Positions 1 through 64,000 of a stretch of 64,000 nucleotides of DNA are shown here, in pieces (the stretch's first letter is position 1; the number at the start of each line of letters is the position of its first letter). A model generated the notes under the pieces. That model saw nothing but the letters and a program-made list of their open reading frames with translations, did not search any database and was not told the DNA's origin. A program made the translations under genes and the position numbers. Source of the stretch: Nitrosomonadales bacterium (GTDB lineage: Bacteria; Pseudomonadota; Gammaproteobacteria; Burkholderiales; Gallionellaceae); NCBI GenBank assembly GCA_016235045.1, contig JACRME010000008.1:496001-560000 (forward strand). The letters run 5' to 3'.

Positions 1-211
1 GGAGTTTTTCCAGATCGGAGATCGCGCGCCCGCTGACCAGCGCCAGCGCCCCGCCGCATTCGCGATACAGTCGTGCAATCAGATCCAACAGCGACGCATC
101 GACCGTCACGGAATCCGGCGTGTCCGCGATATCGATCAAGGTGCCATCGACATCGAGGAAATACGCCCAGTCGAGTTGCGCCAGCGGCGGCGGGAAAGCG
201 TTCACGCTCAT
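1..211 (-). CDS. otsB: Trehalose-6-phosphate phosphatase, 5' part (cut by window edge)
   Basis: This would remove the phosphate from trehalose-6-phosphate, the second step of trehalose synthesis in the cytoplasm. Only the first ~70 residues are in the window. They begin [18 protein letters not shown] and contain the HAD-family nucleophile motif DVDGTL (residues ~20-25), followed by a VSGR segment typical of OtsB motif I and its surroundings. The ATG at 211 overlaps the otsA stop as ATGA, so the two enzymes are translationally coupled. The rest of the gene lies beyond position 1. Family assignment rests on the DxDGTL motif plus the position directly after otsA. Confidence 0.88.
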   Translation of the reverse strand, partial: MSVNAFPPPLAQLDWAYFLDVDGTLIDIADTPDSVTVDASLLDLIARLYRECGGALALVSGRAISDLEKL

Positions 212-2439
212 CTCTCCTCCCTGCCGTTCCGCTCGCCCAATTTGCTGCGGCGGCGCATCGAGGCCGCGTGCAGCAGCATGCGTCCGGCCCAGCGGAACAC
301 ATTGAACTCGGCCACCAGTCCGCGCATCAGGCGCATGCGGTCGCGCTGCTCTTCCGCAGGCATGGTCAGCGCCACATGCAGCGCCGCGGCGCATTGATCG
401 GCATCGTAGGGATTGACGATCAGCGCCTCGGGCAATTCCCGCGCCGCCCCGGTGAACTGCGATAGGATGAGCACACCGCGATCGTCGTCGCGCGCCGCGA
501 CGAATTCCTTGGCCACCAGGTTCATGCCGTCGTGCAGGCTGCTGACGAAGCACAGGTCGGCGGCGCGGAAATACTCGTACACCTCGCGCGGCTCGTGATG
601 CTCGACCTTGAGCACGATGGGCGGCGGCCCGCGACGCTCGAACCGCTCGTTGATGCGTGCGGCCAATTCGCGCACCTGCGCCTCGTGATGCTGGTATTCG
701 CCGATGCCGGTGCGCGTCGGCGCGGCGACCTGGACGAAGGTGAAACTGCCGACCCATTCGGGGTGCAATTCCAGCAGGCGCTCGATGGCGCGGAAGCGTT
801 CCATGATGCCCTTGGTGTAATCGAGGCGGTCGATGCCGACACCCAGCTTGTGTTCGGGCGGGAGTTCGTTCAGTTGCCGGATGTCGTTGCGGCAATCGGC
901 AATGGGCTTGCTCACCATCTCCGGCGCGGGCGGCCATTCGATCGAGATCGGATAGCGGCGCACGGCAGTGAGCTTGCCGCCGAAGGAAACGGTAAAGGAC
1001 TCGCGGTCGACCCGCGCCTCGATGAAGCGGTCCACCGTATCGACGAAATTGTTGCAGTGGAACTGGGTATGGAAGCCGAGGATGCTGCTGCCCAGCATGC
1101 CCGCCAATACTTCGTCGCGCCACGGACAGATGGCGAACGACTCGGGGTTGGGCCAGGGGATGTGCCAGAAGGTGATGATGGTGGCGTCCGGCAATTTCTC
1201 GCGGATCATTTTCGGCAGCAGCGCGAAGTGATAGTCCTGCACCAGCACGATGGGATTTTTCGTTTTGGATTCGCTCACCACCGCCTCGGCGAACTTCCGG
1301 TTCACCGCCACATACTGCGCCCAGTCGCTGGAGCGGAAGGTGGGCCGCACGTGGGCGATGTGGCAGAGCGGCCACATGCCTTCGTTGGAAAAACCGTAGT
1401 AATAACCCGCCTCCTCCTCCGGCGTCAGCCAGACGCGGCGGATCTGGTAGGCGGGATGATCCGGCGGTACTGCGACATGGTCATTCGCATCGACCGCCTC
1501 GCGATCCGCCGTGCCGCTGCCGTGCGCGATCCAGGTTCCCGAGCAGGCGCGCATGATCGGCTCCAGCGCGGTGACCAATCCGCTGGCCGGTTGCTGCACC
1601 TCGATGCGGTCGCCGCGGCGCTGGTGGATGTAGGGTTCGCGGTTGGACACAACGATGACATCCTCGCCGCGCAGCTCGGCGTGAAGGATGGCGCGCAGGG
1701 ACTCCGGCGACCACGTTACCTGATTCTCGTCGCGCGCTCGCACATCGGATTCCAGTTCGTTGATCAGGCGCTGCAGGTCGCGTGCGATGGGCTTGAACTC
1801 GGACTGTTTGGGTTGTGCATCCGCCCCCGGTTGCCGCAACAACCCTTCGCCGCGCAGCAACGCGCGCATGCCGGACATCCAGCCGCGCCAGGAAAGTTGC
1901 GCGATGACCACCGTGATCAGCGACACCACAGCGGCCAGTCCCATGAAGAAGTAGAAGAGATAGCGCTTGGTCTCTTCGCTGCGGCGCGTGATGAAGCTCA
2001 TGTCATGCACCAGCACCAGCCGCCCGGCGGGCGCAGCTTCGCTCTCCTGCGGCCTCACCGTCACATGCAGCGGCCCTTTTTCGGTTTGCAGCAGATGTTC
2101 GCCCGGCCCCGACCAGCTTTCCAGGTCGCGACAATGCAACTGTTTGGGCAGCGAACGACTGGCGAGCACAGTACCCGACGGCGTCGCGCAATAACCGACG
2201 CCGTAGAACCGCTCGTCCTGCGTGATGCGGTTGAAGTACTCCACCACCCTGGTCTTCTTGCCGGCCTGCAACAGTTCCTGCAGCGGCTCCTGGATGGTAT
2301 TCACGATCAGTGTCGAGCGCATGTCGAGATCCTTGACGAACCAGCGCAGGGTGAATTGATCCACCAGCGGAGCGACGGCGTAGGCGATGCCCGCAAGTAC
2401 CAGAATCAGGGGAAGCACAAAACGTAGCGAAAGTTTCAT
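208..2439 (-). CDS. otsA: Trehalose-6-phosphate synthase (GT20) with an N-terminal membrane-sensor-like region
   Basis: It joins glucose from UDP-glucose to glucose-6-phosphate to make trehalose-6-phosphate. The GT20 domain starts near residue 259 ([10 protein letters not shown]) and shows the family's [33 protein letters not shown] and NPYD segments. Unlike the usual ~470-residue soluble enzyme, this protein has 743 residues. An N-terminal hydrophobic segment (~7-25), a ~135-residue likely periplasmic part and a second membrane segment (~161-181) lead into a HAMP-like helical linker (~182-240). The layout looks like a chemoreceptor or kinase input module fused to the enzyme. The start has a strong AGGAGG five bases upstream of the ATG. 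galU upstream supplies UDP-glucose and otsB follows. Catalytic call is firm; the sensory role is inference. Confidence 0.93.
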
Positions 2440-2595
2440 CGGCGCCTCCTGTTATTTGATGTGCATGTGTCCCGGTTCGGCTTTGCGATTCTGAACGACA
2501 CCGGGATCGAATTGAACTGCGCGTTGGATACGGGCAGCGCAAGATTTACGCCCCGTTTGCCCGAGTATGCCACTGTGGCAGAGACGATTACAAGC

Positions 2596-3411
2596 TCAGC
2601 GCCGTTCGAAAAAGTAATTGGTGGCCGCCACGAAGCCTTCCACGCTGCCGCAATCGAAGCGTCGCCCTTCAAAACGATACGCAATTACCCTGCCGTCTTT
2701 CGCCTGCGTTTGCAGCGCATCGGTGAGCTGCACCTCGCCGTTCCTGCCGGGGGGTGTGTTCCTCAATATGTCGAATATGTCGGGCGTCAGGATATAGCGG
2801 CCGATGACGGCGAGATTGGACGGAGCATCCTGCGGCGCAGGCTTCTCCACCATGTGCTCGACCCGGATATGTTGCCCATCGATCTGGGCACCGCTGACGA
2901 TGCCGTATTTGCCCACCTCTTCATGGGGAACCTCTTCCACCGCGACGACGCTGCAGCGGTATTGCTCATGGACGCGCACCATCTGCGCCATCACCCCGTC
3001 AGGCTCGCCCACGCACAGATCGTCCGCCAGCACCACGCCGAAGGCCTGATCGCCGATCAGCGTCTCACCGGTCAGGATCGCATCGCCCAGCCCGCGCATG
3101 TGGTTCTGCCGCGTGTATGAAAACGTGCAGCGGTCGATCAGTTCGCGGATGGAATCCAGTTGGCCTTCCTTGCTGGTGCCGCTGATCTGGTCTTCCAGTT
3201 CATAGGTGATGTCGAAATGGTCCTCGATGGCCCGCTTGCTGCGCCCGGTCACGAAGGCGATATTGTTCATGCCCGCCGCAAGCGCTTCCTCGACGCCGTA
3301 CTGGATCAGCGGCTTGGTGAGGATGGGCAGCATCTCCTTGGGCTGCGCCTTGGTGGCGGGCAGGAAACGGGTGCCGTAGCCGGCTACCGGAAACAGACAT
3401 TTGTTCATCAT
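2596..3411 (-). CDS. galU: UTP-glucose-1-phosphate uridylyltransferase
   Basis: Makes UDP-glucose from UTP and glucose-1-phosphate, the donor used by the otsA product next door and by surface polysaccharide synthesis. The N-terminus carries the nucleotidyltransferase signature (FPVAGYGTRFLPATKAQPKE). VLADDLCVGE supplies the metal/sugar-binding aspartates, and VEKP and GRYILTPDIF are typical of bacterial GalU. About 271 residues is slightly shorter than E. coli GalU (302) and matches many proteobacterial forms. An AAGGAG sequence lies just before two consecutive ATG codons, so the start is 3411 or 3408; an upstream in-frame ATG at 3447 has no comparable site. The gap to otsA is 156 bases and to the upstream ligase gene 69 bases, consistent with one transcript. 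Confidence 0.95.
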   Translation of the reverse strand: MMNKCLFPVAGYGTRFLPATKAQPKEMLPILTKPLIQYGVEEALAAGMNNIAFVTGRSKRAIEDHFDITYELEDQISGTSKEGQLDSIRELIDRCTFSYTRQNHMRGLGDAILTGETLIGDQAFGVVLADDLCVGEPDGVMAQMVRVHEQYRCSVVAVEEVPHEEVGKYGIVSGAQIDGQHIRVEHMVEKPAPQDAPSNLAVIGRYILTPDIFDILRNTPPGRNGEVQLTDALQTQAKDGRVIAYRFEGRRFDCGSVEGFVAATNYFFERR

Positions 3412-3480
3412 CGTTTCTCCTTTCATTTGTCGGTTCGACCGGGACAAAGCGCTTCGTGCAACATGTCCGATTCCGAACCG

Positions 3481-4605
3481 TCAGCGTACAGGTTTGCGAA
3501 AGCGATCCAATGCGGCATCGACCATCCCCTCCAGACTGCCGCTGGCGGCAAATTGTCCGCGCAGAAAACTCGCGTCGCTGCCTTCGTGCAATACCGGATA
3601 CAGATCCTCAAAGGCATCCAGGCTACCCAGCGCCTCGGCATGAGGTTCAAGGCGGCGCAGCGTGGTCAGGATATCCTCGCGCAGCGACATGGACTCGTGC
3701 GACCTGGGATGCACCAGCGTGCCGTCCAGTCCGAAGCGGCATGCCTGAAAGCGGTTGTAGTTGTAGACCAGATAATCGTCTTCGGCGGGTTCCGCCTCGT
3801 TGCGCTCCAGCAGATGACGGCACAGCGCCTGCAGATAGGCGGACAGCGCCGCCGCCCGCTCCACCGTCAGCGGCGTGTCGCACACGCGCAACTCGATGGT
3901 GCCGTATTCGGGCTTGGGGCGGATATCCCAGTAGAAATCCTTCATGCTCTTGACGATGCCGGTGTCTTCCATCTTGGCGTAGTAGCCGTGCTCGAACTCG
4001 TCCCAGCGCAACAGGAACGGCGCGCGCCCGCTGAGCGGGAAGGCGAACACCGAATTCAGGCGCGCGGAATTGAACTGGGTATCGACGCCCTGAAAATACG
4101 GCGACGCGGCGGACAGGGCGATGAAGTGCGGTACATAGCGGTTCAGCGCGTGCAACAGGAACAGCGCTTCGTCCCCCGAAGTGCAGCCGATATGGATGTG
4201 CTGTCCGAACACGGTGAACTGCTTGATGAGATAACCGTAGATCGCCGACACTTCGTGGAAGCGCGGCTTGGAATATATCCTGCGCTCGGCCCAGTGCTGG
4301 AAAGGATGGGTGCCGCCGCCGCAGATGCCGATATTCAGCTTATCGCCCGCGCGCACCAGCGTGTCGCGGATGAGCTGCAACTGCGCCAGCAGTTCCGTGT
4401 AATGGGTGTGCACATCGGTATTGATCTCGATCATGCTCTCGGTCACTTCCGGCGTGACGTTGCCGGGGAATTTCTCCCGCCGCAGCAGGTGCAGCATGTC
4501 CGGGCTGGCGGCGGTGAGATCGAGGTCGCTGAGATTGACCAGTTGCAGTTCCAGCTCGACGCCGAAAGTGAGTGAAGCCGAGTTGTTGAAGGGTTCCAGC
4601 GGCAT
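3481..4605 (-). CDS. YbdK-type carboxylate-amine ligase (GCS2 family)
   Basis: A 374-residue member of the GCS2/YbdK family, which has weak glutamate-cysteine ligase activity in E. coli; the true substrate in this lineage is unknown. The sequence opens with the family's glutamate-rich SLTFGVELELQLV strand and continues with EVTESMIEINT, GGGTHPF, HIHIGC, NSARLNSVFAFPLSGR and GTIELRVCDTPLT, all expected ATP-grasp-like catalytic segments. The ATG at 4605 follows ACAGGAACTGACC, and the upstream antiporter ends only two bases before it, so the pair is co-transcribed. The linkage to trehalose genes and an antiporter hints at a stress role, but this is inference from position only. Confidence 0.88.
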   Translation of the reverse strand: MPLEPFNNSASLTFGVELELQLVNLSDLDLTAASPDMLHLLRREKFPGNVTPEVTESMIEINTDVHTHYTELLAQLQLIRDTLVRAGDKLNIGICGGGTHPFQHWAERRIYSKPRFHEVSAIYGYLIKQFTVFGQHIHIGCTSGDEALFLLHALNRYVPHFIALSAASPYFQGVDTQFNSARLNSVFAFPLSGRAPFLLRWDEFEHGYYAKMEDTGIVKSMKDFYWDIRPKPEYGTIELRVCDTPLTVERAAALSAYLQALCRHLLERNEAEPAEDDYLVYNYNRFQACRFGLDGTLVHPRSHESMSLREDILTTLRRLEPHAEALGSLDAFEDLYPVLHEGSDASFLRGQFAASGSLEGMVDAALDRFRKPVR

Positions 4606-4607
4606 GG

Positions 4608-5789
4608 TCAGTTCCTGTCCGACTCGGGGACTTCTTTGGCCCAGACCAGCGCCCAGTGCGTGACGACGGGGCCAATCACTTCCAGCAGCAGCGTCATGGC
4701 AGCCAGCGCAGTCAACTCGTCGACAAGCCCGATATCCAGATGACGCGACTGTTCCAGCAGCAGTATGACGAACGCCGACAGCGGGGTGAGCGCAACCCCG
4801 GTCAACACCCCTTTGCGCCAGGTGATGCCGCTGAGGCGGGAAAAAGCGGCAACGCTCAATGTTTTGACCGCAAAGCGGATGAAGAGAAGAACAAGGGCAA
4901 GACCGGTGCCGCTCGCCACCGCCTGCCAATGCAGCGTGCTTGCCAAGAACACGAACAACAGCACAGTCAGCAGGTTGCCCAGTGTGCCGAAGTTCTTTTC
5001 CGCCTGGCTGAGGAAGATACGGCGATGGCGGGCGATCAGCCCGAACGCCAACGTCGCCAGCACCGGCGAAAACCCGAGTGCATGGGTCAGCGCGGCCAGG
5101 ACGATCACCGCGATGGCGAAGACGACCGTCGCGTCGCGTTCGCTGTTGCCGAGCCGTGACAACAGGGCGGGAACGGCAACGCCGAACAGCCCGCCAAGGG
5201 CGGCCGAGACCATCAGGAAAACCAGACTGCTCCAGAGCGCATGCAAGATATCCCCGGTGTTATGAAACACCCACAAACCGACGACGACCTTGAAAGTAAG
5301 CACCGCCAGCACGCAATTGAAAGCGGACAAGTGCAATATGCGTTCGGTAACCTGCCCGGAACTGCGCTCTTCATTCACCACGCGCAGTATCGCGGCCGGA
5401 GAAGTCGCCATGGCAAGCGATGCCAGCAGCAGCGCCGGGATGAGCAGCACGCCAAATGCTTGCGCGACAAGCAATACGGCGATAAATGTCAGTAACGCTT
5501 CGCTCAGGCTCGCAACCCCCAGCCAGGGGTTGTTACTCAACCAGCGCAAGTTGATGCGGTAGCCCAGTTCGAACAGGATCAGACCGAAAGCGATGTTCGC
5601 CAACAGCGTGATGCTGACCGATTCCGGCAGCAGTCCGGCCTGGGAGTTCGCCAGCAGAAAACCAACCAGACCGTAGATGCTGATGCGCGGCAAGCCGGTC
5701 CAGCGATGGCCGAACTCGCCCGCGATCCAGGCGATCGCCAGCGCGAGTGGCCAGGTAAGTTCGGTGGTAATGGTCAATGAATCGAACAA
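4608..5789 (-). CDS. Cation:proton antiporter (CPA2-like), probable TTG start
   Basis: An inner-membrane exchanger with about 11-12 hydrophobic segments, recognisable as the monovalent cation:proton antiporter fold (GLPRISIYGLVGFLL, FGLILFELGYRI, ATSPAAILRVVNEE, GFSPVLATLAFGLIARH). No ATG fits: the only open extension upstream runs through a dispersed repeat (5949-6054) and is compositionally unlike the protein. I place the start at the TTG at 5789, nine bases after AAGGG, giving 393 residues beginning LFDSLTITTEL. It heads the operon with the YbdK-type ligase, galU and otsAB, fitting a role in ion or pH stress. The transported ion is unknown, and the start is the least certain part. Confidence 0.75.
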   Translation of the reverse strand: MFDSLTITTELTWPLALAIAWIAGEFGHRWTGLPRISIYGLVGFLLANSQAGLLPESVSITLLANIAFGLILFELGYRINLRWLSNNPWLGVASLSEALLTFIAVLLVAQAFGVLLIPALLLASLAMATSPAAILRVVNEERSSGQVTERILHLSAFNCVLAVLTFKVVVGLWVFHNTGDILHALWSSLVFLMVSAALGGLFGVAVPALLSRLGNSERDATVVFAIAVIVLAALTHALGFSPVLATLAFGLIARHRRIFLSQAEKNFGTLGNLLTVLLFVFLASTLHWQAVASGTGLALVLLFIRFAVKTLSVAAFSRLSGITWRKGVLTGVALTPLSAFVILLLEQSRHLDIGLVDELTALAAMTLLLEVIGPVVTHWALVWAKEVPESDRN

Positions 5790-6335
5790 TTCGACGTTCC
5801 CTTCAACAATATTGAGTTCGGCAATGAATCGCCGGGAATGTTGCAAACCAGTCAGTAAGTATCCCCCGATAAAGCCGTGGGCTTTAATTTGTGAGCCCCT
5901 CAAAGGGGCCGAAAAACCATTAACCACCACAAAGTGGCGGAACTTCAACTCCTTCCCCCATGCAGGGGGAAGGTTGGGATGGGGGTAGAAATTACGAACG
6001 TATCCGCACCTGGTTTCTACCCCCACCCTACCCCTCCCCCTGCATGGGGGAGGGAACAATGCGGCATAGCCTTTTCGTTCTTTAATGACTGCCGCAAAGG
6101 TCAAACCTTAATGAGTCCCCCGGCATAGCCGAGGGTTTACCTCACTGAATCACTGGTTGGCGAACTTGATATCGAATGCGGCGAGTTGAAAAAAACGGGG
6201 ATGATCCGAGTTGCAGTACACAACTTTTTTCATCCCCCAACTCTGCTCTCTACTGCTCCGATTCCTGCGCGGCTCTGACACCCAGGGTTTGTTTTTACTA
6301 TCTGCACGCGCGTCGTGCAAGAAATTTTTCTTCGC
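5790..6335. other. 546-base gap between the antiporter and the response regulator
   Basis: No gene is supported here. The stretch holds repeat copy A (5949-6054), a small hairpin GCCCCT-CAA-AGGGGC at 5895-5909, and another CCCCCGGC-ATA-GCCGAGGG hairpin near 6117-6134. The promoter of the antiporter-to-otsB operon should lie in its left part. Downstream of the response regulator (6135-6335) I see AT-rich runs but no clear terminator. Confidence 0.6.
5949..6054. repeat. Dispersed paired-hairpin element, copy A
   Basis: First of five copies in the window (others at 43948, 52920, 59794, 61402). Each end is a ~40-base arm built of a short palindrome (CCCCCATGCAGGGGG) followed by a G-rich tract GG(G/A)TGGGGGTAGA. 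The two arms face each other as inverted repeats around a ~25-base centre. Copy A lies between genes, upstream of the antiporter. Confidence 0.85.
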
Positions 6336-6953
6336 CTACCGGTTACGCCCGGTGAGACTCATGCGCACCAGCTCGGGCACACCGGCGACCTGCAACTTCG
6401 CCATCATGCGCGCCTTGTGCACCTCCACCGTTCTGGCGCTGATGCCCAGCAGTTCCGCGATCTCGCGATTGTGCCGCCCGATGACGACCAGCTCCATGAC
6501 TTCTTTCTCGCGCGGGGTCAGTGTCGCCAGCAGGCGCGAGAAATCACCTTGCTGCATTTCGGATTCATGCGCGGCAGCCTGACGCACAAAGGCTTCATCT
6601 ATCGCCGCATACAATCTGGCCTGCTCGACAGGTTTTTCCAGAAAATCCACCGCCTGTGAACGGAAGGCATCCCGCGCGGAGTCGACGTCGCCGTGGCCGG
6701 TCATGACGATCACCGGCATATCGCAGCCGGATTTCTGCAACTCTTTCTGCAACGCCAGACCATCCATGCCCGGCATGCGGATATCGATCAGCGCGCAGCC
6801 GCGCCAATCCGCTTTGCGCGCGGCGAGAAAACTCTCGGCATCGCCGAACATGGACACCGCATAACCGCGCAACCCCAGCAGCAACCCCAGCGCATCCCGC
6901 ACCGAGGCGTCGTCCTCGACCATGTAAACGGTATAGCCCTTAGGCTGCATCAT
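6336..6953 (-). CDS. FixJ/TodT-type response regulator
   Basis: A transcription regulator with an N-terminal receiver domain (residues ~5-120) and a C-terminal LuxR-type helix-turn-helix. The receiver shows the acidic pair EDD, the phospho-acceptor in ALIDIRMPG, MTGHGD and the switch lysine in FLEKPVE. The output domain has the LTPREKEVMELVVIG and ISARTVEVHKARMM segments. ATG codons at 6959, 6953 and 6950 compete; AGGGAG abuts the first, so 6953 with six-base spacing is best. It overlaps the 3' end of the histidine kinase gene by ~14 bases, so the two are coupled partners. Its targets are not visible; the neighbouring pentapeptide/nhaB genes are candidates. Confidence 0.92.
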   Translation of the reverse strand: MMQPKGYTVYMVEDDASVRDALGLLLGLRGYAVSMFGDAESFLAARKADWRGCALIDIRMPGMDGLALQKELQKSGCDMPVIVMTGHGDVDSARDAFRSQAVDFLEKPVEQARLYAAIDEAFVRQAAAHESEMQQGDFSRLLATLTPREKEVMELVVIGRHNREIAELLGISARTVEVHKARMMAKLQVAGVPELVRMSLTGRNR

Positions 6954-8538
6954 GATCATCTCCCTCGATTGGCAGCGTCAGCACGAACACTCCGCCATCT
7001 CCCGCTTCGGCGGCCAGATCACCACCATGCGCCTGCGCGATGGCGCGGCTGATCGCCAGCCCCAGACCCAGTCCGCTCGATTTGGACGACTGGAAAGCCT
7101 CGAACAGGCGCGAGACCTTATCAGCACTCAATCCAGGCCCGCTGTCTACGACGCGTATGCGCACCGATTCCCCATCCGTATCATCCGCAGTGATGACAAT
7201 ACGGCGCCGACCGGCAGAGCGTTCCAGCACGGCATCGAATGCATTCGCGATCAGGTTGCGCAGGATCACTTCCACCTGCAGCCTGTCCACCAGCAAGGTG
7301 CGGTCCGGCATGGTCGCGGCAACCAGTTCCACCCCCTGGCTGGCTGCCTTGTCTGCAAATTGCGCCAATACCGAGTCAACCAGTTTGGCGAGGGCGATGC
7401 GTTCGAGCCGCGTGGCGCCGGTGCGGAAGAAATCGCGCAGCCGCCTGACCACGTCCGCAGCACGGTAGGATTCGGTCACCATGCGACCGATCGTGTCGCG
7501 CAAGCGTTCCTCGTTGCCGCCCTGCTCCAGCATCTGCTGGCAGGCTGCACCGTAGGCAGACAATGCCGTGAGCGGCTGGTTGAGTTCGTGCGCCAGGGCG
7601 GCCGCCATCTCGCCTGCCGCCGCCAGCCGCAGGGTCTGGCGCAACTCGTTACTCACGCGCTGCTTCTCGTCCACCACCGCCCCGATGAACAGCCCGACAA
7701 AGGCCAGCACCGCCCCCAGCAATTGCAACTCGAACACGGTAACGGCGACCAGATTCTGCCAGTGCACCGCAACCATGATGCCCGCCTGCAGGATGAATGC
7801 GGCGATGGCCGCGCCCGGCACGCCCTGGCGCGCGGCCGCCCAGACGATGGGCAGGAACAGCAGATAGAAATACTGGAACTCCCCCTCCCCGCCCAGACCG
7901 AACGAGAGCCACAATGCGGCAACAGCCAGCACTCCGTAACCCGCCGTCTCCCAACGCGCGAACAGCTTGCTCAGACGAGCATGGCCATCCAGCAACAACC
8001 AGAAGAACGGCATGGTTACGACGATGCCAACGCAATCGCCCACCCAGAAACGCACCAGCGCCACGCCCCAGTCGCCGACGGGAATGAGGCCGGTGAAATA
8101 GAGCAGCGAGATATAGATGGTGCTGGTCACCAGGGTTCCGGCAACCACGATTCCCAACCATGACAACAGACGGCGGCGGTCATGCAGGATCACGCCTGCG
8201 GCATGACGGCGCAGTACTTCCGCCATGATGCCGTAGCCCACGGTCAGCACGCCGCTCAGCGCCAGCGTCAACGGCAGCGACGCGGGCAGGCCGCGCACCA
8301 CGACTTCGCCGATCAGGATCGCCACGAACCAGGGTATCGCCACCAGCTTGCCCGCACGGAACCAGATGACCAGGCCGAGCGCGAGCGACGGGTTCCACGG
8401 CGTGATGTTGAGCCCGTACATCGGGTGCAGGTAACTCGCCCAGTCGAGCAGGACGTAAGTGACGACAAAGGCCAGCCCGCCGAGCAGGGTTGTTGCAATT
8501 GAGCGCATCGAATTTCCGATTCCGGTTCGGGTGTCCAT
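6940..8538 (-). CDS. MASE1-domain sensor histidine kinase
   Basis: An inner-membrane kinase of 532 residues, partner of the FixJ-type regulator that follows. The N-terminal ~300 residues form eight or so membrane helices with MASE1 character (YVLLDWASYLHPM, ITPWNPSLALGL, FLPIVWAAA). After a short coiled linker come the phospho-acceptor helix (AAALAHELNQPLTALSAYG) and the ATPase domain with N (NLIANAFDAVLE), G1 (VVDSGPGLS) and G2 (SSGLGLGLAISRAI) boxes. GGAGG eight bases upstream selects the ATG at 8538 over the in-frame ATG at 8565. The HELNQP motif with this regulator type resembles FixL/DctB-class pairs. The signal sensed is unknown. Confidence 0.92.
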   Translation of the reverse strand: MDTRTGIGNSMRSIATTLLGGLAFVVTYVLLDWASYLHPMYGLNITPWNPSLALGLVIWFRAGKLVAIPWFVAILIGEVVVRGLPASLPLTLALSGVLTVGYGIMAEVLRRHAAGVILHDRRRLLSWLGIVVAGTLVTSTIYISLLYFTGLIPVGDWGVALVRFWVGDCVGIVVTMPFFWLLLDGHARLSKLFARWETAGYGVLAVAALWLSFGLGGEGEFQYFYLLFLPIVWAAARQGVPGAAIAAFILQAGIMVAVHWQNLVAVTVFELQLLGAVLAFVGLFIGAVVDEKQRVSNELRQTLRLAAAGEMAAALAHELNQPLTALSAYGAACQQMLEQGGNEERLRDTIGRMVTESYRAADVVRRLRDFFRTGATRLERIALAKLVDSVLAQFADKAASQGVELVAATMPDRTLLVDRLQVEVILRNLIANAFDAVLERSAGRRRIVITADDTDGESVRIRVVDSGPGLSADKVSRLFEAFQSSKSSGLGLGLAISRAIAQAHGGDLAAEAGDGGVFVLTLPIEGDDHDAA

Positions 8539-8718
8539 TTTCCATCTCCTCCCGGCTGCGCGCATCCGCAGCCCGCGTACGGGGAACCCTTACATGCAAC
8601 AGGTAGCGCAAAACAACCAGAACGTAAGTGATACACGTAGCGGTATTCCCGAATTTTCAGGGATGGTGAAGTCTCGTACATTACATCGCATGCCAACCAA
8701 TCCTGCACGAGGCCTGCC

Positions 8719-9369
8719 ATGAAAAATCCGCTCAGACTGATTATACGGACTCTGACCCTTGTGGCGATGTGCTTCCTCTTTCTGCTCATGTTCGAGCAGG
8801 CGTGGGCCGCTTGCGAGCCGAAGATCAACGCGCAATGCGAAGGCGCCCGGTTGAATCGTCTCGACTGGCGCAACGCCAACCTGGCGGGCGGCAACTTCCG
8901 CAACGCCAACCTGCGGCACACCAATCTGGCCGGCGCCGATCTCAAAGGTGCGGATCTGCGCGGTGCGAACCTGCAATTCGCCCGCCTGGAGCGCAGCGAC
9001 CTGACCGGCGCCAATCTGGAAGGCGCAGATCTGCGTTGGGCGAACATGGAGCGCTCGACGCTGGCACACGCCCGTTTCGTCGGCGCGCAAATGTCCAAGG
9101 CCGACCTTGAGGATGCCGATATTTCCGGCGCATTGCTGGGCGGCGCCGACTTGACCCGCGCCGACCTGATCAACACCGACCTGCAACGGGCAGACCTGCA
9201 GAAGGCCAGACTGGATGGCGCCTACCTGAACTACGCCAACCTGAAGGCAGCAAACCTGTCCGGCGCTTCCGCCCGGCGCGCGCGATTCATCGGCGTGCGG
9301 CTGAGCGGAGCAACCTGGCTTGACGGCAAGCCCTGCAAGACGCCTTCAATAGGGACATGCAATCAGTAG
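8719..9369 (+). CDS. Secreted pentapeptide-repeat protein
   Basis: A 216-residue protein with a clear signal peptide (hydrophobic core ~10-24, likely cut after AWA), so it should be periplasmic or exported. From about residue 45 to 200 it is almost wholly A(N/D)Lxx repeats (NANLAGG, GADLKGADLRGANL, TDLQRADLQKARLDGAYL), which fold as a right-handed quadrilateral beta-helix. Two Cys near each end (CEPKINAQC; CKTPSIGTC) could form disulfides that cap the helix. The function of such exported forms is unknown. It lies alone 180 bases from the divergent histidine kinase, with NhaB 36 bases downstream, so it may share a transcript with nhaB. Confidence 0.88.
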   Translation: MKNPLRLIIRTLTLVAMCFLFLLMFEQAWAACEPKINAQCEGARLNRLDWRNANLAGGNFRNANLRHTNLAGADLKGADLRGANLQFARLERSDLTGANLEGADLRWANMERSTLAHARFVGAQMSKADLEDADISGALLGGADLTRADLINTDLQRADLQKARLDGAYLNYANLKAANLSGASARRARFIGVRLSGATWLDGKPCKTPSIGTCNQ

Positions 9370-9405
9370 TTCATATTCATCGTGCATAACAATCGAGCGG
9401 AAAAA

Positions 9406-10908
9406 ATGACCACAGCAACCCATGACGGCGTCCTCCGCGCCCTGGCAACAAGTTTTCTCGGGCATACCCCCAACTGGTACAAGCAAGCCATTGCTGCCAG
9501 CCTGGTGCTCAATGTCGCGGTGTTTTTCCTGCTGGGACCGCTCGCGACGGGCTGGCTGCTGCTCGCCGAATTCATCTTCACGCTGGCGATGGCGTTGAAA
9601 TGCTTCCCGCTGCAGCCCGGCGGATTGCTTGCGTTGCAGGCAGTCGCGCTCGGATTGACCGACGCCCATGCGATCTACAGGGAAGTCGAGCACGGCCTGC
9701 CGGTATTGCTGCTGGTGATCTTCATGGTGGCGGGCGTGCATTTCCTGCGCGGCATGCTGTATCGCATGATCAGCCACATCCTGCTGGGGATACGTTCGCG
9801 CCTCACGCTCAACATGGTCATCATCGTCGTGGTGGCGGTCTTTTCCGCCTTCCTCGATGCACTCACCATCCTGGCCGTGCTGGTCGCCGTTTCGCTCGGA
9901 TTCTACGAGGTCTATCACCGCGTCGTTTCCACCAGGGGCTATCACGAGGATCCCGATCTGACGGATGACTATGTGGACGAGATTCATCGCGCCGACCTTG
10001 AGCAGTTCCGCGCCGTGCTGCGCAGCATGCTGATGCACGGCGCCATCGGCACGGCCATCGGCGGCGTCTGCACGCTGGTCGGCGAACCGGAGAACATCGT
10101 CATCGGCACCGAGGCCGGCTGGAATTTCATCGAGTTTTTCGTTCACGTGGCCCCGGCCAGCATCCCGACCCTGCTGGCCGGCATCCTCACCTGCTGGGTG
10201 ATCGAGAAAAACAAATGGTTCGGCTACGGCGCCGAACTGCCGGTCGGCGTGCGCCAGATACTCATCGACGAAGACCGCCGCCTGCGCGCCGGCCATACCC
10301 CGCTCGACCGCCTGATGCTCATCGCCCAGGGGGTCGTCGCCATCCTCATGGTGCTGGCGCTGGCGTTCCATATCGCCGAGATCGGCCTGATCGGTCTGGC
10401 CGTAATCATCCTCGTCTCGTCGATCTCCGGCGTCACCGACGAACATCACGTCGCCCAGGCCTTCATGCCCGGATTGCCTTTTGCTTCCCTGCTGGTGGTG
10501 TTCTACGTCATCGTGGCGATGATCGGCAGCCTGCACATGTTCGATTCTGTCATCCACTGGGTGCTTACGATGGAACCGAAGATGCAGGTATTCATGATTT
10601 TCGTCACCAACGGTGTGCTGTCCGCGATCAGCGACAACGTGTTCGTGGCCGCCATCTACATGAAGGAACTAAAGACTGTGTTCGAAGCCGGTCTCACCAG
10701 CCGCGAACTGTTCGACGCGCAGTCGGTCGCGGTCGTCATGGGCACCGGCATACCGAGCATGTCGACGCCCAACGGACAGGCGGCCTTCCTGTATCTGTTG
10801 ACATCGCAAGTGGCTCCGCTGGTTCGCCTTGGTTACGGTCGCATGCTGTGGATGGCGTTGCCCTATGCCATCGTCACCACGCTGGTTGCGGGATTCACCT
10901 TGTTCTGA
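9406..10908 (+). CDS. nhaB: Na+/H+ antiporter NhaB
   Basis: An inner-membrane sodium:proton antiporter. The N-terminal half is close to E. coli NhaB, with FLGHTPNWYK, LLAEFIFTLAMALKCFPLQPGGLLAL and SAFLDALTILAVLVAVSLGFYEVYHRV matching blocks I know in that protein. It has 500 residues and about 11-12 membrane segments. The start could be 9382 or 9406; the later ATG follows GCGGAAAAA and aligns better with the family. It is convergent with the CPA1 antiporter gene. With two Kef/CPA-type genes and ChaA, this window is rich in cation exchangers. Confidence 0.93.
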   Translation: MTTATHDGVLRALATSFLGHTPNWYKQAIAASLVLNVAVFFLLGPLATGWLLLAEFIFTLAMALKCFPLQPGGLLALQAVALGLTDAHAIYREVEHGLPVLLLVIFMVAGVHFLRGMLYRMISHILLGIRSRLTLNMVIIVVVAVFSAFLDALTILAVLVAVSLGFYEVYHRVVSTRGYHEDPDLTDDYVDEIHRADLEQFRAVLRSMLMHGAIGTAIGGVCTLVGEPENIVIGTEAGWNFIEFFVHVAPASIPTLLAGILTCWVIEKNKWFGYGAELPVGVRQILIDEDRRLRAGHTPLDRLMLIAQGVVAILMVLALAFHIAEIGLIGLAVIILVSSISGVTDEHHVAQAFMPGLPFASLLVVFYVIVAMIGSLHMFDSVIHWVLTMEPKMQVFMIFVTNGVLSAISDNVFVAAIYMKELKTVFEAGLTSRELFDAQSVAVVMGTGIPSMSTPNGQAAFLYLLTSQVAPLVRLGYGRMLWMALPYAIVTTLVAGFTLF

Positions 10909-10954
10909 TCCGCCTGCTCCGCCCTGCTGCTTCCTGGTGCGCAGCGGGTGCGCC

Positions 10955-10986
10955 ACAAAAAAACAGCGGTGCCTGCGCACCGCTGT
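10955..10986 (-). terminator. Rho-independent terminator for the CPA1 antiporter gene
   Basis: A perfect 10-bp stem (ACAGCGGTGC / GCACCGCTGT) with a four-base loop lies 28 bases after the minus-strand stop at 11014. On that strand it is followed by a T-run (A-run 10957-10963 as written). It may also stop nhaB transcription arriving from the left, though there is no T-run on that side. Confidence 0.85.
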
Positions 10987-11013
10987 TCTCAACCAAAGCT
11001 GCGAAAATCGTTC

Positions 11014-12252
11014 CTACTTCTCGACCAGCAGATCCAGTTTCTTCGCCAGCCACTTGGTGGTGGTGGCCTGGATCAGGATGGTCATCAGGATGGCGATGAA
11101 GGTGACCGAGGCGATGATCTCCGCGCCGGGCGCTTTCATGCCGACCAGGATACCGGCCAGCGCGCCGGGGATGACGCCGGTCTCGCGCGTCCAGCACATG
11201 AACAGCATCTCTTTGAAGGACCACTTGGCGCGGCGATCCGGCAGCGCACACAGGAACACAGTGGCCGGACGCGCCACCAGCATGAACACGATGACAACGC
11301 CGACGCCCGCCCACAGGTACTGGTTCATCAGCGCGAAGTCCACTTGCGTGCCGAGCAGGATGAAGATGAACATGCGCATGATCAGCGCGGTGGTCAGGAT
11401 GAAGTCTTCCAGTTCGTGGTTCTCTTCCCTGGAGCGCTTGAAGCCCAGCGATTCCGCATTGCCGAGCATGACGCCGAACACGAACACCGCCATGAAGCCG
11501 CTGGCGTGAGCGCCGTCCGCGCCCATATACGCGCCGATCACCGCCATCAGGGTGACGATCGGGGCATACTCCAGCAGGAAGCCGAATCTCTCGTGCGAGA
11601 TCAGCACCGCGGCCAGATAGCCGAGCACGCCGCCGATCAGGATACCGATCACCGACTCCTTGAGCAGTTCGAGCAGCGCATCGCCGACCGAGAACTCGCC
11701 CGCACCCATCGCGATGCCCAATATCACAAAGGTCAGGATCGCGCCCATCGCGTCGTTGAAGGCGGATTCGCTCATCACGGTCTGCGCCACACGATCCTTG
11801 ATCTTGATCTGTTTGAACACAGGAACCAGCGTGGCCGGGTCGGTGGAAGCGACCACCGTGCCCAGCAGCAGCGCGACGATGAACGGCAGGCCGAGGAAGT
11901 AATAAGCCGCCACACCGGTGATGAAGGCCGTGATCAGCACGCCAACCGTGGCGATGATCACAAGCGTGATCCACACTTGCTTCAATACCTTGAGCCGCAC
12001 GGAAGCGCCGCCGTCGAACAGGATGTAGCTGGAGCCGAAGATCAGGATGAGCTGGTTGATGGTGGAATCCGCCTTGATGTCGACGAAGCCCAGCATGCCG
12101 GGACCGATCAGCATGCCGATCAGCAGGAATACCACCACATCGGGCACGCGTGCCATGCGCGCCAATAATCCGGAGAAGGTGCCGATGCCGAGGATGATGC
12201 CGAATACCAGGAGAGTGTGTTTTGCGAGTTCCAGAGCGGGTGAGGATTCCAT
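11014..12252 (-). CDS. CPA1-family Na+(K+)/H+ antiporter
   Basis: A 412-residue inner-membrane antiporter of the NhaP/CPA1 group. Characteristic segments are FLLIGMLIGPGMLG, SSYILFDGGASVRL, LGTVVASTDPATLVPVF (the TDPA unwound-helix motif) and VMSESAFNDAMGAI (the SExxxND ion site). The ATG at 12252 has AAGGAACAAG directly upstream; earlier in-frame codons lack a ribosome site. A clean terminator follows at 10955-10986. It stands alone, convergent with nhaB. The ion preferred cannot be told from sequence. Confidence 0.9.
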   Translation of the reverse strand: MESSPALELAKHTLLVFGIILGIGTFSGLLARMARVPDVVVFLLIGMLIGPGMLGFVDIKADSTINQLILIFGSSYILFDGGASVRLKVLKQVWITLVIIATVGVLITAFITGVAAYYFLGLPFIVALLLGTVVASTDPATLVPVFKQIKIKDRVAQTVMSESAFNDAMGAILTFVILGIAMGAGEFSVGDALLELLKESVIGILIGGVLGYLAAVLISHERFGFLLEYAPIVTLMAVIGAYMGADGAHASGFMAVFVFGVMLGNAESLGFKRSREENHELEDFILTTALIMRMFIFILLGTQVDFALMNQYLWAGVGVVIVFMLVARPATVFLCALPDRRAKWSFKEMLFMCWTRETGVIPGALAGILVGMKAPGAEIIASVTFIAILMTILIQATTTKWLAKKLDLLVEK

Positions 12253-12579
12253 CTTGTTCCTTGAAAGTTTGCGAAAATTTTCGTCGTTCTCCCCGGCGAC
12301 CGCGCGGCGAAGAACCATCAGACCAGCATTGTATCCAATTCGGCCGCATTTCCGGAAATTCCGGCACGGTCCGCCCGCACAATAAAAACCCCGCCACTCG
12401 GGCGGGGTTGAACGACAACAGTCGATGCGGCAACCCGGAAGGGTGGTCGGGGCGGGAGGAGCCGTCCTTTCCGATATTCCCCCGGGTCATCAGCCTCGGC
12501 TATCTGCCGAAGAAATCGATTGCCGACGGCAGTGGCCAACGGGCCTGCACTCTATATATATGCATCCGGCGATCAATGT
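12253..12579. other. 327-base gap between the CPA1 gene and the OTR-operon cytochrome b gene
   Basis: No gene is supported. It contains the terminator of the cytochrome operon (12383-12410) and must hold the promoter of the CPA1 antiporter, since both genes point left. I recognise nothing else. Confidence 0.6.
12383..12410 (-). terminator. Rho-independent terminator of the OTR/cytochrome b operon
   Basis: The stem CCCCGCC / GGGCGGGG has a short loop and, on the minus strand, a following TTTTTATT run (AATAAAAA as written). It lies ~170 bases beyond the cytochrome b stop codon, with no other minus-strand gene between. Confidence 0.8.
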
Positions 12580-13179
12580 TTATTCCACCTCCTCCCAGCC
12601 GGTGATCATCGCCTTGATGTGCGAAGTAGGCGTGTGACCGGTTGTGGTCAGGTAAACGTGGGCGATAAAGAACGCCAGCATCATGAATGCTCCTGCGGTA
12701 TGGAAAAAGGCGACCCATTCCAGCGACAGGTAACTGTCCACGCCCCATGCTTTCCAGTCGCCGAAAAACAGGTAGAACCAGCCGGTGAACCAGAGCAGCG
12801 GGCCGATGAACAGCAACACGCCCAGATAGGCCAGGCGCTGCAGGGGATTGTGCTTCTTCAGCGTGGTCGGCCGGAACGGATGCGGCGCGCCCTGGAAAAT
12901 GCCGATGGAGTAGAACTGGATCATGGCGACCACCTTCTCCCGCGTCGGGATGTATTGCTTCCATTCGCCGGTGGTGAAATGCCAGAAGATCGCGAACACC
13001 CACAGGCTGACCAGCGTCCATGCCGCGACGGTATGCAGCGATGCGGCCTTTTCGAAACCGAACAGGTGGTAGGAACCATGCACCTCGAAGCCGGTGAGCA
13101 TCATGAAGATGATGAGCATGGCCTGCGACCAGTGCCAGAAACGCTCGAAGCGCTTGAATACATATATATGTTCAGACAT
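12580..13179 (-). CDS. b-type cytochrome, membrane partner of the octaheme cytochrome
   Basis: A 199-residue inner-membrane cytochrome b of the b561/FdnI-like class, with four predicted membrane helices. Histidines placed to bind two hemes occur in helix 1 (RFWHWSQAMLIIFMMLTGFEVHG), helix 2 (LHTVAAWTLVSLWVFAIFWH) and helix 4 (FFHTAGAFMMLAFFIAHVYL). It would pass electrons between the quinone pool and a periplasmic partner. It starts three bases after the octaheme cytochrome gene ends and closes that operon, so the two probably form one complex. Such small b cytochromes also serve thiosulfate reductase and hydrogenases, so the partner is inferred from linkage. Confidence 0.85.
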   Translation of the reverse strand: MSEHIYVFKRFERFWHWSQAMLIIFMMLTGFEVHGSYHLFGFEKAASLHTVAAWTLVSLWVFAIFWHFTTGEWKQYIPTREKVVAMIQFYSIGIFQGAPHPFRPTTLKKHNPLQRLAYLGVLLFIGPLLWFTGWFYLFFGDWKAWGVDSYLSLEWVAFFHTAGAFMMLAFFIAHVYLTTTGHTPTSHIKAMITGWEEVE

Positions 13180-13182
13180 GGT

Positions 13183-14832
13183 TTATCCTTTCCGGTTGCT
13201 CAGGTAGATGCGGCCGGCGCCATGGGCGATTACGCCGAGCAGGGTCAGCAGGGCGACTATCCAGCCGGCAGCGTCGAGCAGCTTATTGTTGTCGCCGCGT
13301 CCCGGCATGTAGATGCCCTTGATTTCTTTGAGACGGCCATTCACGCTGTGGCACTGGGCGCAGGTGAGCGCATCGCCTTTCGGTGCCACCATGTGGGTTA
13401 TGGGCCATGTCTGCTCAGTATTGACGAAGCCGTACTGGCCGCTGTAAGGCAGGCCACCGGCTTTCATTCCGGCCGTGATCGCCTTCTGCCAGTCGTAGTT
13501 GTGCCACAGCGCCGTGTCGTCCTCGCCCCCGGTGTGTTGCAGGGTGAGCGTCAGGTTCACCTTGTCGTAGGGCTGCTTTCCGCGGTGCACATTGGTCGGC
13601 CAGATGCGCGAGTCGGGATCGTTGGGGCCGCCGCCCACTTCGTTGATCAGTACCGTCTTGCCCGGGTCGATCTTGTCGCCAATCACTTGGAACTTGGAAG
13701 CGCCATTGAACCAGCGGTAATCCGGGATCACGTACGATTCCCACACCCACGCGCCTTTCTTGGAGTCGAAGGCACGGCGACCGGCGCTGTCCTTGCGCAC
13801 TGTCGGCTTCCCGTCCGGCCCCATGACCGTGGCCTGGGACCAGTCCCAACTGCGTTCAGTACCAATGGCGTCGCGGGCATACTCCGGGATATGGCAGGCC
13901 TGGCAGGCGATCTTGTCGGTGTGCTCGTTCAGTCTGGCCAGCGGATGCGGCTTGTCGCCGTGGCAGGATTGGCAAGAGGCGGGATTAACCGTGTCTTCCT
14001 TGCCGCGAACGTGCGCCGGCCCCTTGACTGCCGCCGCCACGTTGTAACGGCTGCCCGAGATCTGGTGGCTGGACGTGGAATGGCAGGTGGCGCAAGTGAA
14101 GTTGAGCCCCTTCTCATCCATGTGCACGTCCAGATACCTGTCCGGATGCTGCAGCGAGCTGCTCAGGTCGCCGTGCTTCGCGCCGTTGGCACCGCCGCCG
14201 AAAAAGTGGCACGCGCCGCAGTTGGTACGGCTTGGTTTGCCGATGCTTTGCGCGACTTTCCTGAGGTCGACTGCCTCAACGAACTTGCCTGATCCTTTGG
14301 GAAACTCGGTGCGCTTGTACACCGGATGTCCCGCATCTCCAGGCAATTTGCGATAAGTGGCGGTCGTGTCGTGACACACCAGGCAGTCAACGTTCTTCTC
14401 GACGGTGAAGTCGAAGCTGCTGTCCTTCCACCCGTAACCGGCGTGACAGGCCATGCAGTCCTTCTCGTTCGAAACGGGGGATGTGCAGTAATTATTGATG
14501 ATGTTCTTCTTGCCGCGCTTCTGCCCGGTCTTGGGATCGACGGACTCCCAGGTCCAGTGTTTGGTATGTTGCACCTGTTTGGCGGCTTCGTTGTGGCAGA
14601 TGAGGCAGGCTTCGGTCACTTCCGGGCCGGTCTTGAAATTCTTTTGCAGTTCCTTGAATTTGCCATGGTCGGCAGTGGAAGTGCTGGCCGGTTTCGGTTT
14701 CGCCGGGACAGCCGTCACAGGCGCCGGTGCTGCCAATGCATCCGTCTTCGTGGCGACGGCAAATGCGTTCGGCCCTGCCAGCAGGGCGGAGAACGCCAGC
14801 GCCGACAGGGTAATTCTGCGTATGGGTAACAT
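13183..14832 (-). CDS. Membrane-anchored octaheme c-type cytochrome, OTR (tetrathionate reductase) family
   Basis: A 549-residue periplasmic multiheme protein with a signal peptide (cut near AFA, residue 25). Eight CxxCH sites lie at about residues 76, 126, 150, 205, 247, 287, 310 and 491. The CxxxxNEKDCMACHAGYGWKD region and the heme spacing match the octaheme tetrathionate reductase family known from Shewanella, whose physiological substrate is debated (tetrathionate, nitrite and hydroxylamine reduction in vitro). Unlike the soluble Shewanella enzyme it ends in a membrane helix (~522-540) and is paired with a cytochrome b gene three bases downstream. GGAGAGGACAAC precedes the ATG at 14832. 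Whether it reduces or oxidises its substrate is not decidable from sequence. Confidence 0.88.
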   Translation of the reverse strand: MLPIRRITLSALAFSALLAGPNAFAVATKTDALAAPAPVTAVPAKPKPASTSTADHGKFKELQKNFKTGPEVTEACLICHNEAAKQVQHTKHWTWESVDPKTGQKRGKKNIINNYCTSPVSNEKDCMACHAGYGWKDSSFDFTVEKNVDCLVCHDTTATYRKLPGDAGHPVYKRTEFPKGSGKFVEAVDLRKVAQSIGKPSRTNCGACHFFGGGANGAKHGDLSSSLQHPDRYLDVHMDEKGLNFTCATCHSTSSHQISGSRYNVAAAVKGPAHVRGKEDTVNPASCQSCHGDKPHPLARLNEHTDKIACQACHIPEYARDAIGTERSWDWSQATVMGPDGKPTVRKDSAGRRAFDSKKGAWVWESYVIPDYRWFNGASKFQVIGDKIDPGKTVLINEVGGGPNDPDSRIWPTNVHRGKQPYDKVNLTLTLQHTGGEDDTALWHNYDWQKAITAGMKAGGLPYSGQYGFVNTEQTWPITHMVAPKGDALTCAQCHSVNGRLKEIKGIYMPGRGDNNKLLDAAGWIVALLTLLGVIAHGAGRIYLSNRKG

Positions 14833-14884
14833 GTTGTCCTCTCCGTTGATCTTGCTGCGCTGGTTAGTTATGCGGGTGATTGCA

Positions 14885-15433
14885 TCAACAACCACCGGGC
14901 GCACTGGCGCCGGAGCCCCCGCTTGGCGCACCGGGCATACCCTTGATCATTTCGGGCGCAGGCTTGCTGGGATCGAACAGGATGAACTTGGCCTGATCTT
15001 GGGCAACGTGTCCCATGATCTCGCCGACCATGGGGCCGAACATCTTGCCCATCAGCCCGGCATTCATCAGACCGATGTAGGTCTTGCCGTCGTTCTTTTT
15101 GTAAACCGCCACCTTGCACGGCATCAGGATGGAAAGGAATCGGACGGTGTCGTCCTTGAGGATGGGACCGGAATACTTGGTGCTGCATGCTTCGATCATC
15201 ATGACCGGCAGGGTATTTCCGCCGGCAGCTTCGACTGCTTTGCCGGGATTGCGCAGGCCGGAAAGCGCCCAGCCGTTGCCGACGTTCTGAATATTCTGCT
15301 GGATGCGGGCGACGGTTTCTTCTTCACCGAAAGGACTGACCACCTCCCGGAACATCAAACTCCCCATGTAGTTATATGCCAGCAACCCGACCACGACCAC
15401 TCCGGCGAAAAAACCTCCAATGACTTTCAACAT
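14885..15433 (-). CDS. DUF302 protein, membrane-anchored
   Basis: A 182-residue protein with one N-terminal membrane helix (~6-24) and a DUF302-like body (ETVARIQQNIQNVGNGWALSG, MPCKVAVYKKNDGKTYIGLMNAGLMGKMFG, VGEIMGHVAQDQAKFIL). The C-terminus is Gly/Pro/Ser-rich and ends in Cys. DUF302 proteins are common next to sulfur and multiheme cytochrome genes; the biochemical role is unknown. GGAGG seven bases upstream fixes the ATG at 15433. It is the first gene of the operon with the octaheme cytochrome (52 bases later) and cytochrome b. Confidence 0.82.
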   Translation of the reverse strand: MLKVIGGFFAGVVVVGLLAYNYMGSLMFREVVSPFGEEETVARIQQNIQNVGNGWALSGLRNPGKAVEAAGGNTLPVMMIEACSTKYSGPILKDDTVRFLSILMPCKVAVYKKNDGKTYIGLMNAGLMGKMFGPMVGEIMGHVAQDQAKFILFDPSKPAPEMIKGMPGAPSGGSGASAPGGC

Positions 15434-15576
15434 TTTGTAACCTCCACACAGAAGCAAAGAATTGCAATATGAACACGAACAGACTGGAAACGACGGCAGC
15501 GCAAGGTTCGAAATCCATGCCCCGCCCTCCGGCGGTTATTGTCTACGACATCATGCAGTCCCTCCACGGTCTCTCG

Positions 15577-15630
15577 GCTTAAAACGACGGCACCTAGGTT
15601 CCGTTCTTATCAGACCTTGGTCTTATCCCG
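15577..15630. promoter_or_regulatory. Conserved regulatory module, copy 1 (AGACC-TT-GGTCT)
   Basis: Starts GCTTAAAAC, then an imperfect site (CACCTAGGTTCC) and, 22 bases further, the inverted repeat AGACCTTGGTCT (15612-15623), ending TCCCG. The same order, with the same 22-base step between sites, occurs at 24533-24587 upstream of the island's two-component genes. Inverted repeats with two-turn spacing are typical of dimer-binding regulators such as NarL-type proteins. It lies 144 bases upstream of the DUF302 gene start. The binding protein is inferred, not shown. Confidence 0.65.
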
Positions 15631-15912
15631 TCGCGGGCAGACCGCCATAAAGCAAGTCGTCACTTACGCCATATCCGATACCTCAAGCCAGTTTTTCAGA
15701 AGATTCGCTCAGCCAGGAATAATGAAAACCGCACGCGCCACAACCATACTTAATGTGTGGTGATTTGCTTATAACTATCACTAACTTTATGGCTATTGTG
15801 CTCAAAGCACAACAAAATGGAAATTTTTGGCAAAAAAGATGAATTTGCGCAAAAAAAGGCTAATAATGGCGACCGACAATCGGTTTTTGAGCATTTTGAG
15901 AGGGATCAATAA

Positions 15913-16080
15913 ATGCGAAAAACAATGTATTCGATCCGATCCGTAACTGATGCCTGTAACCCGGCGCGCACTGAGTTTTTCATCGTCTGCGGCAAACGCC
16001 ATCCCGATTTCCCCAAGCCTGATAACGCCAACAACAATATTGATGGCGAAGTGAGCACGTCTGCGAACTGCATTAATTAA
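15913..16080 (+). CDS. Possible 55-residue small protein (doubtful)
   Basis: A short frame begins MRKTMYSIRSVTDACNP and ends NCIN, with GAGAGGG eight to nine bases before its ATG. It stops 18 bases before the lipoprotein gene, so it could be a leader peptide of that operon. No family is recognised, it has no signal peptide or membrane segment, and composition is unremarkable. It could equally be chance in a control region. Confidence 0.25.
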   Translation: MRKTMYSIRSVTDACNPARTEFFIVCGKRHPDFPKPDNANNNIDGEVSTSANCIN

Positions 16081-16098
16081 TTTGCGGGGGTAACGATC

Positions 16099-18243
16099 AT
16101 GAAGCAATCCATGAAAGTGCTGTTTCACCTGATAGCGACCGCGCTGACCATGCTGGTTCTGGCACTTTCCGGTTGCGGGGGAACCGGCGGCGGCGACAAT
16201 GTCGGCGTGAACGGGCCCGCCCCCTCAATCACCGGGGTCGCAGCGACCGGCGGGCCGATCATCGGAGAAATCACCCTCAAGGATTCGTCCTCTCCCGCGC
16301 AAGTGTTGCACGGCATGACTTCCAGCGACGGCTCTTTCGTTTTCAACACCACGGGCCTGACAGCGCCTTATATTCTCCGGGCGACTGCCGGGGGCAAGAA
16401 TCTGTATTCGATATCGGCCACTGACATCGGTATTGCCAACATATCCCCACTGACAAGCATCGTGGTCAGTGTCGCCGCCGGCGGCGCCGATCTGGATGCA
16501 TTATTCAATGCGAATCCCGTCGATCTAGCGGCCACAGTCGCCGCCATCCCCACTGCGGAGACGGCAGTTCAGGACGCCTTGGCACCCATGCTGAGTCTCT
16601 ATGGCGCGAACGGCAACATACTCAACTCTGCGTTCAACGCAAATCATGCCGGCGCCGATGCGCTCCTGGACGTCATCGACGTAACGATCTCGGCAGGCCC
16701 GGGAGCCACCATCACCATCACCAACAAGGCCAATGCCTCGGTTATTTTTACCGCAGCGGCATCAGACGTCTACGCAGGCACGGTCGGCGCGCTTAATGTG
16801 GTGGGGACGAATATCCCGCCGGTTCCGGCGGAAACGCTGGGGGCATCGCTTTACCGGACAAATTGCTCCGGCTGTCACGGCGACATCTCCAACTCCACCG
16901 TCATCGGCAGAAACTCGGTCAACACGATCCTGACGGCAATCGCCACCGATGTCGGCGGCATGGGCAACCTGTCCGCGCTGTCCACTTCCGATATCCAGTC
17001 CATCAGCGCCGCCATTCCGGGAACCGCATCGCCGCCCGCCACCGGCGGTGCGGCCCTGTACACGGCAAACTGCGCGGGCTGCCACGGCCCCCTGGCGACC
17101 TCGACCAAACTGGGCGCCACCTTCGTCCGCATCCAGAACGCAATTTCATCCAACGCGGGCGCCAGCACGGGAGCCGGCATGGGCCGCCTGTCCACCCTCA
17201 GCGCTGCCGATCTCCAGGCCATCGTGGTCGCCCTCAATCAAACCCCGACCACGCCGGTCACGCCCACCCTGGACGGCGCCACGCTCTATGCCAACAACTG
17301 TGCCGGCTGCCACGGTCCACTGGCCACTTCCACCAAAAAAGGTCTGACGCTCGCGCGCTTTACGGCTGCCGTCACCACCAACAGTGCGACCACCGGAATG
17401 GGATACCTCTCCACCTTGACCACCGCCCAGGTGGAGGCCCTCATTGCGGTGTTGCCCGCGGCAGCGCCGGCACCGGGCGCATCGGCCGGTGAAATCCTGT
17501 ATGAGGCAAATTGCACCGGTTGCCACGGCGCTTTCCTGTCGTCTGCCAAGGCAGGACCGACCATGACTTCCGTCAGGATACAGGGTGCCATCACCGCCAA
17601 TACAGGCGGGATGGGGATGCTCTCCACCCTCACCGCACAGGACGTTACCGATATCGCAACCGCGTTGGCCGCGCTCCCCGCCCCCGTGGTCGCGACTGAC
17701 GGACCCGGCCTGTATGCGACATATTGCGCCGGCTGCCACGGCCCGCTGGCAACCTCGACCAAAGGCGGGGCCACTGCAGCCAAGATACTGGCCACCATCA
17801 ACTCCACCGTCCCGGCCAGGGCGACCGCCATGGGCACTGCCCTTCTCAAGGCGCTCACCACAGCCCAGATCGATCTGATCGCAGCCGCCTTGTTGCCGAT
17901 TGCCCCTCCTGCCTGCGGTAGCTGCCATAACGTCACGCCCACGACGCTCACCACCAGGAGACACACATTGCATCTGAGCACCACCACCAGTTCCCAGGTC
18001 AACAGCAGGTTCCCCGCCGCCGACCAACGCTGCGGTACCTGTCACGGTGCCGGATACACAAGCACAACCAATGTTGCGGCGACGCACAACGACGGGATTG
18101 TGGATATCGCTGCCAACGCCGCCACGGCGATAGCCCCGTATAACGGCCCGATAAACTGGGTGCCCCCCGTACGCGATGCCAACGGCGCAATCACCACCGC
18201 AGGCACCTGCACGCCCGCATGTCACGGCAGGAAGAACTGGTAG
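16099..18243 (+). CDS. Surface lipoprotein with five tandem mono-heme domains and three C-terminal hemes
   Basis: A 714-residue probable outer-membrane lipoprotein: signal peptide with lipobox LSGC (Cys26). Residues ~43-125 resemble a carboxypeptidase-regulatory/Ig-like surface domain (GVAATGGPIIGEITLKD, GSFVFNTTGLTAPYIL). After a spacer come five cytochrome c-like repeats with CxGCH at residues 256, 325, 401, 472 and 543, about 70 residues apart, each with a downstream Met-rich GMGxLSxL segment that may give the sixth ligand. The tail has CGSCH (606), CGTCH (645) and an unusual CTPACH (CX3CH, 704). It lies 181 bases before mtoA on the same strand, so it is a candidate extracellular partner of the MtoAB conduit. 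I know no named family with this layout. Confidence 0.8.
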   Translation: MKQSMKVLFHLIATALTMLVLALSGCGGTGGGDNVGVNGPAPSITGVAATGGPIIGEITLKDSSSPAQVLHGMTSSDGSFVFNTTGLTAPYILRATAGGKNLYSISATDIGIANISPLTSIVVSVAAGGADLDALFNANPVDLAATVAAIPTAETAVQDALAPMLSLYGANGNILNSAFNANHAGADALLDVIDVTISAGPGATITITNKANASVIFTAAASDVYAGTVGALNVVGTNIPPVPAETLGASLYRTNCSGCHGDISNSTVIGRNSVNTILTAIATDVGGMGNLSALSTSDIQSISAAIPGTASPPATGGAALYTANCAGCHGPLATSTKLGATFVRIQNAISSNAGASTGAGMGRLSTLSAADLQAIVVALNQTPTTPVTPTLDGATLYANNCAGCHGPLATSTKKGLTLARFTAAVTTNSATTGMGYLSTLTTAQVEALIAVLPAAAPAPGASAGEILYEANCTGCHGAFLSSAKAGPTMTSVRIQGAITANTGGMGMLSTLTAQDVTDIATALAALPAPVVATDGPGLYATYCAGCHGPLATSTKGGATAAKILATINSTVPARATAMGTALLKALTTAQIDLIAAALLPIAPPACGSCHNVTPTTLTTRRHTLHLSTTTSSQVNSRFPAADQRCGTCHGAGYTSTTNVAATHNDGIVDIAANAATAIAPYNGPINWVPPVRDANGAITTAGTCTPACHGRKNW

Positions 18244-18424
18244 CCTTCCGCGCCGGGTTTGTGAACGCAATCGCCCGACCGGGGCAATTCCGGCCGGGCG
18301 GATCTCTGGACAACCAGAGGCATGAGATTGTTTACTGGCAATTCCGCTGTTCAAGTGTTTCATCGGCACAGTTACACGCACTGCATGACTTGATGATCGC
18401 AATTTGACATGGGAGCAGTGAATA

Positions 18425-19381
18425 ATGAAAACAATCAGCGCAATTGCGGCCCTGTGTGTCGGCATCGCAGCAACCGGCTGGGCAGCCGCGGCACTCGCAG
18501 AAATCACGCCTGCCAATGACCTCGTGCTCAAAGGCGATGCCAAATGCACCTACTGCCACGACGAGGCCGATTCTCCCGAACTGCTTGCCATCGGCATGAC
18601 ACGCCACGGCGTTATGGCGGACGAACGCACGCCGACCTGCACCAGTTGCCACGGCGAAAGCAGCGAGCACGTCAACTACAAAGGCAGCGCCAAACCGCCG
18701 AAACCGGATCGCACTTTCGGCAAGAAGACACAGACTCCCGTTTCCGATCGTAACGAAGCCTGCCTGACCTGCCATTCAGGCGACCGCAAACGTCACTTGT
18801 GGGAAGGCAGTACGCACCAGATCCACGATGTCGCCTGCACTTCATGCCACCAGGTACATGTGGGACATGACAACGTAACCGACAAGCGCACCGAGCCCGA
18901 GGTGTGTTTCGCATGCCACAAGGAACAGCGCGCCCAGATCAACCGGCAATCCCACCATCCGGTGGTGGAGGGCAAAATGTCCTGTTCCGATTGCCATAAC
19001 CCGCACGGATCGGCCGGCCCGAAACTGATGAAACGCTATAGCGTGGTGGAGACCTGCTACACCTGCCATATGGAAAAGCGCGGGCCGTTCGTGCACAACC
19101 ACCAGCCGGTCAACGACGACTGCACCAATTGCCACATGCCGCACGGCACCACCGCCGATTACCTGCTGAAGGCGCGTCCGCCCCTGGTTTGCTACCAATG
19201 CCACAGCGGCCACGGCATTCCGGGTGTTGCCGGCATTGCCCCCGGAATCACGACGTCCGCCAAGGCCGATACCAACATCGAACAAGGGCGCGGCTGCCTG
19301 AACTGCCACACCGAGATACACGGCAGCAACAATCCGAACGGCGGGGACAAGCTTCTCCCGCCGGCCTTCTTCTTGCAGTAA
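18425..19381 (+). CDS. mtoA: Decaheme periplasmic cytochrome MtoA/MtrA (DmsE family)
   Basis: The electron-carrying half of an outer-membrane porin-cytochrome conduit. It is 318 residues with a signal peptide (cut near ALA, residue 25) and exactly ten CxxCH sites at about 41, 72, 113, 138, 161, 187, 211, 233, 256 and 291. Distal His ligands occur in repeated segments such as STHQIHDVACTSCH and HHPVVEGKMSCSDCH, as in MtrA/MtoA/PioA. GGGAGCAGTGAATA precedes the ATG. The barrel gene follows after 14 bases. In Sideroxydans MtoA takes part in Fe(II) oxidation and in Shewanella MtrA in metal reduction, so direction is open here. Confidence 0.93.
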   Translation: MKTISAIAALCVGIAATGWAAAALAEITPANDLVLKGDAKCTYCHDEADSPELLAIGMTRHGVMADERTPTCTSCHGESSEHVNYKGSAKPPKPDRTFGKKTQTPVSDRNEACLTCHSGDRKRHLWEGSTHQIHDVACTSCHQVHVGHDNVTDKRTEPEVCFACHKEQRAQINRQSHHPVVEGKMSCSDCHNPHGSAGPKLMKRYSVVETCYTCHMEKRGPFVHNHQPVNDDCTNCHMPHGTTADYLLKARPPLVCYQCHSGHGIPGVAGIAPGITTSAKADTNIEQGRGCLNCHTEIHGSNNPNGGDKLLPPAFFLQ

Positions 19382-19395
19382 TCGGGAGCTAAATC

Positions 19396-21768
19396 ATGAA
19401 CGGCAAAATGACTCCAAAAAGATTCCGCCTGACACCCGTCACCGCCGCATTGCTGGCTGTTTTCGGCAGCGCCCTGGCCGAAGAGAACAGCGAAGTGCAA
19501 CAACTGACCACGCCGGAAAGTTACCTCAGTACCGGGGCGGCCCATGTCAACAGCACCCTGGATGCCAAGCGGTTCGGCCAGTACACCGGCATGAACCAGG
19601 ACGGCTACTATGGCGTGGCCGATTTCGACCTGGTGAAGCGCGACGACGAAAAGGGCAAGTGGACCATCATCAAAGGACGCAATCTCGGCCTGGACACCCT
19701 CGAGCTGGGCGTGTCGCAACAGAAACAGGGAGACTGGAAATACACGGTGGAATTGAACAATATCGTGCGCAACGATCCTTACATCATCCATACCGGCATG
19801 GCCGGCATCGGCACTGCCACGCCGGTCGTGAATCTGATCGCCAACCCCCTCCCCGATATCGCCGGCACCTGGGGCGCCACCGGCGCCGGGAGCGCCAACG
19901 AGTTCGCGACGAGTAACGGCATTCCCGGCTCGGATACGGAACTCAGGATAAAACGCAGCGCATTTGGAATCACTGCGGAAAAACGCCTCTCGCCGGACTG
20001 GACGATCGAAGCCAGCTTCAGGAACGAAACCAGGAAGGGCGCGCGCCTGTTCGGCCGGGCAGGTCTGGCTTCGGATCAGATTGCCGTCGGCATACCGACG
20101 CTGCCTTTGTCCTCCGGAAACTGGGCCGTGCTGTTGACGCCGGAGCCCCTCAGTTCATCGATCCGGCAAATCGACCTCACCGCGAATTACGTCCGGGAAC
20201 GTTACGCCCTCTCCGGCGGTTATTACGGGTCGTTCTATGTCAACGATTTCGGCAGCCTGTCGCCTTCGGTTCCGGGAACGCTGAACCGCGGCCCGTTGAC
20301 GCCGGGCGGGACGCCCGCCGGTGCATTGTCCATACAGCAGATGGCCTCATCCCCGATAGCCCTGCCGCCCGACAACCAGGCGCATCAGCTTTATCTGGGA
20401 GGCAAATGGGATTACTCGCAGGCGACGCATGCCAACTTCAACCTGTCCTACACCCATGCCACCCAGAACGAGAGCTTTGCCGCGCAAGGGCTTGCGCCTA
20501 CCGCCCCTACCGCCCCGGCAAGCCTGGGCGGGGTCGTGAATACCACGCTGGCGCAAATAGGAATCAACTCGCGCGCCGGCAAAGACCTCTCGATCAATGC
20601 CAGTCTGCGTTACGAGAAGCGGGACGACCGGACGCCCGTCCACATCTACAACATCGGTGCCATCGGCGGCGGACTGGACAACACAACCAACTGGCCTTCC
20701 GCATCGCAGACGCGCACGCTGGCAAAACTGGACAGCACTTATCGTCTGGGCAAAGGCTATTCCGCCTTGCTGGGAGCGGACTGGGAGAACAAGAAAATGC
20801 CCCCGCTCCCGGCCAACACGGCCATCTTCCCGAACCAGGTTTTCGTGCGCCCGACCTTGAATGAATACGGACTGCGCGCCGAATTGCGCAAATCCCTGTC
20901 GGAAACGCTGAACGCCGCAATCGGCGTTGAATACAAAAAACGCAAAGGCAGCGGGGACTGGATGACATCGTCCACCCTGGTCGGCACGCCCAATCTCGTT
21001 GCGCCCGGCACCATCAACCGGGTACTGCCCGACATGTACATGGACCGCAATCGCAGCAAGCTGAGGGGTACGCTTGATTGGGCACCCTCGAACGCCCTGT
21101 CCGCACAAGCGGTGCTGGAACATGCGCGGGACGACTACAAACGCGACGCGCTTGCCCCCGTCGCAGCCGATGCAGGCGCGGGCATACAGGCCTCACCGGT
21201 ACTCGCCGGCGCCCCCATCCCGGGTGCCCGTGTTGTCAACGCCGATTCGTTCACTCTGGATGGTTCCTATGCGATAAACGACGATTGGAAAGCGAACGGC
21301 TACTGGACGCGCAGCGAAAACCGCTGGAACGTCAACAAGGTCAATCTGTCCGACGACACCCGCATCAGCTCCGGCACCGTCGGTCTGGGCATCAAGGGAA
21401 AGGTCAAGGTCTTCCGGGAAGTGGGGCTGGACTTGATTGCCATGCAGGAACGGACGACCTTCACCAACGTGCTCACCACGGCGGCCGGCACCGGAAACAT
21501 CGTCGGATTCAACGGGACGACCAGCCCCGGTGGCAATTACCTGCCCAGCATCAGAAACCATTCCAGGAAAGTGAACTTGTATGGCATCTACGGCCTGGAA
21601 AAGAACGTGGATGTTGTAATGAGCATGGCCTACCAGCACTTCGATACAGACGACTGGCAATGGGGATACAAGGGCATCCCGTTCATCTATTCCGACAACA
21701 CGACCGTCTCCCAGCCCACGACGCAGAACCTGTGGATGCTTGCGGCGCGTTTCATCTACAGGATGTGA
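19396..21768 (+). CDS. mtoB: Outer-membrane beta-barrel MtoB/MtrB (PioB family)
   Basis: A 790-residue protein with a signal peptide (cut near ALA, residue 28), predicted to form the ~26-strand barrel that sheathes MtoA. It has the alternating pattern throughout (LELGVSQQKQGDWKYTVELNN, IRQIDLTANYVRERYALSGGYYGSFY, KVNLYGIYGLEKNVDVVMSMAYQHF). There is no cysteine at all in the mature protein, so it lacks the N-terminal CxxC of gammaproteobacterial MtrB, as expected for MtoB/PioB types. The last residue is Met rather than the usual Phe of barrel proteins. GGGAGC eight bases upstream supports the start. Convergent with the CbcL-like gene. Confidence 0.9.
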   Translation: MNGKMTPKRFRLTPVTAALLAVFGSALAEENSEVQQLTTPESYLSTGAAHVNSTLDAKRFGQYTGMNQDGYYGVADFDLVKRDDEKGKWTIIKGRNLGLDTLELGVSQQKQGDWKYTVELNNIVRNDPYIIHTGMAGIGTATPVVNLIANPLPDIAGTWGATGAGSANEFATSNGIPGSDTELRIKRSAFGITAEKRLSPDWTIEASFRNETRKGARLFGRAGLASDQIAVGIPTLPLSSGNWAVLLTPEPLSSSIRQIDLTANYVRERYALSGGYYGSFYVNDFGSLSPSVPGTLNRGPLTPGGTPAGALSIQQMASSPIALPPDNQAHQLYLGGKWDYSQATHANFNLSYTHATQNESFAAQGLAPTAPTAPASLGGVVNTTLAQIGINSRAGKDLSINASLRYEKRDDRTPVHIYNIGAIGGGLDNTTNWPSASQTRTLAKLDSTYRLGKGYSALLGADWENKKMPPLPANTAIFPNQVFVRPTLNEYGLRAELRKSLSETLNAAIGVEYKKRKGSGDWMTSSTLVGTPNLVAPGTINRVLPDMYMDRNRSKLRGTLDWAPSNALSAQAVLEHARDDYKRDALAPVAADAGAGIQASPVLAGAPIPGARVVNADSFTLDGSYAINDDWKANGYWTRSENRWNVNKVNLSDDTRISSGTVGLGIKGKVKVFREVGLDLIAMQERTTFTNVLTTAAGTGNIVGFNGTTSPGGNYLPSIRNHSRKVNLYGIYGLEKNVDVVMSMAYQHFDTDDWQWGYKGIPFIYSDNTTVSQPTTQNLWMLAARFIYRM

Positions 21769-21797
21769 CAACGGAAACGCGCGCGAAGCAATCCAAA

Positions 21798-21833
21798 CGA
21801 GGACGGCAGGCCTTGTATCCCCTGCCGTCCTCG
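21798..21833. terminator. Hairpin between convergent mtoB and the CbcL-like gene
   Basis: A perfect 13-bp stem (CGAGGACGGCAGG and its complement) around a ten-base loop lies 29 bases after mtoB and 10 bases after the minus-strand gene. Neither side has a strong T-run, but the position between two converging genes argues for a two-way transcription stop. Confidence 0.65.
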
Positions 21834-21843
21834 TCAAACGGCG

Positions 21844-23823
21844 CTACCTGCCGAAGAATCCGATCGCGATCACCGCGAGCAACGTCAGGCCGATGGCGAT
21901 CAGCGTCAGCCCGAGTATCTTGGACGCGCGCGTCATCTGCGGCGCCGGTGCATCCACCAGGTATTTTTCCAGCTCGCCCGAGTCCACCAGCCGCTGGTAG
22001 TAGGCGGGATGGTCTTTGCGGAAATCCTCCAGCGACTGCGTGCCGGTGAACATCACCACGTCCGGCGGCGGCAGTTTGTCGGGGCGGAAGTGGTTGTTGA
22101 AGAAGTGCACCGTGAACAGGAACACCGCCGCCAGGAAACCCTCTTCGCCATGCACCAGCGTGGCCACGTTGAACACCCAGCCCGGCAGGTAAGTCGCCGT
22201 CACGTGCGGGAAGGCCAGCATCAGGCCGCTCCAGCCGATGATGTTCACGCCCCAGAAAACCGCCCAGTAGTCGAACTTCTCGAAGTAGGTCCAGCGGTCG
22301 AATCTGGGCTTGTCGCCCCTGCCGAAGAACCACTTGAACATGGCCCAGGCGTCGCTGAAGTCCTTCCAGTTCGGGATGAACGAATCCGGGCCGAACCAGC
22401 GGAAGGTCTTGCTGCGGAATATCCCCGCCATCACCCACACGAAGTGGATGAGGAAGATGGTCACAAATGCGGCGGCGCAGAAACGGTGGATCATGCCGAC
22501 GATGCGCGGACCGCCCAGCGCCTGCGCCACCAGCGGCGCCCACGAGCTCGATGCATAGAGCGCGGTCATACCGGTCAGGATCAGCGTCATGGTGATGACC
22601 GCAAACGTCAGGTGCGCCAGACGCCACCCCCATTTGAAGCGCTTGAAATGCTTCTTCTCGTCCAGCTTCAATCCCTTGAGATCGATGTACGGCATCGGCT
22701 TGCCGGCCTTGCGATCCTGCGATTCGCGGTAGTACCAGAGCAGCGAATGCGTCCAGAAGAAGGCGAACACGAAAATCAGCAGTCCGACCATGAACATCGA
22801 GGCGATGTACAACTGCGGATATTTCTTGAAATCGTGGTTGTTGGCATGCGGGCCGAAAGACATGAACCCCGGCGTCGCGTCGTGCATGCCCGGTTTCTTG
22901 TCGTTATGGCACTTCTGGCAGGTCTTCATCCGGTTTTTGGACGAAACCTTGGCATTCGGATCGTCGACCGCGCGGATATCGTGACTGCCATGGCAATCGG
23001 CGCAGCGTGCCGTGTAGGAGTAGCCGAGGCGGTTGACCTGGCCGTGATAAGTGTCGGTATAGCTCTTCAACTCTTCCGTATGACAGCTGCCGCAGGCATT
23101 GACGTTGGCCAGCTTGAAGGCGTCCGACGAAGTGTTCACGATGGCATGACTGGTATGGCAGTCGGTACACACCGCCGCCTTGACGTTGCCCTTGTCGAGC
23201 ACCTCTTCGCCGTGGATGGAAGCGGTGTAATCCTCGAACTGGTCTTCATGGCACTTCTCGCCGCAGGTCTTGGGGATTTCCTTGTGCCAGACCGTGCGCC
23301 TGGTCGTGCCGGCAGCCGGGACATTGAATTCGTGCGAGCTGTGGCAGTCTTCGCAAGTGGCCTTGGCGTGGGAAGGATCGTCCTTGTCGGGACGCGCATG
23401 GAAGGAGTTCCTGTAGGCTTCGATGTTCTGCACCACCAGTCCCAGCCGCGATTTCTCTTCCGTCAGATTTTCCTTCCTGGCGGTTTCCCACAGCGCCTCG
23501 TGGCAGGAAACGCAATTGGGCTTCGCCGCATCGGGATTCTTCCGGTGCCGCGCGACGGCGTCGGTGATCTCGGTGTGGCAATCGACGCATTGCATGTCGC
23601 CGTGCGTGCCCTTCGCGAACTTGATTGTGTTCAGTGCGGCAAGCGCCCGCATCTCGCCGTCCTTGCCGGCGACCTCCAGCTTGCCTTTCTTGCCGTCGTG
23701 GCAGGTGAGGCAGCTTGCGTTGTCGAGTATTGTTGTTTCAGCCTGCCCCCAAGCCGGACCGGCAAGCGCAAAACCGGCAACCAGCAATGCCATGGCAGCG
23801 ATATACAGTCTTTGTGGGTTCAT
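21844..23823 (-). CDS. CbcL-like inner-membrane cytochrome: nine-heme c domain fused to a b-type cytochrome
   Basis: A 659-residue fusion. After a signal peptide (to ~26) a periplasmic part carries nine heme sites at about residues 38, 79, 104, 157, 187, 219, 244, 274 and 302; the fifth is CGEKCH (CX3CH). From ~338 there is a membrane cytochrome b of the HydC/FdnI class with histidine-bearing helices (WRLAHLTFAVITMTLILTG, IHRFCAAAFVTIFLIHFVW, LVHGEEGFLAAVFLFTVHFF) and a C-terminal helix. This nine-heme c plus b layout is that of Geobacter CbcL, which passes electrons from menaquinol to periplasmic cytochromes at low potential. The start has AGGTTGAAGAGC upstream. The small cytochrome gene precedes it by 82 bases. 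Family likeness is by architecture. Confidence 0.85.
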   Translation of the reverse strand: MNPQRLYIAAMALLVAGFALAGPAWGQAETTILDNASCLTCHDGKKGKLEVAGKDGEMRALAALNTIKFAKGTHGDMQCVDCHTEITDAVARHRKNPDAAKPNCVSCHEALWETARKENLTEEKSRLGLVVQNIEAYRNSFHARPDKDDPSHAKATCEDCHSSHEFNVPAAGTTRRTVWHKEIPKTCGEKCHEDQFEDYTASIHGEEVLDKGNVKAAVCTDCHTSHAIVNTSSDAFKLANVNACGSCHTEELKSYTDTYHGQVNRLGYSYTARCADCHGSHDIRAVDDPNAKVSSKNRMKTCQKCHNDKKPGMHDATPGFMSFGPHANNHDFKKYPQLYIASMFMVGLLIFVFAFFWTHSLLWYYRESQDRKAGKPMPYIDLKGLKLDEKKHFKRFKWGWRLAHLTFAVITMTLILTGMTALYASSSWAPLVAQALGGPRIVGMIHRFCAAAFVTIFLIHFVWVMAGIFRSKTFRWFGPDSFIPNWKDFSDAWAMFKWFFGRGDKPRFDRWTYFEKFDYWAVFWGVNIIGWSGLMLAFPHVTATYLPGWVFNVATLVHGEEGFLAAVFLFTVHFFNNHFRPDKLPPPDVVMFTGTQSLEDFRKDHPAYYQRLVDSGELEKYLVDAPAPQMTRASKILGLTLIAIGLTLLAVIAIGFFGR

Positions 23824-23905
23824 GCTCTTCAACCTGATTACCCCCTGAACGCAGTCTTCATTCGTCCCGGCCACGCGGGCGCCACCAATCGAACCGGAGC
23901 CGGGT

Positions 23906-24259
23906 CTAAAGCGAAAGTATCCAGCGCACGAGTTTCTTCAGTTCTTCCTGGTCCGTAATATCGATGATCTTGTGTTCCTCTTCGGTTCCATCCTCCAGCT
24001 TGACCTTGGGGCCGGTCGTGATGTTCTTGAGCATTTTTTCTTCGCCTTCGGCTTCCTTGCCCTTGTATTTGGCGGCGATCTTCTTGTAGGACGGCCCCTT
24101 CTTGGTTTTATCGATGGCATGGCATTTGAAGCAGTCGTTCTGTTTCAGAATCTTCTTGAACTCGGCGCCTTCATCGTCGGCTGCGCCGGCTGTCATCGAA
24201 AACGCGGCGCCGAGCGTCCCGCACAGCAGCAGAATCCACATCACCTTGATGTTTCTCAT
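23906..24259 (-). CDS. Small mono-heme c-type cytochrome, probable periplasmic shuttle
   Basis: A 117-residue protein with a signal peptide (cut near AGA, residue ~26) and one CFKCH site (43-47), resembling class I cytochromes of the c551/c552 size. The C-terminal helix LKKLVRWILSL is typical. The place where class I proteins have the axial Met is occupied by GTEEEHKIID, and the only later Met (76) sits in a helix, so His96 may be the second ligand. The body is Lys/Glu-rich. It is first in an operon with the CbcL-like gene and, like MtoD in Sideroxydans, could carry electrons between the inner membrane and MtoA. GGAGAAAAGCC precedes the ATG. Confidence 0.85.
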   Translation of the reverse strand: MRNIKVMWILLLCGTLGAAFSMTAGAADDEGAEFKKILKQNDCFKCHAIDKTKKGPSYKKIAAKYKGKEAEGEEKMLKNITTGPKVKLEDGTEEEHKIIDITDQEELKKLVRWILSL

Positions 24260-24336
24260 GGCTTTTCTCCTCTAAAAAAACTCGGGCTCAACAATTAGCA
24301 TCTTCACCCCGGTTCCGCCATACGCATTACTACTAC

Positions 24337-24453
24337 TTAAACTTTGCTTGCCAGGATGGTCTTGCGGCCGCGCGGCCTCCGCAAGGCGGGATCAAGGCCA
24401 CCCTTCAACATCCCCCATTGCAGTTGAAATATCGACACACTGATATTCTTCAT
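24337..24453 (-). CDS. Possible 38-residue small protein (doubtful)
   Basis: A short frame, MKNISVSIFQLQWGMLKGG at its start and ending RKTILASKV, lies between the regulatory module and the mono-heme cytochrome gene on the same strand as the latter. It is basic and has no signal peptide. The upstream GCCGGGAAACGCG is a poor ribosome site. It may be a leader peptide or chance. Confidence 0.22.
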   Translation of the reverse strand: MKNISVSIFQLQWGMLKGGLDPALRRPRGRKTILASKV

Positions 24454-24532
24454 CGCGTTTCCCGGCTAATTATTTGAATTTTCCTTGTGCGACATTCTCT
24501 ACACACACCTGCGCAGTCACCACGGCCTATGA

Positions 24533-24587
24533 GCTTAAAACCGATAAGACCTTGGTTCCCTTATTCTCAGACCTTGGTCTAGTTCCG
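24533..24587. promoter_or_regulatory. Conserved regulatory module, copy 2 (AGACC-TT-GGTCT)
   Basis: GCTTAAAAC, then AGACCTTGGTTC (24547-24558) and AGACCTTGGTCT (24569-24580), exactly 22 bases apart, ending GTTCCG. It matches the module at 15577-15630 in order, spacing and most bases. It lies 72 bases before the histidine kinase start and ~275 bases before the mono-heme cytochrome gene on the other strand. The NarL-type regulator encoded at 26064-26714 is the obvious candidate binder, which would make the pair autoregulated. Confidence 0.68.
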
Positions 24588-24658
24588 CTGCAGCCATCGC
24601 GTGTTACCATTAAATTTGTATCGAACATAATAATCACCTACCTTCCCGAGGGTTTCCC

Positions 24659-26071
24659 ATGGTGGCCGCACTGAAGCAAGCCCTCCTCCAAATGAGTTTT
24701 TCGCGCCAGTTCCTGCTGGCGATCATTTCGGTTCTCGCGGCAGGCATGCTTGTCATCGGTTCATGGATAGGACACCTGATCGAGACGAATGCCGTGAACC
24801 GCACCGCCGCAATTTCCGCGGTCTATCTGGAAAGCATTTTTTCGGCACAATTGCAGGACTGGCCCTGCGGAGGCGCAGTGGGCAACCGGGCGCATACCGA
24901 ACTCGACCGCATTTTCGTGACCGGCCCGTTGCACCGCGAAGTGCTGCGTTTCAAGCTTTGGGACGCCGAGGGGCGAATCGACTACAGCAGCGACAATGCA
25001 CAAATCGGCCTTCGTTTCCCGGTCACGGGGCTGCTCGCAGCCGCTTTCTCCGGCAAGGTGCAGGCGCGACTCAGCCAACTCGACGAGACCGACAACCCGC
25101 CGGAACAGGCTCGCTGGTCAGAATTGCTGGAGATCTACGTGCCGATCCGGTCTGGCGCCGATAGCACGGTTGCGGTCGCCGAGTTCTATCTTTCCGTGGA
25201 CGCCCTGAAGCGCGAGATCCACGCCGCCCAACTGCGTAGCTGGGCCCTGGTTGCATTCTCCACTTTTGCGATCTACCTGCTTCTGTTCGGCATGGTGCGC
25301 CGCGCCAGCAACACCATTCGCGAGCAGCGGCAAGACCTGCACCACCAGCTTCGGCAACTGACCGCCTTGCTCGACGAGAACGATCGCATGCGCGAACAAT
25401 TGCGCGAAGCCGGCGTCAGCACGACGACACTCAACGAGGAGTTCCTGATCCGGATTGCCGCCGACCTGCATGACGGGCCCGCGCAGACAATTGCGTTCGC
25501 CCTGATGCGCTTCGACGAGTTTGCCGCCAACTGCCGCGGCTGCGCTTCGTCACCCAGCAATACTGCGCAAGAACTGCACAGCATCCACAGTGCACTGCAA
25601 TCCTCGCTCAAGGATGTGCGCAAGATATCTTCCGGCCTCGCGGTGCCGGGCATGGCCGAATTGACGCTCGCCGAAGCGGCCCGGCGCGCCGTGCGCGATT
25701 TTGAGCACTTGTCCGGGATAGCGGTTCAGTCCGAGATCGATGACGCATTGGGCAAGGCTCCGCTTGCGGTCAAAATCACCGTCTACCGCCTGCTCCAGGA
25801 ATCGCTCACCAACTGCTCGCGGCACGCCCCCAAGGGTGCGCCGAGCGTGCATGTGCAGAAGACCGACGGGGAAGTGCTGGTCGCCATCGCCGACCATGGC
25901 GCCGGATTCGATCCGCAGTCGACTGCCGTAGCCGGGCGGCTCGGACTGGCTTTCATGCGCGAGCGCGTGCGGCTGCTCGGCGGTATCTTTGAAATCGATT
26001 CCGCCCCCGGTCGCGGTACTGTCATCCGCGCCCGTCTCCCTCTTTCAACCGACGAAATCATCCATGGTTAA
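24659..26071 (+). CDS. NarX/DegS-type sensor histidine kinase
   Basis: A 470-residue inner-membrane kinase. Membrane helices at ~16-37 and ~198-215 flank a ~160-residue periplasmic sensing domain containing WPCGG and a PAS/Cache-like DAEGRIDYSS segment. A coiled coil (~222-255) leads to the HisKA_3 phospho-acceptor (IRIAADLHDGPAQTIAFALMRF) and an ATPase domain with the VKITVYRLLQESLTNCSRHA N-box and IADHGAGFDP G-box. GAGGG six bases upstream supports the start at 24659. It overlaps the response regulator gene by eight bases. Position beside the cytochrome operons suggests it senses a redox or donor/acceptor signal, which is inference. Confidence 0.92.
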   Translation: MVAALKQALLQMSFSRQFLLAIISVLAAGMLVIGSWIGHLIETNAVNRTAAISAVYLESIFSAQLQDWPCGGAVGNRAHTELDRIFVTGPLHREVLRFKLWDAEGRIDYSSDNAQIGLRFPVTGLLAAAFSGKVQARLSQLDETDNPPEQARWSELLEIYVPIRSGADSTVAVAEFYLSVDALKREIHAAQLRSWALVAFSTFAIYLLLFGMVRRASNTIREQRQDLHHQLRQLTALLDENDRMREQLREAGVSTTTLNEEFLIRIAADLHDGPAQTIAFALMRFDEFAANCRGCASSPSNTAQELHSIHSALQSSLKDVRKISSGLAVPGMAELTLAEAARRAVRDFEHLSGIAVQSEIDDALGKAPLAVKITVYRLLQESLTNCSRHAPKGAPSVHVQKTDGEVLVAIADHGAGFDPQSTAVAGRLGLAFMRERVRLLGGIFEIDSAPGRGTVIRARLPLSTDEIIHG

Positions 26072-26714
26072 CCCGATCCGCATTCTGCTTGCCGACGACC
26101 ATCCGCTGTTTCGCGAAGGCGTAGCCCATTCGCTCGGTACGGAACCGGACTTTGAAATCGTTGCCCAGGCCGCAAGCGGCGAGGAGGCTGTAGAACTTGC
26201 GCATCAATTGCATCCCGACATTGCGCTGCTGGATGTCACGATGACCGGAATGGGCGGCATTGCCGCGGCCGGAAAAATCGCGGCCGACACGCCCGGCGTA
26301 CGCATCATGATGCTCACCGTCTCCGAAAACCGGGAAAACCTGATGGCGGCCCTCAAGGCCGGGGCGCATGGCTACGTGTTGAAGGGCGTTTCCGCAGGCG
26401 AACTTCGCGCAATTACCCGCCGCGTGGCCGGGGGGGAAGCCTATGTCACGCCGGCCCTGGCCGCCGACATGCTGACCGAGTTTTCGCAACCGCACCCCAT
26501 CGACTCCTTTTCCGAGCTGACCACGCGCGAGACGCAAATCCTGCAATTGCTCAGCCAGGGCCTGACTAACCGGGAAATCGGCGAACGCATGTACCTGGCG
26601 GAAAAAACCGTCAAACATTACATGACGAGCATCCTGCAGAAACTGCATGTGCGCTCGCGCACCGAGGCAGCCTTGATCGCCATGCAGCGCAACGTGGCGG
26701 GTGGCGAACAATAG
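26064..26714 (+). CDS. NarL/FixJ-type response regulator, partner of the preceding kinase
   Basis: A 216-residue DNA-binding regulator. The receiver (~5-122) has LLADDHP, the phospho-acceptor in DIALLDVTMTGMGG and the switch Lys in GYVLKGVSAGEL. A LuxR-type helix-turn-helix follows (~150-210: LTTRETQILQLLSQGLTNRE, AEKTVKHYMTSILQKL). The ATG lies inside the end of the kinase gene, so translation is coupled. It is the likely reader of the AGACC-TT-GGTCT modules at 15577 and 24533. No other regulator is encoded in the cytochrome island. Confidence 0.92.
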   Translation: MVNPIRILLADDHPLFREGVAHSLGTEPDFEIVAQAASGEEAVELAHQLHPDIALLDVTMTGMGGIAAAGKIAADTPGVRIMMLTVSENRENLMAALKAGAHGYVLKGVSAGELRAITRRVAGGEAYVTPALAADMLTEFSQPHPIDSFSELTTRETQILQLLSQGLTNREIGERMYLAEKTVKHYMTSILQKLHVRSRTEAALIAMQRNVAGGEQ

Positions 26715-26793
26715 AGACTGACTGCAAGCTCTCGCGCAAATGGCATTTGTTCGCACCTCATGGTGCGCATCCCGCTCCAGTTTTCCAGACACA

Positions 26794-26824
26794 ATAAAAA
26801 ACCCCGCTTTTTACGGCGGGGTTT
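26794..26824 (-). terminator. Rho-independent terminator of the ActP-like operon
   Basis: AACCCCGC and GCGGGGTT form the stem around an AT-rich loop. On the minus strand it is followed by TTTTATTG, 27 bases after the symporter stop. The plus strand has only a three-T run, so it may act weakly on the converging regulator transcript too. Confidence 0.85.
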
Positions 26825-26850
26825 GAATACTGCGGAACTGCCTGTTGCTG

Positions 26851-28932
26851 TCAGTGTGCCGATGCGGCCTCTGCGTTGATGCCGGTGTTCTGGCGCACGT
26901 AGAGTTCGTCCCACATCTCTTCTGCACGCTTGTCGCGGGTGAACAGCGAACCGAAGATGACCAGCAGGAAGCCCAGCGGGATGGAGATCAGGCCGGGGTT
27001 CTTCAGCAGGAAGAACGGCTTCTCCAGACCCATGATGCTGGTGGTCTGACCTTCGAACTTGGCCAGGTCGCCTTCGGCTTTTGCTTTGGCCTTCTCGACT
27101 GCGGCGATGTCTTTCTTCGCCTTGGCGAGATCGGCTTCGATGGTCGCTTTCAGCTCGGGCGTTGCCGCCCTGGCCAGGTCGGCTTCCAGTGTCGGCAGCT
27201 TGGCGTTCAGGCCGGCCAGCTTCTCGGCAGCGCCCGGCTTGGCCGGTTTCTCGGCCGATGCGGCTTGTGCCGGTTTGGCCAGCACGCAACCTTCCATCGC
27301 GAACAATTCGCACATGAAGCTCGAACGTTCCACCGCAGGTGCGGCTTCCTTGGCAGGCACGGCAGGCTCGCCGTTCAACACCTTGTTGGCCGAGGCGATG
27401 ACTGCCTTCGGATAAGTCATGTTGGGAGAGATCATCACCAGACCGATGGCGGTGACGGTACCCACGATCATGCCGAGGATGATGCCGGTGGTGTTGCACT
27501 TCTTCCAGTACAGCGTGAGGAACACGGCCGGCAGGTTGGAGGACGCCGCCACTGCGAACGCCAGCGCCACCAGGTGCGCCACGTTCTGGCCCTTGGCCAG
27601 GATGCCGACGGTGATCGCGATCACGCCGACGATGCCGGAAGCGACACGCGCTGCGACCACTTGCTCCTTCGGAGTGGCATGGTCGCCGCGGATCACGCCG
27701 ACGTAGATGTCGTGCGCCATCGCGGAAGCAGCCGCCAGCACCAGACCCGCCACCACCGCCACGATGGTGGCGAATGCGACCGCCGCCACGAACGCCAGCA
27801 TGAAGTTACCCAACAGCGAGTTCTCGCCGCCGCCCAGGAACTGCGCCAGCAACGGACCGGCCATATTGCCGCCCGCGTCCACGGACGCGATCTTGTCCGG
27901 ACCGACCAGCATCGCGGCACCGGTGCCCAGGAACAGGGTCAGCACGTAGAAGCCGCCGATGATGCCCATCGCCCAGATCACGGAAGTGCGCGCAGCCTGT
28001 GCCGTCGGCACGGTGAAGAAGCGCATCAGGATGTGCGGCATGCCGGCGGTGCCCAGCACCAGCGCCAGGCCCAGCGAGATCTGGTCGATCGGGTTCTTCA
28101 GGAACAGACCCGGTTCGAGGAAGCGCTGACCCAGCTCTTCCGGCGTCATGGTGGCCGCCTTGTCGCCCAGCAACTTGGCGACTTGTTTCTGCACATCGGC
28201 ATCGCCGACCACGGCTTGCAGATAATCCGGCAGGCTGAAACCGTAAGGAGACCAGACCAGGAACACCAGGATGATGGAAGCGGTTACCAGCAGCACCGCC
28301 TTGGTGATCTGCACCCAGGTGGTCGCCTTCATGCCGCCGAACACCACGTAAGCCAGCATCAGGATGCCCACGCCGATCACGGAGATCTCGTAGTCGATAC
28401 CGATCAGCGTCTTGATCAGCACGCCGCCGCCGACCATCTGTGCGGTCAGGTAGAAGGTGGAGACGGTGATGGTGGACAGCGCCGCCACGGTCTTGGTCTT
28501 CTTGGGGTCGTTACGGAACGCGAGGATGTCGCCCATGGTGTACTTGCCGATGTTGCGGCAAGGCTCGGCGATCACCAGCAACACGGTGATGTACGCCACC
28601 AGCCAGCCCACGGAATACATGAAACCATCGTAGCCGTACAGCGAGATCAGGCCCGCGATACCGAGGAAGGACGCGGCGGACAGATAGTCGCCCGCGATCG
28701 CCCAGCCGTTCTGGATGCCGCTGACCGAACGGCCCGCCGCGTAGAACTCGGAAGTCGTGTGCGTGCTGCGTGCGGCCCAGAAGGTGATGGCCATGGTGAT
28801 CGCGATGATCACGCCGAATACGGTGAAGGTCATCCACTTGAACTCGTCGGCGACCGCGCCGTTGCCCGCGAACGCTGCACCGCTGGCGCCCAGGGCGACC
28901 GCGGACAGCATCAATTTATTCAACATACTCAT
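26851..28932 (-). CDS. ActP-like cation/acetate symporter (SSS family) with a coiled-coil insert
   Basis: A sodium:solute symporter of 693 residues, longer than E. coli ActP (549). The core has the family's FYAAGRSVSGIQNGWAIAGD, GKYTMGDILAFRN and AGMPHILMRFFTVPTAQAAR segments and some 13 membrane helices. Between the last two helices there is a ~114-residue insert (518-631) with a two-Cys stretch (MCELFAMEGC) and an Ala/Lys/Glu-rich heptad-like helix (DLAKAKKDIAAVEKAKAK). The ATG at 28932 shares one base with the DUF485 stop (TGATG). DUF485 plus ActP is the standard acetate uptake pair; linkage to the DUF294/exonuclease genes upstream is also common. The substrate is inferred as acetate or a similar short acid. 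Confidence 0.88.
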   Translation of the reverse strand: MSMLNKLMLSAVALGASGAAFAGNGAVADEFKWMTFTVFGVIIAITMAITFWAARSTHTTSEFYAAGRSVSGIQNGWAIAGDYLSAASFLGIAGLISLYGYDGFMYSVGWLVAYITVLLVIAEPCRNIGKYTMGDILAFRNDPKKTKTVAALSTITVSTFYLTAQMVGGGVLIKTLIGIDYEISVIGVGILMLAYVVFGGMKATTWVQITKAVLLVTASIILVFLVWSPYGFSLPDYLQAVVGDADVQKQVAKLLGDKAATMTPEELGQRFLEPGLFLKNPIDQISLGLALVLGTAGMPHILMRFFTVPTAQAARTSVIWAMGIIGGFYVLTLFLGTGAAMLVGPDKIASVDAGGNMAGPLLAQFLGGGENSLLGNFMLAFVAAVAFATIVAVVAGLVLAAASAMAHDIYVGVIRGDHATPKEQVVAARVASGIVGVIAITVGILAKGQNVAHLVALAFAVAASSNLPAVFLTLYWKKCNTTGIILGMIVGTVTAIGLVMISPNMTYPKAVIASANKVLNGEPAVPAKEAAPAVERSSFMCELFAMEGCVLAKPAQAASAEKPAKPGAAEKLAGLNAKLPTLEADLARAATPELKATIEADLAKAKKDIAAVEKAKAKAEGDLAKFEGQTTSIMGLEKPFFLLKNPGLISIPLGFLLVIFGSLFTRDKRAEEMWDELYVRQNTGINAEAASAH

Positions 28933-29252
28933 CAGATTCTCCCGCTATTCACATCGTTGATGATCTCTTGCGCCATCGCGTCGAATTGGGCATTGGCCTT
29001 CTTCGAGTAGACGAACGCGATCACCCAGGCCACCACGAACTCGGACAAGGCGAACAGCAGGCCGAAGTTGACCACGCCCCACACCTTGGTGTTGAACAGT
29101 TCCTTGTAATAAGCCGCGCCGATGGGCAACAGGAAGTAATAGACGATGGAAAAGACCATCAGCCCCCACAGGAAGAAAGTCTTCTTCCGGTGCAGAGCCT
29201 GAAACTTGGGATCGGCGTCGATCACCGCCCAATTGAAGTTGCTGCTGGACAT
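28932..29252 (-). CDS. DUF485 membrane protein, ActP partner
   Basis: A 106-residue protein with two membrane helices (FFLWGLMVFSIVYYFLLPIG; VVNFGLLFALSEFVVAWVIAFVY) and an N-terminal FQALHRKKTFF segment typical of DUF485 (YjcH). It precedes the symporter gene with a one-base overlap (TGATG). Such proteins are nearly always encoded before ActP-type symporters; their role in transport is not known. GGAGCTTAC before the ATG is a good ribosome site. Phased TTAC repeats (29325-29374) lie upstream. Confidence 0.92.
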   Translation of the reverse strand: MSSSNFNWAVIDADPKFQALHRKKTFFLWGLMVFSIVYYFLLPIGAAYYKELFNTKVWGVVNFGLLFALSEFVVAWVIAFVYSKKANAQFDAMAQEIINDVNSGRI

Positions 29253-29324
29253 GTAAGCTCCTTTATTTATAAAAAGAAGGGTTTAAGAAAAACCCCACTT
29301 CCCCCTATCAAACCGGGCGGGAGA

Positions 29325-29374
29325 TTACGGCAGGAGACTTACGATCAACTTACGGAGCCTTACGCTCAGCTTAC
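29325..29374. promoter_or_regulatory. Helically phased TTAC direct repeats upstream of DUF485-actP
   Basis: TTAC occurs at 29325, 29339, 29350, 29360 and 29371, i.e. steps of 14, 11, 10 and 11 bases (four of the five as TTACG). They lie 73-122 bases upstream of the DUF485 start and run into the last codons of the exonuclease gene. One-turn spacing is what a multimeric activator site would show. Function is inferred. Confidence 0.4.
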
Positions 29375-30070
29375 AGCGCTGACCCAGCGTTGCGCCTTTT
29401 CCAGATCCTGCAGTTCGGCGTAGCTGGCGATGTCCTTTTCGGCCGCATGCGAGTGCGCGACCTGGAGAAGCTGGGCGGTGGCGAGCGCGTCGGCGAGCGC
29501 GTTGTGGCGCGCGTCGATGCGGATGTTGAAGTGCCCGATCCAGTCGTCCAGCGCGCGCAGCTTGCGCGCCAGCGGCGGATGCAGGCCCGGCATCACGTAG
29601 GCGAGGTCAAGCCAGGGATGCTTGAGGTTGAGCCCGAGATAATCGCGCAGGGCGCGCTTGATCATGGTCTCGTCGAAGGTCACATGGAAAGCCACCAGCG
29701 GCGATTTGCCGAGGTATTCGAGAAAAGCCAGCAAGGCTTCGGCCGGCGCTTCGCCTTCGAGCTGCGCCGAAGTGCCGATGCCATGCAGCAGGATGTTGTC
29801 CTTCTCGCTGGCGGCGCGCTGCTGCAACACCACATAGAAACTGTCGCCCAGCGCGATCCGGCCGTTGACCACCGCCACCGCGCCGATGGAGATCAACCGG
29901 TCCTGCATCAGATTGAGGCCGGTGGTTTCCACATCCACCACCACATAGCGCGATTCGCCGACCGGCGCTTTGAGTTCGACCGGCGGCAATGCCTGCCATG
30001 CGGCCAGGCGATGTTGTTGATCGGCGCCCAGTTTTGGTTTATGCCCGAACCAACTGCCCAGCCAGCTCAT
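29366..30070 (-). CDS. DEDDh 3'-5' exonuclease, DnaQ-like
   Basis: A 234-residue exonuclease of the DNA polymerase III epsilon type. It shows Exo I (VVVDVETTGLN), Exo II (LVAFHVTFDETMIKRAL) and Exo III (ARHNALADALATAQLL) motifs with the acidic residues and His intact. The N-terminal ~40 residues are outside the domain. The start ATG shares one base with the stop of the DUF294 gene (TGATG). A cNMP/CBS/DUF294 protein followed by such an exonuclease is a recurrent pair near acetate symporters in proteobacteria. Whether it acts on DNA or RNA is unknown. Confidence 0.9.
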   Translation of the reverse strand: MSWLGSWFGHKPKLGADQQHRLAAWQALPPVELKAPVGESRYVVVDVETTGLNLMQDRLISIGAVAVVNGRIALGDSFYVVLQQRAASEKDNILLHGIGTSAQLEGEAPAEALLAFLEYLGKSPLVAFHVTFDETMIKRALRDYLGLNLKHPWLDLAYVMPGLHPPLARKLRALDDWIGHFNIRIDARHNALADALATAQLLQVAHSHAAEKDIASYAELQDLEKAQRWVSAVS

Positions 30071-31986
30071 CACAGGTGATACTCCAGCGCCAGCCTGGCC
30101 TGCAGCTTGCGCGCCTGGCGGAACGCTTCCTTGAGGATGCGACGGTCGAGTTCGTTGAGTTTCTCCGGATCGATCAGGTTGTCCAGCGCATCGTCGCCCG
30201 CCCCCTGCGCGCTCTCCTCGTCGTGATGGCGCAGGCGCAGCACCTGGATGAACAGCAGCGCATCCACCCAGGCATCGATCTCGGATATGTGGATGTTCAT
30301 CTTGTCCGCGCACAGGCGCAGGCGCTGGATGGTATTGGTCTGGGTCACTCCCGCCGCCAGACCGAAAATGCGCGCCGCATCGACGAACGGGGTGATGCCG
30401 TTCAATTTCAGGTCGAGCTTGTTCTCCTTGCCCAGCACGAAATCGCGCACCACGCCCAGCGGCGGACGGTTGTGCAGCGCGTTTTCGGCCATCATGTGCA
30501 GGAAGCGGCTGTTGTCGCTGGCGACATGCGCCAGCCAGCCGCGCAGGTCGTCGGCCAGATGCTGCGCGCCGTAGAGCGCGCGGAAATCGAAGAAGATGGA
30601 GGCATTCAACAGCGATTCCGGCGAGCCGCCGCTGATCCAGTTCGAGAAAGTGCGCTTCCATTCCTCCAGCGACAGGCACCACTTCGGATTGCTCGCCATG
30701 ATCTCGCCCTTGCACAAGGGGAAACCGCACAGCGCCAGCGTCTCGTTGATGCGGCGCGCGACCGGCAGCAGTTTTGCGCGCACCTGATCCGCATCCATCC
30801 CTTCCGGCACGGTGAAAATGATGGCGTTGTCCTGGTCGGTGTTGAGCGTCTGCTCGAAACGCCCCTCCGAGCCCAGCGCCATCCAGCACATACCTTCGCA
30901 CAGCGGCGTGCCGATCAGGCCGCTGGCCTTGCATTCCAGTTCCACCACGCGCGCGGTGAGCAGGTCGTTGAAGGCGGAGATGAACTGGGTCAGTTGTTCC
31001 GGCGCCACGCCCTGCGCCATCATGCTGTGCGCCATGCGGCGGATGTCGGCAGCGCCCTGCTGCAACACCTGCGGCGTGTCGGCGCTGCGGATGGCCGTAC
31101 CGATCTGGCGCAGGCCGACGCGTTGCAGCGCGAACAGGTCTTTCTCCGACACCAGTCCGGCCAGCTTGCCGTTCTCCACCACCAGCACATGGCGGAAGCC
31201 GTGCTTGGCCATCATCAGCGCCGCCTCGTGTGCCAGCGCCTGCGGCGGCAGGGTGTTCAATTGCATGCTCATCACTTCGAGCACCGGCTGGTCGAGGTCG
31301 ATCTGCGGGATGGCGATTCGGTCCAGCACGTCGTGCAGGGTCATGATGCCGAGCGGCCGCCCGTCCTCGTCCACCGCCACCATGGAACCGATGCGCTGGT
31401 CGCGCATGATCTCCAGCGCCCGGCGTATGGAAGTCTCGGGAGCGCAGGTCACCGGCGCGCGGCGGACGATGGCCGACAGCGGACTGGCCAGCGATTGCTG
31501 CTCGACGCTGGACTGGCTGTATTGCGCCTGGATGATCTGCTTGGAATGCTCGAGCAGGTTGGCGATGCGCCGCGTGCAGAAATCGCGGAACGCGGCGCTC
31601 AGTCCGATCAGTTCGCGGAAGTCCGCCGCCGGAAGCTCGTAGCAGAAGATATCGGTGCCCGCGCGATAGACGCTCGCCACCGGACGGTTTGCCAGCAATG
31701 CGCCGAGCGGAAAGCACTCGCCTTCCATCAACTCCAGCCAGGTATCCGCATCCGACGCCTTGGCGACGTTCTGCTCGCCATGCACCACGCCCTGCTTGAT
31801 GACGAGGAAGCGATCCACCGCGCCCCGCTCCGGCGACACGATCACCTCGCCCTCGGTGTAGTAACCGAGGCTCATGCGCTCCAGCATCCACATCACATGC
31901 GCGAGTTCCATGCGGTCGAACGGCGCGTGTTTGGTGATGAAAGCAAATTCCGAAGGATGGATAGCACTCAAGATATATTTCTCCAA
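30070..31986 (-). CDS. cNMP-binding/CBS/DUF294 nucleotidyltransferase-like protein
   Basis: A 638-residue cytoplasmic protein. An N-terminal cyclic-nucleotide-binding-like domain (~15-145: RFLVIKQGVVHG, EGECFPLGALLANR) is followed by two CBS domains (~165-290: IRRALEIMRDQRIGSMVAVDE; VLVVENGKLAGLVSEKDL). A DUF294 nucleotidyltransferase domain has the GSEGRFEQTLNTDQDNAIIF active-site signature, and a DUF294 C-terminal domain closes the protein. The layout resembles GlnD-like signal enzymes; the substrate is unknown. The cNMP domain may bind cAMP or cyclic di-GMP. First gene of the group with the exonuclease, DUF485 and ActP. Confidence 0.9.
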   Translation of the reverse strand: MEKYILSAIHPSEFAFITKHAPFDRMELAHVMWMLERMSLGYYTEGEVIVSPERGAVDRFLVIKQGVVHGEQNVAKASDADTWLELMEGECFPLGALLANRPVASVYRAGTDIFCYELPAADFRELIGLSAAFRDFCTRRIANLLEHSKQIIQAQYSQSSVEQQSLASPLSAIVRRAPVTCAPETSIRRALEIMRDQRIGSMVAVDEDGRPLGIMTLHDVLDRIAIPQIDLDQPVLEVMSMQLNTLPPQALAHEAALMMAKHGFRHVLVVENGKLAGLVSEKDLFALQRVGLRQIGTAIRSADTPQVLQQGAADIRRMAHSMMAQGVAPEQLTQFISAFNDLLTARVVELECKASGLIGTPLCEGMCWMALGSEGRFEQTLNTDQDNAIIFTVPEGMDADQVRAKLLPVARRINETLALCGFPLCKGEIMASNPKWCLSLEEWKRTFSNWISGGSPESLLNASIFFDFRALYGAQHLADDLRGWLAHVASDNSRFLHMMAENALHNRPPLGVVRDFVLGKENKLDLKLNGITPFVDAARIFGLAAGVTQTNTIQRLRLCADKMNIHISEIDAWVDALLFIQVLRLRHHDEESAQGAGDDALDNLIDPEKLNELDRRILKEAFRQARKLQARLALEYHL

Positions 31987-32001
31987 AAAAACCGGAAACC
32001 C

Positions 32002-32128
32002 TTAGCCACAGAGTACACAGAGGGCACAGAGAAGTCTGGTGGATAGTCTTAGACCTTGCGTAATTGTATTAAGGGTAGTGCGTCATGGTTCGTTAGACGC
32101 TTTCTCTGTGAACTCTGTGGCAAATAAG
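32002..32128. repeat. Inverted-repeat intergenic element (CCACAGAG type)
   Basis: Arms TTAGCCACAGAGTACACAGAG and, inverted, CTCTGTGAACTCTGTGGCAAATAA (an imperfect match) face each other across ~70 bases in the gap between trpC and the DUF294 gene. This CCACAGAG/CTCTGTGG type of arm is familiar from intergenic repeats of many bacteria. Only one copy is in this window. Confidence 0.65.
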
Positions 32129-32130
32129 GT

Positions 32131-32943
32131 TTATGTCTTTTCGCCGAACACCTTCTCCAGCTCCGCGCCCGGATCGTCCGCGCGCATGAACGCCTCGCCG
32201 ACCAGGAAGGCATGTACCTGGTGGTCGCGCATCAGCTTCACATCCTGCGCGGTGAAAATGCCGCTCTCGGTGACGACGATGCGATCTTGCCCTTTGTCCG
32301 ACGCGGCGATGACGGGCAGCAGATCGAGCGTGGTTTGCAGGCTAACGTCAAAGGTGCGCAGGTTGCGGTTGTTGATGCCGATCAGCGGCGTCGCCAATTG
32401 CAGGGCGATCTCCAGTTCCTTGCCGTCGTGCACCTCCACCAGCACGTCCATCCCCAGTTTGTGCGCCAGGGTTTCCAGCGCCTTCATCTGGTTCAGCGTC
32501 AGCGCCGCCGCGATCAGCAGGATCGCATCCGCGCCCATCGCGCGCGCCTGGTAGACCTGGTATTCGTGCACCATGAAATCCTTGCGCAGCACCGGCAAAC
32601 TGCAAGCCGCACGCGCCTGCTGCAGGTACTCGGCGCTGCCCTGGAAGAACTGCTCGTCGGTAAGCACCGACAGGCAGGCCGCGCCGTGGCGGGCATAGCT
32701 GCCCGCGATTTCCGCCGGGCGGAAGTCAGCGCGAATGACCCCTTTGCTCGGACTGGCTTTCTTGATCTCGGCGATAACGGCGGGCTGGCCTGCCGCAATC
32801 CTGCCGCGAATGGCACCGGCGAAATCGCGCACCGGCGCGGCCTGCTCGGCTTCGGCGCGAATGGCAGGCAATGGCTTGGCCGACAATGCGGCCGCGACTT
32901 CCTGGTTCTTGACTGCGAGTATCTTGTTGAGGATATCGGACAT
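32131..32943 (-). CDS. trpC: Indole-3-glycerol-phosphate synthase
   Basis: Closes the ring of CdRP to indole-3-glycerol phosphate in tryptophan synthesis. The 270-residue barrel carries all the diagnostic strands: [16 protein letters not shown] (catalytic Lys), [39 protein letters not shown] and VTESGI. AAGAAGG six bases upstream supports the ATG at 32943. The other trp genes are not adjacent in the window, though in many betaproteobacteria trpC ends a trpEGDC row. It is divergent from proA, with an 82-base gap holding both promoters. Confidence 0.96.
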
Positions 32944-33025
32944 GCTGTGCCTTCTTGAATAAGGCAGGCATTCTAGCGCATGCGGAATGCTAAAATGCAC
33001 ACCTGCTCCAATATAGAGACACACG

Positions 33026-34285
33026 ATGGAAACCATCACCAAATACATGCAACAAGTCGGGCAGCAGGCCCGCGCCGCTTCGCGCCTGATGGCGCAGGCA
33101 GACACCAACGCGAAGAATCACGCGCTGGAAAACATCGCGACGGCCATCCTGATCAACAGCGCGAAGCTCATTGCCGAAAATGCCAAGGATGTCGCTGCCG
33201 CGAAAGCCAGCGGTCTGGACGCGGCCTCCGTCGACCGCCTCACGCTCACCGAGAAGACGGTGAAATCCATGGCCGAGGGACTGCGCCAGGTCGCCGCCCT
33301 GGCCGATCCCGTCGGCGAAATCGAGGACTTGAAATTCCGCCCCTCCGGCATCCAGGTCGGCAAGATGCGCGTGCCGCTGGGCGTGATCGGCATCATCTAT
33401 GAATCGCGCCCGAACGTGACGGCCGATGCGGCCGGGCTGTGCCTGAAGTCGGGCAACGCCAGCATCCTGCGCGGCGGCTCGGAAGCCATCCATTCCAACC
33501 AGGCCATTGCCGCCTGCGTGCATCAGGGCCTGCGCGAGGCGGGCCTGCCCGAGGCTGCCGTGCAAGTGGTGAACACCACCGACCGCGCCGCCGTGGGCCT
33601 GCTCGTCACCATGAGCGAGTATGTGGACGTGATCGTGCCGCGCGGCGGCAAGCAACTGATCGAGCGCATCGCGCGCGAGGCGCGGGTACCCGTCATCAAG
33701 CACCTGCACGGCGTGTGCCATGTGTATATCGACGACGAAGCCGACCTGGCCAAAGCGATCCGCATCGCGGACAACGCCAAGACCCACCGTTACGGCGTAT
33801 GCAACGCGATGGAGACCTTGCTGGTGAACGCCGGCGTTGCGGCGCAGGTGCTGCCCGACCTGTGCAAAATCTACCTCGACAAGGGGGTGGAACTGCGCGG
33901 CGACGACGCCGCGCGCAAGCTGGTCGCGCAGATGAAACCCGCCACCGAGGAAGACTGGCATACCGAATACCTCGCTCCCATCCTCAGCATCCGCGTGGTC
34001 GCCAATCTGGACGAGGCTATTGCGCACATTGCCGCCTACGGCTCGCAACATACCGACAGCATCGTGACGGAAAACTACAGCAAAGCGATGCGTTTCCTGC
34101 GCGAGGTGGATTCCAGCAGCGTGATGGTGAACGCCTCCACGCGTTTCGCCGACGGTTTCGAATACGGCCTGGGCGCCGAGATCGGCATCTCCACCGACAA
34201 AATTCATGCGCGCGGCCCGGTCGGGCTGGAAGGGCTGACCTCGCAGAAATACATCGTGCTGGGCAATGGGCAAATAAGGATATGA
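33026..34285 (+). CDS. proA: Gamma-glutamyl phosphate reductase
   Basis: NADPH-dependent reduction of glutamyl-5-phosphate to the semialdehyde in proline synthesis. The 419 residues match the family length (417 in E. coli). Seen are [49 protein letters not shown], the catalytic-Cys segment [12 protein letters not shown] and [21 protein letters not shown] at the C-terminus. proB is not adjacent. The ATG follows AGAGACACACG, a weak ribosome site. Confidence 0.96.
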
Positions 34286-34435
34286 GTCTTTAATTGCACG
34301 GCACAAGCGGGGCGGCCAAATAACAAGTTGTGGCAAGCGGACGAAGGGCTCGAACGGCTCAATCATTTCGAAGCCGCCCATGCCGGCAATAATGGTGGCG
34401 TTGCCCGCAGCGTTAGCTTAAACTCCATACCAACC

Positions 34436-34810
34436 ATGAAGAGCATCTCTACATTTACATTGCGTCTGCTGCTTGTCGTGCTGATCAGCACGTTCATGTC
34501 GCCCGGTTTCGCCTGGCAGATGATAGATAGCCATAACGTCGCATCGTTTGCCGGGCATGACGATCACCATCATCACGAAAACGATTTGTACCATCACCAT
34601 CATCACGACGATGATGGCGAGGGAGATGTCGACACCACCCACTCTCAAATTGGCCATTTGCTGAGCCACTTGCCAGTTGTGATGCAGGACATCGCGCCTC
34701 TGCCTGTTGCTCCGGCAGACTCATCCGCGTTTTCGGCTTGTGTCGCTGAATTTACTTATACCGCTACCGACCCACCCTACAAACCTCCCCGCACCTTCCT
34801 TTTCATCTGA
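34436..34810 (+). CDS. His-rich periplasmic protein of a metal-efflux operon (CzcI-like)
   Basis: A 124-residue exported protein (signal peptide, hydrophobic core ~8-22, cut near FAW). It has a dense His/Asp cluster in the middle (HDDHHHHEND, HHHHHDDDGEG), suited to binding divalent metal such as Zn, Ni, Co or Cu. The C-terminal half is plain and ends PRTFLFI. Such small His-rich proteins (CzcI, CnrX/NccX-like) commonly open czc/cus operons. It lies 64 bases before the CzcC-type gene. No regulator gene is adjacent. Confidence 0.72.
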   Translation: MKSISTFTLRLLLVVLISTFMSPGFAWQMIDSHNVASFAGHDDHHHHENDLYHHHHHDDDGEGDVDTTHSQIGHLLSHLPVVMQDIAPLPVAPADSSAFSACVAEFTYTATDPPYKPPRTFLFI

Positions 34811-34874
34811 TTCTGTACTTTGTGCCGCAGGCATCGAGCCTGCGGTCTGTTGCTCCTGATGAAAAGGAATCATC

Positions 34875-36308
34875 ATGTCGAAAGGCTCTTCTCGAATTCG
34901 GGAGGCATTGCTGCCATCCCGGTATATACGATTCATATCGCTCGCCGAATTCATGGCGTTGATGCTATCGATCTCCTCTGTTGGAATCGTTCAAGCAGAA
35001 TATCTGTCTTCGGCTGAACAGCTTGCATTGACCGAGCGCGAAGCAGTTGGCAGTGCGCAGTCTGCATCTGGAATTGAAGGCGCCCTGCCAGTGTCGGCGG
35101 GGGAAACGAATATCTGGACGTTCGCAAAAAGCATAAGGCGCGCGCTCGACACAGCGCCGGAACTGCGTGCCGCCGAGGCGGATGTCGCCGCGCGCGCCGC
35201 TGAATTGACCCAGGCCGAAGCGTGGCCTAACCCGAGCATCGACCTGGATGCGAACGACCGGCTCGGGCAGGAGGATGGACGCGGCGGATATGGTTTTACC
35301 CGTGTCGGGCTGAGCCAGCCGCTGCCGTTGCGGCGCATCGCACCCCAGCGTGCCGCTGCCGAAGCGAATCTCGAGAGCGCACATGCAAATCTCCGATACC
35401 GGCATCTGCTGCTCGAACGCGAAGCCGCGCGCGTTTTTCATGCGCTGCAACTGGCCGCGGCAAGGCGCCAGCTAGCCGAAGAAAGACAGAGGCTCGTGGC
35501 CGAATCTCTCACTATCTCGCGCAAGTCCGCGGCTGACCGGCTGGTGCGTTATCTCACGCCGCTCGAACGCCAGCGTCTGTCCATCCTCAATGAGGAAGCA
35601 AGCCAGGCCGTCGCCGTCGCCGAACGGGAGCAGCAGAAAGCGCTCATCGATTTTCGCACGCTGCTGGCGCTGCCGAGTTTGATCCGCGCCGAGCCGGCGG
35701 CGCTGACGCTGCCGGACGCGCCCGCGAGTCTCGCTGCGCTGACGCGCGAGCTGGATTCCCATCCGGCCTTGCTGGCGGCACGCAAGGAGGCCGAGGCTGC
35801 GGACGCGGGGATCGCGGTCGCCGAATCGCAGCGCTATGCCGACCCGACGCTTAACCTGTACCGCGAGCGCGACTATCTGGCGGGCGCAAGGCGCGACGTG
35901 ACCGGTGTGGGCATCAGCGTGCAGATCCCGCTCTGGAACACCGGCAGCGGAACAGTCGCCAGGGCCGGGGCAGAGGCCGGGCGCGTACAGGCGCAACTCG
36001 CGCTGGTGCAGCGCGATGCCCGCAGCAATCTCGAACAGGCTCACACGCAACTGCTTCGTCTGCTCGACCAGACCGGGCGGCTGCGCGCGAATCTGCTGGA
36101 ACCCGCGCGCGCGATGTTCGCGCTCACGCGCCGCAGTTTTGCCGCCGGCGAACTCAATGTCCTCACCCTGGTGGACGCCAACAACACCTACTTCGATGCC
36201 CTCGCGCGTTACCTTGAATTGCAGCAGGAATGCGCGCTCGCCGCCGCCGATCTGCGCCTCGCGTCCGGCGTCTCGTTACTTGATTCTGCGAAGGAGCAAA
36301 CACGATGA
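34875..36308 (+). CDS. CzcC-type outer-membrane efflux protein (TolC family)
   Basis: A 477-residue outer-membrane channel protein, with two OEP repeats: SIRRALDTAPELRAAEADVAARAAELTQAEAWPNP for the first, and a mirrored LDSHPALLAARKEAEAADAGIAVAESQRYADP for the second, each followed by beta segments (GVGISVQIPLWN) and long coiled-coil helices. The N-terminus has ~40 residues before and within the hydrophobic stretch, a long signal. It overlaps the pump gene by ATGA. It would complete the exit path of the RND pump across the outer membrane. It probably exports metal cations given its neighbours. Confidence 0.87.
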   Translation: MSKGSSRIREALLPSRYIRFISLAEFMALMLSISSVGIVQAEYLSSAEQLALTEREAVGSAQSASGIEGALPVSAGETNIWTFAKSIRRALDTAPELRAAEADVAARAAELTQAEAWPNPSIDLDANDRLGQEDGRGGYGFTRVGLSQPLPLRRIAPQRAAAEANLESAHANLRYRHLLLEREAARVFHALQLAAARRQLAEERQRLVAESLTISRKSAADRLVRYLTPLERQRLSILNEEASQAVAVAEREQQKALIDFRTLLALPSLIRAEPAALTLPDAPASLAALTRELDSHPALLAARKEAEAADAGIAVAESQRYADPTLNLYRERDYLAGARRDVTGVGISVQIPLWNTGSGTVARAGAEAGRVQAQLALVQRDARSNLEQAHTQLLRLLDQTGRLRANLLEPARAMFALTRRSFAAGELNVLTLVDANNTYFDALARYLELQQECALAAADLRLASGVSLLDSAKEQTR

Positions 36309-39300
36309 TTGCCGCACTGATCCGTTTCGCGCTGATCCAGCGCCTGATGATGCTGCTCGTCGCCGCCGCCGTGGTCTTCGGCGGCCTGTGGGCATTCCGC
36401 ACGCTGCCCATCGACGCGTTTCCCGATATCTACACGCCGCAGGTACAGGTGATCGTGAAGGCGCCGGGCATGACCCCGGCCGAGATCGAGAGCCGCATCG
36501 CTTTCCCCATCGAGACCGAGATGCAGGGCCTGCCGCGCCAGACTGCGCTGCGTTCGCTCAACAAATACGCGCTCGGGCTGGTGAACGTCTGGTTCGAGGA
36601 CGGCACCGACATCTATTGGGCGCGCCAGCAGGTGGCCGAACGTCTGAGCCAGGTGCGCGGAAGCCTGCCGCCCGGCATTGAACCGGTGCTGGCGCCGATC
36701 ACCACCCCGCTGGGCGAGGTTTACATGTACCGCATCGAGGGTGGCAACTTGAGCAATGTCGAGCGGCGCACGCTACAGGACTGGGTGATACGCCCGCGTC
36801 TGCGCAGTGTGGACGGAGTCGCGGACATCAATTCGCTCGGAGGAGAGGCGCGCGCCTTCGAGGTCGTGGTGCAACCCGAAAAACTCGCACGTTTCGGCCT
36901 CGGGCTCGGTGACGTGGAGCAGGCGCTTGCGGCGAGCAACCGCAATGCAGGCGGCGACCGCATTAACCGCAAAGACCAGACCCTGCTGGTGCGCACCGTC
37001 GGCGTACTGCGCGGTCTGGACGATATCGGCAAGGTGGTGGTGGCGACGCGTGCCGGCACACCGGTGCTCGTTCGCGACGTGGCCGAGGTGCGTCTTGACT
37101 CGCTCATCCGCTACGGCGGCGTAACCGCCGACGCCCAAGGTGAAGTGGTCACGGGGCTGGTGTTGTTGCGCAAGGATGCGAACGGACGCGCCACGGTCGA
37201 GGGTGTGAAGCGCGAAATCGCGGCATTGGCCCCGACATTGCCCGAGGGGGTCAGGATCGTGCCGTTCTACGACCGCACCGAGCTGATCGAGGAAGCCGTA
37301 TGGACGGTGCAGAAGGTTCTGGGCGAAGCGGTGCTGCTGGTGTTGATCGTGCTGGTCGTGCTGCTCGGCAACCTGCGCACGGCGCTCACCGTGGCGCTGA
37401 TTCTGCCGCTGTCGGTGCTGTTCACCTTTCTGGCGATGCGCCTGTTCGGCATTTCCGCCAACCTCATGTCGCTGGGCGGGCTGGCTATCGCCACCGGTAT
37501 TCTGGTGGACGCTGCCGTGGTGGTGGTCGAGAACATCCATACCCAGCTCGGCCAGGCGCCCAAAGGCGTGAGCCGCCTGCATCTCGTCTATCGCGCGGCG
37601 GCCGAGGTCGGCATGCCGGTGCTGTCGGGGGTGCTCATCATCGTCGTCGTGTTCCTGCCGCTGTTCACGCTGTCCGGCCTCGAAGGCAAAATGTTCGCGC
37701 CGCTCGCGCTGACCATCTGCTTCGCGCTTGTCGGCTCGCTCATGCTCTCGCTTACCGTCATTCCGGTGCTCGCGAGTTTCCTGATGCGCACGGGCGAACA
37801 TAGCGGGGATCGCGTGCTGGCGGCGATCGAACGGGTTTATCTGCCGACGATGCGCTGGGCAATCGCGCATCGCATGATCGCGGTTGGCGGCGCGCTGCTC
37901 GCACTTGGCGTAGCCGTGGCGCTGTTTCCGTTCATCGGGCGCGAATTCATGCCTGTCATGGACGAAGGCTCGACCGTGGCGATCATCGAAAAGAAGCCGG
38001 ACATCACACTGGAAGCCTCGCTCGCCGCCGACGCGCAATACCAGCGCGCGATGATGGAACTGCCCGAGGTCACCGGCGTGGTGTCGCGCACCGGCACCGA
38101 CGAGCTGGGCTTCGACCCCATGGGTCTCTACCAGACCGACAACTTCGTGCTTACCAAACCGCGCGCCGAATGGACGCGCAGTCTGGCGGAGTTCCAGGAG
38201 GCGTTGCGGCAGAAGCTGGAAGCGTTCGAGGATATCGAGATCGCCTTCACCCAGCCGATCGACATGCGTGTGTCGGAAATGCTTTCCGGCGTGCGCGCCG
38301 CGCTGGCAGTCAAGATTTACGGCGACGACCTTGCGGTGCTGGAGGAAAAGTCGAAACAGATCGAAGCGCTGTCCGCGGACATTCCCGGCGCGGTGGACAT
38401 CATGCGGCCGCCGCTGCTCGGCCAGCGATACCTGCAAATCGAAATACGCCCGGAGCGCATCGCGCGCTACGGCATCAGGGTCGAGGACATCAACCGCCTG
38501 ATCGAGACCGCCGTCGCGGGCAAGGTGGTGTCCGAGGTGATCGAGGCGAGCCGCCGCACCGGGGTGCTGGTGCGCTTCCCCGAAGACGCGCGCGCCACCC
38601 CGCAAGCGCTCGCGCGCCTGCTGGTGCTGACACCGGGCGGAGCCAAAGTGCCGCTGTCGTTGCTGGCCGATATCCGCGAGGTGGACGGCCCGGTGCAGAT
38701 CACGCGCGAAGCGGGCAAGCGTCTGGCCGTGGTGCAGGTGAACGTCGAGGCGCGCGACGTGGTCGGCCTTGTCGCTGACGTGCGCGCCGCCATCGAGCGC
38801 GAGGTCAAGTTGCCGCCGGGTTATTACATCGAATACGGCGGGCAGTTCGAGAACCAGCAACGCGCCGCGCAGCGCCTGGGGGTGGTCGTGCCGGTATCCA
38901 TCGCGCTGATCTTCTTCATGCTGTTCTCGACGTTCCGCTCGGTGCGCCAGGCGGGTCTGATTATCCTGAATATCCCGTTCGCGCTGATCGGCGGGGTGGT
39001 GAGTTTGTACCTCTCCGGGCTATATCTTTCCGTGCCCGCGTCGGTGGGTTTTATCACGCTGTTCGGCGTAGCGGTGCTCAACGGCGTGGTGATGGTGGCG
39101 TATATCAACCAGCTGCGCGCGACCGGGCGCACCGTGCTGCAAGCGGTGCAGGAAGGGGCGGAACGCAGGCTGCGGCCGGTGCTGATGACGGCACTTATCG
39201 CAAGCCTGGGTCTCGTGCCGATGCTGCTCGCCACCGGCCCCGGCTCGGAGTTGCAGCGGCCGCTGGCCGTGGTGGTGATAGGCGGGCTGCTCACCTCGAC

Positions 39301-39394
39301 GCTGCTGACCCTGGTGTTGCTGCCCACCCTCTATGCCTGGATCGAGACGCGTTCCGAGCGGCAAATCCAGAATTCCAAAGGAACAACATCATGA
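36305..39394 (+). CDS. czcA: CzcA-type heavy-metal RND efflux pump
   Basis: A 1029-residue inner-membrane RND transporter with 12 membrane helices and two large periplasmic loops. Family marks include RTLPIDAFPDIYTPQVQV, SEMLSGVRAALAVKIYGDD and SALLxIP-like FALIGGVVSLYLSGLYLSVP. The fourth helix reads LAIATGILVDAAVVVVEN: the VDxA..EN acid pair is present, but the DFG of classic CzcA is ATG here. The CusA methionine triad is also not evident (Ile in RYGIRVED). Divalent versus monovalent specificity therefore cannot be set. It overlaps both neighbours by ATGA, and no membrane fusion protein (CzcB) gene lies in the operon. Confidence 0.88.
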   Translation: MIAALIRFALIQRLMMLLVAAAVVFGGLWAFRTLPIDAFPDIYTPQVQVIVKAPGMTPAEIESRIAFPIETEMQGLPRQTALRSLNKYALGLVNVWFEDGTDIYWARQQVAERLSQVRGSLPPGIEPVLAPITTPLGEVYMYRIEGGNLSNVERRTLQDWVIRPRLRSVDGVADINSLGGEARAFEVVVQPEKLARFGLGLGDVEQALAASNRNAGGDRINRKDQTLLVRTVGVLRGLDDIGKVVVATRAGTPVLVRDVAEVRLDSLIRYGGVTADAQGEVVTGLVLLRKDANGRATVEGVKREIAALAPTLPEGVRIVPFYDRTELIEEAVWTVQKVLGEAVLLVLIVLVVLLGNLRTALTVALILPLSVLFTFLAMRLFGISANLMSLGGLAIATGILVDAAVVVVENIHTQLGQAPKGVSRLHLVYRAAAEVGMPVLSGVLIIVVVFLPLFTLSGLEGKMFAPLALTICFALVGSLMLSLTVIPVLASFLMRTGEHSGDRVLAAIERVYLPTMRWAIAHRMIAVGGALLALGVAVALFPFIGREFMPVMDEGSTVAIIEKKPDITLEASLAADAQYQRAMMELPEVTGVVSRTGTDELGFDPMGLYQTDNFVLTKPRAEWTRSLAEFQEALRQKLEAFEDIEIAFTQPIDMRVSEMLSGVRAALAVKIYGDDLAVLEEKSKQIEALSADIPGAVDIMRPPLLGQRYLQIEIRPERIARYGIRVEDINRLIETAVAGKVVSEVIEASRRTGVLVRFPEDARATPQALARLLVLTPGGAKVPLSLLADIREVDGPVQITREAGKRLAVVQVNVEARDVVGLVADVRAAIEREVKLPPGYYIEYGGQFENQQRAAQRLGVVVPVSIALIFFMLFSTFRSVRQAGLIILNIPFALIGGVVSLYLSGLYLSVPASVGFITLFGVAVLNGVVMVAYINQLRATGRTVLQAVQEGAERRLRPVLMTALIASLGLVPMLLATGPGSELQRPLAVVVIGGLLTSTLLTLVLLPTLYAWIETRSERQIQNSKGTTS

Positions 39395-39699
39395 AAATTC
39401 TCACCTTGATTGCACGCGCCGATATTAAACAGGTGCTTGCGGATAAGTTGCGCGGCCTCGACCGGGTGACGGAATTTACGTTCACCCAGATCGAAGGCCA
39501 CGGCGCCCGGGACGAGCATGACCCGGCGCTCTCGGTGCGCGACAGCGTGATCGGCTACACTCCTCACGTGCGCGTGGACATTCTGCTCAAGTCCGAGGAC
39601 GTGGACGATGTCCTGCAGGCGCTGCGCGCCTCCGACTGCGGTCTGGCGGGGCGCGCGAACTACAGGGTTGCAGCGGTGGAACAGCACGGGGCGCTATGA
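39391..39699 (+). CDS. P-II-like small protein (DUF3240 type)
   Basis: A 102-residue cytoplasmic protein of predicted ferredoxin-like fold (MKILTLIARADIKQVLADKLR at the start; VRVDILLKSEDVDDVLQALRAS later), resembling P-II/CutA-like DUF3240 proteins found after CzcA/CusA genes. It contains GYTPHVRVDILL, typical of the group. The start overlaps the pump stop as ATGA. A regulatory or metal-sensing role has been proposed for such relatives; it is unproven here. Confidence 0.68.
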   Translation: MKILTLIARADIKQVLADKLRGLDRVTEFTFTQIEGHGARDEHDPALSVRDSVIGYTPHVRVDILLKSEDVDDVLQALRASDCGLAGRANYRVAAVEQHGAL

Positions 39700-39899
39700 T
39701 ATGGCGGCCTTTCGACGGGTGAGGTTTTGTGCGCTCGATACTTCTTCATCATTGACTCATCCATGGCTCTGAATCCCGATCATCATTATTTGGATGAATT
39801 CATGTTGACCGCGGTAAGCAACCACAATGGCTGCCAAGCCTGGGGCAGTAATCTCGCCCCTGCATGCCGGAGCTTTGGATAAACAGGAGGTATATCGCC

Positions 39900-40250
39900 A
39901 TGCTCTATTACGCAATCAAGGTCGTCATCTCGGCGCTGCTTATCGTTGCCATTTCCGAGATCGCCAAGCGTTCTACCGGGTTTGCAGCCCTGGTCGCATC
40001 CATCCCGCTGACTTCGCTGCTTGCCTTTGTGTGGCTTTACATGGAGGGCGCGCCGCCGGAGCGAATTGCCGAGCTATCCGGCCAGATATTCTGGCTGGTA
40101 ATTCCCTCGCTGCTGCTATTTGTGATGCTTCCGCTCCTGTTGAAGCAGGGACTGAATTTCTGGGTCAGTCTCGCCTTGTCGGTCGCGGCCACCGCCGCCT
40201 TATATATTGCTCTTATACCGGTATTGCGCCGCTTTGGTGTCAACCTGTGA
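39900..40250 (+). CDS. DUF3147 membrane protein
   Basis: A 116-residue inner-membrane protein with four hydrophobic helices and the ISEIAKRSTGFAALVASIPLTSLLAFVWLY block typical of DUF3147. AGGAGGT eight bases upstream fixes the ATG at 39900. It lies 200 bases after the metal-efflux operon on the same strand and may be its last gene or separate. No function is known for the family. Confidence 0.7.
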   Translation: MLYYAIKVVISALLIVAISEIAKRSTGFAALVASIPLTSLLAFVWLYMEGAPPERIAELSGQIFWLVIPSLLLFVMLPLLLKQGLNFWVSLALSVAATAALYIALIPVLRRFGVNL

Positions 40251-40587
40251 CAACTCGAGGGTATGGCGCTCCTGGCGGTGACCGCCACAACCCCAGCAAC
40301 GACGCGGAACAGATCACGAAAAAGCGAACAGGACCGCATCCACAGGCTGCCTGCCATGCAAATACCCCTACTAGTTTTGATCGTTCAAACCGATATGGCG
40401 CTTCATTCGTTTGACGCCGTGTCGCCAGTGCGAGAACATTCAAAAACCGAATCGATCATGCTGTAGTCCCGTGATTGCCATCTGCCGGTGCAACAAATCA
40501 GAACGGTGTGCTTCTCGCATGGCGGGAAATCAATGACGACTGCAATCCCCGGCAGTGCGGGAATCGCAGCAAGAACTGGAGAACAAA
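40251..40587. other. 337-base gap before the dihydrolipoyl dehydrogenase gene
   Basis: No gene, hairpin with T-run or repeat is supported. The end of the gap (40560-40587) holds GGAG before the lpdA start, so the lpdA promoter should be here. Confidence 0.5.
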
Positions 40588-42351
<1,764 letters not shown>

Positions 42352-42380
42352 TGCAGGGTGCGCTTGTGCAGCCCATGCGA

Positions 42381-42485
42381 CTCATCAAGCAACATCCAAT
42401 TTGGATTACCAGTCTGCCCGTAGGAGCGCAACTTGTTGCGCGATAAATTTATGCGGAAAATCGCCCGGCAAGCCGGGCTCCTGCA
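42381..42485. repeat. Dispersed hairpin element of a second family, copy 1
   Basis: Consists of ATCCAATTTGGATTAC, then GTAGGAGCGCAACTTGTTGCGC and GCCCGGCAAGCCGGGCTCCT, giving two hairpins (GCGCAAC-TT-GTTGCGC; GCCCGGC-AA-GCCGGGC). The same string, inverted, is found at 51752-51873. It lies between lpdA and the tetR-type gene. Confidence 0.8.
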
Positions 42486-42558
42486 AAAATCCGCCTCATG
42501 AAATATCCGGATTAACCCCACTGGCATCCTGCCCGGGATTTGATGTTCACCCCCAAAA

Positions 42559-42574
42559 TTGGTAGTCTTACCAA
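42559..42574. promoter_or_regulatory. Candidate operator of the TetR-type regulator
   Basis: TTGGTAGTCTTACCAA is a perfect 6+6 inverted repeat with a four-base centre, lying 24 bases before the regulator's ATG. Position and shape suit TetR-type autorepression. The whole exporter operon would be controlled from here. Confidence 0.5.
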
Positions 42575-42598
42575 ACCGGACGATTCAAGGGCGGGGAA

Positions 42599-43159
42599 AT
42601 GGGCATCAGGGAAGACATTTTGATTGCAGGCTCGGTGCTGTTGCGCGAGAAAGGCGTGGCCGCGCTGACGCAGCCGCAGATCGCGCAGGCGGCCAACATC
42701 AAGCAGAGCCACCTGACCTACTATTTCCCCAAGCGCGCCAACCTGCTGCTGGCGATCGCGGAGTTCACCATGACCGGCCTGATGGACAGCGTGGCCGCGC
42801 AGTTGCAGGCGAAGCCGCAGGGCAAAACATTGTCGGACATCATCACCCGCATCATGACCGACGGCTTCCCGCCGCGCGTTTTCATCGGCCTGATCGTGGC
42901 CGCCGACAGCGATCCCGACATCCGCAAGCTGCTGCGCAAACTCATCCGCCATGTGCGCGCCGCGATCCGGCGCCTGCTGGAACAGGCTGGCATTGCAGCG
43001 GACGAGGAATCGACACTGCTGTTCCACGCCACCGTCGTCGGTCTGGCCGTGATGCACCAGGCACGACTCAGCAAGGAATCCGCCGCCGAGGTGCACGACG
43101 GTATCGCGCTGATGACGCGCATACTGACTCCCAAACAAACCCGTCGGGTGACCAAATGA
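42599..43159 (+). CDS. TetR-family transcriptional regulator
   Basis: A 186-residue repressor: helix-turn-helix in the first ~50 residues (REDILIAGSVLLREKGVAALT, IAQAANIKQSHLTYYFPKR) and a helical ligand-binding C-terminal domain. Its stop overlaps the start of the HlyD-type gene (ATGA), so it leads an exporter operon resembling E. coli cecR-ybhGFSR. It probably represses the operon until a toxic compound binds. A palindrome just upstream is the likely operator. The ligand is unknown. Confidence 0.9.
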   Translation: MGIREDILIAGSVLLREKGVAALTQPQIAQAANIKQSHLTYYFPKRANLLLAIAEFTMTGLMDSVAAQLQAKPQGKTLSDIITRIMTDGFPPRVFIGLIVAADSDPDIRKLLRKLIRHVRAAIRRLLEQAGIAADEESTLLFHATVVGLAVMHQARLSKESAAEVHDGIALMTRILTPKQTRRVTK

Positions 43160-43920
43160 AGAGACTCTCGCTGCTTTTACTTGTCATGCTGGCGGCCTGC
43201 GGCAAGGATGCCGGGCAAACTTATCAGGGCTATGTCGAGGGCGAATGGCTGCACCTGTCTTCGCCGCAGGGCGGCTACCTGGAGACGCTGAACGTGGCGC
43301 GCGGCGACCACCCCGCCAAGGGCAGCCAGGCCTTCGCTTTGTCCGGCGACCAGCGCGCCGCGCAGAACGCCGCGCTGGAAGCGCAATTGCGCGCGGCGGA
43401 AGCCACGCTGAAGTTCGCCACCGCACAACTCAAACGCCAGGAAGAACTGGCCAGAGAGAATTTCGCCTCGGCCTCGCGCACCGAGGAACTACTCTCCACC
43501 AAAGCACAGGCCGCCGCACAGGTGCGCGTGCTGCGCGAACAGCTCACCAACAAGACCGTGCAGATTCCCGCGCAGGGCGAGGTCACCGAAATCTACTACC
43601 GTCCCGGCGAATGGGTGCCGCCCGGCCAGCCGGTGCTGAGCCTGCTGCCGGACGACAAACGCCGCGTCCGCTTCTTCGTGCCGGAAAGCATCGTCGCGAC
43701 GCTGCATGCCGGACAGGTTGTCGAAGCCGGTTGCGACGGTTGTGCCGCCCCGGTCGCCGCGACCATCGACTTTATCGCCGCGCAGGCCGAATACACCCCG
43801 CCCGTGATCTACAGCCGCGGTTCGCGCGAAAAACTGGTGTTCCGCGTGGAGGCGATCCCTTCGCCGCAGGATGCCGCGCGCCTGCGTCCGGGTTTGCCGG
43901 TCGAGGTTGTTGTGAAATGA
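43156..43920 (+). CDS. HlyD-family membrane fusion lipoprotein (YbhG-like)
   Basis: A 254-residue periplasmic adaptor. Signal peptide with lipobox LAAC (Cys15) suggests lipid anchoring. A biotinyl-lipoyl-like half (EGEWLHLSSPQGGYLETLNVARGD) leads into a coiled-coil hairpin (~60-130, LRAAEATLKFATAQLKRQEELARE), then the second lipoyl half (QIPAQGEVTEIYYRPGEWVPPGQPVLSLL) and a beta-barrel domain. It would link the ABC transporter downstream to an outer-membrane channel. It is coupled to the regulator gene by ATGA. Repeat copy B separates it from the ATPase gene. Confidence 0.88.
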   Translation: MKRLSLLLLVMLAACGKDAGQTYQGYVEGEWLHLSSPQGGYLETLNVARGDHPAKGSQAFALSGDQRAAQNAALEAQLRAAEATLKFATAQLKRQEELARENFASASRTEELLSTKAQAAAQVRVLREQLTNKTVQIPAQGEVTEIYYRPGEWVPPGQPVLSLLPDDKRRVRFFVPESIVATLHAGQVVEAGCDGCAAPVAATIDFIAAQAEYTPPVIYSRGSREKLVFRVEAIPSPQDAARLRPGLPVEVVVK

Positions 43921-43947
43921 TCACCATCAAACACACCCGTCATTTGT

Positions 43948-44107
43948 CCCCTCCCCCTTGCAGGGGGATAACCAGCGACTTGCCCGCTTGCGGGCTTAGT
44001 CGAATGGCTAGTAGTTACATCAGGGCTAGGGAGGGGGTAGAAACAGTGAGCTTGCACCTGTCGCTTCTACCCCCATCCCAACCTTCCCCCTGCAAGGGGG
44101 AAGGAGC
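43948..44107. repeat. Dispersed paired-hairpin element, copy B
   Basis: The outer arms (CCCTCCCCCTTGCAGGGGG at left, CCTTCCCCCTGCAAGGGGGA at right, with GGGGGTAGA/TCTACCCCC inside) match the family. The centre carries an extra hairpin module (GCCCGC-TT-GCGGGC and flanks, 43952-44026) shared, inverted, with copy E. It sits within the exporter operon between the HlyD-type and ATPase genes. Confidence 0.88.
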
Positions 44108-44131
44108 TTGTCTCGAATTGGATAATCTCAA

Positions 44132-45052
44132 ATGACCTTCGCCATCGACGTGCGCGGCATCAACAAGCATTTCGGCGACAAGCACGTCGTGAAGGACCTC
44201 GCGCTGCAGGTCAAGCAGGGCGAAATCTTCGGCTTCCTCGGGCCCAACGGCAGCGGCAAGACCACCTCCATCCGCATGATCTGCGGCCTGCTCACGCCGG
44301 ACAGCGGCGCAGGAACCTGTCTCGGCTACGACGTGCTGAACGACAGCGTGGAGATCAAGAAACACGTCGGTTACATGACGCAAAAATTCTCGCTGTGGGA
44401 CGACCTCACCATCGCCGAGAACCTGGATTTCGTGGCGCGCATGTTCGGCATGAAAGATCGCAAGCCAGCGGTCGCGGCGGCACTGGAAGAATTGGGACTA
44501 ACGGCACGGCGCAACCAGCTCGCGGGCACGCTTTCCGGCGGCTGGAAGCAGCGGCTGGCCCTAGCCTCCTGCCTGCTGCACCGGCCCAAGCTGTTGCTGC
44601 TCGACGAGCCGACCGCCGGCGTCGACCCCAAGGCGCGGCGCGATTTCTGGGAGGAGATACACCGCCTGTCGGCGGCGGGCATCACCATCCTCGTTTCCAC
44701 GCACTATATGGATGAGGCGGAGCGCTGCCATCGCCTGGCCTATATCGCGTACGGCAACCTGCTCGCCAGCGGCACCGGCAGCGAAATCGTCGCGGCGCAG
44801 AACCTGACCACCTGGATCGTCACCGGCCTGCATGCGCACCGCCATGTGGAAGGGTTGCGCGAACTGCCCGGCGTCGAACAGGTCACCACCTTCGGCACCA
44901 CGCTGCACGTCAGCGGCAACGACGCCGAGTTGCTGGGACTCGCCATCGAACAGTACGGGCGCAACCACGAATTGCTGATCGCGCGCGGGGCGCCTTCGCT
45001 GGAAGATGCGTTCATCCACCTGATGCGCGACGCGCGCGACCAGTTCGAATGA
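44132..45052 (+). CDS. ABC exporter ATPase (YbhF/DrrA-like, single domain)
   Basis: A 306-residue nucleotide-binding protein: Walker A GPNGSGKTTS (~36), Q-loop YMTQKFSLWDDLT, a signature of LSGGWKQRL (Trp in place of the usual Gln), Walker B LLLLDEPTAGVDP and the H-loop STHYMDE. The C-terminal ~80 residues are the DrrA-type extension. E. coli YbhF has two such domains, this one has one. It overlaps the permease gene by ATGA. It energises export by the permease. No good ribosome site is seen, so coupling to the upstream gene may be weak. Confidence 0.92.
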   Translation: MTFAIDVRGINKHFGDKHVVKDLALQVKQGEIFGFLGPNGSGKTTSIRMICGLLTPDSGAGTCLGYDVLNDSVEIKKHVGYMTQKFSLWDDLTIAENLDFVARMFGMKDRKPAVAAALEELGLTARRNQLAGTLSGGWKQRLALASCLLHRPKLLLLDEPTAGVDPKARRDFWEEIHRLSAAGITILVSTHYMDEAERCHRLAYIAYGNLLASGTGSEIVAAQNLTTWIVTGLHAHRHVEGLRELPGVEQVTTFGTTLHVSGNDAELLGLAIEQYGRNHELLIARGAPSLEDAFIHLMRDARDQFE

Positions 45053-46206
45053 AATCTGCAAATATTTTCATTCGTCATTTTCGCCGCCTATCCTGGCACC
45101 GCTGGCTGGGCATTGTCATCAAGGAGTTCATCCAGCTCAAGCGCGACCGGCTGACCTTCGGCATGATTCTCGGCATCCCCATCATCCAGTTGATGATCTT
45201 CGGCTTTGCCATCAACTCCGACCCCAAGCACCTGCCGACCGTCGTGCTGCTGCACGAGTCCAGCCCGTTCACGCGCGATTACATCGCCGCCATGAAGAAC
45301 AGCGGGTATTTCGATCTGGTCGGTTCGGTGACCACGGAGCGCGAAGCCGAGGAATTGCTGGCGCGCGGCGAGGTGCAGTTCGTGGTCACTTTCCCGCAGG
45401 ATTTCCAGCGCGCGCTGATCCGCGGCGAGCACCCCGCCATCCTGGTGCAGGCCGATGCCACCGACCCGGTGGCCGCGGGCGGCGCGCTGTCGGTGCTCAA
45501 CCGCCTCGGCAACGAGGTGTTTGCCGCCGACCTGCCCGGCTTCCATCCGCCGCTGCCGGGCGGGTTGATCGAGTTGCGCGTGCACAAGCGCTACAACCCG
45601 GAAGGCATCACCGCCTACAACATCGTGCCGGGCCTGATCGGCGTGATCCTGACCATGACCATGGTGCTGATGACCGGGCTGGCGATGACGCGCGAGCGCG
45701 AGCGCGGCACCTTCGAGAACCTGCTCGCCACCCCGGCCACGCCGCTGGAAGTGATGACCGGCAAGATCGTGCCCTACATCCTGATCGGCCTGATCCAGGT
45801 CACGGTAATCCTGCTGGCGGCGCGCTGGATCTTCCATGTGCCGATGCTGGGCAGCCTGGCGCTGTTGTATGCGGTAGTGCTGCTGTTCATCTGCGCCAAC
45901 CTCACCCTTGGCATCACCTTCAGCTCCATCGCGCAGAACCAGTTGCAGGCGATGCAGATGACGTTCTTTTTCTTCCTGCCGTCCATGCTGCTGTCCGGCT
46001 TCATGTTCCCGTTCCGCGGCATGCCGGAATGGGCGCAGGTGATCGGCAACGCCCTGCCGCTCACGCATTTCCTGCAACTGGTGCGCGGCATCCTGCTCAA
46101 GGGCAACGGGCCGGAGTTGCTGTGGTCGCATACCTGGCCGCTATTCCTGTTCATCGCCGTGGTGCTGGGCGTCGGCCTGAAGACGTTCCGCCGCACGCTG
46201 GACTAG
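45049..46206 (+). CDS. ABC-2 type permease (YbhS/YbhR-like)
   Basis: A 385-residue membrane subunit of an ABC-2 exporter. One N-terminal helix (GMILGIPIIQLMIFGFAIN) is followed by a ~140-residue periplasmic domain (VLLHESSPFTRDYIAAMKNSG) and five C-terminal helices, including the family block ERGTFENLLATPATPLEVMTGKIVPYI. E. coli has two permeases here, this operon only one, so it probably works as a homodimer. It starts inside the stop of the ATPase gene. The exported compound is unknown; drug or membrane-stress roles are known for the E. coli relatives. Confidence 0.92.
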   Translation: MKSANIFIRHFRRLSWHRWLGIVIKEFIQLKRDRLTFGMILGIPIIQLMIFGFAINSDPKHLPTVVLLHESSPFTRDYIAAMKNSGYFDLVGSVTTEREAEELLARGEVQFVVTFPQDFQRALIRGEHPAILVQADATDPVAAGGALSVLNRLGNEVFAADLPGFHPPLPGGLIELRVHKRYNPEGITAYNIVPGLIGVILTMTMVLMTGLAMTRERERGTFENLLATPATPLEVMTGKIVPYILIGLIQVTVILLAARWIFHVPMLGSLALLYAVVLLFICANLTLGITFSSIAQNQLQAMQMTFFFFLPSMLLSGFMFPFRGMPEWAQVIGNALPLTHFLQLVRGILLKGNGPELLWSHTWPLFLFIAVVLGVGLKTFRRTLD

Positions 46207-46210
46207 CCAA

Positions 46211-46627
46211 GTGGATGCACTGAACGAATATCTCACCAGCGACCTCAGCCTGTGGGGCCTGTTCATGTCCAGCCTGCTCGGCGCGACGCTGTTGCCGGGC
46301 GGATCGGAGCTGGTGCTGGCCGGCGTATTGAAGCTCCATCCGGAACTGCTGTGGCCGGCCTTGCTGCTCGGTTCGCTGGGCAACACCCTGGGCGGAATGA
46401 TCACCTTCGCGATGGGGTGGCTGCTGCCCCAGACCCAGCAACTGAAACACGTGGAAAGCGTAAGGCGCTATGGCGCGCCTTCGCTGATATTCGCCTGGCT
46501 GCCGCTGGCGGGCGATGCGCTGTGCCTCGCGGCGGGATGGCTGCGTCTCAACTGGTGGCAGGCCGCGCTGTTCATGGCCCTCGGAAAATTCGCGCGCTAC
46601 GGGATGATCGCGCTCGCAACCCAATAA
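46211..46627 (+). CDS. YqaA-family membrane protein
   Basis: A 138-residue inner-membrane protein of the DedA/SNARE-associated relatives. Its short loop FMSSLLGATLLPGGSELVLAGVL, the GNTLGGMITFAMGW segment and RRYGAPSLIFAWLPLAGDALCLAAGWLRL are typical of YqaA. It starts four bases after the permease stop, so it belongs to that transcript though its function (possibly lipid transport) is unrelated at first sight. Confidence 0.88.
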   Translation: MDALNEYLTSDLSLWGLFMSSLLGATLLPGGSELVLAGVLKLHPELLWPALLLGSLGNTLGGMITFAMGWLLPQTQQLKHVESVRRYGAPSLIFAWLPLAGDALCLAAGWLRLNWWQAALFMALGKFARYGMIALATQ

Positions 46628-46790
46628 ACAAGAACCGGTTATTCATGTCGGCCGGCAGTACCACAAGCGGGCCTCCCCGGGTATTCCTCGGCTCAAGATG
46701 TGGTTTTTATGAACAGTCCGGGCGCCGCTTCCTGTTGCATCCGTTCCGGGTACGGCTTACATTGGTTCCCTGCCCTCAGATTCGCATCCC

Positions 46791-49700
46791 ATGGATAAGC
46801 GCCTGACCCCTGCCAGAATCGCCTTGCTGTATGCCGCATTCGCCAGCCTGTGGATTTTCGCCTCCGACAAACTGCTGGCACTCGTCCTGCCCGACCCGGC
46901 CCTGATAATACGCATCGGCATGTTCAAGGGCTTCGCTTTCGTCGCGGTTACCACGTGGCTGCTTTATCAACTGATCAAGACATCGGCCACCAAAGTCGTC
47001 CCCGCAGACAGTCCGGACGAAGCCAAAGCCGGACTGTTCAAGGCGCGTAACCTGCTGGCGATTTTTCTGGGGCTCGCTTTGGTTGTGCCGCTGTTCGGTT
47101 ACGGCATCGCCAGGTTCTACAGCCCGCACGTCCGGCAGGCCGCATTCGACGACCTGACTGCCATTGCCGAACTGAAGTCCGGCCAGATCGAAACCTGGCT
47201 GCATGAGCGGGACAACGATGTTGTCGAACTTGCCGAGCGCACCGGCCTCATTGAAAAAGCGGCGCAGTGGCTGGAACAAGGAGATACCGGAGCAAGGCAA
47301 TATGTCGCCGAACGGCTGGTTTCGCTTACGCGCACGCATGGCTACGAACCTGTCCTGCTGTACAGGAATGGCGGCCCGGCATTGCCGTCGGCCACGGCGC
47401 CCGATCCGGTTTCCGGCAAGCTCTGGCGCGAACTGCTGAAGAAGGCGCTCAGCGACGCAAAAGCACAGCGCAGCGAACTCTACCGCGACGGCAACGGCAA
47501 AATTCGTCTCGATTACGTTGTACCGATACATCTGTCCGGCCCGCAGCGGGTAATCGGCGCCATTGTGCTGCGCGCGCCGGTCGAACAGTTCCTGTTCCCG
47601 CTGGTGCAATCCTGGCCCACGTCCAGTCCCAGTGCCGAGACCGTGTTGACGCGCCGCGACGGCGGCGAGATTCTGCACCTGAACGAATTGCGCCACCGCA
47701 AGGGTACGGCATTGTCGCTGCGCGTGCCGCTGGATAACCAGGGGGCAATATCCGCGGCCGCCATCCGGCTCGACACGCCGCAAACCCTGGAGGGCACGGA
47801 TTATCGCGGCGTGCGCGTATTGGCCGCCGCGCGCCCGATACCAGGCACCGACTGGCACCTGGTGGCGAAAGTGGACCGGGACGAGGTGATGGCGCTCTTC
47901 AACGAGATGCTGTTCTGGGTGAGCCTGGTCGCCATCGTTGCCGTCATGGTGGTGGCGAGTGCCGTGCTGATGCTGTGGCGGCAACAGCAGCGCGTGCACC
48001 AGTTGGCACTGGTCGCCCGCACCGCGGAAATGGACAAGCAACTCAAGCTGTTCTACGAACTGCCGTTCATCGGCATGTCGATCACGTCGCCCGTCACCAG
48101 GCAATGGCTTTACGTAAACGACCGCCTGTGCGACATGCTCGGCTACTCGCGCGCCGAGCTGCTGCAAACCACATGGTCGGATATTACCCATCCGGACGAT
48201 GTCGGCGGCAATTTGAAGGAGCTGGAGCGCATCAAGACGGGCGAAAGCGACGGCTTCAGCATGGAGAAACGCTTCCTGCGCAAGGACGGCACCCCGCTCG
48301 CCGTCAACATCGTCGTCAAATGCGTGCGCGATACGGAAGGAAAACCCAGCCATATCGTGGCGATGATCGAGGACATTTCCGAGCGCAAACGGATCGAGCA
48401 GGCGTTGCGCGAAAGCGAAGACCGCTTCCGCAACATTTTTGCCAACGCAATCGACGGCATCCTGCTTGCGGATGCCGAAAGCCGGAAATTCGTCATGGCC
48501 AATCCCGCGATAGAGCGCATGCTGGGCTACGACAGCAAGGAAATCCTCAGCCTCGGCGTGGAGGACATCCATCCGGCGGAAGCGCTGACCGATGTCCTGA
48601 ACGCGTTCGAGAAACAGCTGACTGGCGAACTGACGCTGGCTCACGACTTGCCGGTGAAGCGCAAGGATGGCTCGGTGTTCCACGCCGAAATCAATTCCGC
48701 GCCCATCACCATCGACGGCAAGCCTTATCTGCTGGGGAATTTCCGTGACATCACCGAACGCAAACGGGCCGAAACAGCATTGCGCGAAAGCGAAGACCGT
48801 TTCCGCAGCATCTTCGACAATGCCATCGACGGAATCGCGCTGCTGGATGCCGAAACCCGCAGGATCGCCATGGCAAATCAGGCATTCGAACGCATGCTGG
48901 GCTACGGCAGCGGGGAGACCATCGGCTTCGGCTTCGGGGACTTCCACCCGGCGGAAGCGCTGCCCGAGATCAATTCGGGGTTCGGCAGGCGCCTGGCCGG
49001 CGATGTCATGCCCGTGGTCGACCTTCCGCTGATGCGCAAGGACGGTTCCCTGCTCTACGCCAACATCAATGCCGCGCCGTTATCCATCGGCGGCAAGACT
49101 TACATGATGGCGATCTTCCGCGATATTTCCGAACGCAAGAAAACAGAAGCTGCGCTGCGCCAGTCCGCCACGGTGTTCGAGAACAGCCACGACGGCATCA
49201 CCATCACCGATCTCGACGGGCGCATCCTGGCCGTCAACCGCGCTTTCCTGAAAATCACCGGCTACAGCGAAGCCGAGGTGCTGGGACAGAACCCGCGCAT
49301 CCTGCATTCCGGCCGCCAGTCCAGGGATTTCTACCAGGACATGTGGGCCAACATCAAGCAGGCGGGGTACTGGCACGGCGAGATCTGGAACCGGCGCAAG
49401 AACGGCGAGATATACCCCGAGTGGCTGACCATCAGCGCGGTGAAAAACGCGGAGGGCCAGACCACGCATTACGTGGGCACGTTCTCCGATCTCAGCCAGA
49501 TCAAGCAGTCCGAGGAGCGCGCCGAGCATCTGGCCCATTACGACCCGCTCACCGACCTGCCCAACCGCCTGCTGGTGCTATCGCACCTTAACCATGTGCT
49601 GACACGGGCGCAACGGCATCACCGTCACGTCGGCGTGCTGTACCTCGACCTGGATCGGTTCAAGAACATCAACGACAGCCTGGGCTATCCGGTCGGCGAC

Positions 49701-50819
49701 GAACTGCTGGTCAAACTGACCGAGCGCCTGACCATGCATATGCGCAGCGAGGACATGCTGGCCCGCCTGGGCGGCGACGAGTTCCTGCTGGTGCTGGAAT
49801 ACATGGAGGTGCCGGAGGATGCCGCCATCGTGGCGCGATCGCTGCTCGAATTGCTGACGCAAGCCTTCGCGCTGTCCGGAGAACAGGAAATCTTCATCGG
49901 CGCCAGCATCGGCATCAGCGTATTCCCGAACGACGGCAGCAACGCGGACCAGTTGATCCAGTATGCCGATGCCGCCATGCACCAGGCCAAGCAGCAGGGA
50001 CGCAACACTTTCCAGTTCTACACCGACTCGCTGACGCGCGCTTCCGGCCGGCATCTCGAACTGGAAACGCGGCTGCGGCACGCGATTACGGCCAACCAGT
50101 TGCGCGTCTATTACCAGCCGCAGGTGGACATCGCCACCGGCCATATCGTCGGCGCCGAGGCATTGGTGCGCTGGCAGGATCCGGAACGCGGACTGATCCC
50201 GCCGGTCGACTTCATCCCGCTGGCGGAAGAAACGGGGCTGATCGGCGCCATCGGCGAGTGGGTGTTGAAAGAAGCCTGCCTGCAGGGCGTGCGCTGGATC
50301 GATGCCGGTTTGCCGTTTTTGACCCTGGCGGTCAATCTTTCGCCGCATCAGTTCATGCGCGGCAGCATCGTGGACACCGTCTCGAAAATCCTGGCCGAAA
50401 CCGGTTTCCCCGCCGACCGGCTGGAACTGGAGCTGACCGAGAGCGCGTTGATGCAACAGGAAGAGAACGCCGTCAGGATGCTGCACCTGCTGCGTGCGCT
50501 CGACATCCGCCTGGCGATCGACGATTTCGGCACCGGTTACTCTTCGCTCTCCTACCTCAAGCGTTTTCCGCTCGATATCCTGAAAATCGACAAGAGTTTC
50601 GTCGACGACATCCCGTTCCATCAGGACGACATGGAGATCGCCGCCACCATCATCGCCATGGGGCACTCGCTGGGTTTCAAGGTGCTGGCCGAAGGCGTCG
50701 AAACCAAAGAGCAACTGGATTTCCTGCAATCGAAAGGCTGCGACATGTACCAGGGCTATCTCACCAGCCCGCCCCTGCCGCCCGCCCAATTCGAAAAGCT
50801 GCTGGAGCGACCCGCGTGA
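46791..50819 (+). CDS. Membrane-bound four-PAS GGDEF/EAL cyclic di-GMP protein
   Basis: A 1342-residue signal protein acting at the inner membrane. Hydrophobic helices lie at ~10-28, 42-61, 89-110 and 372-396. The last two flank a ~260-residue external sensing domain. Four PAS units follow (~415-535, 539-660, 664-785, 789-910), units 2 and 3 being near copies (ALRESEDRFRNIF / ALRESEDRFRSIF). Then come a diguanylate cyclase domain with intact GGDEF (~993) and a phosphodiesterase domain with intact EAL (~1121) and DDFGTGYSSLSYLKRFP. Both activities could be real; which one dominates is not visible. It is monocistronic as far as seen. Confidence 0.93.
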   Translation: MDKRLTPARIALLYAAFASLWIFASDKLLALVLPDPALIIRIGMFKGFAFVAVTTWLLYQLIKTSATKVVPADSPDEAKAGLFKARNLLAIFLGLALVVPLFGYGIARFYSPHVRQAAFDDLTAIAELKSGQIETWLHERDNDVVELAERTGLIEKAAQWLEQGDTGARQYVAERLVSLTRTHGYEPVLLYRNGGPALPSATAPDPVSGKLWRELLKKALSDAKAQRSELYRDGNGKIRLDYVVPIHLSGPQRVIGAIVLRAPVEQFLFPLVQSWPTSSPSAETVLTRRDGGEILHLNELRHRKGTALSLRVPLDNQGAISAAAIRLDTPQTLEGTDYRGVRVLAAARPIPGTDWHLVAKVDRDEVMALFNEMLFWVSLVAIVAVMVVASAVLMLWRQQQRVHQLALVARTAEMDKQLKLFYELPFIGMSITSPVTRQWLYVNDRLCDMLGYSRAELLQTTWSDITHPDDVGGNLKELERIKTGESDGFSMEKRFLRKDGTPLAVNIVVKCVRDTEGKPSHIVAMIEDISERKRIEQALRESEDRFRNIFANAIDGILLADAESRKFVMANPAIERMLGYDSKEILSLGVEDIHPAEALTDVLNAFEKQLTGELTLAHDLPVKRKDGSVFHAEINSAPITIDGKPYLLGNFRDITERKRAETALRESEDRFRSIFDNAIDGIALLDAETRRIAMANQAFERMLGYGSGETIGFGFGDFHPAEALPEINSGFGRRLAGDVMPVVDLPLMRKDGSLLYANINAAPLSIGGKTYMMAIFRDISERKKTEAALRQSATVFENSHDGITITDLDGRILAVNRAFLKITGYSEAEVLGQNPRILHSGRQSRDFYQDMWANIKQAGYWHGEIWNRRKNGEIYPEWLTISAVKNAEGQTTHYVGTFSDLSQIKQSEERAEHLAHYDPLTDLPNRLLVLSHLNHVLTRAQRHHRHVGVLYLDLDRFKNINDSLGYPVGDELLVKLTERLTMHMRSEDMLARLGGDEFLLVLEYMEVPEDAAIVARSLLELLTQAFALSGEQEIFIGASIGISVFPNDGSNADQLIQYADAAMHQAKQQGRNTFQFYTDSLTRASGRHLELETRLRHAITANQLRVYYQPQVDIATGHIVGAEALVRWQDPERGLIPPVDFIPLAEETGLIGAIGEWVLKEACLQGVRWIDAGLPFLTLAVNLSPHQFMRGSIVDTVSKILAETGFPADRLELELTESALMQQEENAVRMLHLLRALDIRLAIDDFGTGYSSLSYLKRFPLDILKIDKSFVDDIPFHQDDMEIAATIIAMGHSLGFKVLAEGVETKEQLDFLQSKGCDMYQGYLTSPPLPPAQFEKLLERPA

Positions 50820-50924
50820 ACCCACGCCAACAGCAGGGAAGTTGCCCGCAGAATCCGGAACCGGAATCACCGCCGAATACACAACAGTTTGCATGAAACG
50901 ACAGCAATGGCATCATAGGCACCC

Positions 50925-51701
50925 ATGAGCACATTCAAAGTCATGCAGTTCAACATGCAGTTCGGCCAGATATGGGACGAATCGAACACCCATGATGCGC
51001 CGATCAATCTCGATCTGACCATCGCGGAATTGCTCAAGCGCAATGCGGACATCATCATATTGCAGGAAGTCGAACACGCGCAGGCCGGCGGGGTGCAGGC
51101 CGAGCCGCCGCCCAATTACACGCGTTTGCAGACGGCACTCAAAGGCTACCACAGCTATTTTTCCTACCCGAAAGCCGATCCGCGCGAGTTGCCGTTCGGC
51201 ATCGGGCTGGCCATTTTTTCCAAAACGCCGTTACGCGACACCTTCCGTGTCGACCTGCCCTCGCCTCCCATCGAATTCGAATTCGAGGGCGAAAAGAAGA
51301 CACCGACCGACCGCCTGCTCATCGGCGCCAGGACCACGCTGCTCGGACACGATCTGCAGCTCTTCAACACGCACCTGCTGGCGTATTTCATGCTCAAGTC
51401 GTCGAGCGAGCAGTTCCCGGAACAGCGCCAACTGGTGGTCGACCAGTTGCGCCGCGCCGACAATTGCCCGGCCTTGATCTCGGGCGACTTCAACGTCAGC
51501 AACCGCGAATCGCTGGTCAGCCAATTCGCCGAAGCCGGATTCCGCACCGTGCAGATGACCGAAATCACCTGGCGCCACCGGCCTTACGTGCTTGACCACA
51601 TCTTCCACAGCAAGCACCTGCGCCCGGTGAACTACATCGTCAAGCCGACCAAGGCGTCGGATCACCACATCCTGATCGCGGAATTCGAATTCCTGGAATA
51701 A
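50925..51701 (+). CDS. Endonuclease/exonuclease/phosphatase-family hydrolase
   Basis: A 258-residue protein of the EEP fold: MQFNMQFGQIWDES at the N-terminus, metal-binding Glu in IIILQEVE, LFNTHLLAYF, the ISGDFNVS motif, and the C-terminal DHHILIAEFEF. No signal peptide, so cytoplasmic. EEP members cleave nucleic acids, phosphoinositides or sphingolipids, so the substrate is open. It follows the GGDEF/EAL gene by 105 bases with no obvious terminator between. Confidence 0.85.
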   Translation: MSTFKVMQFNMQFGQIWDESNTHDAPINLDLTIAELLKRNADIIILQEVEHAQAGGVQAEPPPNYTRLQTALKGYHSYFSYPKADPRELPFGIGLAIFSKTPLRDTFRVDLPSPPIEFEFEGEKKTPTDRLLIGARTTLLGHDLQLFNTHLLAYFMLKSSSEQFPEQRQLVVDQLRRADNCPALISGDFNVSNRESLVSQFAEAGFRTVQMTEITWRHRPYVLDHIFHSKHLRPVNYIVKPTKASDHHILIAEFEFLE

Positions 51702-51751
51702 TCCCGGCGTCCGTTGGCACGCAGCCCGTTAATTCCATGAGGCAGTTTTTG

Positions 51752-51873
51752 TAGGAGCCCGGCTTGCCGGGCGATTTCCCGCATAAACCCTATCGCGCAA
51801 CAAGTTGCGCTCCTACGGGCAGGCTGGTGATCATGAAGACTTGTAATCCAAATTGGATTTGGCTCGATGAGTC
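51752..51873. repeat. Dispersed hairpin element of a second family, copy 2 (inverted)
   Basis: Inverted relative to 42381-42485: TAGGAGCCCGGCTTGCCGGGC, then GCGCAACAAGTTGCGCTCCTAC and further on GTAATCCAAATTGGAT. It lies between two genes that converge (the EEP hydrolase gene and the M17 aminopeptidase gene), where its hairpins could also stop transcription. Confidence 0.8.
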
Positions 51874-51932
51874 CATATTCAAATAACCATGCTGTATAGC
51901 CAGAACAAACTGAAAGAATACGTTTGCAATCG

Positions 51933-53528
51933 TTATCCCTGCAACATCTTAAGTCCCCAGGCCACACCGAATCCGTTCACCTCGTGCGCCACGATACCCA
52001 GCCCGCCTTCGCAGCGGCTGGCCGACAGGTCGACGTGCAGCCAGGGCGTGTCGTGCTCGACAAAACGCTTGAGGAAACGCGTGGCGAGGATATGGTCGGC
52101 TTCACCGTCCAGCGTGCATTGCTTGATGTCGGCCACTTTTGAATCGAGCGCCGGTTCGTAATCCTCGTCCTGCGGGAAAGCACACAGTCGCTCGCCGACC
52201 TGCTTGCCGACATTCACCGCGCGCTGCGCCAGTTCGTCCGTGGTGCCGAACACGCCGCTGTAACGCGCCCCTAGCGCCATCGCCATGCTGCCGGTGAGTG
52301 TGGCAAAGTCGATCATCAGATTTGGCTTGGTGCGCGAAGCCAGCGTCAATGTATCCGCCAGCACCATGCGGCCTTCGGCATCGGTGTGCATCACTTCGAT
52401 GTTGGTGCCGTTGAGTGCCTTCACGATGTCGTTCTGTTTGTAAGCCCTGGGACTGATGTGGTTCTGTGCCAGCGCCAGCCAGCAGTCGATGTTCAGCGGC
52501 AGCTTCTGTTGCGAGGCGGCGAGCAGGATGCCGAGCGTGACCGCGGAGCCGTTCATGTCCTCGTGCATGTTGTGCATGTAGCGCGAGGGCTTGAGGTTGT
52601 GGCCGCCGGTGTCAAAACAGATGCCCTTGCCCACCAGCGCGACGGTGTGTTTGGCTTTGGGATGTTTGTAGGAAAGATGCACGATGGCAGCATCTTCCGG
52701 ATCGCTGCCCTGCGCCACCGCGACGAACGCGCCCGCGCCCATCTTGCGTAATTTCGGCATGGTGAACTCTTCATACTTCCAGCCGTTGGCCTGCGCCAGT
52801 TTCTTCACGCGCAGGCGGTAGGCGCCCGGTGTGAGTTCATTGGGCGGCAGCACGGTCAGCTCGCGGCACAGCAGATTGCCTGCGGCCTGCGCCTTGAGCG
52901 CATCGAACACACCAACATTCCCTCCCCCTTGCAGGGGGACTGCGGAAGGGTCGCCGCCATGCGGCGGGGTACCCACCGGCGTACCCCTTGCGGGTGGGGT
53001 CAGGGAGGGGGTAGACACCTTGCTACTCCGCGACTCCACCCCCATCCTGGCCTTCCCCCTGCCAGGGGGAAGGGACTGTGGAAGTCCGTACACCTCGATC
53101 TTCTGCAGCGCCTTGCGCTCGTCCTTCTTCTTGTGCACCGGCAGCAGCGCGCCGTTCACCCAGGCGCCATATACCGCCAGTTCGGCGGCCTGTTGCGCAT
53201 GGCTGCCCGACACGGCAATTGCGATGCCCTTCGGCTGCTCTTCCAGCAGCAACTGCAAACCCTTGCGCACCTGCACCTGCTGCGCGAAAGTGTCCCTGTC
53301 GAAATCCAGCATCGCCCACGCCACCAGCGTGCCGTTGATAGCATTCGCGGCAATCGGCGACTTCGCCAGTTCGTCAGCCTTCATGTCGCGGCGCTTGAGC
53401 ACGCTGGCGAGCAGTTCGCCGTGCGGAACATCCTTGGGGAGTACCTTCGCTTTGGGCAGCAGCACCAGCAAGTGCGTGGCGTTCAGCGTCTTGGGCAGGG
53501 CGGGAAACAGGGTCAGTTGTGCTAGCAT
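51933..53528 (-). CDS. M17 leucyl aminopeptidase-family protein with an in-frame repeat insert
   Basis: A cytoplasmic metallo-aminopeptidase of 531 residues. The catalytic C-terminal domain shows GKGICFDTGGHNLKPS (metal and catalytic Lys), MHEDMNGSAVTLG, and the signature as HTDAEGRMVLADTL, with His where most M17 enzymes have Asn. Between the N-terminal domain and the peptidase domain a ~52-residue stretch, starting near GRGKARMGVES and ending AVPLQGGGN, is encoded by repeat copy C (52920-53074). It has no counterpart in the family. The reading frame passes through without a stop, so the protein is probably made with a disordered insert. Substrate range is unknown. Confidence 0.9.
   Translation of the reverse strand: MLAQLTLFPALPKTLNATHLLVLLPKAKVLPKDVPHGELLASVLKRRDMKADELAKSPIAANAINGTLVAWAMLDFDRDTFAQQVQVRKGLQLLLEEQPKGIAIAVSGSHAQQAAELAVYGAWVNGALLPVHKKKDERKALQKIEVYGLPQSLPPGRGKARMGVESRSSKVSTPSLTPPARGTPVGTPPHGGDPSAVPLQGGGNVGVFDALKAQAAGNLLCRELTVLPPNELTPGAYRLRVKKLAQANGWKYEEFTMPKLRKMGAGAFVAVAQGSDPEDAAIVHLSYKHPKAKHTVALVGKGICFDTGGHNLKPSRYMHNMHEDMNGSAVTLGILLAASQQKLPLNIDCWLALAQNHISPRAYKQNDIVKALNGTNIEVMHTDAEGRMVLADTLTLASRTKPNLMIDFATLTGSMAMALGARYSGVFGTTDELAQRAVNVGKQVGERLCAFPQDEDYEPALDSKVADIKQCTLDGEADHILATRFLKRFVEHDTPWLHVDLSASRCEGGLGIVAHEVNGFGVAWGLKMLQG
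52920..53074. repeat. Dispersed paired-hairpin element, copy C (inside the M17 gene)
   Basis: Arms as in the other copies (CCCTCCCCCTTGCAGGGGG; CCTTCCCCCTGCCAGGGGGA), with the inner GGGGGTAGA and CCACCCCCATCC tracts. The centre holds two further hairpins, including CGTACCCCTTGCGGGTG, a string also present at ~56872. The element is read in frame on the minus strand by the aminopeptidase gene. Confidence 0.88.
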
Positions 53529-53581
53529 TACGTCCTCGATAAATGATGTGTCTGGTCATTATCGCTGAAAATACTTTCTGT

Positions 53582-53681
53582 CCGCAGATTACGCAGATTG
53601 ACGCAGATTCAACCCCTGTCTCTTGCCTCGCCTTGTCGTAATCACGGCAGCTTTAATCTGTGAAATCTGCGTAATCTGCGG
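53582..53681. repeat. Inverted-repeat element upstream of thyA (CCGCAGATTACGCAGATT type)
   Basis: Arms CCGCAGATTACGCAGATT and AATCTGCGTAATCTGCGG form a perfect 18-base inverted pair across ~65 bases. The right arm ends 13 bases before the thyA ATG, so it may shape the thyA leader or its ribosome access. Confidence 0.8.
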
Positions 53682-53694
53682 AAAAGGTTTTTGA

Positions 53695-54489
53695 ATGCGC
53701 GCCTATCTCGACCTCATGCAGCACGTGCTGGATCACGGCACCCATAAATCCGACCGCACCGGCACCGGCACTACCAGCGTGTTCGGCTACCAGATGCGTT
53801 TCGACCTGTCGCAGGGTTTCCCGCTGGTCACCACCAAGAAGTGCCACCTGAAATCCATCGTCCATGAACTGTTGTGGTTCCTGCAGGGCAGCACCAACAC
53901 CAGATACCTCAAGGACAACGGGGTTTCCATCTGGGACGAGTGGGCGGACGAGAACGGCGAGCTCGGCCCGGTGTACGGCAAGCAGTGGCGCTCGTGGGAA
54001 AGCGTGGACGGCCGCGCCATCGACCAGATATGGGATGCCGTCGAGCAGATCAAGCATAACCCCGATTCGCGCCGCATCATCGTTTCGGCCTGGAACGTGG
54101 GCGAACTGAACAAGATGGCGCTGGCGCCCTGCCATGCCTTCTTCCAGTTTTATGTGGCGGACGGGAAATTGTCCTGCCAGCTCTACCAGCGCAGCGCCGA
54201 TATCTTCCTCGGCGTACCCTTCAATATAGCCAGCTACGCCCTGCTCACCATGATGATGGCGCAGGTATGCGGCCTGCAATACGGCGACTTCGTGCATACC
54301 TTCGGCGACGCGCACCTTTATTCAAATCACATGGAACAGACGCAATTGCAACTGTCGCGCGAACCGCGTGCGCTGCCAACCATGAAGATCAGCCCCGACG
54401 TGAAGGATATCTTCAAATTCCGATTCGAGGATTTCACGCTGGAGGGTTACGATCCCCACCCCGCCATTAAAGCTCCGGTAGCGGTATGA
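53695..54489 (+). CDS. thyA: Thymidylate synthase
   Basis: Methylates dUMP to dTMP using methylene-tetrahydrofolate. The 264 residues equal E. coli ThyA in length. Present are [20 protein letters not shown], the active-site region [12 protein letters not shown] (nucleophile Cys), [20 protein letters not shown] and [11 protein letters not shown]. It overlaps the dihydrofolate reductase gene as ATGA, the usual folate pair, since the reaction generates dihydrofolate. An inverted repeat occupies the leader (53582-53681). Confidence 0.97.
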
Positions 54490-54974
54490 GCAAACTGTCC
54501 TTGATAGTGGCGATGGCGCGCAATCGGACTATCGGTGTGAACAACACACTGCCTTGGCGCTGCCCGGAAGACCTCAAGCATTTCAAGACGCTGACCATGG
54601 GCCATCACATGATCATGGGGCGCAAGACCTTCGACTCCATCGGCAAGCCGCTGCCGGGACGCACCACCGTGGTGGTCTCGCGCAACGACGATCTTGAGAT
54701 CGCAGGTTGCGTCGTCGCGCACTCGCTGAAAGAGGCGATTGCGATTTGCGCCGACGACAAGGAGATTTTTATCGTAGGCGGTGCCGAGCTTTACCGGCAG
54801 GCCCTGTCGTTGGTTGATACGCTCTACATCACCGAAATCCGGCAGGACGTGGAAGGCGATGCGCATTTCCCCGAGTTCGATAAAAGCGAATGGCGCGAAA
54901 CCTCGCGCGAAGTGCGCTCGCAAGAAACGCCGCAGCCGCTGGAATATCATTTCGTGACCTACTGCAGGAAATAG
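54486..54974 (+). CDS. folA: Dihydrofolate reductase
   Basis: Reduces dihydrofolate to tetrahydrofolate with NADPH, recycling the thymidylate synthase product. The 162 residues carry [45 protein letters not shown] and [13 protein letters not shown], all diagnostic. The start is coupled to the thyA stop (ATGA). A 20-bp perfect inverted repeat follows eight bases after the stop. Confidence 0.97.
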
Positions 54975-54981
54975 CCTGGGC

Positions 54982-55036
54982 GCGCCGACGTCCCGTCGGC
55001 AATGGTCGATGTCAAATGCCGACGGGACGTCGGCGC
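54982..55036. repeat. Perfect 20-bp inverted repeat after folA
   Basis: GCGCCGACGTCCCGTCGGCA and its exact complement flank a 15-base loop, and each arm has its own small GCCGACG-like symmetry. It fills the gap between folA and the converging HExxH gene, eight bases from each stop, so it may end transcription both ways though there is no T-run. Confidence 0.85.
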
Positions 55037-55044
55037 TCCCGGAA

Positions 55045-55647
55045 CTAATAAGCCCATATCCAGGCCATCTCGACGCCCTTGCTCGCCACAGCGAGGTTGG
55101 GCACCCACTCCGGCACGTCATCGCCGAACAATCTCCACGCATCCAGTGCCGCCGGGATGGCCATCAGCAATGCCGCCCGGTCGTGCGACATGCCGCTGGC
55201 GCGCGATACGCCGTACACATCGCCGTTGAGTTGGTGCTTGAGGATAGTCAGGTAGGCGGCCGATACGCCCACGCTGGAAATCACAATGCCCGCGCCGAAG
55301 TCCGACGGCGGCGTTTTGCGCTCTTGCCAGTTGTTGTCGCGCAGCACCAGTTCCGACAACACCCATTGCGTCTGGTAACCGGCGGAGGCCAGTTGCAATT
55401 GCCCCGAGCGCGTGAAATCCACGCCCGGATAGGTGATCGACAGGCCGTCGTGGCTCACGCGGTAGCCCTTGCTCTTCGCCACCACCATATGCCCGACCTC
55501 ATGCGCGGCGATGCCGGAGACGACCCCCAGCGTCAGCCTCCCCCAATCCGCCCCGCCTAGCGACCAGCCTTCGCCCCAGACATTCATCGGCAAAATGGCG
55601 AACGACCATCCCAACAACAAAACCATCCCGAGTTTTTTCATATTCAC
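55045..55647 (-). CDS. Exported or membrane HExxH protein, unrecognised
   Basis: A 200-residue protein with an N-terminal hydrophobic stretch (~6-22, possible signal peptide cut near VWG). A zinc-metalloprotease-like motif AAHEVGHMVVAKSKG lies at residues ~48-62, and more hydrophobic segments follow (DFGAGIVISSVGVSAAYLTIL; AALLMAIPAALDAWRLFG). The HEVGH in a hydrophobic setting recalls site-2-protease-like or DUF membrane peptidases, but no third metal ligand is obvious and I do not recognise the family. It converges with thyA-folA. ATG codons at 55647 and 55641 both fit. Confidence 0.7.
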   Translation of the reverse strand: MNMKKLGMVLLLGWSFAILPMNVWGEGWSLGGADWGRLTLGVVSGIAAHEVGHMVVAKSKGYRVSHDGLSITYPGVDFTRSGQLQLASAGYQTQWVLSELVLRDNNWQERKTPPSDFGAGIVISSVGVSAAYLTILKHQLNGDVYGVSRASGMSHDRAALLMAIPAALDAWRLFGDDVPEWVPNLAVASKGVEMAWIWAY

Positions 55648-55734
55648 GCTGCACGCACTTATACCGACACAGCCGCCATTGTCTCATCCGGTATAATCCG
55701 GCGCAGCATTTCGTCAACCAAGAAGAATCCCGCC

Positions 55735-56811
55735 ATGAAATACCTGAAATCCGAACTCCCCATCGCCATCGCGCTCATCGTGCTCGGTTTGGGCTTTGCG
55801 CTGGAACACGGCGCAGTCGAACACGGTGGCGCTACGCTGTGGGGCCTGCTGCTGGTGATCCTCGCCGCCATCATCGGCGTCGCCTTCCGCATCGCGCACC
55901 ACGCCGAAGTGCTGGCGCTGCGCCTGGGCGAACCCTACGGCACGCTGATCCTCACGCTGGCGGCAGTCTCCGTCGAAGTGGTGATCCTGATCGTGCTGCT
56001 GCAGGGCGCACCGAACCCGACGCTGGCGCGCGACACCGTGTTCGCCGCCGTGATGTTCGACATCAACGGCATCCTCGGCCTCGCCGCCATCGTCGGCGGC
56101 CTCAAGCATGGCCAGACCAAGTACAACATCTCCTCGGCCAACTCCTATGTCGCCATGCTGCTGGTCGCCATCGGCATCGGCATGTTCATCCCGGACTTCG
56201 TGCCGGATGCGCAGTGGCATTTCTACTCTGTGTTCTCGGTATGCACGATGGCGCTGATGTACGTCGGCTTCCTGCGCTTGCAGACCGTGGAGCATCGCAA
56301 GTTCTTCGAGTACTCCTCCGAGACCGACGAGGAAGCGCACGACGAGGCGCACAGTCCGAACGCGCTGCACGTCGCGATGATGGTCGGCGCGATCATATTG
56401 GTCGGCCTGCTTTCGGAAGTGATGTCGGTGTTGCTGGATGCGGGACTCGCCGGCAGCAGCCTGCCCAAGGCCATCCCCGCCGTGCTGGTCGCGCTGATCT
56501 CCGCCAGCCCGGAGATCCTTACCGCCCTGCGCGCCGCGCAGAACAACCGCATGCAGACCACGGTCAACATCGCGCTCGGCGCATCCTTGGCCACCGTGCT
56601 GCTCACCCTGCCGGTGATCGAGGGCATCGCGCTGTTCACCGGCGAACGCATCGTCATGGCGCTCACCCCGGTGCAGGCCGGCATGCTGCTGCTCACCTTC
56701 GTCACCGTGATGAACAACCTGCACGACGGCGAGACCAACGCCATCGAGGGCATCAGCCACTTTGCGCTGTTTGCGGCGTTCATCGCGTTGGTGATGATGG
56801 GGTTGATCTAG
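55735..56811 (+). CDS. Ca2+:H+ antiporter ChaA-like
   Basis: A 358-residue inner-membrane exchanger of the Ca2+:cation antiporter superfamily with 11 helices and two related halves. The alpha-repeats are GEPYGTLILTLAAVSVEVVILIV and ISASPEILTALRAAQNNRMQTTVNIALGAS. An acidic His-rich loop (ETDEEAHDEAHSP) joins the halves, as in ChaA. It stands alone. Calcium, sodium and potassium have all been reported as ions for relatives. Confidence 0.9.
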   Translation: MKYLKSELPIAIALIVLGLGFALEHGAVEHGGATLWGLLLVILAAIIGVAFRIAHHAEVLALRLGEPYGTLILTLAAVSVEVVILIVLLQGAPNPTLARDTVFAAVMFDINGILGLAAIVGGLKHGQTKYNISSANSYVAMLLVAIGIGMFIPDFVPDAQWHFYSVFSVCTMALMYVGFLRLQTVEHRKFFEYSSETDEEAHDEAHSPNALHVAMMVGAIILVGLLSEVMSVLLDAGLAGSSLPKAIPAVLVALISASPEILTALRAAQNNRMQTTVNIALGASLATVLLTLPVIEGIALFTGERIVMALTPVQAGMLLLTFVTVMNNLHDGETNAIEGISHFALFAAFIALVMMGLI

Positions 56812-56817
56812 GAAGCT

Positions 56818-56999
56818 CGTCATTCCGGCGCTGCGTGTGTTGTTGGGGCTTTAGCCCCTTACAACCACGGCGTACCCCTTGCGGGTGAAGGCCGGAATCC
56901 AGTTCAAAGGAAAATCCCCGCGTAGCGGGTCAAAACCAGGTTTGGTCCGCTTCGCGGGCTGTTTGTTTTTGCTGGATTCAGGCCTGCGCCGGAATGACG
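56818..56999. repeat. Composite inverted-repeat element between chaA-like and chrA
   Basis: Ends in perfect 14-base inverted arms (CGTCATTCCGGCGC / GCGCCGGAATGACG), with a second inner pair GGAATCCAG / CTGGATTC. Inside are hairpins GGGGCTTTAGCCCC and CCCGCGTAGCGGG and the string CGTACCCCTTGCGGGTG shared with repeat copy C. CGTCATTCCGGC-type ends are familiar from dispersed elements of proteobacteria. Confidence 0.8.
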
Positions 57000-57007
57000 G
57001 ATTTGAA

Positions 57008-58363
57008 TCAGAAGATGGTTTTCAGCACGAGACCGATCACGGCACTGGCCGCGATGACTTCGATGACGCCGCGCTTGAAGCGGAACAACGCCACCGCAGC
57101 CGCCAGCGCAAGCAAGGCCGACACCCAGTCGAACGCCCCCTCAAATCCCTTCGGCCACAGCACGTGATAGCCGAAGAACAGCCCCAGATTCAAAATCACG
57201 CCGACCACCGCCGCGGTGATCGCGGTGAGCGGTGCGGTGAACTTGAGGTCGCCGTGCGTGGTCTCGACCAGCGGGCCGCCGGCGAAGATGAACATGAACG
57301 AGGGCAGGAAGGTGAACCATGTCACCAGGATTGCGGCGACCGCACCGGCCAGGAACACATTCTCCGCGCCGAACAGCGCCTGCGTGTAACCGCCAATGAA
57401 GCCGACGAACGCCACCACCATGATGAGCGGCCCCGGTGTGGTCTCGCCGAGTGCCAGACCGTCGATCATCTGCGTCGGCGTGAGCCAGCCGTAATGCACG
57501 ACCGCGCCCTGATACACATAGGGCAGCACCGCATAAGCGCCGCCGAAGGTGAGCAGCGCGGCCTTGGTGAAGAACCAGCCCATCTGGGTGAACGTGTGAT
57601 CCCAGCCATAACTCAGCGTCAGCAGCGCCATCGGCAGCAGCCACAGCAGGCCGCCGAGCACCGCCACTTTTGCCAGCCCTGACCACCTGAATTTCGCGTG
57701 TTCCGGTGTCGGCGTGTGGTCGTCGATCAGCGCCGCGCCGAAAGATTTTCCCGCTTTGCCGTGCCCGCCGCCGAGCGCGAACTTGTCCGGCATAAAGCGT
57801 CCGCCGAAGTATCCGATCAGCGCCGCGACCATGACGATGGCCGGGAACGGCACATTGAGCGCGAAGATCGCCACGAACGCCGCCGCCGCGATGGCCCACA
57901 GCCAGTTGTTCTTGAGCGCGCGCGAACCAATGCGATACGCGGCCTGCACCACGATGGCGGTCACCGCCGGTTTGATGCCGTAGAACAACCCGGCCACCAG
58001 CGGCACATCGCCGAACGCGATATAGAACCAGGACAGCGCGATCAGGATGAACAGCGAGGGAAGCAGGAACATCACCCCCGCGATGATGCCACCCCAGCCC
58101 CGGTGCATCAGCCAGCCGATGTAGGTGGCGAGCTGGATCGCCTCCGGGCCGGGCAGCAGCATGCAGTAGTTGAGCGCATGCAGAAAGCGCTTCTCGGAGA
58201 TCCAGCGTTTCTGTTCGACCAGATCGTGATGCATAAGGGCGATCTGCCCGGCCGGGCCGCCGAAGCTGATGAAGCCGAGTTTGAGCCAATAGCGGAAGGC
58301 CTGCGCCAAGGTGACCCGGGCAGGGGCTTGGGTGTTGTCGGAAGTTTGCTGCGTCGTGTCCAT
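57008..58363 (-). CDS. chrA: Chromate transporter, long-chain CHR family
   Basis: A 451-residue two-domain CHR protein that would export chromate with proton exchange. Both halves carry the family pattern: FRYWLKLGFISFGGPAGQIALMH with LNYCMLLPGPEAIQLATYIGW in the first, and FFTKAALLTFGGAYAVLPYV with DGLALGETTPGPLIMVVAFVGF in the second. About ten helices in all. ATG at 58363 follows AAGGAGGAATC. No chrB regulator is adjacent. Confidence 0.93.
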   Translation of the reverse strand: MDTTQQTSDNTQAPARVTLAQAFRYWLKLGFISFGGPAGQIALMHHDLVEQKRWISEKRFLHALNYCMLLPGPEAIQLATYIGWLMHRGWGGIIAGVMFLLPSLFILIALSWFYIAFGDVPLVAGLFYGIKPAVTAIVVQAAYRIGSRALKNNWLWAIAAAAFVAIFALNVPFPAIVMVAALIGYFGGRFMPDKFALGGGHGKAGKSFGAALIDDHTPTPEHAKFRWSGLAKVAVLGGLLWLLPMALLTLSYGWDHTFTQMGWFFTKAALLTFGGAYAVLPYVYQGAVVHYGWLTPTQMIDGLALGETTPGPLIMVVAFVGFIGGYTQALFGAENVFLAGAVAAILVTWFTFLPSFMFIFAGGPLVETTHGDLKFTAPLTAITAAVVGVILNLGLFFGYHVLWPKGFEGAFDWVSALLALAAAVALFRFKRGVIEVIAASAVIGLVLKTIF

Positions 58364-58568
58364 GATTCCTCCTTGGGATGATCCAATGTAGCGCAGACCT
58401 TGGACGAGGAATCGTCTTGAAGCGGGGAGGCTGCCATATCCCCGATAGAGCGGATTATGTGCGTTTCACCGGAACCGGACAAGCTTGCTCGGGCAATACA
58501 CCTGCACCGGTTCCGGTCATGTGCTTGTGGCATACTTCGCGGCTGTTAAAAACCCCCGAGATATCGCC

Positions 58569-59780
58569 ATGCACGCCGCCATGAGCACCACCGAAATCTT
58601 CCTCATCGCGATGACGTTGATCTTCACCATCCCCTATCTCATCTGGCGGGTGGGCAGGACGGAGTACTACGCGCCGTTGGTGGTGGTGCAGATCATCACC
58701 GGCATCCTGCTCGGCCCCGGCATCCTGGGCGCGGCCTTTCCCGATTACTACGGCTTCGTATTCACCCCGCAGGTCATCCAGTCGCTCAACGGCATCGCGT
58801 GGTGGGCGGTGATGGTGTTCGTGTGGATCGCGGGCATCGAACTCGACCTGCGCCAGGCGTGGAAATATCGCCGCGAAAGCGGCATCACCGCCGGGCTGGC
58901 GCTCGGCACACCGCTGCTGTTCGGCTGCCTCGCCGGTCTGGGCATGCTGATGTGCGACGGCTGGATCGGCCCCAGGGCGCTGAGCTGGCAATTCGTACTG
59001 GGCGTAGGCATGGCCTGCGCCGTCACCGCGCTGCCCATCCTCATCCTGTTCATGGAAAAACTCGCCATCCTGCGCCAGCCCATCGGCCAGCGCATCCTGC
59101 GCTACGCCAGCATGGACGACGTCGCCATCTGGGGCGTACTGGCGCTGATTCTGATGGACTGGGAGCGCGTCGGCAAACAGCTCGGCTTCCTGATCGCCTT
59201 CGCCGTCGCCGCTTATCTGTTCCGCAAACTCATGGTGTGGCTGGAAGAGCGCGACCGCTGGTATGTCGGCCTGATCTGGCTGGCGGTGTGCGGCTTCGGC
59301 GCCGACTGGTCCGGCCTGCACTTCATGGTCGGCGCTTTCCTCGCCGGCGCGGTCACCGACAGCCACTGGTTCGACCAGAAGAAAATGGACCTGATGCGCC
59401 ACCACGTGCTGCTGGTGATCATGCCGGTGTTCTTCCTCAGCACCGGCCTGCGCACCAACTGGGCAATGGGCGGCAGCACCGTGTTCATTGCCGCCGGCGT
59501 GCTGCTGCTTGCCTCGGTGTCGGGAAAACTGATCGGCATCCACGCCGCCGGGAAGATTCTGAAATGGAAGCCGGGCGAAGCCTCCATCATCGGCTGGCTG
59601 CTGCAAACCAAGGCGCTGATCATGATCATCTTCGCCAACATCCTGCTCGACAAGCAGATCATCACCAGCGAGACCTTCACCGCGCTGTTGCTGATGGCCG
59701 TCGCCAGCACCATGCTGACCGTGCCGGTGGTGTCGCCGAAGCTGGAGCGGATGAAAGAGATCATCTTCAGGTCGAAGTGA
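58569..59780 (+). CDS. Kef-type cation:proton antiporter
   Basis: A 403-residue inner-membrane antiporter of the CPA2 class, with some 12 helices: VVVQIITGILLGPGILG, VFVWIAGIELDLRQAWKY, ACAVTALPILILFMEKLAIL, RYASMDDVAIWGVLALI and SGLHFMVGAFLAGAV. It has no C-terminal Rossmann (TrkA-N) domain, unlike KefB/C. The start is 58569 or 58581; the former has CCGAGA upstream. Repeat copy D follows 13 bases after the stop. The ion is unknown. Confidence 0.87.
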   Translation: MHAAMSTTEIFLIAMTLIFTIPYLIWRVGRTEYYAPLVVVQIITGILLGPGILGAAFPDYYGFVFTPQVIQSLNGIAWWAVMVFVWIAGIELDLRQAWKYRRESGITAGLALGTPLLFGCLAGLGMLMCDGWIGPRALSWQFVLGVGMACAVTALPILILFMEKLAILRQPIGQRILRYASMDDVAIWGVLALILMDWERVGKQLGFLIAFAVAAYLFRKLMVWLEERDRWYVGLIWLAVCGFGADWSGLHFMVGAFLAGAVTDSHWFDQKKMDLMRHHVLLVIMPVFFLSTGLRTNWAMGGSTVFIAAGVLLLASVSGKLIGIHAAGKILKWKPGEASIIGWLLQTKALIMIIFANILLDKQIITSETFTALLLMAVASTMLTVPVVSPKLERMKEIIFRSK

Positions 59781-59793
59781 TCTTGGCCAACAT

Positions 59794-59894
59794 CCCCTCC
59801 CCCTTGCAGGGGGAGGGTTAGGGTGGGGGTAGAGTCTCAGGGATTTCTCACAGTTCTACCCCCATCCCAACCTTCCCCCTGCAAGGGGGAAGGA
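59794..59894. repeat. Dispersed paired-hairpin element, copy D
   Basis: The shortest copy: left arm CCCCTCCCCCTTGCAGGGGG, inner GGTGGGGGTAGA, a ~22-base centre, then TTCTACCCCCATCCCAACC and CCTTCCCCCTGCAAGGGGGA. It lies between the antiporter and rlhA genes. Confidence 0.88.
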
Positions 59895-59948
59895 GCTGTA
59901 CGGCGCTGGCCCAGGCGATGGGGCTATCCCCTCCGGTATAATCCGGCG

Positions 59949-62063
59949 ATGACTGAATCTACCCAGGCCCTCGAACTCCTCGCCCCCGCCCTTGAGCTTC
60001 TCGCACCGGCAAAAACCGCCGCCATTGCCCGCGAGGCCATATTGCACGGCGCGGATGCCGTCTACATCGGCGGACCGTCGTTCGGTGCGCGCGACAAGGC
60101 GGGCAACTCGCTGCAAGACATCGCAGAACTGGTGAACTTCGCACACCGCTTCCGCGCCAAAATATATGTCACGCTCAACACCATCCTGCACGACAGCGAA
60201 CTGGATGCGGCGCGCAAGCTCGCGCACGACTGCTACGACATCGGCGTGGACGCACTCATCGTGCAAGACATGGGCCTGCTCGAACTCGACCTGCCACCCA
60301 TCGATCTGCATGCATCTACACAGTGCGACATCCGCACGCCGGAGAAGGCGAGGTTCCTCGCCGATGTCGGCTTTTCGCAACTGGTGCTGGCGCGCGAACT
60401 GACCATCGAGGAAATCAAAGCCGTGCGTGCCGCCGTGCCGGCCGACACCGTCATCGAACACTTCATCCACGGCGCACTGTGCGTGGCCTATTCCGGCCAG
60501 TGCTACATCAGCCACGCGCACACCGGGCGCAGCGCCAACCGCGGTGACTGCTCGCAGGCCTGCCGCCTGCCTTACACGCTGCAAGACGACAAAGGCCAGA
60601 TCGTCGCGTTCGAGAAACACCTGCTGTCGGTGAAGGACAACAACCAGAGCGGCAACCTGCGCGCGTTGATCGACGCCGGGGTGCGCAGCTTCAAGATCGA
60701 GGGGCGCTACAAGGATGCGCCCTATGTGAAGAACATCACCGGCCACTACCGCCAGTTGCTCGACGAGATTTTGAACGAGCGTCCGGAGTTACATTCTGCC
60801 TCCAGCGGCAAAACGAAACTGCTGTTCACGCCGAATCCGGACAAGACCTTCCATCGCGGCGCAACGGATTACTTCTCGCAGGGCCGCAAGGCCAACATCG
60901 GCGCTTTTGACACGCCCACTTTCGTCGGGCTGGAACTCGGCTGCGTGACCAAGCTCGGCGACATGTGGTTCGAGATGGAATCCAACGAAGACCTGGCCAA
61001 CAGCGACGGCCTGAATTACCTGCACAAGCGCGAAGTGATCGGTTTGCAGGCGAACGTGGTCGAGCACAAAGGTAAAGTGTGGCGCGTATTCCCGAACGAA
61101 CCCATGCACACCCTGACCGGCTTGCGCGTCGGCCTCGCCATCAGCCGCAACCGCGACCACGCCTGGGAAATGACGCTCAACAAGAAATCCGCCGAACGCA
61201 GGATCGGCATACACGCTGCCTTCGCCGAAACGGCGGATGGCTTCTCGCTCACCCTGCAAGATGAGGATGACATCAGCGCCACCGTCAGCGCCGCGTTTGA
61301 AAAGCAGACCGCCAAGAATCCGGCGGAAGCGGAAAGCAGCGTGCGCGAACAGCTGGCGCGTTTCGGCAATACCGATTTCGAATTGCGCCCCACAACTCCA
61401 TCCCCTCTCCCTTGCAGGGAGAGGGCTAGGGAGAGGGTGGAATTTCAGGCATCACTCAACGCTTCTACCCCCACCCCAGCCCTGATGGAACTACCAGCCA
61501 TTCGACTAAGCCCGCAAGCGGGCAAGTCGCTGGTTGTCCCCCTGCAAGGGGGAGGGAGTGCCGAAGCTATTGCGATTCACTGGACACAACCCTGGTTCGT
61601 CCCCAGTTCGCTTGCCAACAAACTCCGCCGCGACGCCGTGGAAAAACTCGAAGCCGCCCGCCTCGCCGCACATCAACCGCTACCGCGCAAAGCTGCGGTG
61701 GAACCGCCCGCGCAGTATCCGGAAGAGACACTTTCCTACCTCGCCAATGTCTACAACTCCGCCGCGCAATCCTTCTACGCCAAGCACGGCGTCAAGCTCA
61801 TGGCTGCCGCCTACGAACAACACCAGGAAACCGGCGAAGTCTCGCTGATGATCACCCGCCACTGCATCCGCTATTCGCTGAGCCTGTGCCCGCGACAAGC
61901 CAGGGGCGTGATCGGTGTGCAGGGCCAGGTGCGCGCCGAGCCGATGATGCTGGTCAACGGCAGCGAAAAGTTGAGACTGGAATTCGACTGCAGGAAATGC
62001 GAGATGCATGTGATGGGCAAGATGAAAAAGCACATTCTGAAGACATCGCCACCGATGGTGTAA
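59949..62063 (+). CDS. rlhA: 23S rRNA 5-hydroxycytidine synthase RlhA (U32 family) with an in-frame repeat insert
   Basis: In E. coli RlhA (YdcP) hydroxylates C2501 of 23S rRNA. Very close blocks are AAIAREAILHGADAVYIGGP, ELDLPPIDLHASTQCDIRTPE, HFIHGALCVAYSGQCYISHA, GRSANRGDCSQACRLPYTL and the Cys-rich C-terminal FDCRKCEMHVMGKMKKHIL. The length is 704 residues, against ~650 in E. coli. The excess is a ~52-residue stretch (residues ~485-537, ending VPLQGGG) encoded by repeat copy E, lying between the U32 core and the C-terminal region. A second oddity is a duplicated LELLAPA near the N-terminus. The start at 59949 (MTESTQ) is chosen over an upstream frame that runs through repeat D. Confidence 0.93.
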   Translation: MTESTQALELLAPALELLAPAKTAAIAREAILHGADAVYIGGPSFGARDKAGNSLQDIAELVNFAHRFRAKIYVTLNTILHDSELDAARKLAHDCYDIGVDALIVQDMGLLELDLPPIDLHASTQCDIRTPEKARFLADVGFSQLVLARELTIEEIKAVRAAVPADTVIEHFIHGALCVAYSGQCYISHAHTGRSANRGDCSQACRLPYTLQDDKGQIVAFEKHLLSVKDNNQSGNLRALIDAGVRSFKIEGRYKDAPYVKNITGHYRQLLDEILNERPELHSASSGKTKLLFTPNPDKTFHRGATDYFSQGRKANIGAFDTPTFVGLELGCVTKLGDMWFEMESNEDLANSDGLNYLHKREVIGLQANVVEHKGKVWRVFPNEPMHTLTGLRVGLAISRNRDHAWEMTLNKKSAERRIGIHAAFAETADGFSLTLQDEDDISATVSAAFEKQTAKNPAEAESSVREQLARFGNTDFELRPTTPSPLPCRERARERVEFQASLNASTPTPALMELPAIRLSPQAGKSLVVPLQGGGSAEAIAIHWTQPWFVPSSLANKLRRDAVEKLEAARLAAHQPLPRKAAVEPPAQYPEETLSYLANVYNSAAQSFYAKHGVKLMAAAYEQHQETGEVSLMITRHCIRYSLSLCPRQARGVIGVQGQVRAEPMMLVNGSEKLRLEFDCRKCEMHVMGKMKKHILKTSPPMV
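61402..61558. repeat. Dispersed paired-hairpin element, copy E (inside rlhA)
   Basis: Arms CCCCTCTCCCTTGCAGGGAGAGG and CCCCCTGCAAGGGGGAGGG, with the GGTGGAA and CTTCTACCCCCACCCC inner tracts. The right half holds the GCCCGC-AA-GCGGGC module shared with copy B (about 72 of 75 bases alike, inverted). It is read in frame by rlhA. Confidence 0.88.
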
Positions 62064-62252
62064 TCAATGCTCCCCATTGCCGGGGACAAGTCACAGTGAA
62101 CTATTCACTCTTTATTCTGTCGCCTTGTAGTTCCAATGCCTCTCTTCAATAATGCGCCTGCCGGATACGTCCACATTATCCGACTGACGTAGCTGCCGTG
62201 CGGGGTGGGCCGTTACGTTGCTCCCTCGAACCCCGTGCATTCGGAGGTAATC

Positions 62253-62630
62253 ATGGTAATTCGCACATTGACTGTTTCGGCGCTTGCTTGCTCGTTGATA
62301 CTCGCTGGTGGTGTTGCTGTCGCAGCGGACAAGGTTCAGGCGCAGGATCGAACCCAGGATCAGACCAAACTGCAAGATCAGGAACAGATATACGGCAGCC
62401 AGTTGATGACCGAGCAGGAGCGCATGCAGCATCGCAGCATGATGCGTTCATTCAAGACCAATGAAGAGCGCGAGGCGTATCGCATGGAGCACCACAAGAG
62501 AATGCAGGAGCGCGCCAAGGAAAAGGGAGTGACGTTGCCGGATGAGCCCATGGCACAGGGCAGGATGATGGGGCCCGGTGGCGGCATGGGCCCGGCCGGA
62601 GGAGGCATGGGTGCCGGAGGCCGGAAATAG
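62253..62630 (+). CDS. Small exported Gln/Met/Gly-rich protein, unrecognised
   Basis: A 125-residue protein with a signal peptide (cut near AVA-AD, residue ~26). A charged helical middle is rich in Gln, Glu, Arg and Met (DQTKLQDQEQIYGSQLMTEQ; MQHRSMMRSF; MEHHKRMQERAKEK), and the tail is Gly/Met-rich (MMGPGGGMGPAGGGMGAGG). Similar small periplasmic proteins occur in betaproteobacteria without known function; Met and His clusters might bind metal. GGAGGTAATC before the ATG sets the start, and a terminator follows. Confidence 0.75.
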   Translation: MVIRTLTVSALACSLILAGGVAVAADKVQAQDRTQDQTKLQDQEQIYGSQLMTEQERMQHRSMMRSFKTNEEREAYRMEHHKRMQERAKEKGVTLPDEPMAQGRMMGPGGGMGPAGGGMGAGGRK

Positions 62631-62656
62631 GCGTTGACTCAAATTTGTGCAACGGC

Positions 62657-62690
62657 AAAAAGCGGATGCTGGCATCCGCTTTTTGTTTTT
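62657..62690 (+). terminator. Rho-independent terminator after the small exported protein
   Basis: AAAAGCGGATGC and GCATCCGCTTTT form a 12-bp stem with a two-base gap, followed by TTTTTGTTTTT on the plus strand, 27 bases after the stop at 62630. Confidence 0.92.
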
Positions 62691-62766
62691 GCAGCATGGC
62701 CTGCGCGGATGGTCAAAGACGATGGATTCCGGTACATTTAGACATCAATCTCTCAAGGAGCGATGC

Positions 62767-63054
62767 ATGAAAGTCAAATATCCGAATTTGATTGCCGTGG
62801 CGTTATTGCTATTCAGCGGAATCGCACTCGCTGCCGACGAGACGGAATCCATGGCGCAGCCCATGGCGGAACCCATGGCGCAGCCCGCCGAACCCGCTTC
62901 ATCTTCCGCCGCCGAAGAGCCGCAGCCACCCCCGTATCTCTCCAGTTCCAACCGCGACATCCCGACCAAGACGAATCGTTCCAAGTCGCTCGATTTGCGC
63001 TATTGCCTGGAACTGAAGACCTACCAGGAGATCGCACGATGCGCAGGCGAATAA
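62767..63054 (+). CDS. Small exported Pro/Met-repeat protein, unrecognised
   Basis: A 95-residue protein with a signal peptide (cut near ALA-AD, residue ~23), then a low-complexity stretch with MAQPMAEPMAQPAEP repeats and Ser/Ala/Pro-rich residues. A short C-terminal part with two Cys follows (LRYCLELKTYQEIARCAGE). The YCLxLKTxxEIAxCA ending is common in small betaproteobacterial exported proteins of unknown function. AAGGAGCGATGC before the ATG sets the start. Confidence 0.72.
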   Translation: MKVKYPNLIAVALLLFSGIALAADETESMAQPMAEPMAQPAEPASSSAAEEPQPPPYLSSSNRDIPTKTNRSKSLDLRYCLELKTYQEIARCAGE

Positions 63055-63265
63055 CCCGCGCCGGCGTCGACCCCGTTTAGCAACTCCGGGCAATTCCACA
63101 CACTCATTCGCCGGTTGTGTCCTCACAGGCAATCCGGCGTATAGCATTGCTTACTTCCCTCTATTCCCCGCATTGATACAATCCGGGTGAACTACCCTAG
63201 CCAACAGCTTTCGCCCGGTTCGCCCATGCGCGGACGCCACACGAGAAGCGTTTCGGACACGCCTT

Positions 63266-64000
63266 ATGATCGAAGAATATGCGCCATCCTCAATACAGAT
63301 GAATTCCGTCCTTCCCGATGACTGCAAAATGGTTGAGACGCCATTTATCGGCTTGGCGCCTTTTTTGCGTTCAAGCATTGCCGGCATCGACTTGCGCCCC
63401 TACGGGCAGGAAATGCTGCAGCAAGCCGGGGAGAATGCCGCCGACGCGCCGCTGTGGATGAATTTGTCCGTGCTCATGCAATGCCTGGGGCAGCGCGATG
63501 CCGGCTTGTCTATCCAGGCACTCGCGCTGCAGCAACGGCGCATCTATCGCCTAGCCGCAATGCAGCCCGCCCGCGTGCGCCTGCTGATGCTTTCCGTCCC
63601 CGGCGACATTTCCGCGAATACGCCGCTCGATTGCCTGCTGGAAAACAGCGATGTCGAACTGATTTACTACTACGTTTCTCCGGGCGACCCGCTGGCTCTG
63701 CCCGTCCCCGAGCACGATGCGGTATTCGTCGCCATTTCCGAGGCCGATGAGAATCGCGAAGCGCTTTCCGCGTTGCAGCGCTCGTTGGCGCATTGGCCCC
63801 GACCGGTCATTAACGCGCCGCAAAATATTCCCGCCACGGGACGCGAAGCGGCCAGCAAGCTCCTGCAGAACGCGCCAGGCTTACTCATCCCGCCAACCCT
63901 GCATGCAGCCCGTTCGGTGTTGACGGAGACCGCGGCAGGCCGCGCCCGCCTGTCCGCGCAATTTGCCAGATGCGACTATCCCGTCATCGTGCGCCCGGTC
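63266..64000 (+). CDS. N-terminal part of a large cytoplasmic protein, probably ATP-grasp type (runs off the window)
   Basis: An open frame of at least 245 codons from MIEEYAPSSIQMNSV to the window end. The first part resembles a helical region (PLWMNLSVLMQCLGQRDAGLSIQALALQQRRIYRLA), followed by a Rossmann-like domain (RVRLLMLSVPGDISANTPLDCLLENSDVELIYYYV). PVINAPQNIPATGREAASKLLQNAPGLLIPPT comes next, and the window ends in YPVIVRPV, the usual entry to an ATP-grasp domain. I know such proteins only as unnamed ATP-grasp/TPR-linked proteins of betaproteobacteria. The start could also be the ATG at 63299. Confidence 0.7.
   Translation, partial: MIEEYAPSSIQMNSVLPDDCKMVETPFIGLAPFLRSSIAGIDLRPYGQEMLQQAGENAADAPLWMNLSVLMQCLGQRDAGLSIQALALQQRRIYRLAAMQPARVRLLMLSVPGDISANTPLDCLLENSDVELIYYYVSPGDPLALPVPEHDAVFVAISEADENREALSALQRSLAHWPRPVINAPQNIPATGREAASKLLQNAPGLLIPPTLHAARSVLTETAAGRARLSAQFARCDYPVIVRPV

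Follow-up and report, generated by a model that had tools for sequence, protein, structure and literature searches.

A mto locus of a Gallionellaceae bacterium with a PgcA-like lipoprotein cytochrome gene ahead of mtoA-mtoB

The locus raises the question of whether its haem protein genes form one route for electrons between the quinones and the cell surface, and which protein would stand at the outer end. We analysed a 64,000-nucleotide stretch of DNA, hereafter the window, in which a preliminary description had placed a self-contained extracellular electron transfer island at positions 12580-26714. Its host belongs to the Sideroxydans/Sideroxyarcus group of the Gallionellaceae, and the genes form its mto locus. 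We consider it probable that it encodes a co-regulated electron-exchange chain with a flexible PgcA-like surface cytochrome in the place of MtrC, in a locus rebuilt from two sources. The features are listed below.

12580..13179, minus strand: cytochrome b561-type membrane subunit of the OTR cassette (PF01292, E 1.6e-23; PRK15006 similarity partial and below the cut-off)
13183..14931, minus strand: OTR, octahaem tetrathionate-reductase-family cytochrome, 8 CXXCH (TIGR04315, 593 bits, cut-off 375; PDB 1sp3, E 6.5e-112)
14885..15433, minus strand: DUF302 protein, gene 3 of the OTR cassette (PF03625, E 3.4e-10)
15592..15623, no strand assigned: operator-like element copy 1, ACCTAGGTTCC-N8-CAGACCTTGGTCT, between the OTR cassette and the PgcA-like operon
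16099..18243, plus strand: PgcA-like lipoprotein cytochrome, 7 CXXCH and 1 CX3CH
18425..19381, plus strand: MtoA/MtrA-family periplasmic decahaem cytochrome, 10 CXXCH (TIGR03508, 277 bits, cut-off 192; PDB 6r2q chain A, E 2.8e-67)
19396..21768, plus strand: MtoB/MtrB/PioB outer-membrane barrel (PF11854, E 5e-91; TIGR03509, 263 bits, cut-off 240)
21844..23874, minus strand: MtoC, a 9-haem part fused to a membrane cytochrome b, 8 CXXCH and 1 CX3CH
23906..24259, minus strand: MtoD-type periplasmic monohaem cytochrome c (PF00034, E 5.6e-8)
24549..24580, no strand assigned: operator-like element copy 2, ACCTTGGTTCC-N8-CAGACCTTGGTCT, between the histidine kinase and mtoD
24659..26071, plus strand: membrane sensor histidine kinase (HisKA_3/HATPase)
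26064..26714, plus strand: NarL/LuxR-type response regulator (PF00072 and PF00196)

The left-hand neighbour of these genes is a Na+/H+ exchanger frame (11014-12318), and the right-hand neighbour is a sodium:solute symporter gene. Translation and family searches confirmed the five cytochrome c genes (8, 8, 10, 9 and 1 haems), the barrel, the two cytochromes b and the two-component pair of the preliminary description. Its genes, strands and haem counts stood, and it had overlooked the DUF302 gene (14885-15433, minus strand) inside the stretch. Among all open frames of at least 50 residues in the 64-kb window, more than one CXXCH was found in only four, all inside this stretch; therefore, a chance origin of the haem motif grouping is excluded.

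The OTR genes had been taken as an added branch of the path. OTR scored above the TIGR04315 cut-off with 8 haems, and its substrate is predicted only from the family. A DNA block at about 12578-15440 was conserved in all eight OTR loci compared, one of them truncated on the left by a contig end; these eight were taken out of the OTR genes found in the genus. The OTR gene was present in 24 of 34 genus genomes, seven of the ten with an MtrB/PioB barrel and 17 of the 24 without it, and was thus not associated with mto. The cassette occurs also elsewhere in its own genome and in relatives, and Table 1 of PMC10734462 lists OTR in 25 of 87 Gallionellaceae iron oxidisers. As far as the sequences tell, the DUF302-OTR-cytochrome b block (12580-15433) is an independent cassette, and OTR is therefore not an integral part of the mto locus. 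Co-regulation with mto may occur in this genome, as an operator-like site adjoins the cassette.

The remaining haem proteins include a complete MtoABCD set. The outer-membrane conduit is of the MtoAB/MtrAB type: a decahaem cytochrome above the TIGR03508 cut-off is followed by the adjacent barrel, with mtoB starting 14 nt past mtoA. MtoB was the sole MtrB/PioB match at E 1e-10 in its own genome. The structure 6R2Q is MtrAB (PMC10654088); its PDB file names chain A oddly. MtoC carries nine haem sites fused to a membrane cytochrome b, the architecture of the CbcL/MtoC/MtrH family, for which quinone activity is predicted. Its probable start codon, judged by eye, lies at 23823, and the protein is 84% identical to its homologue in the genome G003. 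Among the best 80 of 146 confirmed places, the best-segment identity of MtoC was 53-84% in 77 loci and 46%, 46% and 34% in the others. MtoD was 48% identical (E 1e-34) to the monohaem cytochrome at the MtoD place in G028. The same gene product (23906..24259) was rejected as PmcA, as its best match to the monohaem at the PmcA place in G028 had an E of 0.048 over 15 residues; no PmcA-like gene was found beside MtoD in the window. The four mto genes lie in one cluster, in an order and on strands unlike the common D-A-B-C. A plausible path of extracellular-electron-transfer genes from quinones to surface, entered through MtoC and not CymA, is supported. The combination of MtoAB, a CbcL-like protein and a monohaem cytochrome, first thought to be novel, is the published mtoABCD; the tandem monohaem lipoprotein did prove unusual.

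Phylogenies of MtoA and MtoC gave different histories. The window MtoA fell within a clade of five rows that includes G003_C22, G123, L101 and L106 (support 100/99, 63-row tree). The window MtoC was sister to that of G003_C38 (SH-aLRT 100, 88-row tree, quick method), and the MtoA of G003_C38 fell in a different clade from the window MtoA. L029, a copy of L021, was left out of the trees, as were alignments shorter than 240 residues for MtoA or 560 for MtoC, including the split L106 MtoC; some rows represent one genome twice under two names. Judged from these trees, the locus is a mosaic, with MtoC and MtoA tracing to different loci, and we suggest that the pathway is exchanged in modules, its outer and its inner half.

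The outermost part of the locus is the lipoprotein, which looks like an unusual bead-on-a-string cytochrome. It has a lipobox LSGC (Cys26), an N-domain at about residues 41-233, five class-I monohaem domains (haem Cys 256, 325, 401, 472 and 543), and a C-terminal three-haem module (Cys 606, 645 and 704). The N-domain matched PDB 9i0d and 9i0e (9i0d, E 3e-28, and 1e-39 by profile). The monohaem domains matched 8qj6 and 8qjg (8qj6, E 8e-17); according to PMC11520253, these are domains I and II of PgcA, whose haems have His/Met ligands. Each of the five domains has a Met 28-32 residues past its haem His, invariant between this protein and that of G003, and His/Met ligation is predicted. The protein thus combines a PgcA-like N-domain with tandem His/Met-type monohaem domains, as a PgcA-type cytochrome does. 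The long (PT)x repeats and the bis-His domain III, hallmarks of PgcA, were not found in it. Because its linkers, which contain Pro, Thr and Ala, are short, and because the three-haem module takes the position of domain III, we named it PgcA-like and not PgcA. An AlphaFold model built from a 2-row alignment had a mean pLDDT of 32.4 and a pTM of 0.21. Membership of OmcA/MtrC was rejected (PF22113, 21.6 bits against a cut-off of 30; no TIGR03507 match at E 0.01), and the eight haems with five class-I domains do not form the decahaem OmcA/MtrC architecture. The 4-haem proteins beside MtoD/MtoC in G001, G009, G015 and G026 were rejected as orthologues, having weak or no blastp similarity to the lipoprotein (in G026, 33% over 94 residues); two of them were scanned with Pfam and are likewise tandem class-I cytochromes.

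The sequences themselves show to which families the genes belong, their haem motifs and order, the conserved element and the mosaic ancestry; the surface location of the lipoprotein, its docking on MtoAB, the direction of flow, the binding of the regulator and its signal are inferences. Fe(II) or a mineral at the surface would exchange electrons with the three-haem end and the His/Met haem string of the PgcA-like lipoprotein, which would be anchored in the outer membrane and docked on MtoAB. The lipoprotein would exchange them with MtoA within the MtoB barrel, MtoA with MtoD and the nine-haem head of MtoC in the periplasm, and this head with quinones at the MtoC cytochrome b. The flexible haem string would replace the rigid decahaem MtrC, and its haems would reach the mineral by tethered diffusion. 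The periplasmic link is uncertain because the account of ES-1 MtoD in PMC13390432 describes it as not interacting with MtoA or ImoA, and because MtoD has no PmcA-like neighbour in the window.

For this host group, an inward net flow (Fe(II) oxidation) is the probable one, but the parts are reversible. An outward chain that, like Geobacter PgcA and Shewanella MtrCAB, reduces Fe(III) oxides or another extracellular acceptor seems to us somewhat unlikely. It would agree with the reduction of Fe(III) oxides by PgcA domain III (PMC11520253), with the presence of CbcL/MtoC/MtrH members in both Fe(III) reducers and Fe(II) oxidisers (PMC6295460), and with the lack of a clear separation of MtoA and MtrA in the trees of PMC10734462. 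However, PMC10734462 describes this group's cultured Gallionellaceae as oxidisers of Fe(II), and ES-1 makes Mto proteins on magnetite, according to PMC12016527.

For the chain with probable inward flow, the adjoining two-component pair is the candidate regulator. The response regulator was found at E 1e-80, 82-89% identical, in eight other genomes, that is, in 9 of 158 family genomes including its own, with up to 19 candidates scored per genome. Kinase homologues with 68-74% identity adjoin mtoD in seven other genomes (one partial), and the pair is divergent from mtoD in seven of the nine regulator-bearing family genomes. In G005 the regulator has no mto genes nearby, and in G082 it lies beside other haem genes. 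The operator-like element matched twice in the window and never in 100 shuffles. The strict element had eight matches in 7 of the 158 family genomes, against none for a reversed-pattern control: six between kinase and mtoD, one being window copy 1, and one elsewhere (G131). Its core occurs only twice in the 3.15-Mb genome, before mtoD and before the PgcA-like operon (reversed control, 1). Since the element patterns were derived from sites that they then found, only the rarity elsewhere is informative. A relaxed scan with up to 6 substitutions gave many matches without a pattern and was set aside. G144 lacked the element when up to 5 substitutions were allowed; a degenerate two-box form is visible there by eye. 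No Rfam element was found in the locus (one match elsewhere). Two sigma-70 consensus sites, each just past an element copy, were set aside as uninformative, as shuffles averaged 5.3. The two matching DNA sites suggest that the halves of the locus are switched on together. The two-component system would sense an envelope signal, and its regulator would bind both copies of the tandem element, upstream of mtoD and of the PgcA-like operon, switching both halves jointly and perhaps the divergent OTR cassette as well.

The distance from copy 1 is 476 nt to the lipoprotein start and 158 nt to the DUF302/OTR side, and the flank conserved between the copies faces mtoD at copy 2 and OTR at copy 1, so that the target of copy 1 may be OTR. 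An element copy 1 serving only OTR, DUF302 and cytochrome b, with an oxyanion respiratory branch of the OTR type thereby brought under the mto regulator in this strain, is in our judgement unlikely. The distance and the flank favour it, as does the lack of the element, at 4 or fewer substitutions, in all eight other OTR loci. Against it, the lipoprotein-mtoA-mtoB operon has no other copy before it and without copy 1 would lie beyond the control of the neighbouring regulator.

In G003, the order lipoprotein-mtoA-mtoB was recovered on a separate contig, with six tandem domains against five here. The lipoprotein precedes mtoA-mtoB on the same strand, at different places, in both genomes that have it. 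Neither the strict element nor, at E 1e-80, the regulator was found in G003; thus, the lipoprotein-mtoAB cassette does not depend everywhere on this regulator. Among the matches scored, only 2 of 158 family genomes showed the complete lipoprotein architecture, and absences in the order, class, family and regulator searches are weak because few candidates were scored per genome (up to 2 in the order and class searches and 6 in the family search). The class search matched 15 other genomes, of which eight were fetched, including all six with haem-domain coverage; the remainder matched the N-domain. In three of these six distant tandem-domain matches (L257, L258 and L259), tandem class-I cytochromes adjoin MtoA/MtoB homologues; these proteins carry PKD domains and no PgcA-like N-domain. 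A plasmid search gave N-domain matches in two records and no full lipoprotein. An ordinary mtoABCD locus with the lipoprotein and the OTR cassette as functionally unlinked chance neighbours would suit the wide occurrence of mtoABCD (MtoA and MtoB in 41 of the 80 best MtoC loci of 146) and the independence of OTR among genus genomes, but is quite improbable given the repeated lipoprotein-mtoA-mtoB order, the recurrence of tandem-domain proteins beside distant MtoA/MtoB homologues, and the duplicated element before the lipoprotein.

We tentatively propose that the co-regulated chain belongs to a recurrent, so far undescribed conduit class. Here, MtrAB/MtoAB would be capped by a flexible PgcA-like His/Met monohaem string of variable domain number, not by MtrC. 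A dedicated two-component system would control it, its tandem operator linking the surface module with those of the outer and the inner membrane. We found neither a tandem monohaem lipoprotein beside MtoAB nor an mto regulator in the open-licence literature searched; the PgcA relationship, the mosaic ancestry and the two-component/element association go beyond it. The locus gives a concrete candidate surface partner for MtoAB in iron oxidisers, of an unexpected type. It also gives an exact candidate regulator/element pair for mto control, shared with a genome of ES-1 gene order. ES-1 MtoA was detected on magnetite and not on Fe(II)-citrate (PMC12016527), and CL21 cells that are able to oxidise iron show a rise in mtoD (PMC12442390).

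Among the closest known systems is the mtoABCD published for Gallionella capsiferriformans ES-2 and Dechloromonas aromatica RCB (PMC5566968; PMC6295460), in which decahaem MtoA, barrel MtoB, nonahaem inner-membrane MtoC and monohaem MtoD are clustered. The present locus differs in that mtoA-mtoB is convergent to mtoC-mtoD and led by the PgcA-like lipoprotein, and in that its MtoA is in another clade than the MtoA linked to the sister MtoC. The Mto cluster of Sideroxydans lithotrophicus ES-1 (slit_2494-2498) shares MtoD, MtoA and MtoB. In G028, whose genes follow the ES-1 order, orthologues of both kinase and regulator are present together with the element and the right flank seen here; however, ES-1 has tetrahaem ImoA/CymA and PmcA, whereas the window has MtoC, and its MtoD gene lacks a PmcA-like neighbour. 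The octahaem tetrathionate reductase (TIGR04315, PDB 1sp3) has a family member with 8 CXXCH in the window OTR, which lies within the independent DUF302-OTR-cytochrome b cassette. Shewanella MtrCAB likewise joins MtrA and MtrB homologues to a lipoprotein cytochrome gene, whereas the window lipoprotein is below every OmcA/MtrC-type cut-off. Geobacter sulfurreducens PgcA is also a lipoprotein, with a matching N-domain, tandem His/Met-type monohaem domains and linkers containing Pro, Thr and Ala. PgcA has three monohaem domains, whereas the window protein has five (six in G003) and a C-terminal three-haem module, and is encoded with a porin-cytochrome conduit in Gallionellaceae.

Translation and family searches recovered all the genes, strands and haem counts of the preliminary description, so the observation itself is correct. 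Of the window's open frames of at least 50 residues, just four contain two or more CXXCH motifs, each of them within the cluster stretch. The fused nine-haem cytochrome is MtoC. The main claim of novelty, that MtoAB combined with a CbcL-like protein and a monohaem cytochrome was an undescribed arrangement, falls, as this set is the known mtoABCD system. In a contig profile search with a seven-homologue MtoC alignment, the best 80 of 146 confirmed loci were taken for ORF comparison. An MtoC-type frame (more than 250 aligned residues) was present in 79 of these best 80 loci, MtoA and MtoB also in 41, an MtoD-like monohaem also in 38, and additionally a kinase and regulator resembling the window pair in 23. 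For ES-2 and D. aromatica, He et al. (2017, PMC5566968) report an mtoABCD set whose MtoC is nonahaem. The CbcL/MtoC/MtrH family is treated in PMC6295460, and MtoA, MtoC, MtrC and OTR across Gallionellaceae are covered in PMC10734462. In Baker et al. (2022, PMC8805035), mtrCAB is accompanied by mtoC, mtoD and additional cytochromes; neither "lipoprotein" nor "class I" appears in the accessible part of that paper. The core system is already known. The features discussed below are as follows.

Window features
12580-15433, minus strand: OTR cassette
15592-15623: tandem element, copy 1
16099-18243, plus strand: PgcA-like lipoprotein cytochrome gene, ahead of mtoA-mtoB
24549-24580: tandem element, copy 2
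24659-26071, plus strand: histidine kinase
26064-26714, plus strand: NarL-type regulator

The lipoprotein comprises a signal sequence, the lipobox LSGC, an N-domain, five class-I haem domains joined by short linkers that contain Pro, Thr and Ala, and, at the C-terminus, three haem sites. A PDB sequence search (E 0.001) returned four matches, each named 'Lipoprotein cytochrome c': 9i0d and 9i0e to the N-domain, and 8qj6 and 8qjg to the haem domains. According to Nash et al. (2024, PMC11520253), 8QJ6 and 8QJG are Geobacter PgcA domains I and II with His/Met haems, domain III is bis-His and contacts mineral, and PgcA transfers electrons by tethered diffusion. From the shared name, we infer that 9i0d and 9i0e represent the PgcA N-domain. 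PgcA homologues with one to six haem motifs are reported by Zacharoff et al. (2017, PMC5732950). In all five window domains a Met lies 28-32 residues past the haem His, invariant with genome G003; the residue numbers in domain I of Geobacter PgcA are His274 and Met301.

The complete architecture was found in two of the 158 family genomes, the window genome and G003. The G003 copy has six domains and, on a different contig, likewise precedes mtoA-mtoB (78% and 49% identical). Among 399 genomes sampled from the order and 369 from the class, other matches covered the N-domain or the haem domains, never both. The N-domain protein of genome G477 terminates in a single haem domain. In the protein at L168:8297-10528 (minus strand), four fibronectin III domains follow a PgcA-like N-domain, with a single monohaem domain at the C-terminus; here, N-domain and haem module appear shuffled.

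At class level, all six matches covering the haem domains and two covering the N-domain were fetched. MtoA and MtoB homologues adjoin three of the six (loci L257, L258 and L259), in two cases in the same orientation, ~400 nt separating the open frames, and in the third divergently; these tandem proteins combine PKD domains with several class-I haem domains. A fourth (L256) lies near a 24-haem cytochrome. The strongest case for tandem monohaem proteins serving MtrAB-type conduits is this recurrence beside MtoA/MtoB homologues. Separately, a 1432-residue frame (L255:7549-11844, minus strand) carries 14 CXXCH, most of them in tandem class-I-like domains; the 19 kb read there gave no match to MtoA or MtoB. 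A four-haem class-I lipoprotein-like gene also adjoins MtoD and MtoC in several Gallionellaceae:

L024:1890-3062, four-haem class-I lipoprotein-like gene
L026:5913-7070, the same
L027:8885-10120, the same
L074:3522-4730, the same

MtoAB is absent from the stretches read around these four genes, which possibly mark another electron path via MtoC.

On one G003 contig, the gene order is symporter-mtoD-mtoA-mtoB-mtoC-galU. The window keeps both end genes (symporter, 26851-28932; galU, 2596-3447), and matching DNA is 80-90% identical. In contrast to that contig, the window has the kinase and regulator between symporter and mtoD, lacks mtoA-mtoB between mtoD and mtoC, and holds ~18 kb between mtoC and galU, including OTR and an inverted lipoprotein-mtoA-mtoB operon. 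Window MtoA groups with G003_C22, G123, L101 and L106 (support 100/99; tree of 63 rows), whereas MtoA of G003_C38 falls in a different clade; window MtoC groups with G003_C38 (SH-aLRT 100; quick-method tree of 88 rows). The trees agree with the gene-order comparison in suggesting a mosaic. A 57-bp element at 43966-44022 and 61483-61539, matching contigs C14 and C28 of genome G025 at 93-96% identity, is possibly repetitive or mobile.

The OTR cassette was compared with eight loci, from seven other genomes and the own genome's second copy (C30), one of them (L203) cut on the left by a contig end. A homologous block at ~12,578-15,440 is common to them and nothing outside it matched in the DNA compared; the three genes cytochrome b561-OTR-DUF302 thus form a self-contained cassette. 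OTR occurs in 24 of the 34 genus genomes and MtrB/PioB barrels in 10; since 7/10 barrel-bearing and 17/24 barrel-free genomes carry OTR, the two are not associated.

Relatives of the regulator (82-89% identical, E 1e-80) occur in eight other family genomes, nine of 158 including the own genome. The pair is divergent to mtoD in seven of the nine (the own genome G000 and G012, G023, G025, G028, G034 and G144). By its gene order, G028 may be ES-1 itself. The G082 pair has other haem genes nearby; around that of G005, 16 kb of sequence showed no mto gene. In G018, part of a kinase stands at the end of a contig, likewise beside mtoD. Between kinase and mtoD lies a tandem element, ACCNNGGTTCC-N7/8-CAGACCNNGGTCT, present twice in the window (0 in 100 shuffles); ~70 bp are alignable between the two sites, with a score of 55, and 500 mononucleotide shuffles reached at most 28. 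The strict form GTTCCN7-8CAGACCNNGGTCT gave eight matches in seven of 158 family genomes (reversed control, 0), six between kinase and mtoD (G000, G012, G018, G023, G025, G028), window copy 1 and one elsewhere (G131), and the 3.15-Mb own genome contains exactly two copies of the core CAGACCWWGGTCT, both at the mto locus (reversed control, 1); derived from the sites they match, these patterns are informative on rarity elsewhere alone. In G034, G082 and G005, putative weaker forms (4-5 substitutions) precede the kinase gene, and G144 has none within that limit. A second, weaker element precedes the mtoD-mtoD-mtoC locus of G025. In G003, which lacks the regulator, the strict form gave no match, nor did forms with four or fewer substitutions in the two stretches read. 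The literature searched contained no publication on a regulator of mto or on slit_2499-2501, and 'regulat' does not occur in the accessible part of the 2026 Mto paper (PMC13390432). Copy 1 may act on the lipoprotein operon, on the OTR cassette or on both.

Other window features include a second two-component pair, distinct from the mto pair, a chrB-b RNA and an efflux system:

6336-6959, minus strand: LuxR-type regulator, second pair (6336-8565)
6940-8565, minus strand: MASE1 histidine kinase, second pair
34875-39394, plus strand: CusA/CzcA-type heavy-metal RND efflux permease and outer-membrane efflux protein
57008-58363, minus strand: chromate transporter gene
58393-58444, minus strand: chrB-b RNA (RF03086, 56 bits), just upstream of the transporter gene

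In the proposed path, the surface haems would exchange electrons, in either direction, with MtoA inside MtoB, and the nine haems of MtoC may span the periplasm and exchange with quinones. The periplasmic step is uncertain because ES-1 MtoD binds neither MtoA nor ImoA, according to PMC13390432, and no PmcA-like gene adjoins MtoD in the window. Inward electron flow is the likelier direction in this host group. Relative to the known mtoABCD core, the differences lie in the surface component, in the mosaic make-up of the locus and in the pairing of regulator and element, and these yield predictions that are directly testable.
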